Shown here: one piece after another, positions 1-64,000 of the stretch | Numbering within the stretch: the stretch's first letter is position 1 | Layout: each line of letters starts with the position of its first letter | NCBI GenBank assembly: GCA_029448655.1 | Contig: JACCLO010000009.1 | Location: 2,666,001 to 2,730,000, forward strand | Length of the DNA: 64,000 bases | DNA from: Wolfiporia cocos | Taxonomy: Eukaryota > Basidiomycota > Agaricomycetes > Polyporales > Phaeolaceae | Direction: 5' to 3' | Position numbers and translations under genes: made by a program | The notes under the pieces: model-generated | The model's input: the letters and a program-made list of their open reading frames with translations, nothing else | The model's database searches: none | Told to the model about the DNA's origin: nothing

Positions 1-2125
1 AACATCGTTGCTCTGCGCGCGTGCGTCATATCTGGCTGCCCACGAACCCTAACCCTAGATGCAGTCCTCCCACGAGCATCCGCTGCTCCCAAGTACTGAG
101 TCGTTGGAGATATCGATTTGTGTAGTGTACGTACAATGTGGAGATGATTCCTACGTCATATAGACGACCTCAACAGCCCAGGATCCACGTCGGGCTGGCA
201 CATAAGCTTCAAATCGACGGCTGTCTCATACTGTTCTGGCGTAGTGCTCCAGCAGACGGCAAGACGACCTCGTGCTTCACGAAACAGCGTAAGATTGTCC
301 AGAAGCTCGACGATCTTGCCGTGTGGATCATCATGGCCATAGAAGCAACGATGAAAGACCACCAGCGCCGGTAGGCTTCGCGCGAGCCGTGCTAGATGCG
401 AGTCCACCTCCCGCCAGGTGCTTGCATTGACCAACATTGCCATCGAACCTATCACAGACAAGCCCAGCTGCCGCATGCTCGTGTTGGTCGCGCCAATGTT
501 TGATAGAACACTGAGCACACGCCAAGCCGCGATCGTACGCGGGGTAAACTGGACGATATCGATGGACGCTAGCCGTGTGTTGCAAGCAAGTGCTGGCGCC
601 ATCGGTGGGAATATTGGCTCCGAGAGATCAACCCAGAGATATTCGAGAGAATCGCCCGCGCTATGCAGCATGTCACAAATGCCTTCTGTCATCGTCGTGA
701 ATCCAAGCCGCGAGGGGCTAGAATTCATGCCACCGTGTGCTAGCCATCTAAACAGCTCTTGCTCGGAAGGATCATTATCGTATCCATTGTACACAAAAGT
801 TCGGAGTGTCTCCTTCTGATTTGCCATCGCGTCGTAGCGGTGGTACGGAGCGACATCGTCCGCAAAGCAGATTGCGTCAAGATATAGGTGTGACAGGCGA
901 GAGCACGCCAGCAGGATAGCTTGCAGCGCTGCAAGACCACCTATACAAATCATGTTCTTCAATACGAGGGTCTCCACTCCTTCCAGTAGTGCAGGAAGCT
1001 GTCCCTGCATGGCGTCGGGAGCGAGATCTATCCGTCTGCCGTTGAGGTCGATCAAGACTTCTCGCGTGTCCTTGAGCCTCCCCAGGAGACGTAGGAAGCA
1101 CAGCCACATTTCTTGGAGCTCCTTGCGAGTGCTAATCCTTATGGGGCCTACATGCAGCTTTCGAATATATCTATATCTCACAATATCCGGGAATGTGTTG
1201 ATTGAAGCATCAATCTCTAGAACTCTGGAAAGATCGCGAATGCGGACAGTCCGAAGTAGGTGGGGTCGTGTAGCCGAGAGCCAGGCACGGCAAACGAAAC
1301 CGCACTTTTTCAGTGATTCCCGGTCGTTGATGAGGTAGCTTAAGACGACAATCCATATCTCTGGAGGCAGCTGCCGGCTAAATACTTGCACTCTCGAGGG
1401 CAACGGCGCGTATGAGCAGGGAACCACAAGCTATCGGACAACATTGAATCGCTTACTGATCAACTTGATGTAAAGCGATGATACGCGAATACACTTGCAG
1501 ATATGTACACGACCTACTCTTTTGTGAGATTTTGGTCCACAATTATGATATGCTACGAAGGAGGCATCGCTGAACTTACTGGAATCCCAGTGCAACAAGA
1601 TCAATGGCAACCAGAGGCTACGGATCGTCGAACTGCAGGCGGATCACGTGATCATGCCCTTTCCCTGTTGCGTTGCAGCGATGGGCCAGATCATATGGGC
1701 CAGAGACGCAATCTCAGGATTCTGCGAAGGCAACTTCGTTATAGAATGCCGGGCGTGACCCAATGTATGCGCTCCCAACTTCTCCTCGGTAGAGGCAGAA
1801 CCGTTGATCATCTTCGCCCCTAACTCTCCTGATACAGTTCTAGTTCTAGTTCTAATTCTGTTGTGCAGCATCAATTAGAGATTTACAGAATTACCAAACT
1901 TTTGTAGCACATCCATGCTAACCCCACCGGGCATAAATTGCACTGCGCGATGACAAAGGTTTGTAACTATTCAACGTATACGACAGCAAGAAGGATCTGG
2001 TAAAGACCTACTTCGAATACGCGGCCCTTCTCGAGCAGATCGCTCTGCTTATGCTACAGCGTAGTTTACAGATGTCACATGTCTCGAGGCTACCGACAAG
2101 TGGGACTTCTCTTGAGGATTGGTAG
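1..2125. repeat. Duplicated segment, unit A
   Basis: This stretch is a diverged direct copy of roughly 3657-5800. Both units start with the same motif (CATCGTTGCTCTG, then a CCCTAA-containing stretch and CTAGATGCAGTCCTCC), run through a minus-strand F-box gene, and continue through the same spacer (for example AACTTACTGGAATCCCAGT and GCGGCCCTTCTCGAGCA in both). Small indels and about 15-20% mismatch by eye suggest an old local duplication. The left edge may continue beyond the window. Confidence 0.8.
156..1427 (-). CDS. F-box domain protein (paralogue A)
   Basis: The open frame is about 423 codons. An F-box lies near residues 18-62 (QLPPEIW at the start, then CGFVCRAWL and a TRP..LRTVRI end). 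The rest is leucine-rich and resembles the LRR-like C-termini of basidiomycete F-box proteins. Such proteins normally recruit substrates to SCF ubiquitin ligases through Skp1; the substrate cannot be read from sequence. The first codon of the open frame is GTG, not ATG, in both paralogues. The true start is therefore probably in a short upstream exon, since an AG acceptor-like site (CCGATAG) sits just before the frame. The paralogue at 3797-5077 is collinear along its length. No frame break is seen. Confidence 0.75.
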   Translation of the reverse strand: MVPCSYAPLPSRVQVFSRQLPPEIWIVVLSYLINDRESLKKCGFVCRAWLSATRPHLLRTVRIRDLSRVLEIDASINTFPDIVRYRYIRKLHVGPIRISTRKELQEMWLCFLRLLGRLKDTREVLIDLNGRRIDLAPDAMQGQLPALLEGVETLVLKNMICIGGLAALQAILLACSRLSHLYLDAICFADDVAPYHRYDAMANQKETLRTFVYNGYDNDPSEQELFRWLAHGGMNSSPSRLGFTTMTEGICDMLHSAGDSLEYLWVDLSEPIFPPMAPALACNTRLASIDIVQFTPRTIAAWRVLSVLSNIGATNTSMRQLGLSVIGSMAMLVNASTWREVDSHLARLARSLPALVVFHRCFYGHDDPHGKIVELLDNLTLFREARGRLAVCWSTTPEQYETAVDLKLMCQPDVDPGLLRSSI

Positions 2126-2149
2126 GTGATCATGCATAGGCTAGTGCAG
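1428..2149. other. Spacer shared by both duplicated units
   Basis: This interval matches 5078-5800. Short frames occur (for example 1503-1823, plus strand) but none is conserved as one frame between the two units, so I call no gene. Conservation of the spacer is explained by the duplication. Confidence 0.5.
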
Positions 2150-3213
2150 GGCGTCGATCGGGTTCACAGGACATGCGAATAGCAGTAACATTGCGGAATG
2201 ATACGGGCTACCCGTCAATGAGGCGTATCGGTAAGTTGGCACCGAAGTGCAGCTGGGGTGGACACATAGTGGTGCGCATACGCTTTCCATATCTCGCAGC
2301 TATCACTATTCTGATCTTACTGCCCCTAGGGCCTGATGATTATCTAAGTCAATCCTCTGCTATTAGATGCAGAGACAAACGCGTCGATGCAAGCCATAGC
2401 GGACTTTTCGCTTGCCCAAGGGGAACGGCTGTCATCGAGAAGTTGTCATCATATATCGCTTTCTTCAGCAAGCATGTCACACTCACGGAAGCGGTGCGCA
2501 TATCCATCTCAGACTTCTCTAATTGTAGACACAACCGACGACGGCTTCGAGCAGTAGGATCCGACATCATCCCTGTCACGAGCACGTCACGACCATGTCT
2601 TAAGTATTGAGACCCACCAATGCCAACAGAGTTGGCATTGTGCCCTTTTGGCGCAATGGTTATTGCATTACGGCTGGAAGTTTGTATTGGGTCCACACCA
2701 GCGCGTGATAATCCCCGACACGCGGCTCATCTCGACATCCCTTTCCGACAACAAAGCGGACCGCACCGCTTTGTCACAATCGAGAGAGTGCTACCGTTCG
2801 CGAACCCGTACATCGTTTTTGGCACACTGTTCCTATACAACCACACTGTAGGCACGACAAGCATCATGCCTGCGTGACGGGACTCGCTATAGCATGTGCG
2901 TACTGTCTTTCACAATGACCGCCGTTGTACATGCTGTTCGACCGCTCTGCCGCAATAGCTTGGTTTCTACTTGACATTGGAGTGAAAGAGCACCTCGGAA
3001 TACACCTCAGAGCAGTATCCCGCGGTTACGCAGCACACGCGGCTGCTCTGCAATATCACGCCAGGAACCGGCGCATACGTTGTACATGCCGTCTGTTGTT
3101 CGAACGTCTCACCGATCCGCGACAAACAGGGCAGGGGAGGTGTGCACGAGCCCAATCACACCTACCCGTATTGGGGCGATAACTATGAACGGTCGAGAGA
3201 TATCAAGGAGCAA
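2150..3213 (+). pseudogene. Broken 3' half of an FAD-linked (BBE) oxidase
   Basis: This is a decayed plus-strand copy of the 3' half of the oxidase at 5997-8309. Matching landmarks occur in the same order: the ACGCGAATAGCAGTAAC intron end, the GGTGGACACATAGTGGTGCGCATACG exon end with its ~60-bp intron, the segment around GACAAACGCGTCGATGCAAGCC, and a final stretch encoding a WGDNYERSRDIKE-like end (intact gene: WGENYERLRDIKE). Frameshifts and in-frame stops break every exon, and the FAD-binding 5' half is absent. It lies in the orientation opposite to the intact gene, so the event was not a simple tandem copy. Confidence 0.8.
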
Positions 3214-3656
3214 TGGTCATTCACACTGCAGTCTGGCACTCGCCTCGTGTAATGCTGACCTGATATATAATAGCACTCCAAAAGGACTGCTACATTGTTG
3301 CAGTGCGGTGTTTTGAACTGTTGTTTCTGCGTACGATATAACGCTGACTCGTAGATATCCACACTGCCATGATGCCAGAGGCACTGGAAAGAGAAGGACG
3401 CACGGGGTTGTGAGCGGGCCGGAGCAGATACGGGCTCTTTGCATGCACGAGGCGATTCTCATACTTGGGCAACACCGCATACACCGTGGCTGAGGTCGCC
3501 ATCGTGCGAATGATTGCGATTGCGGACGGGCGGGGCGGCGCAGGGGGCGGCGCAGGCTGTCGGAGGTGAGCGCTTGAGCAGTCAGCTGGCCCGGACGACG
3601 GACAGTAGTAAGGCAGCGAGCGGGGATGATGCGCAGGATGGTGGTCGTTGGCAAAC
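3214..3656. other. Interval with no recognised gene
   Basis: This lies between the oxidase pseudogene and the start of duplicated unit B. Open frames on the minus strand (3217-3777) are biased by a CGG/GCG-rich patch near 3520-3600 and resemble no family I know. I see no RNA gene or structured repeat. Confidence 0.4.
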
Positions 3657-5800
3657 AAGCATCGTTGCTCTGCTGGCTGCCCACGAGCCTTAACCCTAGA
3701 TGCAGTCCTCCCACGAGCATACACCACTCCCAAGTACTGAGTCGTTGGAGATATCGATTTGTGTAGTTTACGTACAATGTAGAGATGATTCCTACGTCAG
3801 ATAGACCCTAACAGCCCAGGATCTACGTCGGGCCGGCACATAAGCTTCAAATCGACGGCTTTCTCATACTGTTCTGGCGAAGCGCTCCAGCAGACGGCAA
3901 GACGACCTCGCGCTTCACGATACAGCACAAGATTGTCCAGAATCTCGATGATCTTGCCGTGTTGTTGGTGACAATCATGAAAGCGGTAATGGAAGTAGAG
4001 AGTGACCACCAGCGCCGGTAGGCTACGCGCGAGCCGTGCTAAATGCGAGTCCACCTCCCGCCAAATGCTCATATCGACCAACATACTCGCCAGCGGATAA
4101 CCTATCATAGATAAGCCCAGCTGCCGCATGCTCGTGTTGGTCGCCCCAAGGTTTGACAGAATAATGAGCACATCCCCATCCCAGAATGAACACGGGTTAA
4201 ACTTGATGATATCGATGGACGCCAACCGTGTGTTGCAAGCAAATGCTGGCGCCACCGGTGGGCATGATACTGGCAATGAGATGTCAACCCAGAGATATTC
4301 GAGAGAATTGCCCGCAGCATGCAACATGTCCCAAGTGTCATTTGTCAACCTCGGGAGTCCAAGCCGCGAGGGGCTAAAGTCCATGTCGCGATGTACTAGC
4401 CAACTAAGCAGCTCTTTCGACGGAAAGAAATGCTTCCATTTGGTCCACACCAAAGTCCGGAGTGTCTCCTTGTGATTTGCCGTCGCATCGTAGTGGTGGT
4501 ACGGAGCGACATCGTCCGCAAAGTGGATATTTCCCAGAACCAAGTGTGACAGGCGAGAACACGCCAGCAGGATGCATTGCAGCGCTGCAAGACCACCTAT
4601 ACAAATGTCCTTCAATACGAGGGTCTCCACTCCTTCCAGCAGTGCAGGAAGCTGTCCCTGCATTTTGCCAGGAGCGAGATCTATCTCTATCCGTCCGCCT
4701 TTGAGGTCGATTAAGACTTCTCGCGTGTCCTTGAGCTTCCCAAGGAGACGTAGGGAGCACAGCCACATTTCTTGTAAATCAACGTGAGTGCCAGTCTCTT
4801 TGATAGGGCCTACATGTAGCTTGCGAACATATCCCGCTATATCCTGGAATGTGTCGATTGAAGCGTCAATCTCCAGAACTCTGGAAAGATCGCGAATGCG
4901 GACAGTCCGAAGTAGGTAGGGTCGTGTAGCCGAGAGCCAGGCACGGCAAACGAAACCGCACTTTTCAAGTGACTTCCGGTCGTTGATGAGGTAGCTTAAG
5001 ACGACAATCCATATCTCTGGAGGCAGCTGCCTGCTGAATACTTGCACTATCGAGGGCGAGTATGAGCAAGGAAGCACAAGCTATCGGACAACATTGGATC
5101 GCTTACTGATCAGCTTAGTGTAGAGATATCCAATTGCGGTTGTATACACGACCTACAAAATCGTCAGAGGCTGGTCCATGGTTATGATGTGCTACAAAGG
5201 AAGCACCGCTGAACTTACTGGAATCCCAGTACAAGAAGATCGAGATCGATGGGCTAACCAGAGGCTACAGATCTGGCGCCGAATGCTCGACTGCTGGCGG
5301 ATCACGTGATCGCACTTTTGCTCTGGTCTTCGCATTGCAGCGATGAGCGAGATAGCCAGAGACGCAATCTCAGGAGTCAGAAAAGGCAATCCCATTATGG
5401 AATGCCGTGCGTGACAGAATGTACGCGCTCCCAACCTCTCCTCGGTAGAGGCAGAACCGTTGATCTTCGCCCCTAGCCCGGTCTCATACAGTTCTACTTC
5501 TGATGTGCAGCAACAAAAGGTTCGCCCTCTGACACAACCCTACCGAGCGTCAATCGCACTCCGCGATGACAAAGCTCTGTACCTATTCGACGAAATCGAC
5601 AGCAAGAAGGATCTGGGCAAGACCCACTTTGAATACGCGGCCCTTCTCGAGCAAACCACTCTCAATGTCTCATGCCACGGCGTAGTCTAAGAATGTTACC
5701 CATCATGCCCATCATCGTCTCGTGACATCGTGAAACGCATGCCTAAGCTATTTCGAGGATACCGACAAGTGGGATTTCTCTTAAGGATACTAGATCACAG
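3657..5800. repeat. Duplicated segment, unit B
   Basis: Second unit of the local duplication described for 1-2125. It has the same order: leader with CTAGATGCAGTCCTCC, minus-strand F-box gene, spacer, and a TACCGACAAGTGGGA..TCTCTT end. The gene here has small in-frame indels relative to unit A, consistent with two functional or recently functional paralogues. Confidence 0.8.
3797..5077 (-). CDS. F-box domain protein (paralogue B)
   Basis: The frame is about 426 codons and is collinear with paralogue A. The F-box is near residues 15-60 (QLPPEIWIVVLSYL, CGFVCRAWL), followed by a leucine-rich C-terminal region. The two proteins share long identical blocks (for example LAGRSLPALVV-type and RLAVCWS segments) and differ mainly in the middle. 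The open frame again begins at GTG, so a small 5' exon with the real ATG is likely. Expected role: substrate receptor of an SCF ubiquitin ligase (family knowledge). Its target is unknown. The frame is uninterrupted, so purifying selection on both copies is plausible. Confidence 0.75.
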   Translation of the reverse strand: MLPCSYSPSIVQVFSRQLPPEIWIVVLSYLINDRKSLEKCGFVCRAWLSATRPYLLRTVRIRDLSRVLEIDASIDTFQDIAGYVRKLHVGPIKETGTHVDLQEMWLCSLRLLGKLKDTREVLIDLKGGRIEIDLAPGKMQGQLPALLEGVETLVLKDICIGGLAALQCILLACSRLSHLVLGNIHFADDVAPYHHYDATANHKETLRTLVWTKWKHFFPSKELLSWLVHRDMDFSPSRLGLPRLTNDTWDMLHAAGNSLEYLWVDISLPVSCPPVAPAFACNTRLASIDIIKFNPCSFWDGDVLIILSNLGATNTSMRQLGLSMIGYPLASMLVDMSIWREVDSHLARLARSLPALVVTLYFHYRFHDCHQQHGKIIEILDNLVLYREARGRLAVCWSASPEQYEKAVDLKLMCRPDVDPGLLGSI

Positions 5801-5996
5801 CTCGACGAAGCATCCATAGAGAGCGTCGTCTGCTCCTGTCCAACCCACTTATAGTTTGATGAGTCTTAGCATTACATCGTGCGCAGGGGAAGAGATCTAC
5901 GTACCGCACTGCCAACAATCTAACAGTCCCTTCGGGTCGCTATCAAATCCAAGTCAATATTGCACGCGGAGGTCGCAAATTCTGAGATATGACTGA
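5078..5996. other. Intergenic spacer with one unassigned plus-strand frame
   Basis: 5078-5800 repeats the unit A spacer. A plus-strand frame at 5460-5690 (76 codons) reads IALRDDKALYLFDE and HFEYAALLEQ, which looks protein-like, but the unit A equivalent is shifted and broken and I recognise no family. 5800-5996 separates it from the 3' end of the oxidase gene. Confidence 0.4.
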
Positions 5997-8309
5997 CTAG
6001 AACTCCTTGATATCTCTCAATCGCTCGTAGTTCTCGCCCCAATACGAGTAAGTGTGATTTGGCTCATACACATCGCCTTCGTTCTGTTCACTAGCGGATC
6101 AGTGCGACGTTCGGAGGAAAAAATAACAATAGCCGGCACGCACAAAGTATGCGCCGCTCCCAGGCGTGATGTCCCGGAATAGCTGCGCGTGCTGCGTCAC
6201 GGCTGTATATTGTTCCGCGATGTACTCCACGGTACTATTCCATACCCACTCCGAATGAATGGATAGCTATCGCGACAGACCGGTCAGACAGCATGTGCAG
6301 CAGACAGTTACGATGCAGGACAGTACGCACATGCCACAGCGAGTCGCGCCATGCAGGCGTGACGCTCGTCGTGCCCACAGTGTAGTTATACAAAAACGGC
6401 GTGCCGACAACGATGTACGGGCTCGCGAACGGTAGCACGCTCTTTATCGTGTTTGACAAAGTCGTGCGGCCCACTTCGTTGTCAAAGAGCGATGTCGAGA
6501 TAAGCCGCGAGCCCAGGATGATCTCAGGTCCCACTCCCTGGAGACCGACTCGTGATCAGATGTGCTTAGAGATACAGACAAATGGGATAGGCGCTCACCG
6601 CCTCTGCGAGCGTAACATATTTACTAAAGAAAGCGAGATAGGATGGCAGTTCCTCGACAACAGCCGTCCCGCCTTGACCGAGCGCAAAGTCTACGACGGC
6701 CTGCATCGACGCATTTGCTTCGGCGTTCGACAGCAGGGGATTGACGTAAATGATCGTCGGGCCCTAGGAGCAGTAAGATCAGAACATTGATAGCTATGAG
6801 ATACGGAAGGCGTATGCGCACCACTATGTGTCCGCCCCAGCCTTCGGTGCCAAACCGGTACGTCTCATTGACGAGTAGCTCGTACCAATCTGCAAGGTTA
6901 CTGCTATTCGCGTGTTCTGTGAACCCGATCGACGCCCTGTGCCACAAGCCCATGCATGAGCATCTCCCTAAATTGTGGCAGGCATAGGACATACACTTGC
7001 AGCGTCACCTGTGGAGCGAGTCGGTGCGTCGACTCGAACACGACGCCCCATGCACTCCCGCCACCTCCACGGAGTGCGAAGAAGAGCTCAGGGTGCTGAC
7101 ACTCATTCGCGGTCACATATTGCCCGTCTGGAGTAACGACCTTCACCTGTATGACACGATCAACGGCGAGGCCATAGACCGGCGAGAGGACGCTGTGTCC
7201 ACCGCCCTGACATTTTCCGTCAGTGAGTGATATCGTAATCGTCGAGAGTGTAGTTCAGCATACGAGAAAATAGCCGCCTCCTGCGCCGATTGTCTGGTGG
7301 TAGCCCCCAATAAATGTGCGGTTGATGCTATCGGCGTACTCGTAGATATCTTCCGTGATCGCACCGGGCTGTGGTCAGACATCAATTAGATTGGGTCGAG
7401 GGCTGGGATCTTAGATGATCGATGATCTGTAGCACGTACGCCGATCGTGATTGCATCGTAACCAGTGGAGCAGCCTTCTGGAACAAATGAGTCGCTGTGG
7501 GAGATCTGTATCATTCATTCTGTTAGCCGCTGCGCGACTCAATGCATCTGCTTGGATGCCCACAGAATTAAGGTTAGTGACCTAGCAATGATACCCATTA
7601 GCACTAAGCAGTCACCGTAAGCATGTCAGACCGACCCAAAGCGCCAACGTGCCTTTGCCACTCGAGCGTCCCTTGTAATCATGTCCCTTGTTCTTCACCG
7701 AAAGCTTGATTCCGGTCATCTCCGAGAAGTTCAGCGCAGCCTGAACGTCTGACGGATACCGCACGTCAATCTGTGACGGATAGCCATACATCAGTGTGGA
7801 ACAAGCAATATGGAATTCGACAACAATCTCACATAGTATGATGGGATGTTGCCGAGTTGACAGTCAACGCCGTCGAACGCATCCGAGTCCGTGGGGTCGC
7901 TCAAATTGAGCAGACATCCTGCGTTGGGCGACTCGGCCTGGCATGTCTCCCATTGTGGCTGTCATGGGCCATTTGCTGTCAGTGTCTCAGAACGACCCCA
8001 CCGTGCCGCATCGCGTACCATCATATAAGCACCGAAGTGCATGACCCTGGTAAACGGGTCCGTGTAGTTGTCCTGCACTATTGCGCATGCAGCCTCGTCA
8101 GGAGTAACCGCGGTGCCGTTGTACTCGGAGAAGCAAGGTAGCTCCCAGGGTACGGCGGCGTACAGCCTCCCGCCGACGGTCTCGTTAAGTGCCGCGAACT
8201 TGGCTTGAAGGCTCAGCGATCGCACGGAAAGAGGGCCGCCGAAGACATGGGCGGCGCCAACGCTGAGCAGGACAGCCGTGCGAACGAGAAACAGGACGCC
8301 GTGGGCCAT
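5997..8309 (-). CDS. Secreted FAD-linked oxidase with BBE domain
   Basis: A multi-exon gene. The first residues (MAHGVLFLVRTAVLLSVGAA) form a signal peptide. The PCMH-type FAD-binding fold follows: QWETCQAESPNAGCLL, then IDVRYPSDVQAAL, then SVKNKGHDYKGRSS (the conserved GHDY..RS motif), SFVPEGCSTGYDAITIG, FIGGYHQTIGAGGGY and GGGHSVLSPVYGLAVD. Next comes the substrate domain, and the C-terminus WGENYERLRDIKEF is the BBE (berberine-bridge) signature. I infer exons at 8019-8309, 7833-7958 and 7636-7770 with 60-62 bp introns; further 3' boundaries are less certain. One exon of only ~18 bp (T-N-L-N-S region) must be assumed near 7560-7590. Family members oxidise sugars, alkaloids or polyketides with O2. 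The substrate is unknown. Confidence 0.8.
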
Positions 8310-8480
8310 CGTAGTGACAAGCTTGGATCGCTATACTGTGTCCGACAGGCTTCAGGTCTCCGGTACGATTAAGATGTCGTCCCACGAACGCGCTTGCACA
8401 GAAGAAAGCGCAGATCAATGGCCTTCGCCCAGCGTACGGCGCCCCAGCAGGCGGTGGAGGTCCCAGCATGCTCAGTATCG

Positions 8481-8490
8481 CTTTATATTC
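8481..8490 (-). promoter_or_regulatory. TATA-like box upstream of the FAD oxidase
   Basis: GAATATAAAG on the minus strand, about 170 bp upstream of the oxidase ATG. Position and sequence fit a core promoter, but no initiator could be confirmed. Confidence 0.35.
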
Positions 8491-9078
8491 GGGAGCTGAG
8501 GCCGCTAACCGGAGAGCCCGACAGTGCAACCAGGAGCATTACGAAATGCGCGCTATGTCGCGCGAATTTAGTGATCGCGAAGTTCTAGGCGCCAACGTAA
8601 GCACTGCCAGGCACCGTTCAACCCCACGGTTGAGGCAGTGTTCGCTGAATCGAGTGCTTGTGGCGCCAACTTGGCACTTGAAGCTTATGAGTATCCATTC
8701 ACTTGTTGAGTACACCTCAAAGCTGAGTGCTGAGATGGATTGGCTGTTTGCAAGGCTGTTCGCAATCGCAAGGAAGTAAGCTCTGCCTTGATTGCCGAAG
8801 CGAATCGAGGTGCCTGGCGACACGATCGACCCGTCTCATATGATGCCGGTTGAGATCTGAGACCTAGAATAGTGCCATATTCGACTTGACACACGCGTGA
8901 GTGAAGTTAAACAAAGCCATTGACAAAAGTGACCTGTTTCCGTGTCCGTATATTGTGCAATATGCAAGTTCATCAGCAAAGTGAGAGACCGTAGATCTAC
9001 TAGTATCTACGTAGATATACCAAGCAGGTCCTGTAACTGTAGCCGGACCGGTATACTCATATATAACCCCCTTATAGT
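8491..9078. other. Gene-free interval upstream of the oxidase
   Basis: Only short, unconserved frames occur here. A small palindrome-rich patch (GATCTACTAGTATCTACGTAGATATACC, in two parts around 8993-9020) precedes the tandem repeat. No family match is recognised. Confidence 0.35.
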
Positions 9079-9225
9079 AGCAGGTCCTCGCAATAGCAAG
9101 CGCCCAGGGGACGGGTTCCTGCAAGGACCTCACCTGAGGCCCATGCTATTGCGAGGACCTCACCTGAGGGCCTTCGCTATTGCGAGGACCTCACCTGAGG
9201 CCCTTCGCTACTGCGAGGACCGCAC
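9079..9225. repeat. Short tandem repeat, ~30-31 bp unit, with inverted leader
   Basis: Three adjacent units begin at about 9121, 9151 and 9182, each built around GCGAGGACCTCACCTGAGG and ending CTATT/CTACT, with a fourth partial unit at 9213. An inverted copy of the core (CAGGTCCTCGCAATAGC) lies just upstream at 9080-9096, so the leader could pair with any unit to form a hairpin. The array is contiguous and has no spacers, so it is not CRISPR. Confidence 0.75.
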
Positions 9226-10619
9226 AATAGTGGTCCCCTTGGCAGCGGCATGGCAGGAGCACCGCTCTAGGGTACCGGTTCCAAAAATGCAGCTCTTAAA
9301 ATATATTACATAATACACACGGTGCAGTGCCAATAAAAGTTTTATTCATGTTAGTAGAGCTGGCTACTGACAGAAGGGACAACGAAAGATCCAACACAGA
9401 GCAGTAGTCTCTGACCTCCGCTCCCACCCACAGCGCGCATGGCGGCAACCTCTTAGTATCAACATGAACGTACGCCACGGGCATGGTGTGGATGCCATGT
9501 GCTGCCACTACCGTGAGCATGTCCTATGCGCAGCGTGTTGGAAGTCGACGCGCTCGGCGTGCGATGGTGCGATCGGAGTCGCACATCGATCAGAGTCAAT
9601 AGTGCACCAAGGCGGAAATGGCGGGCGCGGCAGGAGTCGGGGGGCTGATAATCGGGGTGGTACAGGTAGATGAGTCACTGCTATTAGTATAAAAAGGGAC
9701 AGATTGTACGTACCTACACTGTGCGTTTGTAACCCATCCAGACGAAGTCCCTGGAGTCCGAAAGGGAGCGCGTAGCCTCACGAGCGGGCGCCTTCCCGTG
9801 AATTTCGACACAGCGTTCACTATCACCGTATGCAGCATGTCAGCCATGAAATACTACAAGCAGGAAGGGAAGGATGCACATGAGTGCAGTCACGACATGA
9901 GGTGGAGGAGGCCCGAAGATGGGTGTACTGCGGGAGGAATCAGACCATAAGGTGGGAGATATGTAGGCAGTATGCACGACATCGATATCTGTCAAGGAGG
10001 TCATGACTGGTTACGACGATCATGAGGGGCTTATGGCACATTTAAGAATTGATTTTGCTGAGCAGAAAAGCGCATATATGCGCACAAGGAGGGGGAGAGT
10101 ATGAGTCAACACACCAGATATCCGGGAGTGAGGGCAATGAGTACCCAAGGGAATGGAGCAGCGGGTGCTGTCCAGCGTTTTGTGCCTGTCATGGCAAGCA
10201 TTCCCATAAGGTTATGGCAGTAGTGTTTAATAAGGTATGCAGAGGGAGAAAAGAAAGACGTACTCTGTGTGCAGCGAGCATGCAGGGTCACAGGTAACGA
10301 CCACAATGCATGGTGGCGAGAGGCGAAGGAGAACGAGCTGAGACCAGGGAGAGAGTGGCGGATGCATCAACTTGGATACATGCAAGTGACAGACTGCGCC
10401 TAGGTAGTCGAGTGACGAGAGGGCAACAGATTGAGGAGAGGTTTGAGCGCATCGACAGTGACAAGAGCTAGCCTTCATGGTACTAGTGACAAGATTCAAG
10501 AGCCGACTGAAAATATGACAGACTACGAAGTATGATGAAAGGTGTTGCCCGATCAAGTAAGGGACTTACTAAATCGGATGAGAGCCGCATCACGCCCAGA
10601 TGCCACTCCGGGTCTGCGC
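9226..10619. other. Gene-free interval
   Basis: No convincing gene. A minus-strand frame at 9596-9847 has a GT donor-like end after a short protein-like run but no recognisable partner exon. Low-complexity and AT-rich patches dominate 9900-10600. Confidence 0.4.
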
Positions 10620-10855
10620 ATGTGTTGATCCTGCAATTGATATTCCTGTCCTTGTTAATCCTGCAAATAATAGATCTGTCCTCTTTGGTCCTGTAAATAT
10701 TATTTCGGTCCTCTTTGATCCTGCAACTAACATGCCGGTCCTCATTGATCCTGCCAATAACATGTCGATCCTCATTGATCCTGCAAGTAGTATTTCGGTC
10801 CTCGTTGATCTTACAAAATATATTTCGGTCCTCGTTGATCCTGCAAGTACCCCAC
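10620..10855. repeat. 30-bp minisatellite, about 8 degenerate units
   Basis: Consecutive units of 30 bp follow the pattern TTGATCCTGCAANTANNAT then NTCGGTCCTC. Because 30 is a multiple of three, the array is open in several frames: decapeptides of SVLxDPAxNx type on the plus strand (frame 10600-10908), and two minus-strand frames with CRINEDRN-like or AGSxRTE-like decapeptides. No frame is supported by flanking exons, so I do not call a protein. Confidence 0.8.
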
Positions 10856-11100
10856 ACATAGTATCTGCTCGTATCTACATATATCTACTGAGCTGCTATT
10901 TGCAATAGTTAGCGGACTAGATATGAGAGTTCGCGTTTTGCCGATGAGTTTCTTTGTCTTGAGCTAGCAAGTCCATAATAGCCACGATGTACTGTCTCCC
11001 GTTTTTGACTTGAGCATTATATCTAAAATCTGAAGTCTGTACATATGTGTAGCCATATTTTTCGTTCCATACCGAGATGACGTACTACGCTGCAAGCCGA
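10856..11100. other. Interval with no recognised feature
   Basis: Separates the minisatellite from the 0.69-kb dispersed repeat. I see nothing supportable in it. Confidence 0.4.
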
Positions 11101-11792
11101 AAGTTAGTTTGATATCACATAAATTCGACAGCACTGACACAGTTAGATGCCATATCATATCCATGGCTTCATGTACTGTCATCTTCATGTCTCCCCAGAC
11201 GAAAGATAATGTGTGAATGACGTATTCAATAGGTGTGCCTGGTTCACTTTGAGATCGAACATCGAAGCAGTTGCGTCTATCAATGGCTTCATCGGCTGAG
11301 ATGTCATCATCCTTGAAGATATTACCGTCCAGTTCGCACCGATTGCAGCTGACCGATTTATCTGACGTCTTGAGACTCCCAGAGGTGTCTGCCAGTTTGC
11401 TCAAGAGGGTATGAGGCGGGGGACTCAAAGCCCTGTCCTATCTGGCTTCATTAAGAGAGGGGCTTGTATGAGGCACGGAATCAAATAGTATGATTGGATG
11501 AGTTGATAGAAGTAACCCTCCTTGCTGGTGCAACTCAGCACTCAAGTACTCACCACTGACACCAGCAGGCGACATGGACCTTTTGCAAAAACCACCACCA
11601 CCCCCGGCAGTTGAGCCGCAGCTCCTGCCCGCCAATGTCGACGCCGATGCCGACATGGGCGATATCAACGAACAAAACACCGGACCTCCCTCCGACAAGT
11701 ATGAGGCCGCCATGCGCACTGCACTGGACGCCCTCCACTCGGCCGTCGCCGACTTTTGTTTCCAAATGGCTGACCCCGAAAAGGAGCAACAC
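11101..11792. repeat. Dispersed 0.69-kb repeat, copy I
   Basis: Nearly identical to 38984-39670 in the same orientation. Both start at AAGTTAGTTTGATATCAC and end after GACCCCGAAAAGGAGCAACAC. Differences include a 6-bp indel (GACACA present here) and a handful of substitutions. It ends inside the frame that starts MDLLQKPPPPP at 11574. The two copies probably derive from one retroelement 5' region. Confidence 0.85.
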
Positions 11793-13386
11793 TACTCTAT
11801 CCTGGACCACTGGGGCGAAGCCGCGTGCTGCTTCCTTGGAGCCGTCTGTGTGGGATTGAACGCGCTCAAGGACGTCAGGCTAGACTCCTCGGATGCCGGA
11901 GATACGGTGCGTCGAGAACTCCACAATGCCTCTACTAACTACCCCCACTTGAGGTTAATTACCCAGCGGGTTTGCGTAGCACCAAGCACTTAAGATCACG
12001 TGCGCCACGTGCCGACCCTCCTTTCTCTCTTACCACCACCATCGCCTTAGGCGCTCACGTACCGTCCACCCATACGCCGACCCCCACGCACCGTCTCTCC
12101 CACCATGAACACCCAACGCACCGTCCCCAACACCCAGAGGGTCCAAACCGAAACCACATCAGCCACCTTTGCATTTGATCTACTTTTCAACGCTGCCCAG
12201 AGTATCCACCGGGCACACGAAACCAACTCCTCCAACTATGCTCTTCCACTTTAGAAGACTCACGTATCCTACCTCTTTACCGCAATCCAACATGGAGCTG
12301 ACGAAATCGCTCACACTGAAGCCCTCACCTTACTCACAGTGCGAGACACAGTCCGCCAACTCGCCAACCACTTAGACGCCATTCTGGCGCCTACTTTTCC
12401 CAACCCTATGCCCTACCCTATTCCCACACCTCCACCCTCACCGCCTGCTGCACGCACCACTATCCAGACCCATCAGGCGCCATACATCAAACGCTTAGTC
12501 ACCACATCCCGACTTCCATGACGCAAAACACCCCTGCCCAAACTCCATTGGGTACCCAACAAACCACCTACTCCCAACCCTACCCCTCCTGTAACCTCAC
12601 CAGCGATTACCCCACCCCCGACTGTCACCGTCAAATCACCTAAACAGTCCACTACCCCACCGCCTCCTCCTACACGCAACCACTCCCCCACACCATCCGC
12701 TCATACAGCGGATTCGGACGACACTGCTCACCCCCAACTCACCCACAACTCGCCCACGCCCACTCCTTTGGAACTATCCGCCGAAGACTACGCCATCAAT
12801 TATGGCACCCCTGCTGAACGTGCCATGTTTCCCCAATATTTTGGCTCTGATGGTCGACGTATCACTCCCCCAACTCGCTCACCCGTTTCTCAGTCACCCA
12901 TCCCATCCGCACCCCCACTCCCATCACCCATAACCACTCCTACCTCCATGGCTACACCTGCGGACACCACCGACGATTCTCCTCCTCAATCATGCAGACC
13001 GCTTTGGGTTGACCAAACTATGACAGCCCTCCTGGAACCTCCCATGTACGACCACCCCATAGGACCTACACCTTCCCTCGACATGATTCGCAATACCAGA
13101 CCTCCCACCCCAATCCCTAACACTTACACTGTCCAAATCAACGGCATCGCATGTCGCTACGATGACGGCACTCGCGTTACCAATCAAGACATTGCCGACA
13201 AATTCTTCTACGCACTCAGTCGAACTCCCTTCTACACCATTGCTCCACGACCATACCCCTTTGAACCTCACTTCATACGTTGGATGAACCCCAACATCCC
13301 TGACCACAAGACGCACTCCTCTGTTCTACTCTCATTCACCGATGCCGACGACGGCCATATACTCAAAGCGCTCGAGAGCGCTATCC
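11574..13386 (+). pseudogene. Decayed retroelement ORF1-like region
   Basis: A plus-strand, proline-rich coding region in three broken pieces. 11574-11993 begins MDLLQKPPPPPAVEPQ and has a helical EAAMRTALDALHSAVADF segment. A frameshifted middle lies around 12170-12520 (RDTVRQLANHLDAIL-like), and a last open part at 12768-13386 reads TRVTNQDIADKFFYAL and SVLLSFTDADDGHIL. The layout (proline-rich, then an RRM-like strand SVLLSF) suggests ORF1 of a LINE-type element, but that is inference. The frame stops abruptly where an LTR begins at 13387. Confidence 0.45.
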
Positions 13387-13525
13387 TGTTACGGTTATTT
13401 TAATTTTTCGAATATCGACAGAACTCACCACCGGGCGAATACGGTACAGGGACTTGTTGCGCAACCAACCCCCTGGCTACTCGTGACTATACTGGGCGTA
13501 TCCCCAGTTGTATTAGCATGTAGGG
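13387..13525 (+). mobile_element. Truncated gypsy LTR (first 139 bp), forward
   Basis: Starts TGTTACGGTTATTTT like the LTRs at 25922 and 40093 and follows them to TGTAGGG, where a complete LTR in the opposite orientation begins immediately at 13526. It is the 5' stump of an older LTR that interrupted the ORF1-like region and was itself interrupted. Confidence 0.8.
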
Positions 13526-14319
13526 TGTTACGGGTCGAATACCCGTTCGTATATTCGAGTCGCAAATATAGATCGTTCTTCTGCACGTAGGCTTGTTGCC
13601 GTATGCAAGGCAAATACTCGTTAGATGCCTTCAAGTCCTAGGTGAAGTTCCTAGGAGATCGTTCTTCTGCACGTAGGCTTATTGCCGTATGCAAGGCAAA
13701 TACTCGTTAGATGCCTTCGGGTCCTAAGTGAAGTCCTTAGGAGATCGATTAATATCCAATGCGCGTTAGAGGATATAATCTGTTCAGGTGCGAGTCGAAT
13801 AGAATATAAGACTCGCCTAAGTCCGAGAAGTCAGTGTGCACTTCGAGGACTTAGTCATTTGGTTGCTCGAGTGAGAAATACTGAGCGTAGTTTCCTACGT
13901 TTGAGAACGAGTATAAGACTTCTTGTTTGTACAACAAGGTCGAGCTGAAGAGCCTCGACGGTAAGTACATGAGTTTTTATACTACGCTAGGTTTCAGGGG
14001 TCAAGTCTGTCCCAGATGCCACCGATACTATCTATGCTATAGTCCCAAACGTTTGATAAGTATGGAGTGATATATCTGAGACGATAGATAGGAATGATGG
14101 CGGTTGAACGCCATCTGTCAGCTAATAAACGATGAACATGAAACGGTGGCAGGGTTGGATCTGCCGAAGATGAAACGAGCCCTACAGACTAGTACAACTG
14201 GGGGATGCGCCCAGTAAGATCACGAGTAGCCAGGGGGTTGGTTGCGCAACAAGTCCCTGTATCGTATTCGCCCGGTGGTGAGTTCTGTTGATATTCGAAA
14301 AATCAAAATAACCGTGACA
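13526..14319 (-). repeat. 3' LTR of gypsy copy 1
   Basis: Reads TGTCACGG to CCCGTAACA in element orientation, 794 bp. A direct duplication of about 82 bp lies near its 3' end (two runs of GGCATCTAACGAGTATTTGC), absent from the LTRs of copy 2 and from the solo LTR. The flanking 5 bp (TAGGG on the plus strand) do not match the outer flank of the 40093 LTR. Confidence 0.85.
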
Positions 14320-14330
14320 TCAGCTCCCTC

Positions 14331-17300
14331 CTATGCATTCGTCGGCCTCGACGAATTTTCCAAGTTCCCCTCTTCAGAGTGCCTCGGCGTCCTGTTCGTT
14401 GTAGATGTCGCCGTTCCCACTGAGGGACGGGGTCGTAGGAATTCGCCATACGAAGTGTTGGCGGCATTCATTCTGTCGATGACCTGGTTGATTGAGCCCA
14501 CAAGTTCTGCAAATATAATTGGGGCAGTCGAGGATCCAGTGGTTAGCGGAACCACATTGTCGACACGGCTGCTCGGGTGAGGGCCTCGCTGGTACCCGTA
14601 GGGAAGGGATATCGCGGAGGTATTCGTTATGTTGGTACCTCCAGTGGTGTGCGGCTCGGTGGAGGTTTCGTGCGGCCCATGTTGGTAGGGAGGCGGTGTC
14701 TCGTTCGTGCTCCCTCGCACCTCGCTCAAACTCCTCGCGGGTAATACTCTGCACTGAAGGAGATCGTCGAATAGGCGGCGTGCTATTCGCTCTTCGCTGT
14801 CGCGCTGGGGTAGCCCTAGGGCTCGTCGGGCGTGTAGGTGGTTCACGTCTCCCGTTGCCTCCCATACCAGAAATACGTGGCGTCGGGTCTCTAACTCCTG
14901 TTCGGCGGGCCCTCTGAGTCTCGGTAGGCAACGGAAATAATACTCTATCGCCCTCCATAAAATCAAACGGCCTTGCAACTCGGCGTCGTTCGTCGGGGGT
15001 GAAAAAGCGGGCGGGTTGCGGTGTGTATTCGGGTCGACCGGGAGTAACGTGCTCGCGATCCTCGAAGTCGTTGAGCGCGTGTCGTAGTCGGGCCGTCGTG
15101 GTGGCGGCCAATCTGTCGATAAGTCTGTTGGTGAGTAACTCGAGTCCCTCTCTCTGCGCTCTGATCTGCCCCTCCATTCGGACGAGGTCCTCGGTGATGT
15201 TCTGGTACGAGCTGTAGACGTGGGTGAGATCCTGCGCGATGTCGAAGAGGGCCGACCAGCCATCGGCTCGGCCAGCAAAAGGTCCCTCGGCCCTGTACCA
15301 GAGGAGGGCATGTCTAATCTGCAGATGCTGGGGGGAGTACCTCCTCGGCGGCGTACCTCTTGGTCGTCCTTCCCGGCGACCCGCGTCACTGTGGGGGGTC
15401 GTGGCGCGACGAGGGAGTTGGTGGCGAGTCGTCGACATATTATTACTGTTCGGCTTTCGAGTGTCGGGGTTGTTCTGACTCGCATTCGGTGGTAGCTTTT
15501 TATCAACTCCTTGGAATGCTCCAAGTTCGCCTCGTCTTCCCATGAGTTGTCGGCCGTGGCATAGCCTTTCCACTTGACGAAGTATTGATGCTTCTTTCTT
15601 TGCCATCTGTCAGCCAGGATGGCTTCGACTTCGTATTCTTCTTGTCCCTTGATGATATCAGGTGGCGGCCGTAGGTAATTGGGTCCGTGTACCCTTGTTT
15701 CTTTGAATGGTTTGAGTAAGGCAGCGTGGAAGACCGGATGAATTTTCCAATTTTCCGGTAACTGCAGCCGGTATGTCGTGGGTCCCATCTTTTCTGTGAT
15801 GGTGAAGGGTCCTTCTCTTTTTGGTGCCAGTTTGTTCGATTCATAGGGGATCGTTAGGTTTTTGGCGTCGAGCCAGACCTTATCCCCTTTCTCGAGCTTC
15901 GGTAGTTCTCTGAGGAGCCGCCCTGCCATTCTTTTCTGGGCTAATTCATGCGCAATGAATGCCATCTTTCGCGCCTCTTTGATTTTCTTGATCCTGTCGA
16001 CAGCTGCCGGGACGTTCCCTACTCTGTCATAGTCTGGGAATCCTCTCGGGACGTATCCTAGGATTATTTCAAGTGGCGCTGGCCGGTTTTCGGTCCGTCT
16101 GGTGTTGTGCGCAAATTCGACGTCAGGCAGTCGTTGTACCCATTGGAAAGGGTCGTTCATGCAATAGATACGGAGGTATACTTCGATCTGTTGGTTCATC
16201 CTTTCCATTTGTCCGTCTGTCTGGGGATGGTATGCTGTACTCATTGCTGACTCTGTTCCCTGCAGCTTGCATAATTCCCTGAATAGTTTTGATGCGAACT
16301 GTGGTCCCCTGTCCGAGATGATTTTTCGGGGAATGCCGTATTGTGAATATATCTTTTGATGGAATATTTCTGCGGCCCCTTCGCTTGTAATTGTTTTGTC
16401 GCATGGGGTGAGAGAGATGGCCTTGGATAGGCCATGGTCGACAATCACCATCATGGAGTCATACTTTCCGACTCTTGGCAGGTCGGTGACAAAATCAACC
16501 GAGCACTGTGAGAAGGGGAGGGCGTCTTCCCGTGTCGGTATTGGTTGCAAAGGGGGTTTTAGCGGATTCCTATCAGGTTTCATCTGTTGACAGATTGCAC
16601 AGCCCCGGACATATTCCGCTATCATTGTTCTCATGTCGGGCCACCAAAAGTGGGTCGTAACCTGTACTGTTGTACCCCAGATCCCGGGGTGTCCGGCCGG
16701 GATCGTGTTGTGGTATTTTGAGATGACGTCTCGTCGAAGGCCCTCGTCTCTTGGCACGTACATCCTGCCCTTGTAGAGCAGTATTCCATCCGTTTGTTGC
16801 CATTCATCTGCGGTGGTTCTCGCGGGGAATTCGCCTGTGCCCCCTAGAGCACGGATCGCCTGTTCCGCAGATTCATCTTGATCGTTGGCGTTCTTGATTC
16901 GATCAATGATCGGGATCTGGATTGCGTGGACGACGAGTTCGTCTGGAATCATGGTGATTCCCTCGTTGTCTTCGTTGCTTTCGTCCAGGTGGTACAACCT
17001 GGAAAGTGTGTCGGCCATGACTAGTTTCCTTCCGGGGACGTGCTGCAATTTCAGGTCGAATTGCGAAAGGAATAGATGCCATCTCGCTTGTCGCCGATTT
17101 AGGCGCTGTGCGCTTCTCCAATACGTCAGGTTCTGATGATCACTTCGGATCAAGATCCGATGCGGTGCTCCTTCCAATAGGTGCCGCCATTCTTCTAAGG
17201 CTCGGACTATTCCGAGTAGTTCGCGATCATAGATTTCATAGTTTTGTTCTGTAGATGTCAGGGATTGTGAGAGATATCCCACCGGCCGTTCGCGCCCTGT

Positions 17301-19385
17301 TTCATCGATCTGTTTCAGTACTGCTCCTGTGGCGAACTGAGATGCGTCTGTTTCGAGGATGAACGGTTTCTCCTTATCTGGTGTTCCTAGTGCGGGCGCC
17401 GTCGTGAATACTTGTTTCATGAAGTCGAACGCCTTCTGTTCTTTGTCCGTCCACTGGAACCCTGTTCCTGTGACCGTCTTTGTGAGGTCTACTAGGGGTC
17501 GGGCGTGCGTCGAGTAATGATCGATGAATTTTCGATAGAAGTTCGCGAATCCTAGGAAGGATCTGACTTCTTTGAGGTTTCGGGGGGTTGGCCATTCTTT
17601 AATCCCATTGAGTTTCGCTGGGTCCATCTGAATGTTTCCTGGGGTGATGACTAGCCCCAGAAATTCGACTCTGTCGACGCCGAAGGCGCATTTCTCGGGT
17701 TTCACAAAGAGGTGGTTGTCCACTAATTTCTGAAGGATCCGTCGTTCCCATTCCTTGTGTGTTTTCTCATCTTCTGAGAAAACGAGGATGTCGTCCATAT
17801 AAACAAGCACCCATCCTTCGAGGATTTCTTCTTTCAGGATTTCATTCATCATTGCCTGAAAGGTTCCGGGTGCGTTGCATAGTCCGAAAAACATAACCGT
17901 GGGCTCGTACAACCCTCGGTTTGTTTTGAAGGCTGCTTTCCATTCGTCTCCCTTCTTGATCCGCACGTTGTTGTATCCTGCTCTAAGATCCATTTTTGTG
18001 AAGATCTTTGCTCCTTTTAGCTTTTCCAGGAGCTCCGAGATCAGTGGTAAGGGATAGACGTTCTTTATCGTCCCTTCGTTCAGATATCGATAATCTTGAC
18101 AGGGTCGTAGGCCGCTGTCTTTCTTTGGGACGAAAAAGAATGGTGACGCCATCGGGGATTTTGAAGGGACTATAAATCCCTTGGCCAAGTTTTCTTTTAG
18201 GAATTCGTCCAACGCCTGTTGCTCTTTAGGCGAGAGTGCATAGACTTTGCAGTCTTTCGGCACGAAATCGGGTTTTAATTCAATTGCGTGGTCCCATGGT
18301 CTCGACGGGGGGAACGCTGCTGCGGACTCCTTGCTGAACACCTTGGCGAAGTCCAGTAGGTGTTTCGGGACCATCTCCTTAATCGTTCGTTCTGGTTCAG
18401 GGGTTTTCTGCGCAAATTCCTGGGATTTCGTCAGCGCTTTCCTGACAGCGTTGATGATTTGTATCTTTGTTCGGAACTTCTTTCGCGTCTCCCCTTTCTT
18501 TCCTATGATCCTAGGATTATCCTTTGCGAAGCATCGGATCGCTTCGTACTCCTCGGGAGTATAGAGCCGCTGCGCTGTTTCTTCTGGCTGGTCCGTGGAT
18601 CCAAACCCTTTCTCCCCTCGTTCTGTTTCATCTAGGTCTTTGACCTCTATAATGTCGGGGGTGAGGTGTCGTTCGAAAATTATCTGGGCTATTCGCATGC
18701 CCGGGATAATTCTATGTGCCTTGTCTGAGTAGTTGAAGACGATGGCTCCGACGTCTCCTCGGTAGTCCGAGTCTATGACTCCAGCTTGTACTACCAATCC
18801 GTGTCTGAGGGTGTTGCCTGATCGTCCGGCCAACCTCCCATACGATCCCTTCGGGATCTTCATTTTTACTCCTGTGGAGACGAGTTTCCATCCTCCGGCG
18901 GGAATCTCGGTTTCTTCTGCGGCGTAAAGGTCGTACCCTGCAGCTTCTTGGGTCCCCCTTGTTGGAATTTTCCCTTCTGGGGTGACTACCATTTCTACCG
19001 TATCCATTCGGATCATGGTTTCCTGTTTCTTTTCTTCTGCCCCTAGTATTGATCGTACATCGACTGTTTGGTCCTTCCAGTCGATTGTGGGGTTTTCGTC
19101 TTTTAGCCATCCATATCCTAGAATCATATTCTCTGTTCCGATTGATCCTACCAGGAACCGGACTTTTCGCGTTTTCTGGGTCTTCAGATATCGTAGTAGT
19201 ATGGTGGCTTCTCGGTCTATTCGCCCATCTTTGTTTTCTGTTCTGTCAACATTTTTGACGATGATCAGGTTCTTCAAGGGTTGCGTGGGCACCTTGTATT
19301 TTTCTACCACTCTGCTGTGGATCAGGTTCGACATTGCTCCTGAGTCGATTAGTGCGTTGCACTTCACGGGTTTTGCCAGCGTCAT
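14331..19385 (-). CDS. pol: Pol polyprotein: PR-dUTPase-RT-RH-IN-chromodomain
   Basis: 1684 codons, uninterrupted. Visible in order: aspartic protease (DSG at residues 14-16); dUTPase at ~138-264 with all five motifs (AAGYDLYA, GRLAGRSG, GVIDSDYRGDVG, PGMRIAQII, GEKGFGSTD); reverse transcriptase with YMDD at 529-532; RNase H (ETDAS, E in YDRELL, RSDHQN); integrase with the HHCC finger (CAICQQM), then the DDE triad (SVDF, IISDRGPQF, HPQTDGQMER); GPF/Y-type module (~1190-1230); and a chromodomain at ~1248-1298 (YEVEAIL, YFVKWKGY, SWEDEANL). About 385 further residues follow. The overlapping ORF3 suggests this tail is not itself the selected product. Pol lies in the -1 frame relative to gag. Confidence 0.93.
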   Translation of the reverse strand: MTLAKPVKCNALIDSGAMSNLIHSRVVEKYKVPTQPLKNLIIVKNVDRTENKDGRIDREATILLRYLKTQKTRKVRFLVGSIGTENMILGYGWLKDENPTIDWKDQTVDVRSILGAEEKKQETMIRMDTVEMVVTPEGKIPTRGTQEAAGYDLYAAEETEIPAGGWKLVSTGVKMKIPKGSYGRLAGRSGNTLRHGLVVQAGVIDSDYRGDVGAIVFNYSDKAHRIIPGMRIAQIIFERHLTPDIIEVKDLDETERGEKGFGSTDQPEETAQRLYTPEEYEAIRCFAKDNPRIIGKKGETRKKFRTKIQIINAVRKALTKSQEFAQKTPEPERTIKEMVPKHLLDFAKVFSKESAAAFPPSRPWDHAIELKPDFVPKDCKVYALSPKEQQALDEFLKENLAKGFIVPSKSPMASPFFFVPKKDSGLRPCQDYRYLNEGTIKNVYPLPLISELLEKLKGAKIFTKMDLRAGYNNVRIKKGDEWKAAFKTNRGLYEPTVMFFGLCNAPGTFQAMMNEILKEEILEGWVLVYMDDILVFSEDEKTHKEWERRILQKLVDNHLFVKPEKCAFGVDRVEFLGLVITPGNIQMDPAKLNGIKEWPTPRNLKEVRSFLGFANFYRKFIDHYSTHARPLVDLTKTVTGTGFQWTDKEQKAFDFMKQVFTTAPALGTPDKEKPFILETDASQFATGAVLKQIDETGRERPVGYLSQSLTSTEQNYEIYDRELLGIVRALEEWRHLLEGAPHRILIRSDHQNLTYWRSAQRLNRRQARWHLFLSQFDLKLQHVPGRKLVMADTLSRLYHLDESNEDNEGITMIPDELVVHAIQIPIIDRIKNANDQDESAEQAIRALGGTGEFPARTTADEWQQTDGILLYKGRMYVPRDEGLRRDVISKYHNTIPAGHPGIWGTTVQVTTHFWWPDMRTMIAEYVRGCAICQQMKPDRNPLKPPLQPIPTREDALPFSQCSVDFVTDLPRVGKYDSMMVIVDHGLSKAISLTPCDKTITSEGAAEIFHQKIYSQYGIPRKIISDRGPQFASKLFRELCKLQGTESAMSTAYHPQTDGQMERMNQQIEVYLRIYCMNDPFQWVQRLPDVEFAHNTRRTENRPAPLEIILGYVPRGFPDYDRVGNVPAAVDRIKKIKEARKMAFIAHELAQKRMAGRLLRELPKLEKGDKVWLDAKNLTIPYESNKLAPKREGPFTITEKMGPTTYRLQLPENWKIHPVFHAALLKPFKETRVHGPNYLRPPPDIIKGQEEYEVEAILADRWQRKKHQYFVKWKGYATADNSWEDEANLEHSKELIKSYHRMRVRTTPTLESRTVIICRRLATNSLVAPRPPTVTRVAGKDDQEVRRRGGTPPSICRLDMPSSGTGPRDLLLAEPMAGRPSSTSRRISPTSTARTRTSPRTSSEWRGRSERRERDSSYSPTDLSTDWPPPRRPDYDTRSTTSRIASTLLPVDPNTHRNPPAFSPPTNDAELQGRLILWRAIEYYFRCLPRLRGPAEQELETRRHVFLVWEATGDVNHLHARRALGLPQRDSEERIARRLFDDLLQCRVLPARSLSEVRGSTNETPPPYQHGPHETSTEPHTTGGTNITNTSAISLPYGYQRGPHPSSRVDNVVPLTTGSSTAPIIFAELVGSINQVIDRMNAANTSYGEFLRPRPSVGTATSTTNRTPRHSEEGNLENSSRPTNA
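14374..15438 (-). CDS. ORF3: overprinted zinc-knuckle protein (copy 1)
   Basis: 354 codons in the -1 frame relative to pol, starting at ATG 15438 just after the chromodomain and ending 43 bp before the pol stop. Composition: Arg/Pro-rich N-terminus; helical centre (TEDLVRMEGQIRAQREGLE, then NRLIDRLAATTTARLRHAL); basic RS-rich stretch; then two knuckles near the C-terminus, CRQCGSANHWILDC (C-x2-C-x4-H-x4-C) and CRTCGLNQPGHRQNEC (C-x2-C-x6-H-x4-C). The equivalent frame in copy 2 is intact at 32548-33609. Between copies, the first ~36 codons show 13 silent and 1 replacement difference outside one small indel block. Likely a nucleic-acid-binding accessory protein; function and expression route (frameshift, reinitiation or spliced RNA) unknown. 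Confidence 0.75.
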   Translation of the reverse strand: MSTTRHQLPRRATTPHSDAGRREGRPRGTPPRRYSPQHLQIRHALLWYRAEGPFAGRADGWSALFDIAQDLTHVYSSYQNITEDLVRMEGQIRAQREGLELLTNRLIDRLAATTTARLRHALNDFEDREHVTPGRPEYTPQPARFFTPDERRRVARPFDFMEGDRVLFPLPTETQRARRTGVRDPTPRISGMGGNGRREPPTRPTSPRATPARQRRANSTPPIRRSPSVQSITREEFERGAREHERDTASLPTWAARNLHRAAHHWRYQHNEYLRDIPSLRVPARPSPEQPCRQCGSANHWILDCPNYICRTCGLNQPGHRQNECRQHFVWRIPTTPSLSGNGDIYNEQDAEAL

Positions 19386-19474
19386 GATTACCGGGATGAA
19401 GAGGGATCGATTCTTCTCGAACGAGGTAATTACATGCGCTGCTTTCTCGGAGGGTAAGACCGTGGGCTTCCCTC

Positions 19475-21056
19475 CTAGGCAAAATCCTGTTCTTCTACGA
19501 GCCGTGCTAGGAGCTCGGGGTTCTTGGCTTTCAGGGCCCTAATTGCTGTGACCGCTCTGTTAGCGGTGATGTATTCAGTCTCTTCCTCAGAGACTTCTTC
19601 GATGCGAGCTTCTTGCTCAGCTTCTTCTTCTTCGGTCTTTCGAGTAGTCCGCCTAGGGCGGGCTGGCTTCCTCGGCCTCTTCGGGCAGTCTCGCGACATA
19701 TGCCCTGGCTGATGACAGATGAAACATTTTCCCTTCTTGATGTGATCGTCCCTTTCCTGGGTGGTCATTCGATCTACATCCATCGCATTCGAATCTTTCG
19801 GTGCGGTTGTCTGTGGAGCACTAGTGCATCCATTATTCTGGTTCGAGGCTTGCCAAGCCTTTTTCTTGACAAACGGTTTGTCCCGTTTCAAGAATATCTT
19901 GTACGTATTTTCATAGTACGAGGCAGCGGACTGCCATTCATCAATGGTCGCTGGTAGCGGCCGAACGCCGATGATGTATCGGGTCGTATGTTCGGGTAAC
20001 CCTTTCTCAAAGAGGGTTATGAGCAACGCGTTTCCGTCCGCGCTGTATCGATCGTACTGGGCCTTTCCGGCCAAGTTATTGAATTCGGTGATGTAGTCAT
20101 CGATGTCTTTTCTGTCCTGGGTTACGTCCAGGATTTTCTTCCGCGCCTTCTGTACTTCTTCGATGGCTCCGAAGGCTTTTTGGAAGTCTGCATCAAACTG
20201 TGCAAGACTAGGCGGGAAGAATCGTTTCATCTGGGGGTTCGTATAAACCCGGTGATAATTCTGTTTCCATTGGCCCGTTTTCCCCTTGTTCGAAATATAA
20301 GAGAGGATAAAGATCACTCTCTGAACGTCGTTCTGGAATGACGTTTCGTACATCGTAAACCAGGAATTGCACTGGTTTATGAAGTTCTGCATGTCGGATC
20401 GTTCCCCGTCGAATACGTCTGGGGGATTGATCTTTATCATTGGGGGTCGGTAGTACGGGTTCGGCGCATTCGGTGGTGGAGGCCCTCCTGGGGGTCCTCC
20501 TCTTCCCGGGTATCCTCCACCCGGGTTTCCTGGGTTTCCTCCGGGGTTCCCTGGGTTCCCTCCAGGGTTTCCTCCTCCGGGGTTCGCGGGGGTTCCTCCT
20601 CCGAGTCCTCCAGGAGGGGGGGCATTCCCTCCTCCGAGTCCGAAGTTTCCTCCCAGTCCTCCTCCGCTTGTACCTGCGGAGGTTCGTCCAAATAGGCCTG
20701 AAGGCCATGTTCCTGGGTTTGTCGTTCCCATTCCTCCGCTTGGGCTAGTCCAAGACGGATTTCCTCCGCTACCCATTCCGGGTGCGTTCTGTGGGGGGTT
20801 TCCAAAGAGGTCTGTTCCTCCAGCCATAGGCCCAATCCCACTCTGCGCAAAAGCAGATACAAATCCTGGAGGGTCCTGTCCTCTGGTCTGGCTGTTATCT
20901 GTTCCTGTAAAGTTTCCAGGATTTCTCCCATCATCTCCGATGCGCTCAATTCCTGCCATTCCTGTGGCGCCCGAAGGCTGATTCGTATTTCCATCGGCAT
21001 TGAAGGTTCTGTTGATGGTTTCGGTTTCGTTTTCGGTCAACGTCGCGGTTGACATC
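19475..21056 (-). pseudogene. gag: Gag, 5'-truncated (copy 1)
   Basis: Retains the Gly/Pro-rich linker, the capsid region (PPMIKINPPDVFDGE, QRVIFILSYI, FEKGLPEHTTRY) and one CCHC zinc knuckle (CFICHQPGHMSRDC), then a Lys/Glu-rich end and a TAG stop. The N-terminal ~85 codons are missing. The frame instead continues upstream in phase with the SET-MYND exon by chance. GATTTTGCCTAG at the stop contains a TTTT run next to the stop; pol is open in the -1 frame across it, so frameshifting there is possible. Confidence 0.85.
20437..21000 (-). CDS. Overprinted ORF inside gag (copy 1)
   Basis: 188 codons from ATG 21000, in the +1 frame relative to gag, ending just before the capsid-coding part. It predicts a helical, strongly acidic protein (SASEMMGEILETLQEQ, WVAEEIRLGLAQAEEWER, then Glu/Pro/Thr-rich to the end), while gag in the same stretch is only Gly/Pro/Asn-rich. 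The frame is kept in copy 2 (26974-27558). Comparing copies, I count 7 silent and 2 replacement changes in this frame against 2 silent and 7 replacement changes in the gag frame. No family is recognised. Confidence 0.65.
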   Translation of the reverse strand: MPMEIRISLRAPQEWQELSASEMMGEILETLQEQITARPEDRTLQDLYLLLRRVGLGLWLEEQTSLETPHRTHPEWVAEEIRLGLAQAEEWERQTQEHGLQAYLDEPPQVQAEEDWEETSDSEEGMPPLLEDSEEEPPRTPEEETLEGTQGTPEETQETRVEDTREEEDPQEGLHHRMRRTRTTDPQ

Positions 21057-22083
21057 CATTCGCAGAGATGTTTCGAGTATGATGAGCTCCTGGGAGCCAC
21101 GAGCAGGCGGAGGGATTGGTCGAAGCCACTTGGTGGACGAGCAAAGCTGACAGGTACACGTGAATCCATAGTTAAGCTGTAGTGCATCTCTGCGCGTATC
21201 GCGCGGTAGAGCAGGGTCCAGGTATGGTATAGTGATCTGTCGTCGAAATTCACAATAGGAGCTCGCGTATATGAACGCGATACGGAGAGCAATTCCTACC
21301 TCTTCGCCCTCAGCAATGTCTCGTATAGCCACAACTTCCATTCGGACTGGCTCGGAGACGATGTTGATGTATCTTGCAACGGCATTCGGTGCGCATGAAT
21401 GGTTGAAAAACCTGCTTGCTAGGGGAAACACGCCATGTGCATACGAGTTGAGATGAGAATGCAAGACGAAGTTGTTATTCCCGAACCGAGAGAATAGTTC
21501 GTGCGCAGCTCTCTGGCAGGAGGGGTCACCCGTCTTGGACCTCGCACCGCATATCGGAGGTACGCGTATATCCAGTCGCGAACCCTTCAATAGATCGGTG
21601 CATTCATACAGCGGGATATTATGCTCAGCTTGAAGAGAGAAGTTGTCATGAGGGAATAACTGCATGACCAGGTGTGACAGTAGCACAGCGTCTACCCGCT
21701 CGTTAGAGCTCAAGCCTTGATATCCAGGAGATGCAACAAAGCTGCTGTAATACTTGCAAACTCTCTTATGATGTGCGTTCCATTGCCTAGTCTGACCTGT
21801 GGAGCCGAGGGTCAGCTTGCCAGCCTGCTCTGCTACTTCAGCACATACATTCTGAACCACAGTACCAATATGCAGCGCAGCCAGTGCATTTGCGTAGCCT
21901 TATGTCTCCGGACTCTATTACGTGACAATTGTCACAACGGCGTCCTTTCTCCGATGGTAGTAAGGCTGTGACGAGCGACGGGACAGAAATTACAACTGAG
22001 CCCAGAGCCAAAGCCTCCACAGATATGGCTTGATTCCATGCTGTTTGGTGGGGAGCTGACACAAGCGCAACCTTAAGACACAC
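21057..22083 (-). pseudogene. SET-MYND (SMYD-like) protein, N-terminal half
   Basis: Exon 1 (21849-22083) encodes a MYND zinc finger (RRCDNC, KCTGCAAYWYCGSEC). A 52-bp intron at 21797-21848 (GTATGT...CACAG) joins it in frame to exon 2, which completes the finger (QWNAHHKRVC). Exon 2 then gives the SET domain core (SRFFNHSCAPNAV, the S-adenosylmethionine-binding NHS motif) and the Cys-rich post-SET part (NYGFTCTCQLC). SMYD proteins methylate lysines. The coding sequence stops being SMYD at 21057, where gypsy gag begins. The matching C-terminal half is at 41176-41660, plus strand. The gene is therefore disrupted; the 5' start may include a further small exon. Confidence 0.88.
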
Positions 22084-25000
22084 ACCGGGGGAAGGTGGGT
22101 CGCATGAAAGCGCCTTCCTGGTCCGGGCATCTCAAGGCACAAAAGGCCAAGACAAGTCTGAGGTTTATGCTCAGGACTGTCCGGCATATATACTCCTAAC
22201 TATTTGTACATGTTGTGGTACGGTGGCTCAGAGGCCTCTACGTACTGGTATCTAACTGGCTATGAGCTATGTGCCGGTAATGGCATCGGAGCGCTGGGGT
22301 ACGCGAGGATGTCCATGGCGACGTAGCGTATAAGGGTCGGATCAAAGGGATAGCCAATCGGTCGGGTTCGATCAGTGGTTCTCGTCGATTGTAGGTGCGC
22401 CGGTAATGGCAGGGTTCTAAGTCCGTGATTGGGCGTGGTCTGCCGCGATCGGGGTCGTGACGTCATAATGACCGGTGGTCCTTGTCGGTCGGGTCTATGC
22501 CAGTAATGGCGGTGGTGATCGGTAGGTTACGTCAATCGGGGTTCTATCGGTGGTTCTCGTCGATAGGAGTTCTGCCGCGCCAATGGCAGGGTTTATACAG
22601 GGTGTGGTCTGGGAGCGCGCGAGCGGTCCATGTTCCCAAAGGGTTACGTACTAAAGGTCGATCGTTCACGGCCTAGGTTCCGAGGTTCATGGTACTGAGG
22701 AGAAGCTGTAGTGTGAATGCGTAGAGTGTAAGTCTAGTGCCTGTAATGGCGTGGGTTCATGGAGATGGGAGGCGTAGGGTTTGGTTGGTTGGGTGGACGT
22801 GGTTTAGTCCTAGCCGTAAGTCTTGGTTAGCATGAGCCAAGGGTCAGCTTAGCGTTAGCCAAGGGTTGGCTTAACGTGAGCCAAGGGTCATGTGACTTGT
22901 GTGGCTTTGTACTGGACTTGGACGTGTGGTCTTGGACTGAGTTTAGGGCTAGACTGCTGGTGGCCTGCTAGTGCCCGTAGTGTTCTGTATAGTGGAGGGC
23001 TTCTACTAGCATTGCCGTGGGATTCCAGCTGGGCTCGGATAGAGTGCTGTAGCGTGCGTACGGCGTGAATGGGGTGTCAACCTAGGGTGTTCTACTAGGC
23101 TTTGAAATTGGCTTGTGACAGTACCCCCTCTTTTAGCAACTCGTCCCCGAGTTTCCTTGCAAGTTCCTTGGACATGGTTCGACTGTGCTTGTCTGCACCG
23201 GGCGTGGTGTACTATTGGTCTGGTTTCGACGTTCTAGTGCCCGCGTCCTTTAGTCTACTTGTTGGTGTGACCAGTGGTGTCTGAAGTGCTAGTGTATAGC
23301 TTTTCTACTTCAGTGGTCCTATGCCTACATGTCCTGCTGGTGCTATCTGACCAGTGTGTTTGACTCTGAGCTCTGTCTACCGTTGGATCACCTTGGACGC
23401 ACGGGTCCTTGGGTCCTGTAGACGTCCTTGCTCTTTGTCTTACGTGTTCCCTGGTTTTGACAGTGGGTTGTAGTGTAGTGCGTGTATGGTATGTCCGCGT
23501 GTCTTTTCTACACAACCCGCTTGCAAGTATCTTTCCCTGGAGCGATCGTTGTTCAATTGACTAGCTCCTTGTGTCCTGCGAAGTGTCGTTGTTCGATTGA
23601 CTGTTTCCTTCGTGTGTCCGTTGTCCTTGTTTGTCCCTTCCTTCCTATTCCTGGTGTTTCTCCGTATCTCCGTGGTTTGTGGTAGGAATGTTTCGTCTAC
23701 CGTGGGTGTACGTAACTGAATGAATGTAAGTAATAAGTCCTGGTTCCTATCCATATGTATCCTATCTGTATAGTAGGGGGGATGTGGTTCCTTTGCTTTT
23801 TGGGTATATGGTTTTCGTTACTGTGGTATGTGTCTTTTTATTTTATTTATATGTTTTTTGTCTTTTATATATTTTTGTATGTTTTTTTTTGTTTCTTTTG
23901 TTTGCCTTCAATCGTGGCGTAATTTTATATCGTAAGGGTCATGATGTATCATAATGTTTCGTTGGAAGTGGGGTGTCTGGTTTGTTCTCCCCGGATTAGT
24001 ATAGTAAAGGTGTGCCTTTTGCTTGTTGCACTGTTGTCTACTGCCTAAGTACGTGTGTGCGTGATGGCCTGGTTTGTCAAATGCCGCATAGTGGTAGCCC
24101 TTTACCATGTCTTTGGTGAGGCAAGGGTTCGTTGTCGATGTCCAGAAGGGGTGATTTTTCGTTAAATTGACCCGAAATAATCGATTTCCCCCCCTAGATT
24201 CAAGCTGTCCTCGGCTTGTCGTTTCCCTTTACTTCTACTCCTTTCCCTTTACTTTCTCTCCCTTCGTGCTTGGTCTGAGGGCGCTTCAGCGGCCTTGGTT
24301 CCCGAGATCATGGTACTGGGAGTCGTTTGCGACTCGTGTTCCCAAGGGTTACGGTACTGAAGGGTGGCGTGGCGTGGACGCAAGCTTGCTGAGATCGGGT
24401 TTCTAGGTACTTGGATCCTTCCATGTTCGTTCAAGGTGCGTATGTTTCCCCGCATCCTTGGTAGTTCGTTATTCTATTTTATAAATATAAACGAGTGATT
24501 AGCGGTTCAAGGGGCGCTATCCCCTTGTGAGCTTGTTCGTGCTCGGGTATAGTATCTCTAGTAGGGTTTCCCCAGTGTTTCTAGAGATTGAGTCGTTGCA
24601 GCGGGCCCGTAGGTTCCCGTGCTAGTCGTATACTTCCGAGGAATGTCTCGTCTTGGTTGTATTGGTTCATTATATTACTATGGGCGATTCTATTGCCCCT
24701 GTGTTCGATGTATAGGGATTATCTTATGCTCATAGCGATCCAGGGCATAATACACTCGCCTGGGTCTCTACGAGCGTAAGGGTATGGTATTTTTATTTTA
24801 TTAGAGCGTTAGGGTCTCGCTCTGGTTTATTGTATAAGAGGTGGCGTGTTTTGCCGTGTTCCCTCTTAGTGTATATTGTCCCTTCCCTTTTCGAGTTCCT
24901 CATAGTGCTTTTTAAAAGGAAAGTACTTAGCTACGCCCGGTCTGGTTTACCGGGAGGTCATGGCATTGGTTCTTTTCTAGCCATCTGAGTCTACTGGGGG

Positions 25001-25916
25001 TTGGTGTAGGGGCTGTCCGGCTGCCCGATCCGTTTTATGGCCGGAATCGCCGAATGAGTGTGTGGGGCACTAATGGCCCAAAGCGTTGAAAGGGGCACTG
25101 CTTGGCCCGCGTATGAGGTCGATTCGGGTTGAGGGACGATGGTGCAGTCCTGTGGTCGTGTAACCGGACATGAGAGGCGGTCCCTGTTCCCACTGCCATA
25201 TTCTGGCTTAGGTACTGGGGAGTGGCGTCATGCCGGGATTGGTCGGCTTCCATGGTCTTTACTGGTGACGGCTACATGTTCAGCCATTGGCCCAGGCAGT
25301 GTATGCCTGATCTCCTGCTCGGTTCGTTTCTTCCTATGTACGTTAGTGAATTATACTTTAAAATGCGCGATCTAGCGCGTGTGGGTATAGTGGCTGGGCA
25401 TCTGGTTCGTGTGCGGCCCATAGTTCTGGGTTAGGGTCCGGCACGTGATGCTTTGCCTGCCTTGACCCTGTCGAAGGCGGGGTATAGGTGTATGTTGTTA
25501 CAGCCATCTGCTGGGGTGGTGTGTCGGCAGCGGCGACTTGCTTTACTTGATGATTTTAGTCAGTATAGGTGGTTCGAGAGCGAGCGGAGGGCGTTGCTTC
25601 CTCGGCTGGTGGTTCCGGTTTCTCAGCGCTCCTGATGAGGGTAGCGCGAGGACTAGGGAACCCCTGCTTTGGTTGCGGCTCCCTCAGGCTGCTCGGTTAC
25701 AACGAGGGTGCGCGCCGTATTGGGTTACCAGGACCCCCTCTTTAGGGTTGGTCCTTCTACTATTCCTGTTCCTGTTTTTTCTAGAATGTAAGCAGGTATA
25801 ATGGTACATCCCCATGATCTACTTGGTTCAGATCGGGGGTGGGGTATAGTTCATTGACCAGGATGCTGCATCAGTCGTGGTTCGTAAACTGGCTGTGTGC
25901 CCAGTTTGTAGGTTGG
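22084..25916. other. Gene-poor, repeat-derived region (left of copy 2)
   Basis: No intact gene. It contains recurring short motifs (GCCGGTAATGGC-like at ~22270, 22390, 22500, 22740; GAGCCAAGGGTCA-like at ~22810-22890; GTTCCCAAGGGTTACGGTACTGA at ~24340 and a variant at ~22630) and a T-rich tract near 23820-23900. On the minus strand at ~23095-23175 a short peptide (KELARKLGDELLKEGVL) is followed by a polypurine run (AAAAGAGGGGGTA) and TGTCAC, the usual arrangement at the 3' end of a chromovirus. I infer a decayed, largely non-coding LTR element into which copy 2 inserted. Confidence 0.4.
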
Positions 25917-25921
25917 TCTGC
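25917..25921. repeat. Target-site duplication TCTGC (left) of copy 2
   Basis: TCTGC immediately before the 5' LTR is repeated immediately after the 3' LTR at 34375-34379. A 5-bp duplication is standard for Ty3/gypsy integrases and shows that copy 2 sits where it inserted. Confidence 0.92.
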
Positions 25922-26632
25922 TGTTACGGTTATTTTGATTTTTCGAACGCTGACGGAACTCACCACTGGGTGAATACGATACAGGGACTTGTTGCACAAC
26001 CAACCCCCTGGCTACTCGTGACTCGTACTGGGCTCATCCCCAGTTGTATTAGCGTAGAGGGCGCGTTTCATCCTTGGCAGATCCAACTCTGCCCTCGTTT
26101 CATGTTCATTGTTTATTAGTTGACAGATGGCGTTCAACCGCCATCATCATTCCTATCTATCGTCTCAGATATATCACTACATACTTATCAAACGTTTGGA
26201 ACTATAGCGTAGATAGTAGCGGTGACATCGGGGACGGACTTGACCCCTAAAACCTAACGAAGTATATAAACTCATGTACTTACTGTCGAGGCTCCTCAGC
26301 TCGACCTTGTTGTATAAACAAGAAGTCTTATACTCGTTCTCAAATGTAGGAAACTACGCTCAGTATTTTTCGCTCGAGCAACCGAACGACTAAGTCCTCG
26401 AAGTGCACACTGACTTCTCGGACTTAGGCGAGTCTTATACTCTATTAGACTCGCACCTGAACAGATTATATCCTCTAACGCGTATTGGATATTATACGAT
26501 CTCCTAGGAACTTCACCTAGGACTTGAAGGCATCTAACGAGCATTTGCCTTGCATACGGCTATACGCCCACGTGCAGAAGAACGATCTATATTCGCGACT
26601 CGAATATACGAACGGGTATTCGACCCGTAACA
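25922..26632 (+). repeat. 5' LTR of copy 2
   Basis: 711 bp, TGTTACGG...CCGTAACA with perfect 8-bp inverted termini. It contains a TATA box (26273-26280) and the 11-nt primer sequence (26298-26308). It lacks the 82-bp internal duplication found in the split element. Confidence 0.93.
26273..26280 (+). promoter_or_regulatory. LTR TATA box
   Basis: TATATAAA lies 25 bp upstream of 26298, so transcription would be expected to start at or near AGCTCGACCTT, exactly the segment complementary to the PBS. The position supports a self-priming mechanism. Confidence 0.65.
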
Positions 26633-26633
26633 G

Positions 26634-26644
26634 AAGGTCGAGCT
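26634..26644 (+). other. Self-complementary primer-binding site
   Basis: AAGGTCGAGCT, one base after the LTR, is the exact reverse complement of AGCTCGACCTT at 26298-26308, the predicted 5' end of the RNA. No TGG, the usual complement of a tRNA CCA end, follows the LTR. Tf1/sushi-type elements prime reverse transcription with the first 11 nt of their own RNA (known family behaviour), and the length here is the same. Confidence 0.7.
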
Positions 26645-26678
26645 TATCACACCCTCACCTATCACAGTGCAAGGGCCC

Positions 26679-28520
26679 ATGATATTTGGACCAGAATTCC
26701 CAGCACGACTGATTGAACTCTTGCCCGAGGACATTCAGGGAGTCTACAGACTCAACCGATACGAGTGGACTGACACCATTGGAGCCTTCCGTAACCACGG
26801 AGGAATTGTTGTCATTCCAAGAGAAGATAGGGCATCGAAGTGGGTACAAGTATACCCCTCCGCAGGAACGACCGCTTGGGAAATAACGCGTGAAGCGTTC
26901 GAACGATTCGGAGAAATCCCTCCGATGTCAACCGCGACGTTGACCGAAACTGAAACCATCAACAGAACCTCCGATGCCGATGGAAATACGAATCAGCCTT
27001 CGGGCGCCACAGGAATGGCAGGAATTGAGCGCATCGGAGATGATGGGAGAAATCCTGGAAACTTTACAGGAACAGATAACAGCCAGACCGGAGGACAGGA
27101 CCCTCCAGGATTTATATCTGCTTTTGCGCAGAGTGGGATTGGGTCTATGGCTGGAGGAGCAAACCTCTTTGGAAACCCCCCACAGAACGCACCCGGAATG
27201 GGTAGCGGAGGAAATCCGTCTTGGACTAGCCCAAGCGGAGGAATGGGAACGACAAACCCAGGAACATGGCCTTCAGGCCTATTTGGACGAACCTCCGCAG
27301 GTACAAGCGGAGGAGGACTGGGAGGAAACTTCGGACTCGGAGGAGGGAACGCCCCTCCTCCTGGAGGATTCGGAGGAGGAACCCCCGCGAACCCCGGAGG
27401 AGGAAACCCTGGAGGGAACCCAGGGAACCCCGGAGGAAACCCAGGAAACCCGGGTGGAGGATACCCGGGAGGAGGAGGACCCCCAGGAGGGCCTCCACCA
27501 CCGAATGCGCCGCAGCCTCAACCTCCGGCGCCGAACCCGTACTACCGACCCCCAATGATAAAGATCAATCCCCCAGACGTATTTGACAGGGAACGATCCG
27601 ACATGCAGAACTTCATAAACCAGTGCAATTCCTGGTTTACGATGTACGAAACGTCATTCCAGAACGACGTTCAGAGAGTGATCTTTATCCTCTCTTATAT
27701 TTCGAACAAGGGGAAAACGGGCCAATGGAAACAGAATTATCACCGGGTTTATACGAACCCCGTGACGAAACGATTCTTCCCGCCTAGTCTCGCACAATTC
27801 GATGCAGACTTTCAGAAGGCCTTTGGAGCCATCGAAGAGGTACAGAAGGCGCGGAAGAAAATCCTGGAAGTAGCCCAGGACAGAAAGGACATCGATGATT
27901 ATATCACCGAATTCAACAACTTGGCCGGAAAGGCCCAGTACGATCGATACAGCGCGGACGGAAACGCGTTGCTCATAACCCTCTTCGAGAAAGGGTTACC
28001 TGAACACACGACCCGATACATCATCGGTGTACGGCCGCTGCCGGCGACCATTGACGAATGGCAATCCGCTGCCTCGTACTATGAAAATACGTACAAGATA
28101 TTCTTGAAACGGGATAAGCCGTTTATCAAAAAGAAGGCCTGGCAAGCCTCGAACCAGAATAACGGACGCACTAGTGCTCCTCAGACGACCGCACCGAAAG
28201 ATCCGAACGCAATGGATGTAGATCGAATGACCACCCAGGAAAGAGACGATCACATCAAGAAGGGAAAATGCTTCACCTGTCATCAGCCAGGACATATGTC
28301 GCGAGACTGCCCGAAGAAGCCGAGGAAGCCAGCCCGCCCTAGGCGGACTACTCGAAAGACCGAAGAAGAAGAAGCCGAGCAAGAAGCTCGCATCGAAGAA
28401 GTCTCCGAGGAAGAGACTGAATACATCACCGCTAACAGAGCGGTCACAGCAATTAGGGCTCTGAAAGCCAAGAACCCCGAGCTCCTAGCACGGCTAGTAG
28501 AAGAACAGGATTTTGCCTAG
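26679..28520 (+). CDS. gag: Gag polyprotein (copy 2)
   Basis: From ATG 26679, about 613 codons. The N-terminal domain (MIFGPEFPARLIELL, YEWTDTIGAFRNHGG) occupies residues 1-85. A Ser/Thr then Gly/Pro/Asn-rich linker of ~200 residues is overprinted by another frame. The capsid region follows (MIKINPPDVFD, NWFTMYETSF-like, RVIFILSYIS, DDYITEFNNLAGKAQYD, LPEHTTRYIIG), then a CCHC knuckle (CFTCHQPGHMSRDC) and a charged tail. I chose the ATG over an upstream in-frame GTG. The TAG stop follows a TTTT run; pol is open in the -1 frame across it. Confidence 0.9.
   Translation: MIFGPEFPARLIELLPEDIQGVYRLNRYEWTDTIGAFRNHGGIVVIPREDRASKWVQVYPSAGTTAWEITREAFERFGEIPPMSTATLTETETINRTSDADGNTNQPSGATGMAGIERIGDDGRNPGNFTGTDNSQTGGQDPPGFISAFAQSGIGSMAGGANLFGNPPQNAPGMGSGGNPSWTSPSGGMGTTNPGTWPSGLFGRTSAGTSGGGLGGNFGLGGGNAPPPGGFGGGTPANPGGGNPGGNPGNPGGNPGNPGGGYPGGGGPPGGPPPPNAPQPQPPAPNPYYRPPMIKINPPDVFDRERSDMQNFINQCNSWFTMYETSFQNDVQRVIFILSYISNKGKTGQWKQNYHRVYTNPVTKRFFPPSLAQFDADFQKAFGAIEEVQKARKKILEVAQDRKDIDDYITEFNNLAGKAQYDRYSADGNALLITLFEKGLPEHTTRYIIGVRPLPATIDEWQSAASYYENTYKIFLKRDKPFIKKKAWQASNQNNGRTSAPQTTAPKDPNAMDVDRMTTQERDDHIKKGKCFTCHQPGHMSRDCPKKPRKPARPRRTTRKTEEEEAEQEARIEEVSEEETEYITANRAVTAIRALKAKNPELLARLVEEQDFA
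26974..27558 (+). CDS. Overprinted ORF inside gag (copy 2)
   Basis: 194 codons in the +1 frame relative to gag, starting ATGCCGATGGAA. The same start and stop context is present in copy 1, apart from an insertion of 7 codons near the end, which keeps both frames open. It predicts an acidic, helix-rich N-terminal part (to ~residue 110) and an acidic Glu/Pro/Thr tail ending RTRTTDPQ. Codon differences from copy 1 are mostly third-position. No homologue is recognised. It could be a second product of the gag mRNA through leaky scanning or a start-context effect (inference). Confidence 0.65.
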   Translation: MPMEIRISLRAPQEWQELSASEMMGEILETLQEQITARPEDRTLQDLYLLLRRVGLGLWLEEQTSLETPHRTHPEWVAEEIRLGLAQAEEWERQTQEHGLQAYLDEPPQVQAEEDWEETSDSEEGTPLLLEDSEEEPPRTPEEETLEGTQGTPEETQETRVEDTREEEDPQEGLHHRMRRSLNLRRRTRTTDPQ

Positions 28521-28609
28521 GAGGGAAGCCCACGGTCTTACCCTCCGAGAAAGCAGCGCATGTAATTACCTCGTTCGAGAAGAATCGATCCCTCTTCATC
28601 CCGGTAATC

Positions 28610-31600
28610 ATGACGCTGGCAAAACCCGTGAAGTGCAATGCACTAATCGACTCAGGAGCAATGTCGAACCTGATCCACAGCAGGGTGGTAGAAAAATACA
28701 AGGTGCCCACGCAACCCTTGAAGAACCCGATCATCGTCAAAAATGTTGACGGAACAGAAAACAAAGATGGGCGAATAGACCGAGAAGCTACCATACTACT
28801 ACAATATCCGAGGACCCAGAAAACGCGAAAAGTCCGATTCCTGGTAGGATCAATCGGAACAGAAAATATGATTCTAGGGTATGGATGGCTAAAAGACGAA
28901 AACCCCACAATTGACTGGAAGGACCAAACAGTCGATGTACGATCAATACTAGGGGCAGAAGAAAAGAAACAGGAAGCCACAATCCGAATGGATACGGTGG
29001 AGATGGTAGTTGCCCCGGAAGGAAAAATTCCAACAAGGGGGACCCAAGAAGCTGCGGGATATGACCTTTACGCCGCAGAAGAAACCGAGATCCCCGCCGG
29101 AGGATGGAAACTCGTCTCCACAGGAGTAAAAATGAAGATCCCGAAGGGATCGTATGGAAGGCTGGCCGGACGATCAGGCAACACCCTCAGACACGGATTG
29201 GTAGTACAAGCCGGAATCATAGATTCAGACTACCGAGGAGACGTCGGTGCCATCGTCTTTAACCACTCAGACAAGGCGCATAGAATTATCCCGGGCATGC
29301 GAATAGCCCAGATAATTTTCGAACGACACCTCACCCCTGACATCTTGAAGGTCGAAGATCTAGATGAAACAGAACGAGGGGAGAAAGGGTTTGGATCCAC
29401 AGACCAGCCAGAAGAAACAGCGCAGCGGCTCTATACTCCCGAAGAATACGAAGCGATCCGATGCTTCGCAAAAGATAACCCTAGGATCATAGGAAAGAAA
29501 GGGGAGACGCGAAAGAAGTTCCGAACAAAGATACAAATCATCAACGCTGTCAGGAAAGCGCTGACGAAATCTCAGGAATTTGCACAAAAAACCCCCGAAC
29601 CAGAACGAACAATTGAAGAGATGGTCCCGAAACACCTGCTGGACTTCGCCAAGGTGTTCAGTAAGGAGTCCGCAGCAGCGTTCCCCCCGTCGAGACCATG
29701 GGACCACGCAATTGAATTAAAACCCGATTTCGTGCCGAAAGACTGCAAAGTCTATGCACTCTCGCCTAAAGAGCAACAGGCGTTGGACGAATTCCTAAAA
29801 GAAAACTTGGCCAAGGGATTCATAGTCCCTTCAAAATCCCCGATGGCGTCACCATTCTTTTTCGTCCCAAAGAAAGACAGCGGCCTACGACCCTGTCAAG
29901 ATTATCGATATCTGAACGAAGGGACGATAAAGAACGTCTATCCCTTACCACTGATCTCAGAGCTCCTGGAAAAGCTAAAAGGAGCAAAGATCTTCACAAA
30001 AATGGACCTTAGAGCGGGATACAACAACGTGCGAATCAAAAAGGGAGACGAATGGAAGGCGGCCTTCAAAACAAACCGAGGGTTGTACGAGCCCACGGTC
30101 ATGTTTTTCGGATTATGCAACGCACCCGGGACCTTTCAGGCAATGATGAACGAAATCCTGAAAGAAGAAATCCTCGAAGGATGGGTGCTTGTTTATATGG
30201 ACGACATCCTCATTTTCTCAGAAGACGAGAAAATACATAAGGAACGGGAGCGGCGGATCCTTCAGAAACTGGTGGATAATCATCTCTTTGTGAAACCCGA
30301 GAAATGCGCTTTCGGTGTCGACAGAGTTGAATTCCTGGGACTAGTCATCACCCCAGGAAATATCCAGATGGACCCAGCGAAACTCAATGGGATTAAAGAG
30401 TGGCCGACTCCCCGAAATCTCAAAGAAGTCAGATCCTTCCTAGGATTTGCAAACTTCTATCGGAAATTTATCGATCACTACTCTACGCACGCCCGACCCT
30501 TGGTAGACCTCACAAAAACGGTCACAGGAACAGGATTCCAATGGACGGAGAAAGAACAGACGGCATTCGAATTCATGAAGAAAGCATTCACAACGGCGCC
30601 CGCACTAGGAACACCGGACAAGGAGAAACCATTCATCCTCGAAACGGATGCATCTCAGTTCGCCACAGGAGCGGTACTGAAACAGATAGATGAAACAGGG
30701 AGCGAACGGCCGGTGGGATATCTCTCACAATCCCTGACACCAACAGAACGGAATTACGAAATCTACGATCGCGAACTACTCCGAGCATTAGAAGAATGGC
30801 GGCACCTATTGGAAGGAGCACCGCATCGGATCTTGATCCGAAGCGATCATCAAAACCTGACGTACTGGAGAAGCGCACAGCGTCTAAATCGGCGGCAAGC
30901 GAGATGGCATCTATTCCTTTCGCAATTCGACCTGAAATTACAGCACGTCCCCAGAAGGAAACTAGTCATGGCCGACACGCTTTCCAGGTTGTATCACCTG
31001 GACGAAAGCAACGAAGACAACGAGGGAATCACCATGATTCCAGACGAACTCGTCGTCCACGCAATCCAGATCCCGATCATTGATCGAATCAAGAGTGCTA
31101 ACGATCGAGATGAATCTGCGGAACAGGCGATCCGTGCCCTAGGGGGCACAGGCGAATTCCCCGCTACAACCACCGCGGATGAATGGCAACAAACGGATGG
31201 TATACTGCTCTACAGAGGCAGGATGTATGTGCCGAGGGACGAGGGCCTTTGACGGGACGTCATCTCAAAATACCACAACACGATCCCGGCCGGACACCCT
31301 GGAATCTGGGGCACAACAGTACAGGTTACGACTCACTTTTGGTGGCCTGACATGAGAACAATGATAGCGGAATATGTCCGGGGCTGTGCAATCTGTCAAC
31401 AGATGAAACCTGATAGGAATCCGCTAAAACCCCCTTTGCAACCAATACCGACACGGGAAGACGCCCTCCCCTTCTCACAGTGCTCGGTTGATTTTGTCAC
31501 CGACCTGCCAAGAGTCGGAAAGTATGACTCCATGATGGTGATTGTCGACCATGGCCTATCCAAGGCCATCTCTCTCACCCCATGCGACAAGACAATTACG

Positions 31601-33652
31601 AGCGAAGGGGCCGCAGAAATATTCCATTGAAAAATATATTCGCAATACGGCATTCCCCGAAAGATTATTTCAGACAGGGGACCGCAGTTTGCATCGAAGC
31701 TTTTCAAGGAATTATGCAAGCTGCAGGGAACGGAATCAGCAATGAGCACGGCGTACCATCCACAGACCGACGGACAGACAGAAAGGATGAATCAACAGAT
31801 CGAAGTATACCTTCGCATCTATTGCATGAACGACCCGTTCCAATGGGTACAGCGACTGCCTGACGTCGAATTTGCGCACAACACCAGACGAACCAAAAAC
31901 CGACCAGCGCCACTTGAAATAATCCTAGGATACGTCCCGAGGGGATTCCCAGATTATGACAGAGTAGGGAACGTCCCGGCAGCAGTTGACAGGATCAAGA
32001 AGATCAAAGAGGCGCGAAAGATGGCATTCATCGCGCATGAATTAGCCCAGAAAAGAATGGCAGGGCGATTCCTCAGAGAACTGCCAAAGCTTGAGAAAGG
32101 GGACAAGGTCTGGCTCGACGCCAAGAACCTAACAATCCCCTACGAATCGAACAAACTAGCACCAAAAAGAGAAGGACCTTTCACCGTCGCAGAAAAGATG
32201 GGACCCACGACATACCGGTTGCAGTTACCAAGGAACTGGAAAATTCATCCGGTATTCCATGCCGCCTTACTAAAACCGTTCAGGGAAACGAGGGTGCATG
32301 GACCCAATTACCTACGGCCGCCACCTGATATCATCAAGGGGCAAGAAGAATACGAAGTCGAAGCCATCTTGGCTGATAGATGGCGAGGGAAGAAGCATCA
32401 GTACTTCGTCAAGTGGAAAGGCTATGCCACGGCCGACAACTCATGGGAAGATGAGGTGGACTTGGAGCATTCCAAGGAGCTGATAAAAGACTACCACAGG
32501 ACGAGAGTCAGGACAACCCCGACACTCGAAAACAAGACAGTAATAGTATGTCGACGACTCGCCACCAGCTCCCCCGCCGTACCACGACCCCTGGCGATGC
32601 AGATCGTCGAGAAGGCCGACCGCGAGGTACGCCACCAAGAAGGTACTCCCCCCAGCATCTGCAGATTAGACACGCCCTCCTCTGGTACAGGGCCGAGGGA
32701 CCTTTTGCTGGCCGAGCCGATGGCTGGTTGGCCCTCTTCGACATCACGCAGGACCTCACCCACGTCTACAGCTCATACCAGAACATCACCGAGGACCTCG
32801 TCCGAATGGAGGGGCAGATCAGAGCACAGAGAGAGGGACTCGAGCTACTCACCGACAGACTTATCGACCGATTGGCCGCCACCACGACGGCCCGACTACG
32901 ACACGCGCTCAACGACTTCGAGGATCGCGAGCACGTTGCTCCCAACCGACCCGAATACACACCGCGACCCGCCCGCTTTTTCACCCCCGACGAACGACGC
33001 CGAGTTGCAAGGCCGTTTGATTTTATGGAGGGCGATAGAGTATTATTTCCGTTGCCTACCGAGACTCAGAGGGCCCGCCGAACAGGAGTTAGAGACCCGA
33101 CGCCACGTATTTCTGGTATGGGAGGCAACGGGAGACGTGAACCACTTGCACGCCCGACGAGCCCTAGGGCTACCCCAGCGCGACAACGAAGAGCGAATAG
33201 CACGCCGCCTATTCGACGATCTCCTTCAGTGCAGAGTATTACCCGCGAGGAGTTTGAGCGAGGTGCGAGGGAGCACGAACGAGACACCGCCTCCCTACCA
33301 ACATGGGCCGCACGAAACCTCCACCGAGCCGCACACCACTGGAGATATCAGCATAATGAATACCTCCGCGATATCCCTTCCCTACGGGTACCAGCGAGGC
33401 CCTCGCCTGAGCAGCCGTGCCGACAATGTGGTTCCGCTAACCACTGGATCCTCGACTGCCCCGATTATATTTGCAGAACTTGTGGACTCAATCAACCAGG
33501 TCATCGACAGAATGAATGCTGCCAACACTTCGTATGGCGAACTCCTACGACCCCGTCCCTCAGCGGGAACGGCGACATCTACAACGAACAGGATGCCGAG
33601 GCACTCTGAAGAGGGGAACTTGGAAAATTCGTCGAGGCCGACGAATGCTTAG
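28610..33652 (+). pseudogene. pol: Pol polyprotein, broken (copy 2)
   Basis: Same domain order as copy 1: protease DSG, dUTPase, YMDD reverse transcriptase, RNase H, integrase, chromodomain (YFVKWKGY). It is interrupted by TGA at 31250-31252 (CGA in copy 1) and TGA at 31628-31630 (CAA in copy 1), both in the integrase part. Nine bases are also missing in RNase H (LLGIVRAL in copy 1 reads LLRAL here). The three open parts are 28610-31252, 31253-31630 and 31631-33652. The element probably used enzymes from an intact relative such as copy 1 before its disruption. Confidence 0.92.
32548..33609 (+). CDS. ORF3: overprinted zinc-knuckle protein (copy 2)
   Basis: 353 codons from ATG 32548, -1 frame relative to pol, intact although pol upstream is broken. 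It has the same architecture as copy 1: basic N-terminus, helical centre (RMEGQIRAQREGLELL), RS-rich region, and two C-terminal knuckles (CRQCGSANHWILDC; CRTCGLNQPGHRQNEC). An upstream in-frame stop (TGA at about 32454 in this frame) rules out a long N-terminal extension here, so ATG 32548 is the conserved start. The CACCACTGG...GAATAC stretch differs from copy 1 at four bases, all silent in this frame and all replacing residues in pol. Confidence 0.75.
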   Translation: MSTTRHQLPRRTTTPGDADRREGRPRGTPPRRYSPQHLQIRHALLWYRAEGPFAGRADGWLALFDITQDLTHVYSSYQNITEDLVRMEGQIRAQREGLELLTDRLIDRLAATTTARLRHALNDFEDREHVAPNRPEYTPRPARFFTPDERRRVARPFDFMEGDRVLFPLPTETQRARRTGVRDPTPRISGMGGNGRREPLARPTSPRATPARQRRANSTPPIRRSPSVQSITREEFERGAREHERDTASLPTWAARNLHRAAHHWRYQHNEYLRDIPSLRVPARPSPEQPCRQCGSANHWILDCPDYICRTCGLNQPGHRQNECCQHFVWRTPTTPSLSGNGDIYNEQDAEAL

Positions 33653-33663
33653 GGAGGGGCTGA
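33652..33663 (+). other. Polypurine tract of copy 2
   Basis: Purine-rich GGGAGGGGCTGA directly before the 3' LTR, overlapping the pol stop region. This is the expected primer for plus-strand DNA synthesis. Confidence 0.65.
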
Positions 33664-34374
33664 TGTTACGGTTATTTTGATTTTTCGAACGCTGACGGAA
33701 CTCACCACTGGGTGAATACGATACAGGGACTTGTTGCACAACCAACCCCCTGGCTACTCGTGACTCGTACTGGGCTCATCCCCAGTTGTATTAGCGTAGA
33801 GGGCGCGTTTCATCCTTGGCAGATCCAACTCTGCCCTCGTTTCATGTTCATTGTTTATTAGTTGACAGATGGCGTTCAACCGCCATCATCATTCCTATCT
33901 ATCGTCTCAGATATATCACTACATACTTATCAAACGTTTGGAACTATAGCGTAGATAGTAGCGGTGACATCGGGGACGGACTTGACCCCTAAAACCTAAC
34001 GAAGTATATAAACTCATGTACTTACTGTCGAGGCTCCTCAGCTCGACCTTGTTGTATAAACAAGAAGTCTTATACTCGTTCTCAAATGTAGGAAACTACG
34101 CTCAGTATTTTTCGCTCGAGCAACCGAACGACTAAGTCCTCGAAGTGCACACTGACTTCTCGGACTTAGGCGAGTCTTATACTCTATTAGACTCGCACCT
34201 GAACAGATTATATCCTCTAACGCGTATTGGATATTATACGATCTCCTAGGAACTTCACCTAGGACTTGAAGGCATCTAACGAGCATTTGCCTTGCATACG
34301 GCTATACGCCCACGTGCAGAAGAACGATCTATATTCGCGACTCGAATATACGAACGGGTATTCTACCCGTAACA
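33664..34374 (+). repeat. 3' LTR of copy 2
   Basis: 711 bp, identical by eye to the 5' LTR except one base near its end. Followed by TCTGC (34375-34379), the right target duplication. Confidence 0.93.
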
Positions 34375-35028
34375 TCTGCCTTTCTTGATGGCTGACCCGG
34401 AATGGTTCGTCATGGATGTGTTGACGATCGAGTTGGTCCGTCTTGCGCTGAGCTGGTGGGGTTCGCCGGAGCTCTTGCATTAGTGGGGATTGGTACTGCT
34501 TGGTGAGCCAAGTCATCGGGCTTTGGAGTACTAATCAAGTTCATATTTCTGAACTAGGGCTTACGACTCCCTGTATGGGGTAGTTGCCTATCAGATGGGA
34601 TTTCCTCTACCGAGGTGGCTCAGCCGGGGTTGTAACCGGTGCCATTTTCCTCTCGGAGTACTTTCCATATGTTCTCAAAATGTTCCTCTTACTCTGGCCG
34701 TTCGAACTGTGACTGGTCGTATTATGCGGTACGATCTGGTCCGCGAGTCGGTTCAATTATCCATGGGGTGTCGCTTCAGGTTCCTAAATGATTTATTCCG
34801 TTTCGAATCATTTAGTACGACTTTTTGTATGGACAGTGTGGAATATTCCGTCGCACTGTCCCTTCACGTCCTCGCCGGTTAAGGCCATTCTGGACGTGGT
34901 GGGTTGTTTCTATCCCATTGGCTAGTCCCACTCCTGCCTTCTCTATGCCATCGGCGCCCTCTCAAGGGGAATTGCCGTCTGTGGTCGCTCTTGCCCCTCC
35001 ACATTTTGATTCCAGTCTGCACTCATGA
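34375..35028. other. Gene-poor region, right of copy 2
   Basis: Continuation of the region at 22084-25916 across the copy 2 insertion. If copy 2 is ignored, a short minus-strand frame (MTWLTKQYQSPLMQELRR...) runs through the target site for about 85 codons, consistent with one pre-insertion sequence, but I do not recognise it. The last 5 bp (CATGA) are the left target duplication of the solo LTR. Confidence 0.45.
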
Positions 35029-35737
35029 TGTTACGGGTTGAATACCCGTTCGTATATTCGAGTCGCGAATATAGATCGTTCTTCTGCACGTAGGCACGTC
35101 GCCGTATGCAAGGCAAATACTCGTTAGATGCCTTCGGGTCCTAAGTGGAGTCCTTAGGAGATCGGTTAATATCCAATACACGTTAGAGGATATAATCTGT
35201 TCAAGTGCGAGTCTAATAGAATATAAGACTCGCCTAAGTCCGAGAAGTCAATGTGCACTTCGAGGACTTAGTCGTTTGGTTGCTCGAGTGAGAAATACTG
35301 AGCGTAGTTTCCTACATTTGAGAACGAGTATAAGACTTCTTGTTTGTACAACAAGGTCGAGCTGAAGAGCCTCGACGGTAAGTACATGAGTTTTTATACT
35401 ACGCTAGGTTTCAGGGGTCAAGTCTGTCCCAGATGCCACAGATACTATCTACGCTATAGTCCCAAACGTTCGATATGTATGGAGTGATATATCTGAGACG
35501 ATAGATAGGAATGATGGCGGTTGAACGCCATCTATCAGCTAACAAACGATGAACATGAAACGGTGGCAGGGTTGGATCTGCCAAAGATGAAACGAGCCCT
35601 ATAGACTAGTACAACTGGGGATGCGCCCAGTAAGATCACGAGTAGCCAGGGGGGGTTGGTTGTGCAACAAGTCCCTGTATCGTATTCGTCCTATGGTGAG
35701 TTCTGTCGATATTCGAAAAATCAAAATAACCGTAACA
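35029..35737 (-). mobile_element. Solo gypsy LTR
   Basis: 709 bp LTR of the same family in reverse orientation, flanked by CATGA at 35024-35028 and 35738-35742. The perfect 5-bp duplication shows it arose by recombination between the two LTRs of a complete insertion. It lacks the 82-bp duplication. Confidence 0.93.
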
Positions 35738-35742
35738 CATGA

Positions 35743-36770
35743 ACGATCGAGAATGTGCGGTTTCCACCGCATAATTTATTAGTTGTATACATCCTGGATC
35801 ATTTCAGATTGTCTGTATCGCAAGGGCTCATTACATTTTGTTGTATATTTTACGGTTGTCTGTACATTTACTTATATACCATTCCAACTAGCAGGTCAGG
35901 TTCACCAATCACCTTGGAGTAGGTGTGGCTTGCGTCCCTCCGTGTCCACCTTAGCTATCCTCCGTGACCCGAGACACACTCTTATTTATAACCGCCGTGC
36001 AGCGAGAAGTCAAGTAAGAGTAAGTCAAGCTTGCGCGCGATGGACTAACATTCGTTGAGACCTGCATTCCCGTGAGCACACGCCACCATCGCTGAGATAG
36101 ATACCCGCCCGCACCCGCCCGCACGCACGCACTCGATCTATTCGGCGACGGCAACCTGTACATCGCCGATTTCCCGGCCACCTTCCTAGCCGCCACTGCG
36201 TGCTCGCATATACGATATTGGATCTTCCTCGCGGGAGACGCGGCACAGGTTCGGTGCATATTGGGAGCAGCGCGCGCCTTGGCTGCGTATACCGCGACAC
36301 AGGTGGCGGAGGAAATTATCGGGCGAGTATACCTTTGAAAAGATGCTGCGGTTCACAACGTTCTATATAGGTTGAACGTGCATCTTGTGTTTGTTACTCA
36401 TAATGTCTCCGGCTGGAAGGCGCGTCTGCTAATTCAAGCAGACCGTCGATTAAGCAGGCAAGGCCCTCTCGAGCCTCACTAGCGCACCAATACACCGTCG
36501 GCTTGAGCCAACAGAGGATTATCCTTTTCCAATGAAGTGGCATTACGGTATTTTGCACAAATGGGTCTAGTTCTGATTGATCCGTAGGGTCCTTATCTTG
36601 GTGCAACGGAGATCGCGCGGAAAGGATTTATTGTTCTCTGGTGAGAAGATTGTTCACATTTTCATTATCGCTGATTACATAAATGTACAATTTGAACGTC
36701 ATACAGGACCCCGCCATGGCGATACATGAATACATAGTTAACAAGTGAACAAGAAAACAAGTTAACGACC
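35743..36770. other. Gene-free interval
   Basis: Downstream of the solo LTR. Frames at 35951-36300 (minus) coincide with a GC-rich CGCACGCAC patch and lack any family signature. The right part (36640-36770) is likely the 3' region of the Crinkler-like gene. Confidence 0.4.
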
Positions 36771-38816
36771 TTAGAACTTCCGCTGTATCTTTGACAACAT
36801 GTGCAAGTCATGCTCCTTCATTATGATGCCACCACACACAACTTCGCCATGCCAACCCAATCCCTTGTTGAGTTGTAAAGGGTATCGTGCCTCTCCGTCC
36901 TCTCCACACCAGTCAAAATCAATCAGCATCGTGCCGTCCTTCCCGTCCTCGCGCTTTACCACCATGATGTTGGGTTGGCGCAGGTCGCCGAAGACCAGAT
37001 TGTTATCATGCAGGAGTTTCACAGCTCGTTCAATGTCAGCCAGGACGTCCGGGGAGAGGCTCTTGCTGTTTGCCTGGAAGACTGTGTCACCAGTCACAAA
37101 CTCCATAACGACGACGTACGTGCCGCCTCCCAGCGACGCGAAGTAGTGGAGTGCAGGAGCGAGGCCTTCTTTCGCGAGCAACCGGTGTCCGCGTTCTCCA
37201 TATTGGTGGACGAACTTTACTACTACCTTTTCCTTTTTGCCACCCTCGGTCTCGGCCACGAATAACGCGCGCCTCGAGCTTTCTTCCTTGGGTCTGACCC
37301 GGCCCAGATACTCCATCCGAACATCCTGTCCCTCGGCATTCGTGTAGGATGTGAAGGAGGGGAGAAGATGCCTTGCCGATTGGGGAAGAGGCTTTTCGAG
37401 GCCCTCGTAGAAGCTGTGTAGTTGCTGCGTGCAGACCTTGAGTGCATCGAGGACCCGCGCCACACGAAGGAAGTGCTGTGGAGGAAGGGCGGCGTCTTTC
37501 AGGCAGAGTGGGTGCATGAGATCTTGAACAAGCATCTCGTCAACGATAACCACTCCAGACACTTGCAATGAGGGGCCTGTGATGGCGAGGGTAAAACTTG
37601 GACAACAGCAGTATTCAAGGAGATCTTCCGCCTGGTGTCACAGACCGCAGTCAGTTAACATAAACTGAAGCTGAACACAATGATGAAAAACGAACTTCGA
37701 CAAGATAATATCTGGCATATCCGAAGGCAGCCTGCATACATGGCTCAGCCTTGACTGAATCCGGCTCACTCTTGTACTCTAAGAACAGCGGACCCGCATT
37801 TACATGGATCTTCTGACAGTGAACACGAATCATGCCATCGCTACTTGAGCTGTCAGACAGTCGCATCGATACTATGTCATGTGTCAAGAACTTAGCGAGC
37901 AGGTCGTTGATCTTTTTCTGTCGCGTGCCCTCATCTGGGTGGAACTTGGACGACTCCTCCAGAAGCTTGCGAGCTGTGTCCAGAGCATCCGAGTCTGGGA
38001 TGCTGTCAGTGTTCGCTACGAGCTCCAAGAACATGGCGAAGACAGAGTGGTAGATCGAAACGGGAGGGCCAACGGCACCATAAGGTCGGCCAGCCTTTAG
38101 CCAAGACTGGTCCTGAGACATGTAATGTTTGAAATTATCGGTTTTTGCAGCTGTTGAAGGCGCAGGCAAATTTCTCAAGGCATCGAGCACCTTCTGACGC
38201 CCGGCTAACACCGATTGAAGGCGATTCTCGACTCCTGGTCAGGCGACAGTCGGTTTCAATTCAAAAACTGCAATGCTATCAAAACGAGAGGCTCACCCAT
38301 ACTCTCAAGCTTCCGCCGCTTCCGCCCCTCCGAACCTTCGTCGTCTGCAGGCCGTTTTTGTACTAGAATATCGTCATGATTGCGACAAGATGTGATAACT
38401 AAAACTCACGTTCGGGCAATTCGACAATGACGTGCACCAACTCCCTGCCAGTGTTAAGCTGCAATGCAGAACCAACAGCTTGACGAGAGTGCAACTTTGT
38501 TGCAACGGCATTAAGGTGGTAATCGGCCGCCCTCTTCCTTTCATCCCAGGCAGTCCGTGCCTCGTTGCCTGGCTCGTCTAGTAGTTCCTCATTGGGCTAA
38601 GCAGGTGTGAGGGTCATCAAGATGCGGCATGAGGTGGCCACATACCATCCACAGGTTCAATGATTGTGACTCCACCCTTGATAACCCCAGATCGTCGCCA
38701 ATGGCCTTTCGCAATTGGTCCATGCGAGTACCCACAGGAACATCGACATCACTTGGGTTCGCTGCGCCATCGTTTCGAAGATACCAAACTGTGGCTGTTG
38801 AGGTTGAGGATGACAT
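36771..38816 (-). CDS. Crinkler-like protein with kinase-like C-terminus
   Basis: Five exons by GT-AG splicing: 38646-38816, 38410-38596, 38297-38362, 37696-38234, 36771-37631 (introns 47-64 bp), giving 607 codons in one frame. Residues ~8-120 form a ubiquitin-like Crinkler N-domain (VWYLRNDG, VDVPVGTRMDQLRKAI, SLNLWM, ELVHVIVELPE). Directly after it comes a bipartite basic signal, KR-PADDEGSEG-RKRRK, predicting nuclear import. The last ~250 residues are kinase-like: VVVKF lysine, VFGDLRQPNIMV catalytic loop (Asp and Asn kept, His replaced by Phe), and IDFDWCG in place of DFG. Crinkler proteins occur in oomycetes and fungi; the cellular target here is unknown. Confidence 0.82.
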
Positions 38817-38869
38817 GACTAGGAATCACTTGGTTGTGGTGGTGGTTGGAAGTTGGACGTGAGCGGCAC

Positions 38870-38882
38870 GTATATATATATG
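38870..38882 (-). promoter_or_regulatory. TATA-like element of the Crinkler-like gene
   Basis: An alternating TATATATATA tract about 55-65 bp upstream of the ATG at 38816. The position fits a core promoter, but AT repeats also occur by chance. Confidence 0.35.
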
Positions 38883-38983
38883 TGGCGTCCTTGTAACACA
38901 TGGGCCGGGCCGAGCCAAGCCAAGCCCTACTTAAGCCGGACTGGGCTCCTACCTATCAACGTAAATATACAAGCGCCTTGCAA

Positions 38984-39670
38984 AAGTTAGTTTGATATCA
39001 CATAAATTCGACAGCACTGTTAGATGCCATATCATATTTATGGCTTCATGTACTGTCATCTTCATGTCTCCCCAGACGAAAGATAATGTGTGAATGACGT
39101 ATTCAATAGGTGTGCCTGGTTCACTTTGAGATCGAACATCGAAGCAGTTGCGTCTATCAATGGCTTCATCGGCTGAGATGTCATCATCCTTGAAGATATT
39201 ACCGTCCAGTTCGCACCGATTGCAGCTGACCGATTTATCTGAAGTCTTGAGACTCCCAGAGGTGTCTGCCAGTTTGCTCAAGAGGGTATGAGGCGGGGGA
39301 CTCAAAGCCCTGTCCTATCTGGCTTCATTAAGAGAGGGGCTTGTATGAGGCACGGAATCAAATAGTATGATTGGATGAGTTGATAGAAGTAACCCTCCTT
39401 GCTGGTGCAACTCAGCACTCAAGTACTCACCACTGACACCAGCAGGCGACATGGACCTTTTGCAAAAACCACCACCACCCCCGGCGGTTGAGCCGCAGCT
39501 CCCGCCCACCAATGTCGACGCCGATGCCGACATGGGCGATATCAACGAACAAAACACCGGACCTCCCTCCGACAAGTATGAGGCCGCCATGCGCACTGCA
39601 CTGGACGCCCTCCACTCGGCCGTCGCCGACTTTTGTTTCCAAATGGCTGACCCCGAAAAGGAGCAACACC
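38984..39670. repeat. Dispersed 0.69-kb repeat, copy II
   Basis: Same orientation and ends as copy I (11101-11792). The MDLLQKPPPPPAVEPQ frame starts at 39451 and is cut off after EKEQH. The following sequence (39671-40092) is unrelated to what follows copy I. Confidence 0.85.
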
Positions 39671-40092
39671 ATCAGCAAAACGCAAGATGACTTATCAGTG
39701 CTGGAGGTGGCTTAGCAGTGCTGGAGGTACTTGCCAATCGAGGAAGGATCTTGTCTCTGTAGATAAGCACTGATAAGATCGACAGCAGAGTGGCATTCAA
39801 TCGCCACTCTAAAGGCATCTTATAAGCGTCAGTCAAACTCAATGTGTGACTGGTAAACTAATTACCAGACTGGTATAGAATTGTCATTTAGTAGTCAGAC
39901 TAGCATATGAATTGCAAGAAGCGGTCGCAGCTTACCTATGTAGATATATTGTAACCTGTGGCATGCACCATATAATGTGGCATGCACTGTACAGTGCGTT
40001 ATGTGCTTCGTGAAGGTGAAATTTATATATTGCCTGCAAGACGCACAGCCTTCGATTCTTCATGATACATTCTTACTATATTCTACTATATT
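39671..40092. other. Unassigned sequence before the split LTR
   Basis: AT-rich, with short internal echoes (CAGTGCTGGAGGT twice near 39700-39730; TGTGGCATGCAC twice near 39957-39987). It could be the tail of another LTR. Its last 5 bp (ATATT) do not match the expected target duplication of the split gypsy element. Confidence 0.4.
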
Positions 40093-41175
40093 TGTCACGG
40101 TTATTTTGATTTTTCGAATATCGACAGAACTCACCACCGGGCGAATACGATACAGGGACTTGTTGCGCAACCAACCCCCTGGCTACTCGTGATCTTACTG
40201 GGCGCATCCCCAGTTGTACTAGTCTGTAGGGCTCGTTTCATCTTTGGCAGATCCAACCCTGCCACCGTTTCATGTTCATCGTTTATTAGCTGACAGATGG
40301 CGTTCAACCGCCATCATTCCTATCTATCGTCTCAGATATATCACTACATACTTATCAAACGTTTGGGACTATAGCGTAGATAGTATCGGTGGCATCTGGG
40401 ACAGACTTGACCCCTGAAACCTAGCGTAGTATAAAAACTCATGTACTTACCGTCGAGGCTCTTCAGCTCGACCTTGTTGTATAAACAAGAAGTCTTATAC
40501 TCGTTCTCAAACGTAGGAAACTACGCTCAGTATTTCTCACTTGAGCAACCAAATGACTAAGTCCTCGAAGTGCACACTGACTTCTCGGACTTAGGCGAGT
40601 CTTATATTCTATTCGACTCGCACCTGAACAGATTATATCCTCTAACGCGCATTGGATATTAATCGATCTCCTAAGGACTTCACTTAGGACCCGAAGGCAT
40701 CTAACGAGTATTTGCCTTGCATACGGCAATAAGCCTACGTGCAGAAGAACGATCTCCTAGGAACTTCACCTAGGACTTGAAGGCATCTAACGAGTATTTG
40801 CCTTGCATACGGCAACAAGCCTACGTGCAGAAGAATGATCTATATTCGCGACTCGAATATACGAACGGGTATTCGACCCGTAACAGAAGGTCAAGCTTAT
40901 CACACCCTCACCTACCACGGTGTAAGGGCACATGATATTTGGACCAGAATTCCCAGCACGACTGATTGAACTCTTGCCTGAGGACATTCAGGGAGTCTAC
41001 AGACTCAACCGATACGAGTGGACTGACACCATTGGAGCCTTCCGTAACCACGGAGGAATTGTTGTCATCCCCAGAGAAGATAGGGCATCGAAGTGGGTAC
41101 AAGTATACCCCTCCGCAAGAACGACCGCTTGGGAAATAACGCGTGAAGCGTTCGAACGATTCGGAGAAATCCCTC
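40093..41175 (+). mobile_element. Gypsy fragment: 5' LTR plus gag N-terminus
   Basis: LTR 40093-40885 (793 bp, TGTCACGG start, 82-bp internal duplication), PBS-like AAGGTCAAGCT (one mismatch to the self-primer), and gag from ATG 40932 to codon ~81 (ends ...FGEIP). At 41175/41176 it switches to the C-terminal half of the SMYD gene. It supplies exactly what gypsy copy 1 lacks. Confidence 0.9.
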
Positions 41176-41660
41176 GCTGTATTTGGCCGCTCAGACAGAG
41201 TAGCGGCAGATGTTGTTGATGACCGAATGACCCACACAATCCCTGAGGAGATCGGACCTCTATCCCACGAGTCCTATCTGCCTGACATATCGGAGCGATT
41301 CAGCAAAGCATCTCACGAAGGTAGCTACGCGGAAGCTCTGGAGATTGGCCTCACGCAACTAGCGTTGTACTGCTTAGTGTACCCGACATATTATCCTCAG
41401 ATCGGTGTGTGATGTAGCATCAAAGTAACGCAGGATGATAACGCCTTTAATCAGGCATGCATGCGCTCGAACTAGCTAAAACGGTTTGGAATGCTATGGT
41501 ATCCGGAGAGAGATTCACCGATTCAGGGTCCCTGGAGGAGGATGCAAAGTTATACCTTAGGATTGCGACACACATTCTGGGCATTTTCGGCCCAGAAGGG
41601 GACCCGGGCGGACCCATAGAAGAAATCCGTGTCTTGCAAGGCTTGTTGAACTCTCCGTGA
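41176..41660 (+). pseudogene. SET-MYND (SMYD-like) protein, C-terminal half
   Basis: Two exons joined by a 50-bp intron (41405-41454, GTGTGT...TCAG). They encode a helical, TPR-like C-terminal region (SYAEALEIGLTQLALYCLVYPTYYPQIG, then MHALELAKTVWNAMV) and end at TGA 41660. This layout (repeated helices, a YYP motif before an ALELAK helix) is typical of the SMYD C-terminal domain. Its reading phase continues that of the half at 21057-22083: the first ends on a codon boundary and this one starts on one. Without the SET half it has no catalytic role. Confidence 0.82.
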
Positions 41661-42745
41661 CATTACGCTCAGATTTCCCCTATGGTGCGTATTGTTTAAT
41701 TTCATTTACTATCTTGGTTACTTCTTAAATCTCTACTGACAGGATAAATTGAATGTACGGACACTCCTGGACGAATGGTTCCGTTTGCGGCAACTAATTT
41801 GCACCTGTCTAGTTTGTGGCTCTGAAGAATGCCACCAATAACTAAGCACTTCATTCGACGGCCGACGATATGGCCCAGTAGGTGAAACCGCCACTCTTGG
41901 AGGCTGGCCATCGTTTTCATCTAGTGCAGGGGGGCAATTGAAGGCGAGTGAGGGATATACGTGTGGGCACAGACAGTCAGAACGCTGTCAGCCGGTCTTC
42001 CCTAACTGGAGGTGTTGTGGCAACGCTATCGTTCTAAACTGAATTTACGACGTTTTTCCTACTCCACGGTTCTTCATTATAGTCAAGAAGTTTCCTCAGC
42101 CTCAGCCACGACGCAATTCCCCCATCGACACCGCCATAGCACGCCCGAAAGGGTTGCGATGATAACTTCAGTCTCTGGGCGACACATCAGGAAACCGAAA
42201 CCCATCTTTGTATAAGGGGGAGGCAGTCCTCGTATGCGGTACCGACGTCAATCCCACGAATCTTCACCCTGTATCCTGATTTGGTCACAGCGGGATAGCG
42301 GCGGCCTTCCAGAAGTGACCCTAAGCGGTCCTTTTGTCGCCGTGACTGGCTACCGCCAGCGCAATTGTCGTGCACAGCATGTTGTCGTCCGAGATAGTCG
42401 GGCAATCTCGTTTTGATGAAGATATCATGTCTGTTTCCCTGCGACTTGAATCGCATCTTGCGTATGAATGGTTGCAACATGGAGTATTGTCTGACTGGCA
42501 CAGGCGTTGGTGCGAGGTTCATGAGCTTCGAATTAATGCCAAGGCCATGCCAAGAGCATGGAAGCTTTCCGACGACCATTCGGAGCCGGAGCTACGAGAG
42601 AGTACAGACGTCTGTGCCACAGCCCTCGCTTCCCAGCGGGAGCGCGGCTACGCAGACGAAGAGTACAAGTACACTGCTGTGCGGGCTCCTTGAATGCGGC
42701 GACGTACGTCCCACCCTTGTCGCTCTTTACTCCCGACGTCACTAG
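41661..42745. other. Interval without an assignable gene
   Basis: Two overlapping frames look moderately protein-like: 42370-42693 plus (HRRWCEVHELRINAKAMPR...) and 42187-42579 minus. Neither has a recognised domain or clear splice partners, and both cannot be right. The segment near 42700-42745 is probably the 5' region of the DUF4436 gene. Confidence 0.35.
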
Positions 42746-44332
42746 ATGTCTACTCGTGATTCGTTCCTTTCTACTACAGGTCTGATTAGGGCGCCTTCGA
42801 GTGTCTCCACATACAGGCCCGCTAGCCAAGCCAAGCTTGGCGGCACGAAGCCCGAAAAAACAAAAACTCCAAAACCTAAAGTGCCGTTGACCGCAGCGAG
42901 GGCGGGCGTCATCCCGCTCGGACCGGCCTTTATCGTCGGAATAGCGGTTGTTTTCTCCCTGATATTTATTCTGTCAATATCATGCGCGTTTGTGGGATCA
43001 GAGGATGATGAACCGCCGTTCAAATCATTCTTAGATGATATTGCTACCAACAACCCGGGAGTGAGTGCATTTGTACAGCACTGGGCGAAACGGGGGGTTA
43101 GCTCATTTGAATAGATTCTACTTATGGGCGATAACGTTGATGTCGACGTCGACGAGCCTTCTATCACAATTCGCTGGTCCATGCTCGGGTGTGGGTCAGC
43201 ATTCGTACTTCCAGGCTCCGAGGGAACACATGGCAGTTCATTGTGTGGAATCCCATCAATGCCGTTAACGGCATTCATCGATAGGTGTGCTCTTATGGCG
43301 TTCGCGAATCAGCCGCGAACTATGAAGAAACTCACTGTTAGGATCAACAGCTCAAACGAGCCCGCAGCAACGTATGATCCGATGCAATTCCCAGTAGTGG
43401 ACAAAACCAATCGACGTTTAAGGTTCGTGGCTTATGCCCATCCTGATGTTCTACATACTGAAAGCGTCGCGTAAGCATCCAAGATCTGTGTCAATTTGAC
43501 AGTGACCACGTTCTTGACGTGCATCAAGCACGTCTATACCCTTTTGACACATATCGGCTCACAAGTACGCTACGCCTTGAGACAGCGAACGGGACCGAGG
43601 CAGTAGCCTTGCGTGCCCTGACCACGCTCAAGCTCACTTCCAGCTTCGCTATCTCGCCTTCGGACGTAGAGAGCAAGCTGAATGTGTCAGGCAAGGGCTA
43701 CGTACCCAGCCGGGATATTGTCCTTGAGATCAGGCGACCACATGAGGCGAGGCTGTTCGCCATGTTGCTCTTCGGCGCCAGCTGGATGCTGGTGCATGTC
43801 ACAATGGGATTCGTTGCAATAGCGTGGTTGACTCGGGAACAAGAGCGGGTAGTGCAATCTCTGTTTTTCACGTTCATCGTCCTCCTGGCAGTCCCTCAGC
43901 TGCGGAACGCGATGCCGGATGCACCTGGCTACGACGGTGAGTTCCCTAGGTCTACGATGGTTATACGAGGCTCACAGTACATCAACAGGCGTCCTACTAG
44001 GTACGAATGCGGATTTCCAGTCACTATGATTGTGTTTGCTGACGGGCGCCATAGACAGCATCGGCTTCTTCCCTCAGATGCTTTGCGCAGGCGCGTCTGC
44101 TATTGTCCTATCGATCATGATATGTACCCATGGACTACGCTCATTGAATAACACTGCGCACAAAGTCGAAGAGAAAGCCCCAGCTTCAACGGATAGACGT
44201 GCTTCGAAGGGCCTGGAGAGGCTACGTCGCCAAGGGTCGTCGGTAGATTTCAGACACTTGCGCAGTTGGAGCAGGGCGGCGTTCGTCGGCAGTCCCGGAC
44301 AGAGCATTCCAGAGAGCAGCGCCATGGTCTGA
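42746..44332 (+). CDS. DUF4436 multi-pass membrane protein
   Basis: Exons 42746-43060, 43115-43284, 43342-43422, 43476-~43942, then a last exon from ~44055 to TGA 44332 (the fourth intron is the least certain). A membrane segment lies at residues ~55-80 (GPAFIVGIAVVFSLIFILS). The family core follows: ITIRWSMLGCG, YDPMQFPVVD, QFDSDHVLDVHQARLYPFDTYRLTSTLRL. Then come further membrane helices (FAMLLFGASWMLVHVTMGFVAI, FFTFIVLLAVPQLRNAMPDAPGYD, IGFFPQMLCAGASAIVL) and a basic tail. The PFDTYRLTS and LRNAMPDAPG motifs are hallmarks of fungal DUF4436 proteins. The function of the family is unknown. Confidence 0.85.
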
Positions 44333-44645
44333 ACTTTGTATTATATTTGGGTTACAAGATAGCTTTGCAAGGCTGGATGAGAGAGATCAGCTCGGTCGAA
44401 TGCAGCATCTTCAAATGATCCGAATTATCATGGAGGGGGATCAAATGTTTGCACGTCATGTACAGCACTGGATAATGCGGCAGAACATACGGTGATGCGC
44501 GTCCTATGCGCTGTCATCGTGCATAGCCCGCACCATACGCGACATCACCCTAGCCTGAACCTTGCTCAACCAGTAAGCTTACACACCACTGGCCACGATA
44601 AAGAGTCCATACACGTCTAATTTATCATACAAGAAATTGTATGTC
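44333..44645. other. Interval between convergent genes
   Basis: Lies between the stop of the DUF4436 gene (plus) and the stop of the SCOC-like gene (minus). No feature beyond presumed 3' untranslated sequence. Confidence 0.4.
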
Positions 44646-45022
44646 TCAGCGACGCTTCGCCATTTGCATCGTCAGATTGTCGATGTACATCTGCAGTGTC
44701 TCATTCTCGGAAGAGAGCTTGTCTACATCGCCCTGGACACTCTTTACTCTCTCAAAGAGATCTACAAAAGCCCGTACCTACTTTAGGTTATATTTGAATA
44801 GATGAGACATCAATAGACGCACCGCGCAAATTCTCCTGCGCTGCTACAATCTCTCTAAGGTTGCCGTCAGCATGCTACTAGCTATGATTTGTCAGATCGT
44901 TGTACGCACTTCACAATTTTGTCTTTCTTGATGGCATCTTGTATGATATCACCACTGCTTGACGTATCAGTGGAGGCCCAGGCTGGACTGTCGTCGAAAG
45001 CGGGATACGGGATAGTATTCAT
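44646..45022 (-). CDS. Short coiled-coil (SCOC) family protein
   Basis: Not visible as one long frame because it is cut by at least two small introns. Exon 1 (from ATG 45022) encodes MNTIPYPAFDDSPAW and DIIQDAIKKDKI. A middle exon near 44833-44885 encodes ADGNLREIVAAQENLR. The last exon (44646 to ~44778) encodes VRAFVDLFERVKSVQGDVDKL and ENETLQMYIDNLTMQMAKRR, the heptad-rich coiled coil that defines the family. The second intron is GTGCGT...AAAGTAG; the first donor is ambiguous (~40 bp). In animals SCOC binds Golgi Arl GTPases and autophagy factors; the fungal role is not established. It is divergent from RAD50 with a 139-bp shared promoter. Confidence 0.72.
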
Positions 45023-45161
45023 GATGAAGATTGAACTTGAAGTGTGGCGTCAGCTAGGCCGCGTCACGTATGTCACAGCCATCAATCGCGTCGCGTCACG
45101 CGTTCTACCGCGTCGACGCTCGTCTAACGCAGACCACCATCCGCTTTCTCCAGCCACCACG
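45023..45161. promoter_or_regulatory. Shared SCOC/RAD50 divergent promoter
   Basis: 139 bp between two divergent start codons. It is too short for two separate promoters and contains no clear TATA box, so a bidirectional promoter is the simple reading. Confidence 0.4.
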
Positions 45162-48100
45162 ATGGCTAGCCTCGACAAACTCGCCATCAGAGGGATTCGC
45201 TCCTTCGATGACAAACAAATATCCGTTATTGAATTTTTCACCCCGTCACAGTTATTGTGGGCCATAATGGTAGCGGCAAGACCACCATCATCGAATGCCT
45301 GAAGTACGCAACAACGGGTGACCAGCCACCGAACACACGTGGCGGTGCATTTGTTCACGACCCTAAGATGGCGAATGAGAAGGAAGTCAAAGCTCAAGTG
45401 AAGTCGAGATTCCATGCAGCGAATGGGAACCGCATGTTGGCCGTACGCAATTTGTCAGTCACGATGAAGAAGAATGGTGCTTTGACGATGAAGACACTTG
45501 AGAGTATACTGGGTCTTGCGGACGAGCAGCGGGGGAAAGTAAGCTACGCTAATCGAAATTACGACTGTTGTTGAACGCTTGCTGGCGCAGCGCGGAGCGA
45601 TCTCCACTAAATGTGCGGAAATGGACGCGGAAATTCCCCAGCTACTTGGTGTTTCAAAAGCGGTGCTTGAGAATGTCATATTCTGTCATCAGGAAGACTC
45701 CTATTGGCCCCTGGCTGAGCCATCGGTTCTGAAGAAGAAATTCGACGATATCTTTGAGGCCACCAAGTAAGTACTCAACGTGTGAGAGGAATCACTCTTA
45801 CAGACCAATATGTAGGTACACCAAGGCTTTGGACAACATCAAAAGTCTACGTAAGGATAGAGTGGCAGAACTGAAGGCTGAGAAGGAACGACTTGAGTCT
45901 TTGTCGAAGGAGAAAGCGCACGCAGATAAGCTGAAAGCACGTATCAACGACCTGAGAAATACCATTGTGACAAAAGAAACGGAGTATGAACAACTCGGGA
46001 AACAGATCGAGTTCCTCATCGCAGCTAACGCCCGGTTCTATGATACGTCAACCAAATTCCGCGAAACGTACATGAAGGCCGAGAACTTGAACGAGAGGAA
46101 GCTACGGTATCAAGAGGAATTTGAGACCGCTCGAGAGAACGTTCAGGAGATTCAAGGTGAGTCCGTTTCTGATCGGCCGCGAGCAAGTCATGGTATGAAG
46201 GCACTGACCAGGAATTGGCGGAACGGCTGCAAAACTTCGACGAGCACATCATCAGACAAAGGCAAAAGCGTCAGAGCCAGTCATCAAAGCTGCAGGATGT
46301 CGAAGAGGAACTCGAGAGGCAGAGGCAGCTATGACTAGACGTTAGCAAACAGCAAGGACAGTTGATGGCGGAGGAGAAGGTACAGACCCTGTTTGACCAT
46401 CCGAGGCTGTTTTGACGTGGCGATGTGCTAGGCGCAAGAGCAACTCGTGGCAGATCGCGAGAAATTGATCCACGAGCTCGCTGCTAAGCATCAAATCCGG
46501 GGCTACGACCATACTCCGCTCGATCGGAAGGATATCACTGAATTCATGAACAAGCTAGACGATCTGCAGAGGACCAGAGTCGACGAAGTAGACCAGTTGC
46601 AGGTATTACCATCTTTGGATTCATCCTGTGATTATAAATGATGTCCCCTGTATAGAATGAAGATAATGCCAAGACAGAAGAGTATACCGCGAAGTCGAGT
46701 AAACTGCATACAGAGCTTGAAGGCTACAAGCAACAGAAGCTTAGCCTTCGTGACCGAATCGTGAGTATGACCTGGCTTAAAGGCACTCGTGTCTGGCGGA
46801 TTGACGATTCGCTATCGTAGACCAAGGCCCAAACTCGTGTAGCCGAAGCTGAGGCAGAATTCGACAAAGCAACAACGCTTACGTCGCAATCGCAGATCCT
46901 CCAGGCCGACATCGAGGAGAAGGAACTGCGCGTGGAGAAGACGAAGGCAGACATCAAATCAGCGAACTTTGAGCAGCGTCTTGCGGACGCGAACACGAAA
47001 GCGCGGAGTATGGAGTTGAGGCGGGATGATCTAACTGCAGAGATCAGGACACTTAGCTTGCAGGCAGACACAAGGGCGAGGCTCGATATCAAGAAAGCTG
47101 ATATGAAAAGCAAGACCAATGAGGTGGAAAATACGTTTGTTTTTCATCTTCCGTTAAGATAGACATATTCTCATTGCCGTATTGACGTCAGTGTTAAGCT
47201 TCACGATGCCAAGTTCCGCGTACATGTCGGTTTCGCGCCGAAGGCAGACACGATGGAGAAGGAGATTGAGCGAGTTATCAGGTATTACTCTGTTGCGGCT
47301 TTCCTATTTTCTACTCATGCAGATTCTGCGTTGTCCAGTGACAAGGAACGCACTCACGCAGAGGCTGAGGCGGAGTCGAGTGATGCCAACAAGAAACTAC
47401 AAGCTGCGGAGACAAATTTGTCATATATGAAAGCTCAATTAAAAACAGCGCGGGACGAGGCACAGAGTGAGCATTTACCGTTGCTGAAATACTCGCTAAC
47501 AGTGACTCATGACCTTTGATAGCCTTGGGCAAAGAGATCGAGAGTAAACTCAAACAATATCAGTATGAATCAGTGAAGGAGGCTATCAACGAATGCAAAG
47601 CAGCCCTCAGCGATCTAGAATAGTATGTCCATAGATTGTCAACCCGGATAATGACTTTGCTGACGTCGCAGTTACAGCGATTCTCAATCAATCCAGTCTT
47701 CACAGGAGCTCTACAAGCATCTCGTACGCGCTGCCAAAGCCAAGAAGTGCTGTCCTTTGTGCACACGGAATTTGAACGAGGCAGAGCATGAAGTTCTTGA
47801 ACAGACCGTGGGTTCTGTCATTTACTGCGTGGGATTGTAGCTGAACATAGCCATTAGGTCCAACAATTTCTCAAAAAGCTAGATGCGTTCTCGGAGGAGA
47901 AAAACAGACAGGAGCGGGAACAGTGGCAAAACATGCTTAAGGACCTGGAGCCCATCTCAGCGAAGGCAGATAAGCGGGAATCATTGCAGGGAACAACCAT
48001 TCCATCCTTGGAGAAATCTGTGTCCAGTCAAGAAGTCGAGATAACTCCTCTAGCTAGCGCTGCGGAGAAGGTATGTATGCGCGCAGAGCTGGGAACAATA

Positions 48101-50232
48101 CTCAACGAGATAGTATCCAGGCGTCAGACAAGCTAGCACAGCTCAAGCAAGAACTTAAGGAACTTTCTGTAATTCGGCAGCATGCCAGTGGGCTGTCGCA
48201 GCTGCTGAGGGACATTGAGCGACTAAAACGCGACATTACTGGCATGGAGGAGGACCTGTCCACTACCGGCTCTATTAAGACAGTGGACGATCTGCAAGCT
48301 GAACTTGACGCGCTGTCGTCTGAATTGTACGTCTCAGTGTACTCGCCTCGAGGAGACTAGCTGACAGTCCACAGGCGCGCCAATGAGCGCGAAAAGCAGC
48401 ACATCCAGACAGAACGTGACAGGCTGATGAACGCTCTTCGCAATCACGAGACTGATCTGAGTGCGATGAGAGTACGGCACAGCGAGCTCAAGAGCGAGAT
48501 TCGTGAGAAGACCATGCTCCAGGGGCGGATCGAAGAGGAGAAGGCAGACATCACCTACTTCACAACCCAACTGAAGGTCCGTACATACCCTACGATCCCA
48601 TCATGGGTGCTTGTTAACGGCCCCGTGCACCCAGGAACTTGACGCGAAAATTGCAGATGCGCAGGGACCTATTGAGCAATTGGAGCGAGAGTACCAGGAA
48701 GTGCATCGTGATCTCAGGGCCAAGATCGCTCAGGCGTCACGGATCTCTCAGGAGATGAACATGTCGGTGGACAAGCTAAATGCCATGAATGACAATGTAA
48801 AGAGGTGTGCATCTATGTCACCGGCCCCTGCCAAGATGATGCTGACATCGAGCAGATTCTCAAGTAACAGACGCGGGCAGCTCCTGCGGGAGTGCAACCA
48901 GCAGATCGAGGATTGCGAGCTACAGATCCAATTGCTGACTCGCGAGCTTGAGGGGCTTCGTATTGGTATTGAGGCTCTAGACAAGGAAATCAATGAGAGC
49001 AACTCGTCGCTGATTAATCTGCGCGAGAACCTTCGGCTCCGTAAACTCAAGCAGGATATCGCTGCAACAGAGGCGGAAATTGACGCATTGGATTTGGAAG
49101 AGGCTGCGAGAGCCAAGCGGATCTTCGACGAAAAATACAACGCTGAAAAGCAAAAAGAGACACGGCTTCAGAGCACGGTGAGCACGAACGGGGAGGGGCA
49201 GCATCCATATTTCACGTCCTTATTGTTACCTGCAGCACGCGCATTTAGGAGGAGAAATCAGCACCCTCAAGGCTCAAGCTGAGACTTTGGAAGCAGACCG
49301 GAAAGACTTCAAAGACATTCACCAGAAGTACAGAGATCAACTGATTAAAGTGAAGGTGTGCGCGTCCCCTTGCGCATTTTTACTTCGGCTAATATTGCGA
49401 GAGATGTCGGATATGGCTAATAACGACCTGGAGAAGTACGCGAAGGCTCTTGACAAGTCAGTCTTGTCATCTGTGAAGTATTCTGGAGTATACTGACTGA
49501 ATCATAGTGCCATCATGAAATACCATTCCCTCAAGATGGAAGAGGTCAACGATACCATGCGCCACCTGTGGAACAAGACATATCAGGGTACTGGTACGTC
49601 GTATATTCTCCCGATTGTTCGCGACTGACAGCTGTATAGACATCGACGGCATAAAAATCAGCTCTGATAGTGAAGGTGGTATCACGAAGAGATCGTACAA
49701 CTATCGCGTACGTCACCACCCAAGCTTGGACCAATGATGCTCATTCAAACTTTGCCGTAGGTCGTGATGACGAAAGACCAGGTTGAGATGGACATGCGTG
49801 GGCGATGTTCTGCCGGGCAGAAGATGCTTGCGTCTATAATCATCCGGCTTGCCCTTGCGGACTCGTTTGGCCAGAATTGCGGTATTCTGGCACTCGACGA
49901 GCCTACAAATGCACTGGATACTGAGAATATTGATGCGCTCGCAGCGAGTCTTGTTGAGTGAGTTTCAATTCGACCACATAGCTGCTTATGCTACACTCTC
50001 AACGGTGTCCATAGTATCATTAACGAGCGCAAGAGCAACTCAAACTTCCAGCTAATTATCATTACGCACGACGAGAACTTCCTGCGCAAGCTCGGCCAGA
50101 GCAATGTTATGGAGTACTACTGGTAATTAATCATATTTCTGGGACGTCATAAAGGCGCTGACAATTCTGGACAGGCGGGTTACGCGGAACCCCAGACAAA
50201 AGTCTATTATCGAACGCCACAGATTTGGTTAA
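45162..50232 (+). CDS. rad50: DNA repair ATPase RAD50 (two apparent lesions)
   Basis: I can splice 23 exons (introns 44-60 bp) into ~1306 codons, the usual RAD50 length. N-terminal ATPase half: [14 protein letters not shown] and Walker [10 protein letters not shown] (45257 on); Q-loop region CHQED. Long coiled coils flank the zinc hook CPLC at 47751-47762. C-terminal half: signature [23 protein letters not shown] (in two parts), Walker [14 protein letters not shown]-loop THDENF, and end [20 protein letters not shown]50 works with MRE11 and NBS1 in double-strand-break repair. Two problems: one base is missing in the C-run at 45241-45244 before Walker A, and an in-frame TGA lies at 46332-46334 in exon 4. 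Either this copy is a recent pseudogene or the assembly has errors. Confidence 0.93.
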
Positions 50233-50503
50233 GGCTGTGCCTGTGATCACTGTATGATTGTATTGCCCCCATAACGCTGTACCACCAACATGATGGATGT
50301 CTTATAGTGTATAATATCCCTGTTGACTGTTATCTTCAACCTTGCTACAGATGGGTGCACCAACTATTGGCCGTACCATCAATATCCTTGGCTTACTGGT
50401 AAATAAATATTCGTCCTCCGGATGGGGCGCAAATGATACAAGCTGTATAAGAATGACACCGCGAAGATGCACGGGTCTCTTTAGGAGCTAATAGGAGTTC
50501 CCA
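50233..50503. other. RAD50 3' flank
   Basis: Intergenic sequence up to the outer edge of the inverted repeat. No feature recognised. Confidence 0.4.
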
Positions 50504-52619
50504 ACTTGTGAGGCAGATCGCACAGATCGATAGCCACATCCAGACGCACGCTTACGTAATACTTGCGTTAGAAAGAGCGCCTCTTTTCCAGGTCACTGTA
50601 GACGATGATAGAGTGAGATATGTGAAGTAGATGTATACACGAATAGGAGCAAGCCAAGGGCAGTACGGTGCTATCATCCATGATACCGTGGCGTATACCT
50701 GTAGTAATTCTAAGACACACAAACAGATTCGCCATCGTCGACGTTTCCGAGTATAACGCTCTAAACCTTCTTCCTATCCTCATCTATCTCGTCCGTCGCC
50801 AATTCCTGAACCTCAACCTGGATTGTCCTCCCCACTCCCACCAACCCACTCTCTCCCTCCGCAAGCTTCCAGCCCGCTTCCCTCACACCCTCAATGAAAT
50901 CCTCCCAAGCCTCCTCTACAACCGCTCTTGCTGTCTGCACAGCAGCCAGTCCCACCTCGAAGTCATTAGGCGCTCTCCCCACCAGCAGCCTTGCAGCCTC
51001 GTACGCGTGCGCCCACGCCTTGAGGTGGTCGGAGGGGCGATGGTGCGGCTTCATCAGTATGTGCAGGGAGAGGTGGGAGGAGGAATGGGTGGGAGGAGAG
51101 TACCAGAGTAGATACTGCTCGGAAGAGAAAGTCTCAAGGAGAGAGGTGAGCTGCGCGAGGGTAAGGTTCGGCGTGGACGAATAGGAAATAGAGGCGTTGG
51201 GAGAGATGGAAGAGAAGGCGGAGCCGATGTGGCAGCTACCAAGGAAGAGCTTTGAATGCGTGGACGTGTCGTACAGCGCAGAGGGGTTGGCAAAGATCCT
51301 TTCGTGCTGAGCGACGACTTTGGGGGTGAGCACACGCGGGGCTGAGCTTCCTGGTGTACCTACATAGCATTGAGTCACGGAGGAATCATCAAGGTGTTGA
51401 ATGAGAATATACCAAATGCCTTGTTACGTCTCGCGGAGTAAGCGGACCAGACAATGCTTGCGCGCTGGCGATTCAGAGAGCGGAGCACGACAACTCGGAC
51501 TGCGAGGTAATTCCAGAGTAGGTGGAAGAATAGAAGCGTGAAGAGAACGATGTATGTTGCGTGCGTGCTGTGTACATAGTGCATGACTCCTGTTCCGCAC
51601 TGCGCTATGTTAAATCACAATGCTGGCACAAACCCATGTTGCGACTCACGAGCATCCCGAGTAACGCAAGAATTGTCTCCTTGCTAGCATCTTTGGCGTT
51701 TAGATCTCCCACGTCTCCGTTTATTGCGCCAGAACTAGCAAAGTGCAGCGTCAGAGCCGCCTTCGACCCACCCGCTACGGCCGCACACAACGCGCGGGAT
51801 GCTCCGCTCGCACACAGCGCGGCAACGCGCAGCGCCGATCCCGATCCCGCGCGCGCGAACGGGTACTGCGCCGAAAGCACAACGGCACTGAGGTGGGGTG
51901 ATAGCGTGTCTAGCACAATTGACGCATCGTTGAAGATGTCGGCGAGTAGCCGGTACGTCTTCGCCTCCGGGTAAAGCGACGTCCCGAGGTAGTAGCCCGC
52001 GACGACAGCTGACCGGTGCGGTGAGTTAGCTTTGAGCGGGGAGAGCGCGTAACTGACTTGTTAAGCGGCTGAAGATCTCTTGAAGGACCGTGAGCAGGAT
52101 GGCGTGCGTTGCAGATGCGTCCGCTTTCCCGACCCCGTGTCCTGAGAGATCCGCGATGTCTGGATTAATGCCAAGTAGGAGGAGAGCTCGGGACTCACCC
52201 TCAAGCACTGCCCTAGATGCTATCAGCCCAGCAAGAGAGCTGCAGAATGCCTGCAAAGCGTTGTATATCTGATATCTGCCGATCACCATCAATGTCATGC
52301 GGCATGATATTAGGACAGTGATCGCACTGAAGATAATCTACAGTGAGGGATGAGAGGCTTAGACATATTCTAGTGCACTATAAAGCTACTGAACGAACCC
52401 GATGACACGCTTGCGGGGTACCCGGCAGGAAGGAATATGTTGCTAAGAAAGCGTCGCCAACCCATTCGCGTTCTCTGCACAGTCGTCCCTGAAACGGACG
52501 CCCGGGTGTCTCCCTAGAAGATGTAAATTGTTGGCACGTAGATGACATGTGTTTACGAAGCATATACTCCTACTCGTTTTTCGTGCGCATCTTCGGCATA
52601 TGTGTATGTTGCAGTCAAA
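50504..52619. repeat. Inverted repeat, left arm (~2.1 kb)
   Basis: Mirror image of 53065-55175: positions add up to 105684 along most of the arm (for example frames 50761-51378 and 54306-54923). The translated frames are identical in both arms. Differences seen are small indels near the outer edge (about 8 bp and 3 bp around 50535-50560). It ends at ...GCAGTCAAA (52619). Confidence 0.95.
50761..52563 (-). CDS. DUF647/RUS family protein, left-arm copy
   Basis: Exons (minus) include ~52058-52305, 51650-52008, 51413-51599 and 50761-51359, the mirror of the right-arm gene. Core: RYQIYNALQAFCSSLAGLIASRAVLEG, ADASATHAILLTVLQEIFSRLT, YYLGTSLYPEAKTYRLLADIFNDASIVLDTLSP, DVGDLNAKDASKETILALLGML, NRQRASIVWSAY. 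These are diagnostic of DUF647 (root UV-B sensitive, RUS) membrane proteins, linked in plants to vitamin B6 homeostasis. The N-terminus is uncertain: a GYPASVS-like motif near 52400 appears only after an assumed intron or frameshift. The protein is identical to the right-arm copy where checked. Confidence 0.82.
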
Positions 52620-53064
52620 CGTCCGGAATCATCTCGTTCCGTCACGAGCAAGCCCCGGTGCGACATCAGCGCTCAGCTTCTACAGCTATGAGATCCAATA
52701 GCTCCACCAGCGTCACTATCACACGAGCCTTTGCAACGCCGAGAGTCCAAGATGTCGTCAGTGCGCAGGACAGGAGCGGCAGCACGATGAAGGGCAAGCG
52801 CGTCAAGACACGGTCACGTGTTAGAGCGCGCATCACTTCGCCTGCTGGTGTCTTTTTTTTGTATACATTTGTATCCCGCGTCAAGTAAATGCGGCGTTCG
52901 TGTAAGGTAGTCTCGATCAGACGCTCTACAGCGGTGTGGCTGCGCCACGGACACAGCCGAGCGGAGATCGAAAAACCGAAGACAACGAACCGCTTGGCGG
53001 ATTTTGCTAGGGCGGATGTAGGTGACCCTATCCCGTGACCGCGAGACTATGCATCTACGCGTCC
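52620..53064. promoter_or_regulatory. Palindrome spacer between the two RUS genes
   Basis: 445 bp not repeated between the arms, separating the 5' ends of two divergent, identical genes. It may act as a shared promoter (inference). An asymmetric centre of this size is not what a simple fold-back read artefact normally produces. No conserved motif identified. Confidence 0.5.
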
Positions 53065-55175
53065 TTTGACTGCAACATACACATATGCCGAAGATGCGCA
53101 CGAAAAACGAGTAGGAGTATATGCTTCGTAAACACATGTCATCTACGTGCCAACAATTTACATCTTCTAGGGAGACACCCGGGCGTCCGTTTCAGGGACG
53201 ACTGTGCAGAGAACGCGAATGGGTTGGCGACGCTTTCTTAGCAACATATTCCTTCCTGCCGGGTACCCCGCAAGCGTGTCATCGGGTTCGTTCAGTAGCT
53301 TTATAGTGCACTAGAATATGTCTAAGCCTCTCATCCCTCACTGTAGATTATCTTCAGTGCGATCACTGTCCTAATATCATGCCGCATGACATTGATGGTG
53401 ATCGGCAGATATCAGATATACAACGCTTTGCAGGCATTCTGCAGCTCTCTTGCTGGGCTGATAGCATCTAGGGCAGTGCTTGAGGGTGAGTCCCGAGCTC
53501 TCCTCCTACTTGGCATTAATCCAGACATCGCGGATCTCTCAGGACACGGGGTCGGGAAAGCGGACGCATCTGCAACGCACGCCATCCTGCTCACGGTCCT
53601 TCAAGAGATCTTCAGCCGCTTAACAAGTCAGTTACGCGCTCTCCCCGCTCAAAGCTAACTCACCGCACCGGTCAGCTGTCGTCGCGGGCTACTACCTCGG
53701 GACGTCGCTTTACCCGGAGGCGAAGACGTACCGGCTACTCGCCGACATCTTCAACGATGCGTCAATTGTGCTAGACACGCTATCACCCCACCTCAGTGCC
53801 GTTGTGCTTTCGGCGCAGTACCCGTTCGCGCGCGCGGGATCGGGATCGGCGCTGCGCGTTGCCGCGCTGTGTGCGAGCGGAGCATCCCGCGCGTTGTGTG
53901 CGGCCGTAGCGGGTGGGTCGAAGGCGGCTCTGACGCTGCACTTTGCTAGTTCTGGCGCAATAAACGGAGACGTGGGAGATCTAAACGCCAAAGATGCTAG
54001 CAAGGAGACAATTCTTGCGTTACTCGGGATGCTCGTGAGTCGCAACATGGGTTTGTGCCAGCATTGTGATTTAACATAGCGCAGTGCGGAACAGGAGTCA
54101 TGCACTATGTACACAGCACGCACGCAACATACATCGTTCTCTTCACGCTTCTATTCTTCCACCTACTCTGGAATTACCTCGCAGTCCGAGTTGTCGTGCT
54201 CCGCTCTCTGAATCGCCAGCGCGCAAGCATTGTCTGGTCCGCTTACTCCGCGAGACGTAACAAGGCATTTGGTATATTCTCATTCAACACCTTGATGATT
54301 CCTCCGTGACTCAATGCTATGTAGGTACACCAGGAAGCTCAGCCCCGCGTGTGCTCACCCCCAAAGTCGTCGCTCAGCACGAAAGGATCTTTGCCAACCC
54401 CTCTGCGCTGTACGACACGTCCACGCATTCAAAGCTCTTCCTTGGTAGCTGCCACATCGGCTCCGCCTTCTCTTCCATCTCTCCCAACGCCTCTATTTCC
54501 TATTCGTCCACGCCGAACCTTACCCTCGCGCAGCTCACCTCTCTCCTTGAGACTTTCTCTTCCGAGCAGTATCTACTCTGGTACTCTCCTCCCACCCATT
54601 CCTCCTCCCACCTCTCCCTGCACATACTGATGAAGCCGCACCATCGCCCCTCCGACCACCTCAAGGCGTGGGCGCACGCGTACGAGGCTGCAAGGCTGCT
54701 GGTGGGGAGAGCGCCTAATGACTTCGAGGTGGGACTGGCTGCTGTGCAGACAGCAAGAGCGGTTGTAGAGGAGGCTTGGGAGGATTTCATTGAGGGTGTG
54801 AGGGAAGCGGGCTGGAAGCTTGCGGAGGGAGAGAGTGGGTTGGTGGGAGTGGGGAGGACAATCCAGGTTGAGGTTCAGGAATTGGCGACGGACGAGATAG
54901 ATGAGGATAGGAAGAAGGTTTAGAGCGTTATACTCGGAAACGTCGACGATGGCGAATCTGTTTGTGTGTCTTAGAATTACTACAGGTATACGCCACGGTA
55001 TCATGGATGATAGCACCGTACTGCCCTTGGCTTGCTCCTATTCGTGTATACATCTACTTCACATATCTCACTCTATCATCGTCTACAGTGACCTGGAAAA
55101 GAGGCGCTCTTTCTAACGCAAGTATTAATACGTAAGCGTGCGTCTGGATGTGGCTATCATCTGCCGCACAAGTTT
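53065..55175. repeat. Inverted repeat, right arm (~2.1 kb)
   Basis: Reverse complement of 50504-52619. It starts with TTTGACTGCAACATACACAT and ends near ATCTGCCGCACAAGT, beyond which the two flanks differ. Confidence 0.95.
53121..54923 (+). CDS. DUF647/RUS family protein, right-arm copy
   Basis: Plus-strand twin of the left-arm gene. Exon ends I can support: a core exon ending 53626, intron 53627-53675 (GTCAGT...GGTCAG), exon 53676-54034, intron to 54084 (acceptor GCGCAG), exon 54085-54271, intron 54272-54324 (GTATAT...TGTAG), last exon 54325-54923. The last exon (GSSAPRVLTPKVVAQHERIF to the TAG stop) is the variable RUS C-terminal domain. Hydrophobic stretches (IVLFTLLFFHLLWNYLAVRVV) fit an integral membrane protein. 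The start is uncertain as in the twin; 53121 is the first ATG in a frame that reads REREWVGDAFLATYSFLP. Confidence 0.82.
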
Positions 55176-55853
55176 TCTGTTTGCAATCTACTCGGCTTGT
55201 TGCTCAGGCACAAACTTGCATTTGTATCGCATATATGCGAACGAACTGCGCTCGGGAAACCCTTCCCCCTTCACTGTAACGTACGTGGCAGCAGGCGATA
55301 GTGGCAGCCTTATAGCAATACTACTGATTCGCTAAGGTGCGCACACCGTGATCTCACTCAGTTTTCCCATTTCTGTCGGTATACCATGTAGTAACTTCTC
55401 AAGCTCAAGAGCTACCATTGCAGACAACCGTCGCGGACAATTTGTGCGACTACGAGGCCAAAAACGAACTTTCGTTTCTCACATCTCTACACACTTCCGC
55501 CTTTAGACCGCGCTCCCAGCTTGTTACATAACTCGTGCTGAAGGCATGTATTTGCAGACTACTATGATTGTTCAACGATACGTCTGCGGCGTCCTAGCCG
55601 CCTCTTGTTTGATTTGCTCAACGCGCTCACAGATTCATGATCGCAAAGTGATCTGGAGTGTTTTTATCATACCTCAGAGTACGTACCATCCCCTTGGCCC
55701 GTACCTGCACATCTGATCGGCTGCGAATGCAGCGCAACAGCTGCAGCTTTTCAATTTGCATACGGGGATGCCGAACAAGGCTTAGGCCAAAATAATTGGA
55801 ATACATAAAACAAACAAGGTCAATTTTGTAAACGCGGATCCACGCCCTGCGCA
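55176..55853. other. Gene-free interval
   Basis: Between the palindrome and the 3' end of the ferroxidase gene. No frame with family features. Confidence 0.4.
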
Positions 55854-58528
55854 TCAATGATCGCGCTGCTCCCTCAAGTTGCGGACTTTCTTGGCAAGCC
55901 CGAAGAACCGCCCGCGCTCCGCTTTCGCCTCGATGCGCAGACGCTCCTCGTGCTCAATCTCTGCCTCTGAGATGGCCCCGCCGAGCGAGTACCACACGAC
56001 GGTCGCCATGCCGAGCACCGCGGTGAGCACGCAGCCCGCCATCGCGCCGATGCCCTTCGAGTGCCAGCCGTTGTTCTGCAGGTACGGCCCGGTGGTCAGG
56101 CCGCTCAGGTCCGTCGTGGACGCATGACCCGCGGCGTTGCCCGAGTACGGCAGGCCGAGCGCGGCGCACTGGTTGTTCATGTACGAGGGCATCGTATTGC
56201 GCTGCTGAGCGACGAGCGGCGCCTCGACAAGCTGTATGGCAAGCCCGACTTCGAGGTGCCACTCGATGTGGCCTGGGAGCGCGTCAAGTTAACTGGACAC
56301 CAGTGAACATAGCAGAGGCACGCACAGTGGAAGAACCAGACGCCAGGGTTGTCTGCGACAACGCGGAATGTATATGCGCTGCCTGCAGGAATGAGCACAG
56401 TGTCCCGCCGCATCGGGTTTGTCTGCGACTCGTTGATCGGCGGATTCAGCGACGGGTCGTCCGACGTGTAGTCTGCTGCAAAGTTCACGAGCTGCATCGT
56501 GTGCCCGTGCAAGTGGCTGCGCGTCGTGTCAACACTGCGTCCGCGTTTGCAAATTTCGCCAAGCGACTCACAAGGGGTGTTTGCCGGTATCTCCGTTCTT
56601 CAGCACGATATCGACGACGTCAAGGTGATTCACGACGAAGCTGAGCGGGCCATACGCCTCCGCGACGGTCGCGTTCTCGCCGAGAGTGAGCTCAGACATG
56701 ATTGCGGGCACGTTGGGTGAGTTGTACGTCACTCCATTGACGACCGCATGGTTCGTGCCATCGTCCATAGTGTCAAATTCGAATTCAAGCTCAATCGTTG
56801 TCGTCGCTGGCAGCATCTGCTTGACGGCGATCGGTGTGAGCAGTGTATCGTTCAATGCCAGATAATCATCCACCGTGCCGAGATCATTTGTCTCGGCAGA
56901 GGATGAGTAGGTGATGTACGACGTCACATCTGCGCATGTTCAGCATTCTCATTTGAGGGATTAATTCTAGATACATACTGGGGTTAAGCGTGTCTGGGAC
57001 GGTGTCGAACATGCTCGTGTCCATGTTCGCGTGAATCGCCCAGTTCGCATTTGCGTCGTCGCGCGCGGTGACGAGGATCGAGTAGCGCTGCGCGACACCG
57101 AGGTTGAGCTGGTCGACTGTGTACTCCTCCACGTCAACCTGCTCAGAGTGTTAGCATCATCCGCGCTGCGCATCCGTACTTTATAACATACACCGTCTGC
57201 CTCAATGATGCGCATCTCATGGCCGTCGATCCAGAAGAAAAAGCCCGCGAACGCGCCGATGTTCGCGACGCGCAGACGGTATGTCTTGCCCGGCTGTGAT
57301 GGCCATCCACGACTCACCGATCAGCCATTGCACACAATATACACGGTGCATGGTATGAACGTACCTCGAAGGGCAGCGTGGCGTTCTCGTTGAAGCCGAC
57401 CGCAGCAGTCACCGGGCTGGGGTTGGTACCAGACTTGGGCCCGAGGTACGTCCCATTTTGCGCGAAGTACATCAGCGCCGAATCTGTGGCGGCAGTCAGC
57501 AACGTGTCCGCGCTTTGGGATGGAGAAGAGAGCATGACACGGGTGTACGAAATTGTGATGACAACGGAAGAGAACATTGACGACTCGGGCACCGAGGAAT
57601 GACGGCACACAAACGAAATGGTCTCATTTACAAATAAGCTCGGAGCTAAGAGCACAAGGAGCTGGAAGAGCACGAGAAGAAAAGATGTGAGAAACACGAA
57701 CCAGGTATAGGCTCCGCGCCACCAGGGTTCGCCTCGTTGATGAACTGTTTGAGAAGGACCGAGTGCTGCTGGTGGTACCAGTCGGAGAGCGCGATCGTGT
57801 ATTCGGCATCGTACGTGTAATACTCGGATTTTGGGTGGATCACGAGTGGCGCGCGGAGGCCGTCGACGTATTGACCCTTGCATGAAGCCGCCAAGTGAGT
57901 GTGGCATTAATGAGAGCGAGAATCGAAGCTTACGAGGGAGTGTGCGTGGACCCAGTAGGTCCCGTGCTGGCCGGAAGAGTTTATGGGCACGACGTAGGTG
58001 AAATCATCGCCTGGCGGGATGCCGCTGCGCATTCATCGGCGATGATAGAACCATACGGAGTATGGAACAGAAGAGCAACGAAAAACGTCAGTGCAGTGTC
58101 TAGCCGATTCTGCAGTGATCGTTACATACCACTGGCTGACACCCATGGCACCGTCCATCCAGGACGTGGAATTGAAGTACATTCCATGGTGGTGCAGCGT
58201 CGCAGGCGAATCAAGCGAGTTGTGCGCGTGAACAATGAGCGAATCGGTTGAATTAATGTTCACTGCCGGGGGGCTGCCACACGAAACGCCACAGGTGAGT
58301 ACATCGTATATGTCTCAATCGTGGAGCCAGGATCTGCGGTGGGGAGGCATGCGGGGTATGGGTGGGAACAGACGCGACTTACGGCCATGTTCCATTGATG
58401 CCAACAACCCGGCGCGGGTAGAGGCCATCGGGGCTCGCGTTGTAGACGTGGGTGATGTTCCACCACACTTCCTGCACGCCTGCGAGGGCCGGGCCGGCGG
58501 CAGCGAGCAGCGCAAGCACGGAGCGCAT
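55854..58528 (-). CDS. fet3: Multicopper ferroxidase, Fet3-type
   Basis: Ten exons joined by GT-AG introns (58383-58528, 58130-58273, 57934-58024, 57702-57876, 57365-57483, 57192-57293, 56979-57138, 56572-56929, 56326-56516, 55854-56272) give 634 codons in one frame. A signal peptide ([16 protein letters not shown]) leads into three cupredoxin domains. Copper ligands are visible: LHHHGM, YWVHAHS, HPFHLHGH (across an intron) and [12 protein letters not shown] (across an intron). Near the C-terminus one membrane helix ([22 protein letters not shown]) is followed by a basic cytosolic tail, as in Fet3p. It oxidises Fe2+ at the cell surface and passes Fe3+ to Ftr1, whose gene is divergent 0.8 kb away. 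One copper site spans two exons in each of the last two motifs. Confidence 0.95.
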
Positions 58529-58790
58529 GGTTGGCTGGTCTGGCCTCTTAAGCCTCTGAGTTCCTAGCGTCGACGCGATGCGTGACGGGGGATAGGGAGG
58601 AGAGGAAAGGGACAGGAGACAGGGAGATGGGATGGATCAGCCGCGACTTTTCAGGGCGAGGGGCCACGGCCGGGGCTGGACGGAGAATATCCGCTGCGTC
58701 CAGGCGTGGGTACACTGATGCGTATGCGGCAGAGGTGCAGCAGGCGGTGGCGGCTCGGACATACATATGGCACTGGTGCACGGAAATTTT

Positions 58791-58799
58791 ATCTGATAA
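58791..58799 (+). promoter_or_regulatory. Iron-response GATA motif 1
   Basis: ATCTGATAA, 263 bp upstream of the fet3 ATG. Confidence 0.7.
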
Positions 58800-58851
58800 C
58801 GGGCAGGCGAGAGATCTGGACGAGATCGCGATCGCGATGCTGGCCCTGGCT

Positions 58852-58860
58852 ATCTGATAA
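58852..58860 (+). promoter_or_regulatory. Iron-response GATA motif 2
   Basis: ATCTGATAA, 61 bp from motif 1 and in the same orientation. Confidence 0.7.
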
Positions 58861-59114
58861 TCACCCCAAAACTCATCTCCCCTTTTCGGAGTGGCCATCC
58901 GAGGCTTGGGCTTGGCAGGCCTACCGTTCCTCTTCCTCGCATCCTTTCATATTGTGCGGTAATGTCTGCGGCTGGATAGGGCGTCGCTGACGCTTGCAGA
59001 CTAATGCAGGTGTGGAGTGCAGGGTCTGCGGCATGGCCGTGGTCGCGTGTGCACGATTCCAAGAAATCTAGCGAGGCACGCCAAGCGTAAGGTATGACGA
59101 CGTGATTGGCTATT

Positions 59115-59123
59115 ATCTGATAA
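59115..59123 (+). promoter_or_regulatory. Iron-response GATA motif 3
   Basis: ATCTGATAA within TTATCTGATAAG, 182 bp upstream of the ftr1 ATG. Confidence 0.7.
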
Positions 59124-59166
59124 GATGACAATGGCACCATCTCTGCAGAAGTGATCACCAGAAATT

Positions 59167-59175
59167 ATCAGATAA
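59167..59175 (+). promoter_or_regulatory. Iron-response GATA motif 4
   Basis: ATCAGATAA in a near-palindromic TTATCAGATAA, 130 bp upstream of the ftr1 ATG and 52 bp from motif 3. Confidence 0.7.
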
Positions 59176-59304
59176 CCACGAGTTCCCCCGAGTCCGCCTC
59201 TCGCTTAGCGGGGTGCTCCTCAAATACACGCCGGGATGGTTCAGGGCACAAGCGACCCGTCGTTTCGCCCCCGGACGTCCAAGTGAGAACGTTGGCCAGC
59301 CACC

Positions 59305-60884
59305 ATGGCGCGCAACCTCTTCTCTGTCCCAATCTTCTTCATCGTCTTCCGTGAGACCCTCGAGGCCGCAATCATCGTCTCAGTCCTCTGCGGTCTCGTC
59401 GAGCAGATTGTCTACGAGGACCCCGCCCTCGTCGACACGCACCTTGCTGCTCTCCGGGCCCCCACGATACCGCGCCCACCATCTGAGCAAGCTGCCTCGG
59501 AAGAGGACAAGCCGGCCTCCTCGTCCGCGTCCACCTCCGACGATGCGGCTGCGCAGCCAGAACTACCACACGGCAGTGATGGTGTGGCAAGCGAGAACCA
59601 GGATATTATCGCGAAGCGCCTCGTGCGCAAGATGCGCATTCAGATCTTCCTAGGCTCCGGGCTCGGTCTGTTCCTTGCAATATCCATCGGTGCCGCGTTC
59701 ATCGCCGTCTGGTTCACTCAGGCAGCTGATCTCTGGGCCAAGACTGAGAACCTTTGGGAGGGTATGCCATTTTGTGTCTCTGCTAAGTGTGTAAGCTCAC
59801 CCTAGCCGCTGTGTGGGTATATGTGCGCAGGTATCTTCGAGCTCATCGCGGCTGTAATAATCTTCGTCATGGGCGTGACTATGCTTAAGATGGACCGCGC
59901 GAAAGCAAAGTGGCGCATCAAGTTACAACGCGCGTTTTCCGGACAACGTGTGTGCTTTCCCTCCCTTCTCTTTCGCTATATTGACATGCATCTGGTAGAC
60001 GTCGATGGCAGGACGCGCGCCGGAAAATGGGTTCTCTTCCTCCTCCCGCTCATCACCGTTCTCCGTGAAGGCACGCTTACAACCGCGTTGTTGTCTTGTG
60101 TCCATGAATTGACGTCTGTGCCTACAGGCATGGAGGCGGTCATCTTCGTCGGTGGTGTCTCGCTTGGGCAGCCTGCAGTGTCTATCCCAATTGCGGCGAT
60201 CGTCGGCCTCGCTTGCGGCTTTGTGATTGGCTTCCTTATCTATGCCTTTGCGAGCAGGACGAGTGCGTGTCTATATTTGAGTTTTGTACAGGCGCCTGAA
60301 CAGATTCTGATCGTGATATTCGCAGCATTGACTGTCTTTATGATTGTCATGACGAACTTTATTCTCCTCATCGGCGCAGGTCTCTTCAGTCGGGCCGTTT
60401 GGTCATTCAACGCTCAGCACTTCGACAACATGTATCTTCTGTCCCGCCACTGCATCTGACATCCATTCTGACCGACCTTCTCTTCCTTCACAGCGTCGGC
60501 GCAGATGTGGACGACACAGGAGGAGACGGGCCTGGCTCGTTCGACGTGCACGGTAGCGTATGGCACATCAACTGCTGCAACCCGGAGAACGACCTCGACA
60601 GCGATGGCTGGACGATCTTCAATGCGATCTTCGGCTGGACGAACAGCGCGACGGTCGGGAGTGTGCTCGCCTACGTCCTCTACTGGGTATGCGTCATGAT
60701 CGTGCTCGTGTTCCTCAAGTTCAAGGAGGGCCGGACGACGCTGTTTGGACGAGAGAGCGCCGCGGGCGTCCGGCGGCGCGAGCGGCACGAGATGCTCGAG
60801 CGCCAGGAGCGCGAGCGCGAGGAGAGGGAGGCGCAGAGGGAGAAGGAGGAAATTAATGCGCCGGCGCCAGTTTCTCAGTTGTGA
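59305..60884 (+). CDS. ftr1: High-affinity iron permease, Ftr1-type
   Basis: Six exons (59305-59761, 59831-59947, 59999-60070, 60128-60262, 60326-60431, 60494-60884) give 425 codons. Seven-helix permease family with both iron-binding motifs: RETLEAAI at residues ~17-24 in helix 1 (R-E-x-L-E) and REGMEAVIF in helix 4. The loop after helix 1 carries a ~45-residue Ala/Ser/Glu-rich insert (EQAASEEDKPASSSASTS). The extracellular stretch GADVDDTGGDGPGSFDVHG is conserved, and the cytosolic tail is Arg/Glu-rich. The third intron (60071-60127) begins GC, not GT, and splits the REG|MEAV motif. It works as a complex with the Fet3 product. Confidence 0.95.
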
Positions 60885-63740
60885 TTCTTTGCTCTCCGGC
60901 CCTGCTTCGTACTTCCGCTCTGTACTCTTCTTTTCCTCGGATATGTCCTCATGCACAGTATGCGGTCAAAATGTAACTGAACTATCTTCACTACCATTCG
61001 TGTGCTGCACGAGTATCATGCATCATGCTCTGTCCTCTGAACATCGTAGCTGCACGTCGCAGCAATTCTGGACAACCTATGGAGCCGTCACAAGTGCAAA
61101 CTGCAAGCGAACATGCGTCAATTTTGCCTCGCCACTGCTCGCTTTTGCATTCCACTAGTGATCTCCCGCCTTCTGATCTCGCAGAATCTGGGACGAAGCT
61201 TCTGCAGCTAGTCCCCTAGCAGCTAAACCCATTGTGCGCTTCTGTAGGTGTCATTTCCCCTTCATATTGGAAGCTTCCTCAGGCACTGTGATGAGGCAGT
61301 GCAATCAAACTAGCCCGAATAGGCCCGAAGTACTTCTTTGGGGACGGGTATAACGAATGCAGCGCGCGGCTCGAGCATTCACGATGGTCAACTGACTGGT
61401 GCGTTGTGTGAGTGTGGACGTGCTATTGGTGTGCTCTAAGCTCCCTTACGTTGTTGCCATACAGGCTTGAGGCAGTGCGTCGGTGGCATTCGCGGGTGGA
61501 TAGTGCGCCGAGGCTCGGAAAGTGGCGAGGGCAGACGCGGTTGAAGTTCTGAACAGAAGGGATGTTCGTTGAACGTGCATGCATGGAAGAGTCGGCGAAG
61601 ACAGGGAGGAAATTACTGTGAGCGAGGAGCATCCGGAACGGACTTGGAAGTCCACAGGGGAAGCGAGACCGGGAACCGCCACCGGACGGTGAGCTACAAT
61701 TAGCAGAATGAACGGGGTATGCAGCCCGTGAAGGAAATCACCTCTGTAAGTCATAGCATAGCATCAAGAGCTTTGCAGAAATTAATCGACCCCGATTGGT
61801 GGGGCTTCTCGGGAATATATCATTTCCAGGGATCGCCGCCGTGCCACAGTCGCCACTATCATGTTGACAACGGCTGGAGCAGTTGAGGTCTGCCAAGAAC
61901 AAGAGTGAGTAATCAGATAAGATATCCGCGGTTCAGAATTGGCTCGCCACAAGTAGGGATGAGAACTGGGGCATACGGGACGGTACTGGATCAGCCTCTT
62001 TCTCGACTGAACTCTGATAACTGATCGAAAGGTAAACAGCTGACGAGCAGCATTTCACTCCACATCATGCTGCCATCGCATATGTATTGATGCGCAAGGG
62101 AGAGGGTCGACTTTCTAACTCCAAGAAGCAGTATAGAGTAGGGATCGATCAACTACCCCGCATGCGAAGGCCTCGTGCGAGGTGAGATCAGGGCCGCAAA
62201 CAAGAATACTGCAAGAAGCCTAACAATAGCTTTAGGTTCGTGCAGAAATATGCCGGTGTGAATAAGTGAAAGCCTCACCAGTAGTTCCGCCTCAGTGCGC
62301 CGAGGTCGGCGCTGGCTGAGCACCGTTGCAGAGTTCACTAAAATGAGAAACACGCTGAGTAGCGCAGGATCTGTATGCAACGCTGCAACGCATTCGGTGA
62401 CGGATTACCGCGCCCCGTCCCACTCATGGTATAGATGGCCATACCGACCTAGTGTGGTGGTCAACGGCTGGCACCTCAGTCAACATTCAAACGTTCATGA
62501 GTCGGTGTTCATCACATCACATGACAAACTGAGTTCGTTGTGAGTCTGACAATATTCATCTGTCAAACGCTGTGGTCTGCCACGTTCTGGAATATCATAT
62601 GAGCACTGACAAGCTGGAGCCATGCATCCCAATAATCGCATGCGCTAGAAGGTCAGACATGGCAAACATAGAACAGTAAGTCGATCGTGGTCAAGCTCAG
62701 AGCGTGATTGTTCCCAAGATATTGGTCAATGTATCTGGTCTGCGATTGGATCGTCATTGTGATATTACCATCGCGCAATGCAAGGTACCTGGGTCTTCTG
62801 TCGTATCACACGATGTAAGTAGCATCGGTTATCCAAGCAGTAACTATGCCAAGAATACCAATGAATGCAGAGCTATCTTTACCTGTTTGAGATCAGCGCA
62901 CAAGCTGCGTTATGAACACCACGATACATTTGTCGGACCATGAATTACTGAGAAGCACGGGAAGAACCGCCGTGTGGAAAGATGCACATCTGAGCGAGTC
63001 GTCGGTGAAAGAAGACAACAGCAGGGAATTAGCGGAGTTGATTCCGATTACGAGAGATAGGATTGCAGACGTAACGATCGCGAATAATGTCTGCCTGCCA
63101 CAATGGGTGGAGGGGTAGTCAAAAAAGCCCAAGCTGAGCTTTATCAGAATCAGCCTCTTGCACCCTGGGCATCGCAGGTCATTGGAGAAGACTTGAACGA
63201 TGCACCCGCACAGTCAATGGTGTCAATGAAGCTACGACACCATCTGGCACATTTATGGTCGCAGTGGGCTCTCGACACTGACCCTTCTTGCAGAGCCTGC
63301 AATGCAGCAGCTCCAGGCGCCCATCACGAATATTGGGGTAGTTATATCCTGTTTCACGGAGTTTGAGTGTCGGAATATGCTCCGACTCGATGTTTCCCGC
63401 AATCTTAACGCCTGCAGATATCGGTGCCTCCTCTGCCGAGACTATGTATGCTATCAGCGCTTCAAGGACGGACAGGATAGAGAGCACAACGAGTCTGCAG
63501 TCTATCGTGGCCCCATCCCGTCGATGCCATTAGTATAGTCAATGTGCACCTCCAGACGATGTTATTTCGCTGCGCGGAAGCTCTGGAGACTGAAGAGTGT
63601 GCAAAGGTATCGTACCTGCTGCGAGCGACCTGAATTAGGCACCATAATGGCATTGAATATGGCTTATCATCATCAGATAACAGCTCTTTTGACTGTGGTT
63701 TGATCTTGATTGCGGGACACTAGCTTCCTAGAATCCGTCG
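60885..63740. other. Region without an assignable gene
   Basis: Many short frames, none with a recognised domain. Minus-strand stretches near 63080-63130 (LFAIVTSAILSLVIG), 63400-63480 (VLSILSVLEALIAYIVS) and 62800-62880 (FIGILGIVTAWITDATYIV) are hydrophobic and could be exons or remnants of a membrane-protein gene, but I could not join them. An ATCAGATAA motif occurs at 61912-61920 and another at 63672-63680. Confidence 0.35.
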
Positions 63741-63867
63741 TCAGTACAGCAGAGCGTTGTTGACGTGCATCTTGGCAGTATGTGCAAGGTTATCTGCACG
63801 ATTGAAGCTGATGTTTCGTATTTCGTCAGCCTGTTGCTCGCTAGTATGGGCAACGAGGGTAAAGTTC
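63741..63867 (-). CDS. Possible last exon of a gene running off the window
   Basis: A 41-codon run (NFTLVAHTSEQQADEIRN..., then TGA at 63741) preceded by an acceptor (TTCTTTAG) at 63868. At the window edge a GTGAGC donor (63998-63993) could start the matching 131-bp intron. Composition looks protein-like, but no family is recognised and the evidence is thin. Confidence 0.25.
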
Positions 63868-64000
63868 CTAAAGAATGTTTGTAGAGATTATCATTTGTAT
63901 CTGATGCTGCAGAAGCCTCGGCCACATACAGACTCAGTCCTGATGCTCAAGATTGAGTAATTAATCCTGTTGAGTATAGCATATCAATCCAAGCTCACCT

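Follow-up and report, generated by a model that had tools for sequence, protein, structure and literature searches.

Can the end of a retrotransposon pol gene encode two proteins at once? The question is raised by a 64,000-nucleotide stretch of the Wolfiporia cocos genome (contig JACCLO010000009.1; hereafter, the window), in which one chromodomain Ty3/gypsy family is present twice—copy 1 on the minus strand and copy 2 on the plus strand—with a long open reading frame, termed ORF3, wholly nested in the 3' end of pol. A preliminary description of this DNA had taken ORF3 for a real protein under purifying selection and the pol tail overlapping it for a probably passive frame. The reading favored here, to which we assign a probability of roughly 0.6 from the sequence comparisons below, is that ORF3 and the pol tail constitute a long dual-coding region, with ORF3 yielding a separate accessory protein from a subgenomic mRNA.

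A reading frame nested in the 3' end of pol

ORF3 occupies positions 14374..15438 of the minus strand in copy 1 (354 codons plus TGA) and 32548..33609 of the plus strand in copy 2 (353 codons plus TGA), at −1 relative to pol; the frame, coordinates and two-knuckle motif had been described correctly. The pol gene of copy 1 (14331..19385, minus strand, 1684 codons) encodes a protease (a weak match to gag-asp_proteas, E = 0.007), a dUTPase (18594-18974, minus strand, Pfam E = 2.9e-37) located between protease and RT, then RT, RNase H, integrase, a chromodomain (Pfam match at 15486-15635, minus strand) and a tail of 384 residues without any Pfam match. The order of protease, RT, RNase H, integrase and chromodomain is that of the Ty3/gypsy chromodomain elements. 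The gag gene of copy 1 (19475..21292, minus strand) carries its own CCHC knuckle, recognized by Pfam. As noted previously, ORF3 starts just past the chromodomain, with its ATG 48 nt beyond the end of the Pfam match (15486), and it ends 43 nt before the end of pol—an overlap that takes up the last ~1.06 kb of the gene. A genome-wide survey of dUTPase places, with 150 of 1428 candidates scored, revealed at least three open-frame classes, including at least two other dUTPase-bearing classes with open frames of about 2254 and 2340 aa.

Long terminal repeats at both ends were found in copy 2 only, at 25915..26214 (5' LTR, plus strand, with the repeat extending to at least about 26258) and 33657..33956 (3' LTR, plus strand). 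The pol gene of this copy is broken into frames of 880 and 636 codons and its stop codon lies at 33652, so ORF3 and pol reach the purine-rich stretch and the 3' LTR. A search around copy 1 (window positions 12500-24000) gave no LTR pair, and the sequence upstream of its gag is unlike that of copy 2; for these two reasons, the 5' end of copy 1 is probably truncated or recombined. A tandem pair of an 86-bp unit, with the two units 93% alike, lies directly downstream of copy 1 (13570-13741). In copy 2, the G+C content of the overlap is 0.56-0.63, as opposed to about 0.50 in pol upstream, such that an imported module is as possible an origin as the overprinting of an old tail. Codon usage across the whole overlap was close to that of shuffled sequence in all three frames.

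The family has several hundred candidate copies in the genome—an unusually well-sampled case of two frames on one DNA. A search with the ORF3 protein listed 115 matches from 633 first-look candidates, 24 of the 115 with an internal stop. Our main sample consists of 76 of these listed matches, mostly picked by ORF3 similarity (copy 2 is L066 therein); all belong to one family and are at most 10% apart. Within the 76, a DNA-picked set comprises 33 of the 40 copies from a DNA search, and it is the fairer one, since the protein-picked full set looks more conserved. The ORF3 ATG and TGA were present in 76/76 copies, and its length was 1062 or 1065 nt in all of them, a uniformity that picking by ORF3 similarity favors. 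ORF3 was free of stops in 61/76 copies (24/33 DNA-picked) and pol was stop-free across the overlap in 66/76 (30/33 DNA-picked). The ORF3 stops fall at 17 sites, 13 of which are CGA-to-TGA changes, each seen in one or two copies, and they look like decay after insertion. An integrase-region search listed 40 copies from 497 candidates, and three new ones (L090, L091 and L092) were examined. L091 and L092 have two ORF3 stops each; the pol tail of L091 reads through to its natural end, and that of L092 is interrupted by a single stop (codon 334 of 368). L090 departs from the family sequence about half way. With ORF3 broken in 3/3 and the pol tail whole in 1/3, the intact share of ORF3 overall is probably below that of our sample, although these copies concern decay and not the shared-variant test described below. 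We also considered a second family (about nine loci with a W. cocos query), in which the ORF3 first half and a pol-type second half would lie in one frame; it was rejected, as indels that shift the frame account for the two loci examined, L084 and L085, which are otherwise ordinary copies with both frames readable downstream.

Purifying selection on ORF3

Because position 3 of ORF3 codons coincides with pol position 2, and ORF3 position 1 with pol position 3, selection on the two frames can be distinguished. Among alignment columns with a second allele in at least 5/76 copies, the counts at pol positions 1, 2 and 3 upstream of ORF3 are 15, 12 and 141. By ORF3 positions, the corresponding counts are 21, 5 and 34 in the first part of ORF3 and 7, 4 and 39 in the second part, which holds the knuckles—and the switch in the variable codon position occurs at about 15498-15438. 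We further derived a dN/dS-like ratio from disjoint nearest pairs, with the same kinds of substitution re-placed at random as the null. The ratio was 0.285 for ORF3 across all copies (37 pairs) and 0.394 in the DNA-picked set (16 pairs), while pol upstream gave 0.148 and 0.141, respectively.

We also split the variants by age (single-copy versus shared by at least four copies), with CpG context kept in the null. Shared variants in ORF3 across the 76 copies comprised 101 silent changes (44.0 expected), 37 replacements (88.3 expected) and no stops (5.2 expected); the 33 DNA-picked copies gave 41 (18.4), 15 (35.7) and 0 (1.7), respectively, and pol upstream gave 193 (70.7), 32 (145.9) and 0 (8.3). 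Single-copy variants in ORF3, in contrast, were near neutral in the 76 copies, with 69 silent changes (59.1 expected), 110 replacements (118.5) and 13 stops (13.8); in pol upstream they were not quite so, with 71 (51.0), 99 (114.7) and 3 (7.3). The stop ratios from nearest pairs looked near neutral for ORF3, at 0.98 (DNA-picked) and 0.76 (all), and were lower for pol, at 0.39 and 0.58. Judging by the split between single-copy and shared variants, the ORF3 stops seem to be of recent origin. Moreover, in 5000 synonymous shuffles of the copy 1 pol tail, ORF3 was open in none (mean, 10.4 stops), and its openness is therefore more than chance.

The comparison of the two window copies, on which the preliminary description had relied, points the same way, with 31 silent changes and 14 replacements across the whole of ORF3. 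For the first 36 codons, a ratio of 13 silent changes to one replacement had been claimed; the differences are indeed mostly silent and the indel is 3 nt long, but our recount gave 14 silent changes and three replacements (A12T, S17G and G20D). The earlier count is probably explained by the position of S17G and G20D, which adjoin the indel. In the CACCACTGG..GAATAC stretch, the four differences are, as originally reported, all silent in ORF3 and all replacing in pol. Taken from its own ATG to its stop, ORF3 was shown by these substitution patterns to be under strong purifying selection in both protein-picked and DNA-picked copies. Shared variants are mostly silent, with few replacements and no stops, and single-copy variants depart little from neutrality; ORF3 is therefore very probably a protein under selection, as first proposed. 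The copies share a history, part of which is disregarded by bootstraps across pairs or variants.

Probable selection on the overlapping pol tail

To describe both frames jointly, we fitted a two-factor model, with one factor for ORF3-replacing and one for pol-replacing changes, to pairs of copies as well as to shared variants. In a same-geometry control, pol upstream served as the real frame, with pol+1 as the dummy; an other-geometry control placed the dummy of pol upstream in the ORF3 frame. For pairs at ≥3%, the factors were 0.16 for ORF3, 0.43 for pol (90% bootstrap interval, 0.39-0.47) and 1.09 for the dummy with all copies, and 0.20, 0.42 (0.36-0.47) and 1.06 in the DNA-picked set. Variants shared by at least three copies gave 0.14 for ORF3 (95% interval, 0.09-0.20), 0.43 for pol (0.30-0.62) and 1.49 for the control (0.94-2.38) with all copies, and 0.09, 0.28 (0.14-0.49) and 1.65 (0.97-3.77) when DNA-picked. 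Under a trinucleotide null, the ORF3 factor was 0.21 with all copies and 0.25 when DNA-picked, the pol factor 0.61 and 0.51, and the dummy 1.34 and 1.40, respectively.

That ORF3 alone codes, with the pol tail carried along passively, agrees with several of these results. The pol factor is 0.73-1.12 across four pair sets in the first 120 nt of the overlap, i.e., constraint is absent there, in a segment that belongs to the part considered by the preliminary description; a sliding fit gives 0.87-0.96 at 14778-14509 with all copies (0.47-0.50 when DNA-picked); the marginal pol-frame ratio is near 1 (0.91-1.20); and the two window copies differ in the pol frame over the ORF3 stretch by 34 replacements versus 9 silent changes. 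Downstream of the first 120 nt, however, the joint factor of 0.43 against the control value of 1.49 departs from a passive frame, with factors of 0.34-0.37 and 0.26-0.37 in the following two 300-nt parts and 0.42-0.61 in the last part. Doubly silent variants are 4.4- to 7.8-fold above chance, as opposed to just 1.8- to 2.6-fold in the same-geometry control. ORF3-replacing differences in nearest pairs (all copies) are depleted most where they also replace in pol (130 vs. 299.8 expected) and less where they are pol-silent (196 vs. 265.5), a gap that the control lacks (162 vs. 436.8 and 112 vs. 332.9). Pol is also stop-free in most copies (66/76, as above), even though synonymous shuffles of ORF3 codons almost never leave it open (3/5000; mean, 4.4 stops). 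We consider the passive tail unlikely, albeit with some weight left to it.

Fourfold sites add to this argument. In pol-only sequence upstream, 87/145 are variable, and for ORF3 fourfold sites the five successive parts gave 16/24 (first 120 nt), 9/48, 8/61, 16/31 (14718-14529) and 2/22—hardly any variation in three of the five parts and normal variation in the first and fourth. Silent ORF3 variation is very low at 15318-14719 and 14528-14377; a cis signal may also reside in the latter segment, which is close to the LTR and the purine-rich stretch. Low variation in both segments would suit a region constrained as RNA or DNA (e.g., a packaging signal or an internal promoter) instead of protein, yet the constraint depends on the frame: the third one shows none, with a factor of 1.50 (0.89-2.73), and is rich in stops (895 in 76 copies), which makes this explanation highly improbable.

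Part of the pol signal could nonetheless stem from the method, because the controls dip as well. The other-geometry control falls to 0.85-0.88 for pairs, and for shared variants to 0.64 (0.46-0.95) and 0.72 (0.44-1.29). Single-copy variants, for which neutrality is expected, gave ORF3 and pol factors of 0.69 and 0.75 (all) and 0.60 and 0.58 (DNA-picked), with control values of 0.53 and 0.33 for the real frame and 0.67 (0.50-0.93) and 0.77 (0.54-1.12) for the same-geometry dummy. These dips, the patchy pol factor and the non-independence of variants from the family tree render dual constraint likely, not proven. The pol-frame tail at 14331..15318 (minus strand) is seemingly constrained in the two-frame fits, and purifying selection on pol, weaker than that on ORF3 and less firmly supported, would act from about 120 nt downstream of the ORF3 ATG. 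The comparison of both frames across copies, suggested in the preliminary description, bore out the constraint on ORF3 along its length, but not the contrast with a freely changing pol tail. Judged as an overlapping gene pair, by purifying selection in both frames, the case is firm for ORF3 and carries the above reservations for the pol tail, and we regard constraint on both frames as probable.

Expression and predicted function of ORF3

The ORF3 start context, ACAGTAATAATATG (15436..15449, minus strand), has an A at position −3 without a single variant in 76 copies, other single bases varying in 0-8 copies. It lies inside an AT-rich stretch, where the five bases at 15454-15450 (alignment positions 1184-1188) vary in 11-21 copies. 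Alternatively, a −1 frameshift could add ORF3 to Pol as a C-terminal domain, with no separate protein: ORF3 is in the −1 frame relative to pol and, in 54/76 copies, this frame stays open for 32-58 codons ahead of the ATG. Against such a frameshift, the remaining 22/76 copies have an in-frame stop 5-7 codons ahead of the ATG, and both the ATG and the A at −3 are invariant. The common start is for these reasons taken to be the ATG itself, and the frameshift is very unlikely. A related W. cocos gene model, P0005, also begins with a like MSTSR, while a second, P0006, was modeled with a different start. With some 3.9 kb of pol ahead of the ORF3 ATG, translation from it probably requires a subgenomic RNA. 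A donor-like GTGGGT at 26840 was the single one seen in the leader and gag of copy 2.

P0005 and P0006, both from W. cocos, were the only ORF3 homologues found among the candidates scored from a database of 5.77 billion proteins (4057 in one search and a capped 7992 in another). Gene annotation rarely retains overlapping frames, and the lack of matches elsewhere is consequently weak evidence. In both models, the first part follows the ORF3 frame and the second part the pol frame (122/190 and 109/179 aligned residues identical), with a TNA end as in pol; the good survival of the pol frame in them agrees with pol-frame constraint. At changed positions, the pol-frame residues of these models left the ORF3 residue encodable in 43/67 (P0005) and 42/68 (P0006) cases, against expectations of 30.3 and 30.9. 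The third frame, for which there is no expectation of its own, nevertheless reached 42/67 and 45/68, which makes the comparison weak. The nine Cys/His residues checked were compatible in both. The pol tail, as part of pol, had no match among 7991 candidates scored in the protein database, a search whose length limits exclude P0005 and P0006, and no match was found in the viral contigs searched.

The join in these two gene models raises the possibility that a short intron fuses the first half of ORF3 to a second half in the pol frame; unspliced RNA would then give the knuckle protein, and spliced RNA another one. A weak candidate of 55 nt (GTTTGA..CTCAG, 14914..14968, minus strand) would make this join: removal of its GT..AG segment yields RRVARPGPAEQELE, to be compared with GRVARPSPAEQELE in P0005, and its GT is present in 75/76 copies and its AG in 76/76. 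On the other hand, GTTTGA is a weak donor, a scan nearby in copy 1 found no better donor-acceptor pair, and no CTNAY branch site was seen by eye. Strong constraint on the pol frame is seen even ahead of the putative exon, where the intron would not require it. Furthermore, the W. cocos gene models are predictions, and L084 and L085 show similar joins that arise from frame-shifting indels. Such splicing appears quite unlikely. A still broader proposal, hardly less doubtful, is a 1-kb pair with both frames selected and read in three ways (Pol with its tail, a knuckle protein from the internal ATG and a spliced chimera), which would give the element a retrovirus-like accessory layer by overprinting.

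Turning to the ORF3 protein, its two zinc knuckles are encoded at 14464..14565 (minus strand, residues 292-325) in copy 1 and, by sequence motif, at 33418..33519 (plus strand) in copy 2. They had been described as CCHC-type; both are present, but only knuckle 1 (CX2CX4HX4C, residues 292-305) is canonical, knuckle 2 being CX2CX6HX4C (residues 310-325, with 29 residues after it). The Pfam zf-CCHC model scored two stretches just under its cut-off (E = 9e-4, 19.7 bits vs. 20.8), and the RNA-binding reading of ORF3 depends on these knuckles. The protein has 56 Arg and no Lys in 354 residues. It has no hydrophobic or membrane-spanning segment (top 19-residue hydropathy, 0.33), in line with the stated absence of a membrane helix, and no gag or capsid Pfam family was found at a maximal E of 10, a result that leaves distant folds possible. 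An AlphaFold2 model (22 sequences) was poor, with a mean pLDDT of 47.5; its helices (36-51, 61-129, 234-249 and 253-269) all precede the knuckles. Residues 61-129 form one long predicted helix (15052..15258, minus strand; pLDDT by tens, 56-78), which may oligomerize the protein. The pol-tail model (13 sequences) reached a pLDDT of 33.1, and the best E value in a PDB profile search was 0.38.

As had been suggested, ORF3 looks like a nucleic-acid-binding protein, and an accessory RNA-binding role has, in our judgment, about even odds. Under the favored dual-coding reading, the last ~1.06 kb of pol would encode two proteins at once. A subgenomic mRNA, either spliced or transcribed from an internal promoter, would be translated from the ORF3 ATG into a distinct protein, rich in Arg and free of Lys; its long helix would oligomerize, its knuckles would bind the RNA of the element, and the protein may have an accessory function in RNA chaperoning, packaging or export. 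The pol tail could represent a flexible C-terminal extension of the integrase-chromodomain. Most likely, then, ORF3 would make an oligomerizing, RNA-binding accessory protein from a subgenomic mRNA.

Gypsy elements account for 25.49% of the published Wolfiporia hoelen assembly (PMC9503964), and fungal members are mostly described with gag and pol alone, in one ORF or two (PMC2864245). The same source places a dUTPase between PR and RT in PosPlaTy3-5 of Postia placenta, a fungal chromodomain Gypsy element, as is the case here, and the legend of its Figure 3 refers to an additional ORF of unknown function in some element, for which the text states no position or sequence (PMC2864245). The open-access literature searched yielded no fungal gypsy element in which a knuckle protein overprints pol. 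The gag nucleocapsid of the same element shares a CCHC knuckle with ORF3; gag, however, retains its own knuckle and a capsid-like region, and ORF3 matches no gag family. Nor does ORF3 encode the membrane-spanning segment of retroviral or errantivirus env. The additional ORFs of plant and rotifer elements are likewise third sense genes at the place of env, and most rotifer lineages carry a dUTPase, as does the element bearing ORF3. The plant ones, in contrast, lie between pol and the LTR and the rotifer ones encode env-like, GDSL or DEDDy proteins, and these accounts make no mention of overlap or of a zinc knuckle; the aORF-3S class, located between the pol stop and the 3' LTR, does not accommodate ORF3 either. 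While additional ORFs near pol are already known, the nested two-frame form appears to be new, and a gene hidden in a second frame of pol is for that reason easily overlooked by annotation.

Two further systems can be compared. CERV of Cer1, a C. elegans gypsy-type LTR element, is an accessory protein that, like ORF3, has an exon in its own reading frame and combines a helical zipper-like part with a cysteine-rich part, and it is needed for export of Cer1 genomic RNA (PMC10309623). Unlike ORF3, it has a demonstrated five-exon mRNA, with exons 1-3 in the gag frame, as well as a possible C4 finger and globular domains (PMC10309623). The hepadnavirus PreS/S frame, of ~1.1 kb, lies fully inside the polymerase gene of a reverse-transcribing element, as ORF3 does (PMC5604429). 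There, S encodes an envelope protein over the spacer and RT and is shifted one nucleotide downstream, whereas ORF3 follows the chromodomain, uses the other relative frame and encodes no hydrophobic stretch (PMC5604429). If the dual-coding reading holds true, fungal gypsy elements could gain accessory, RNA-handling genes without lengthening—just as hepadnaviruses and complex retroviruses do.
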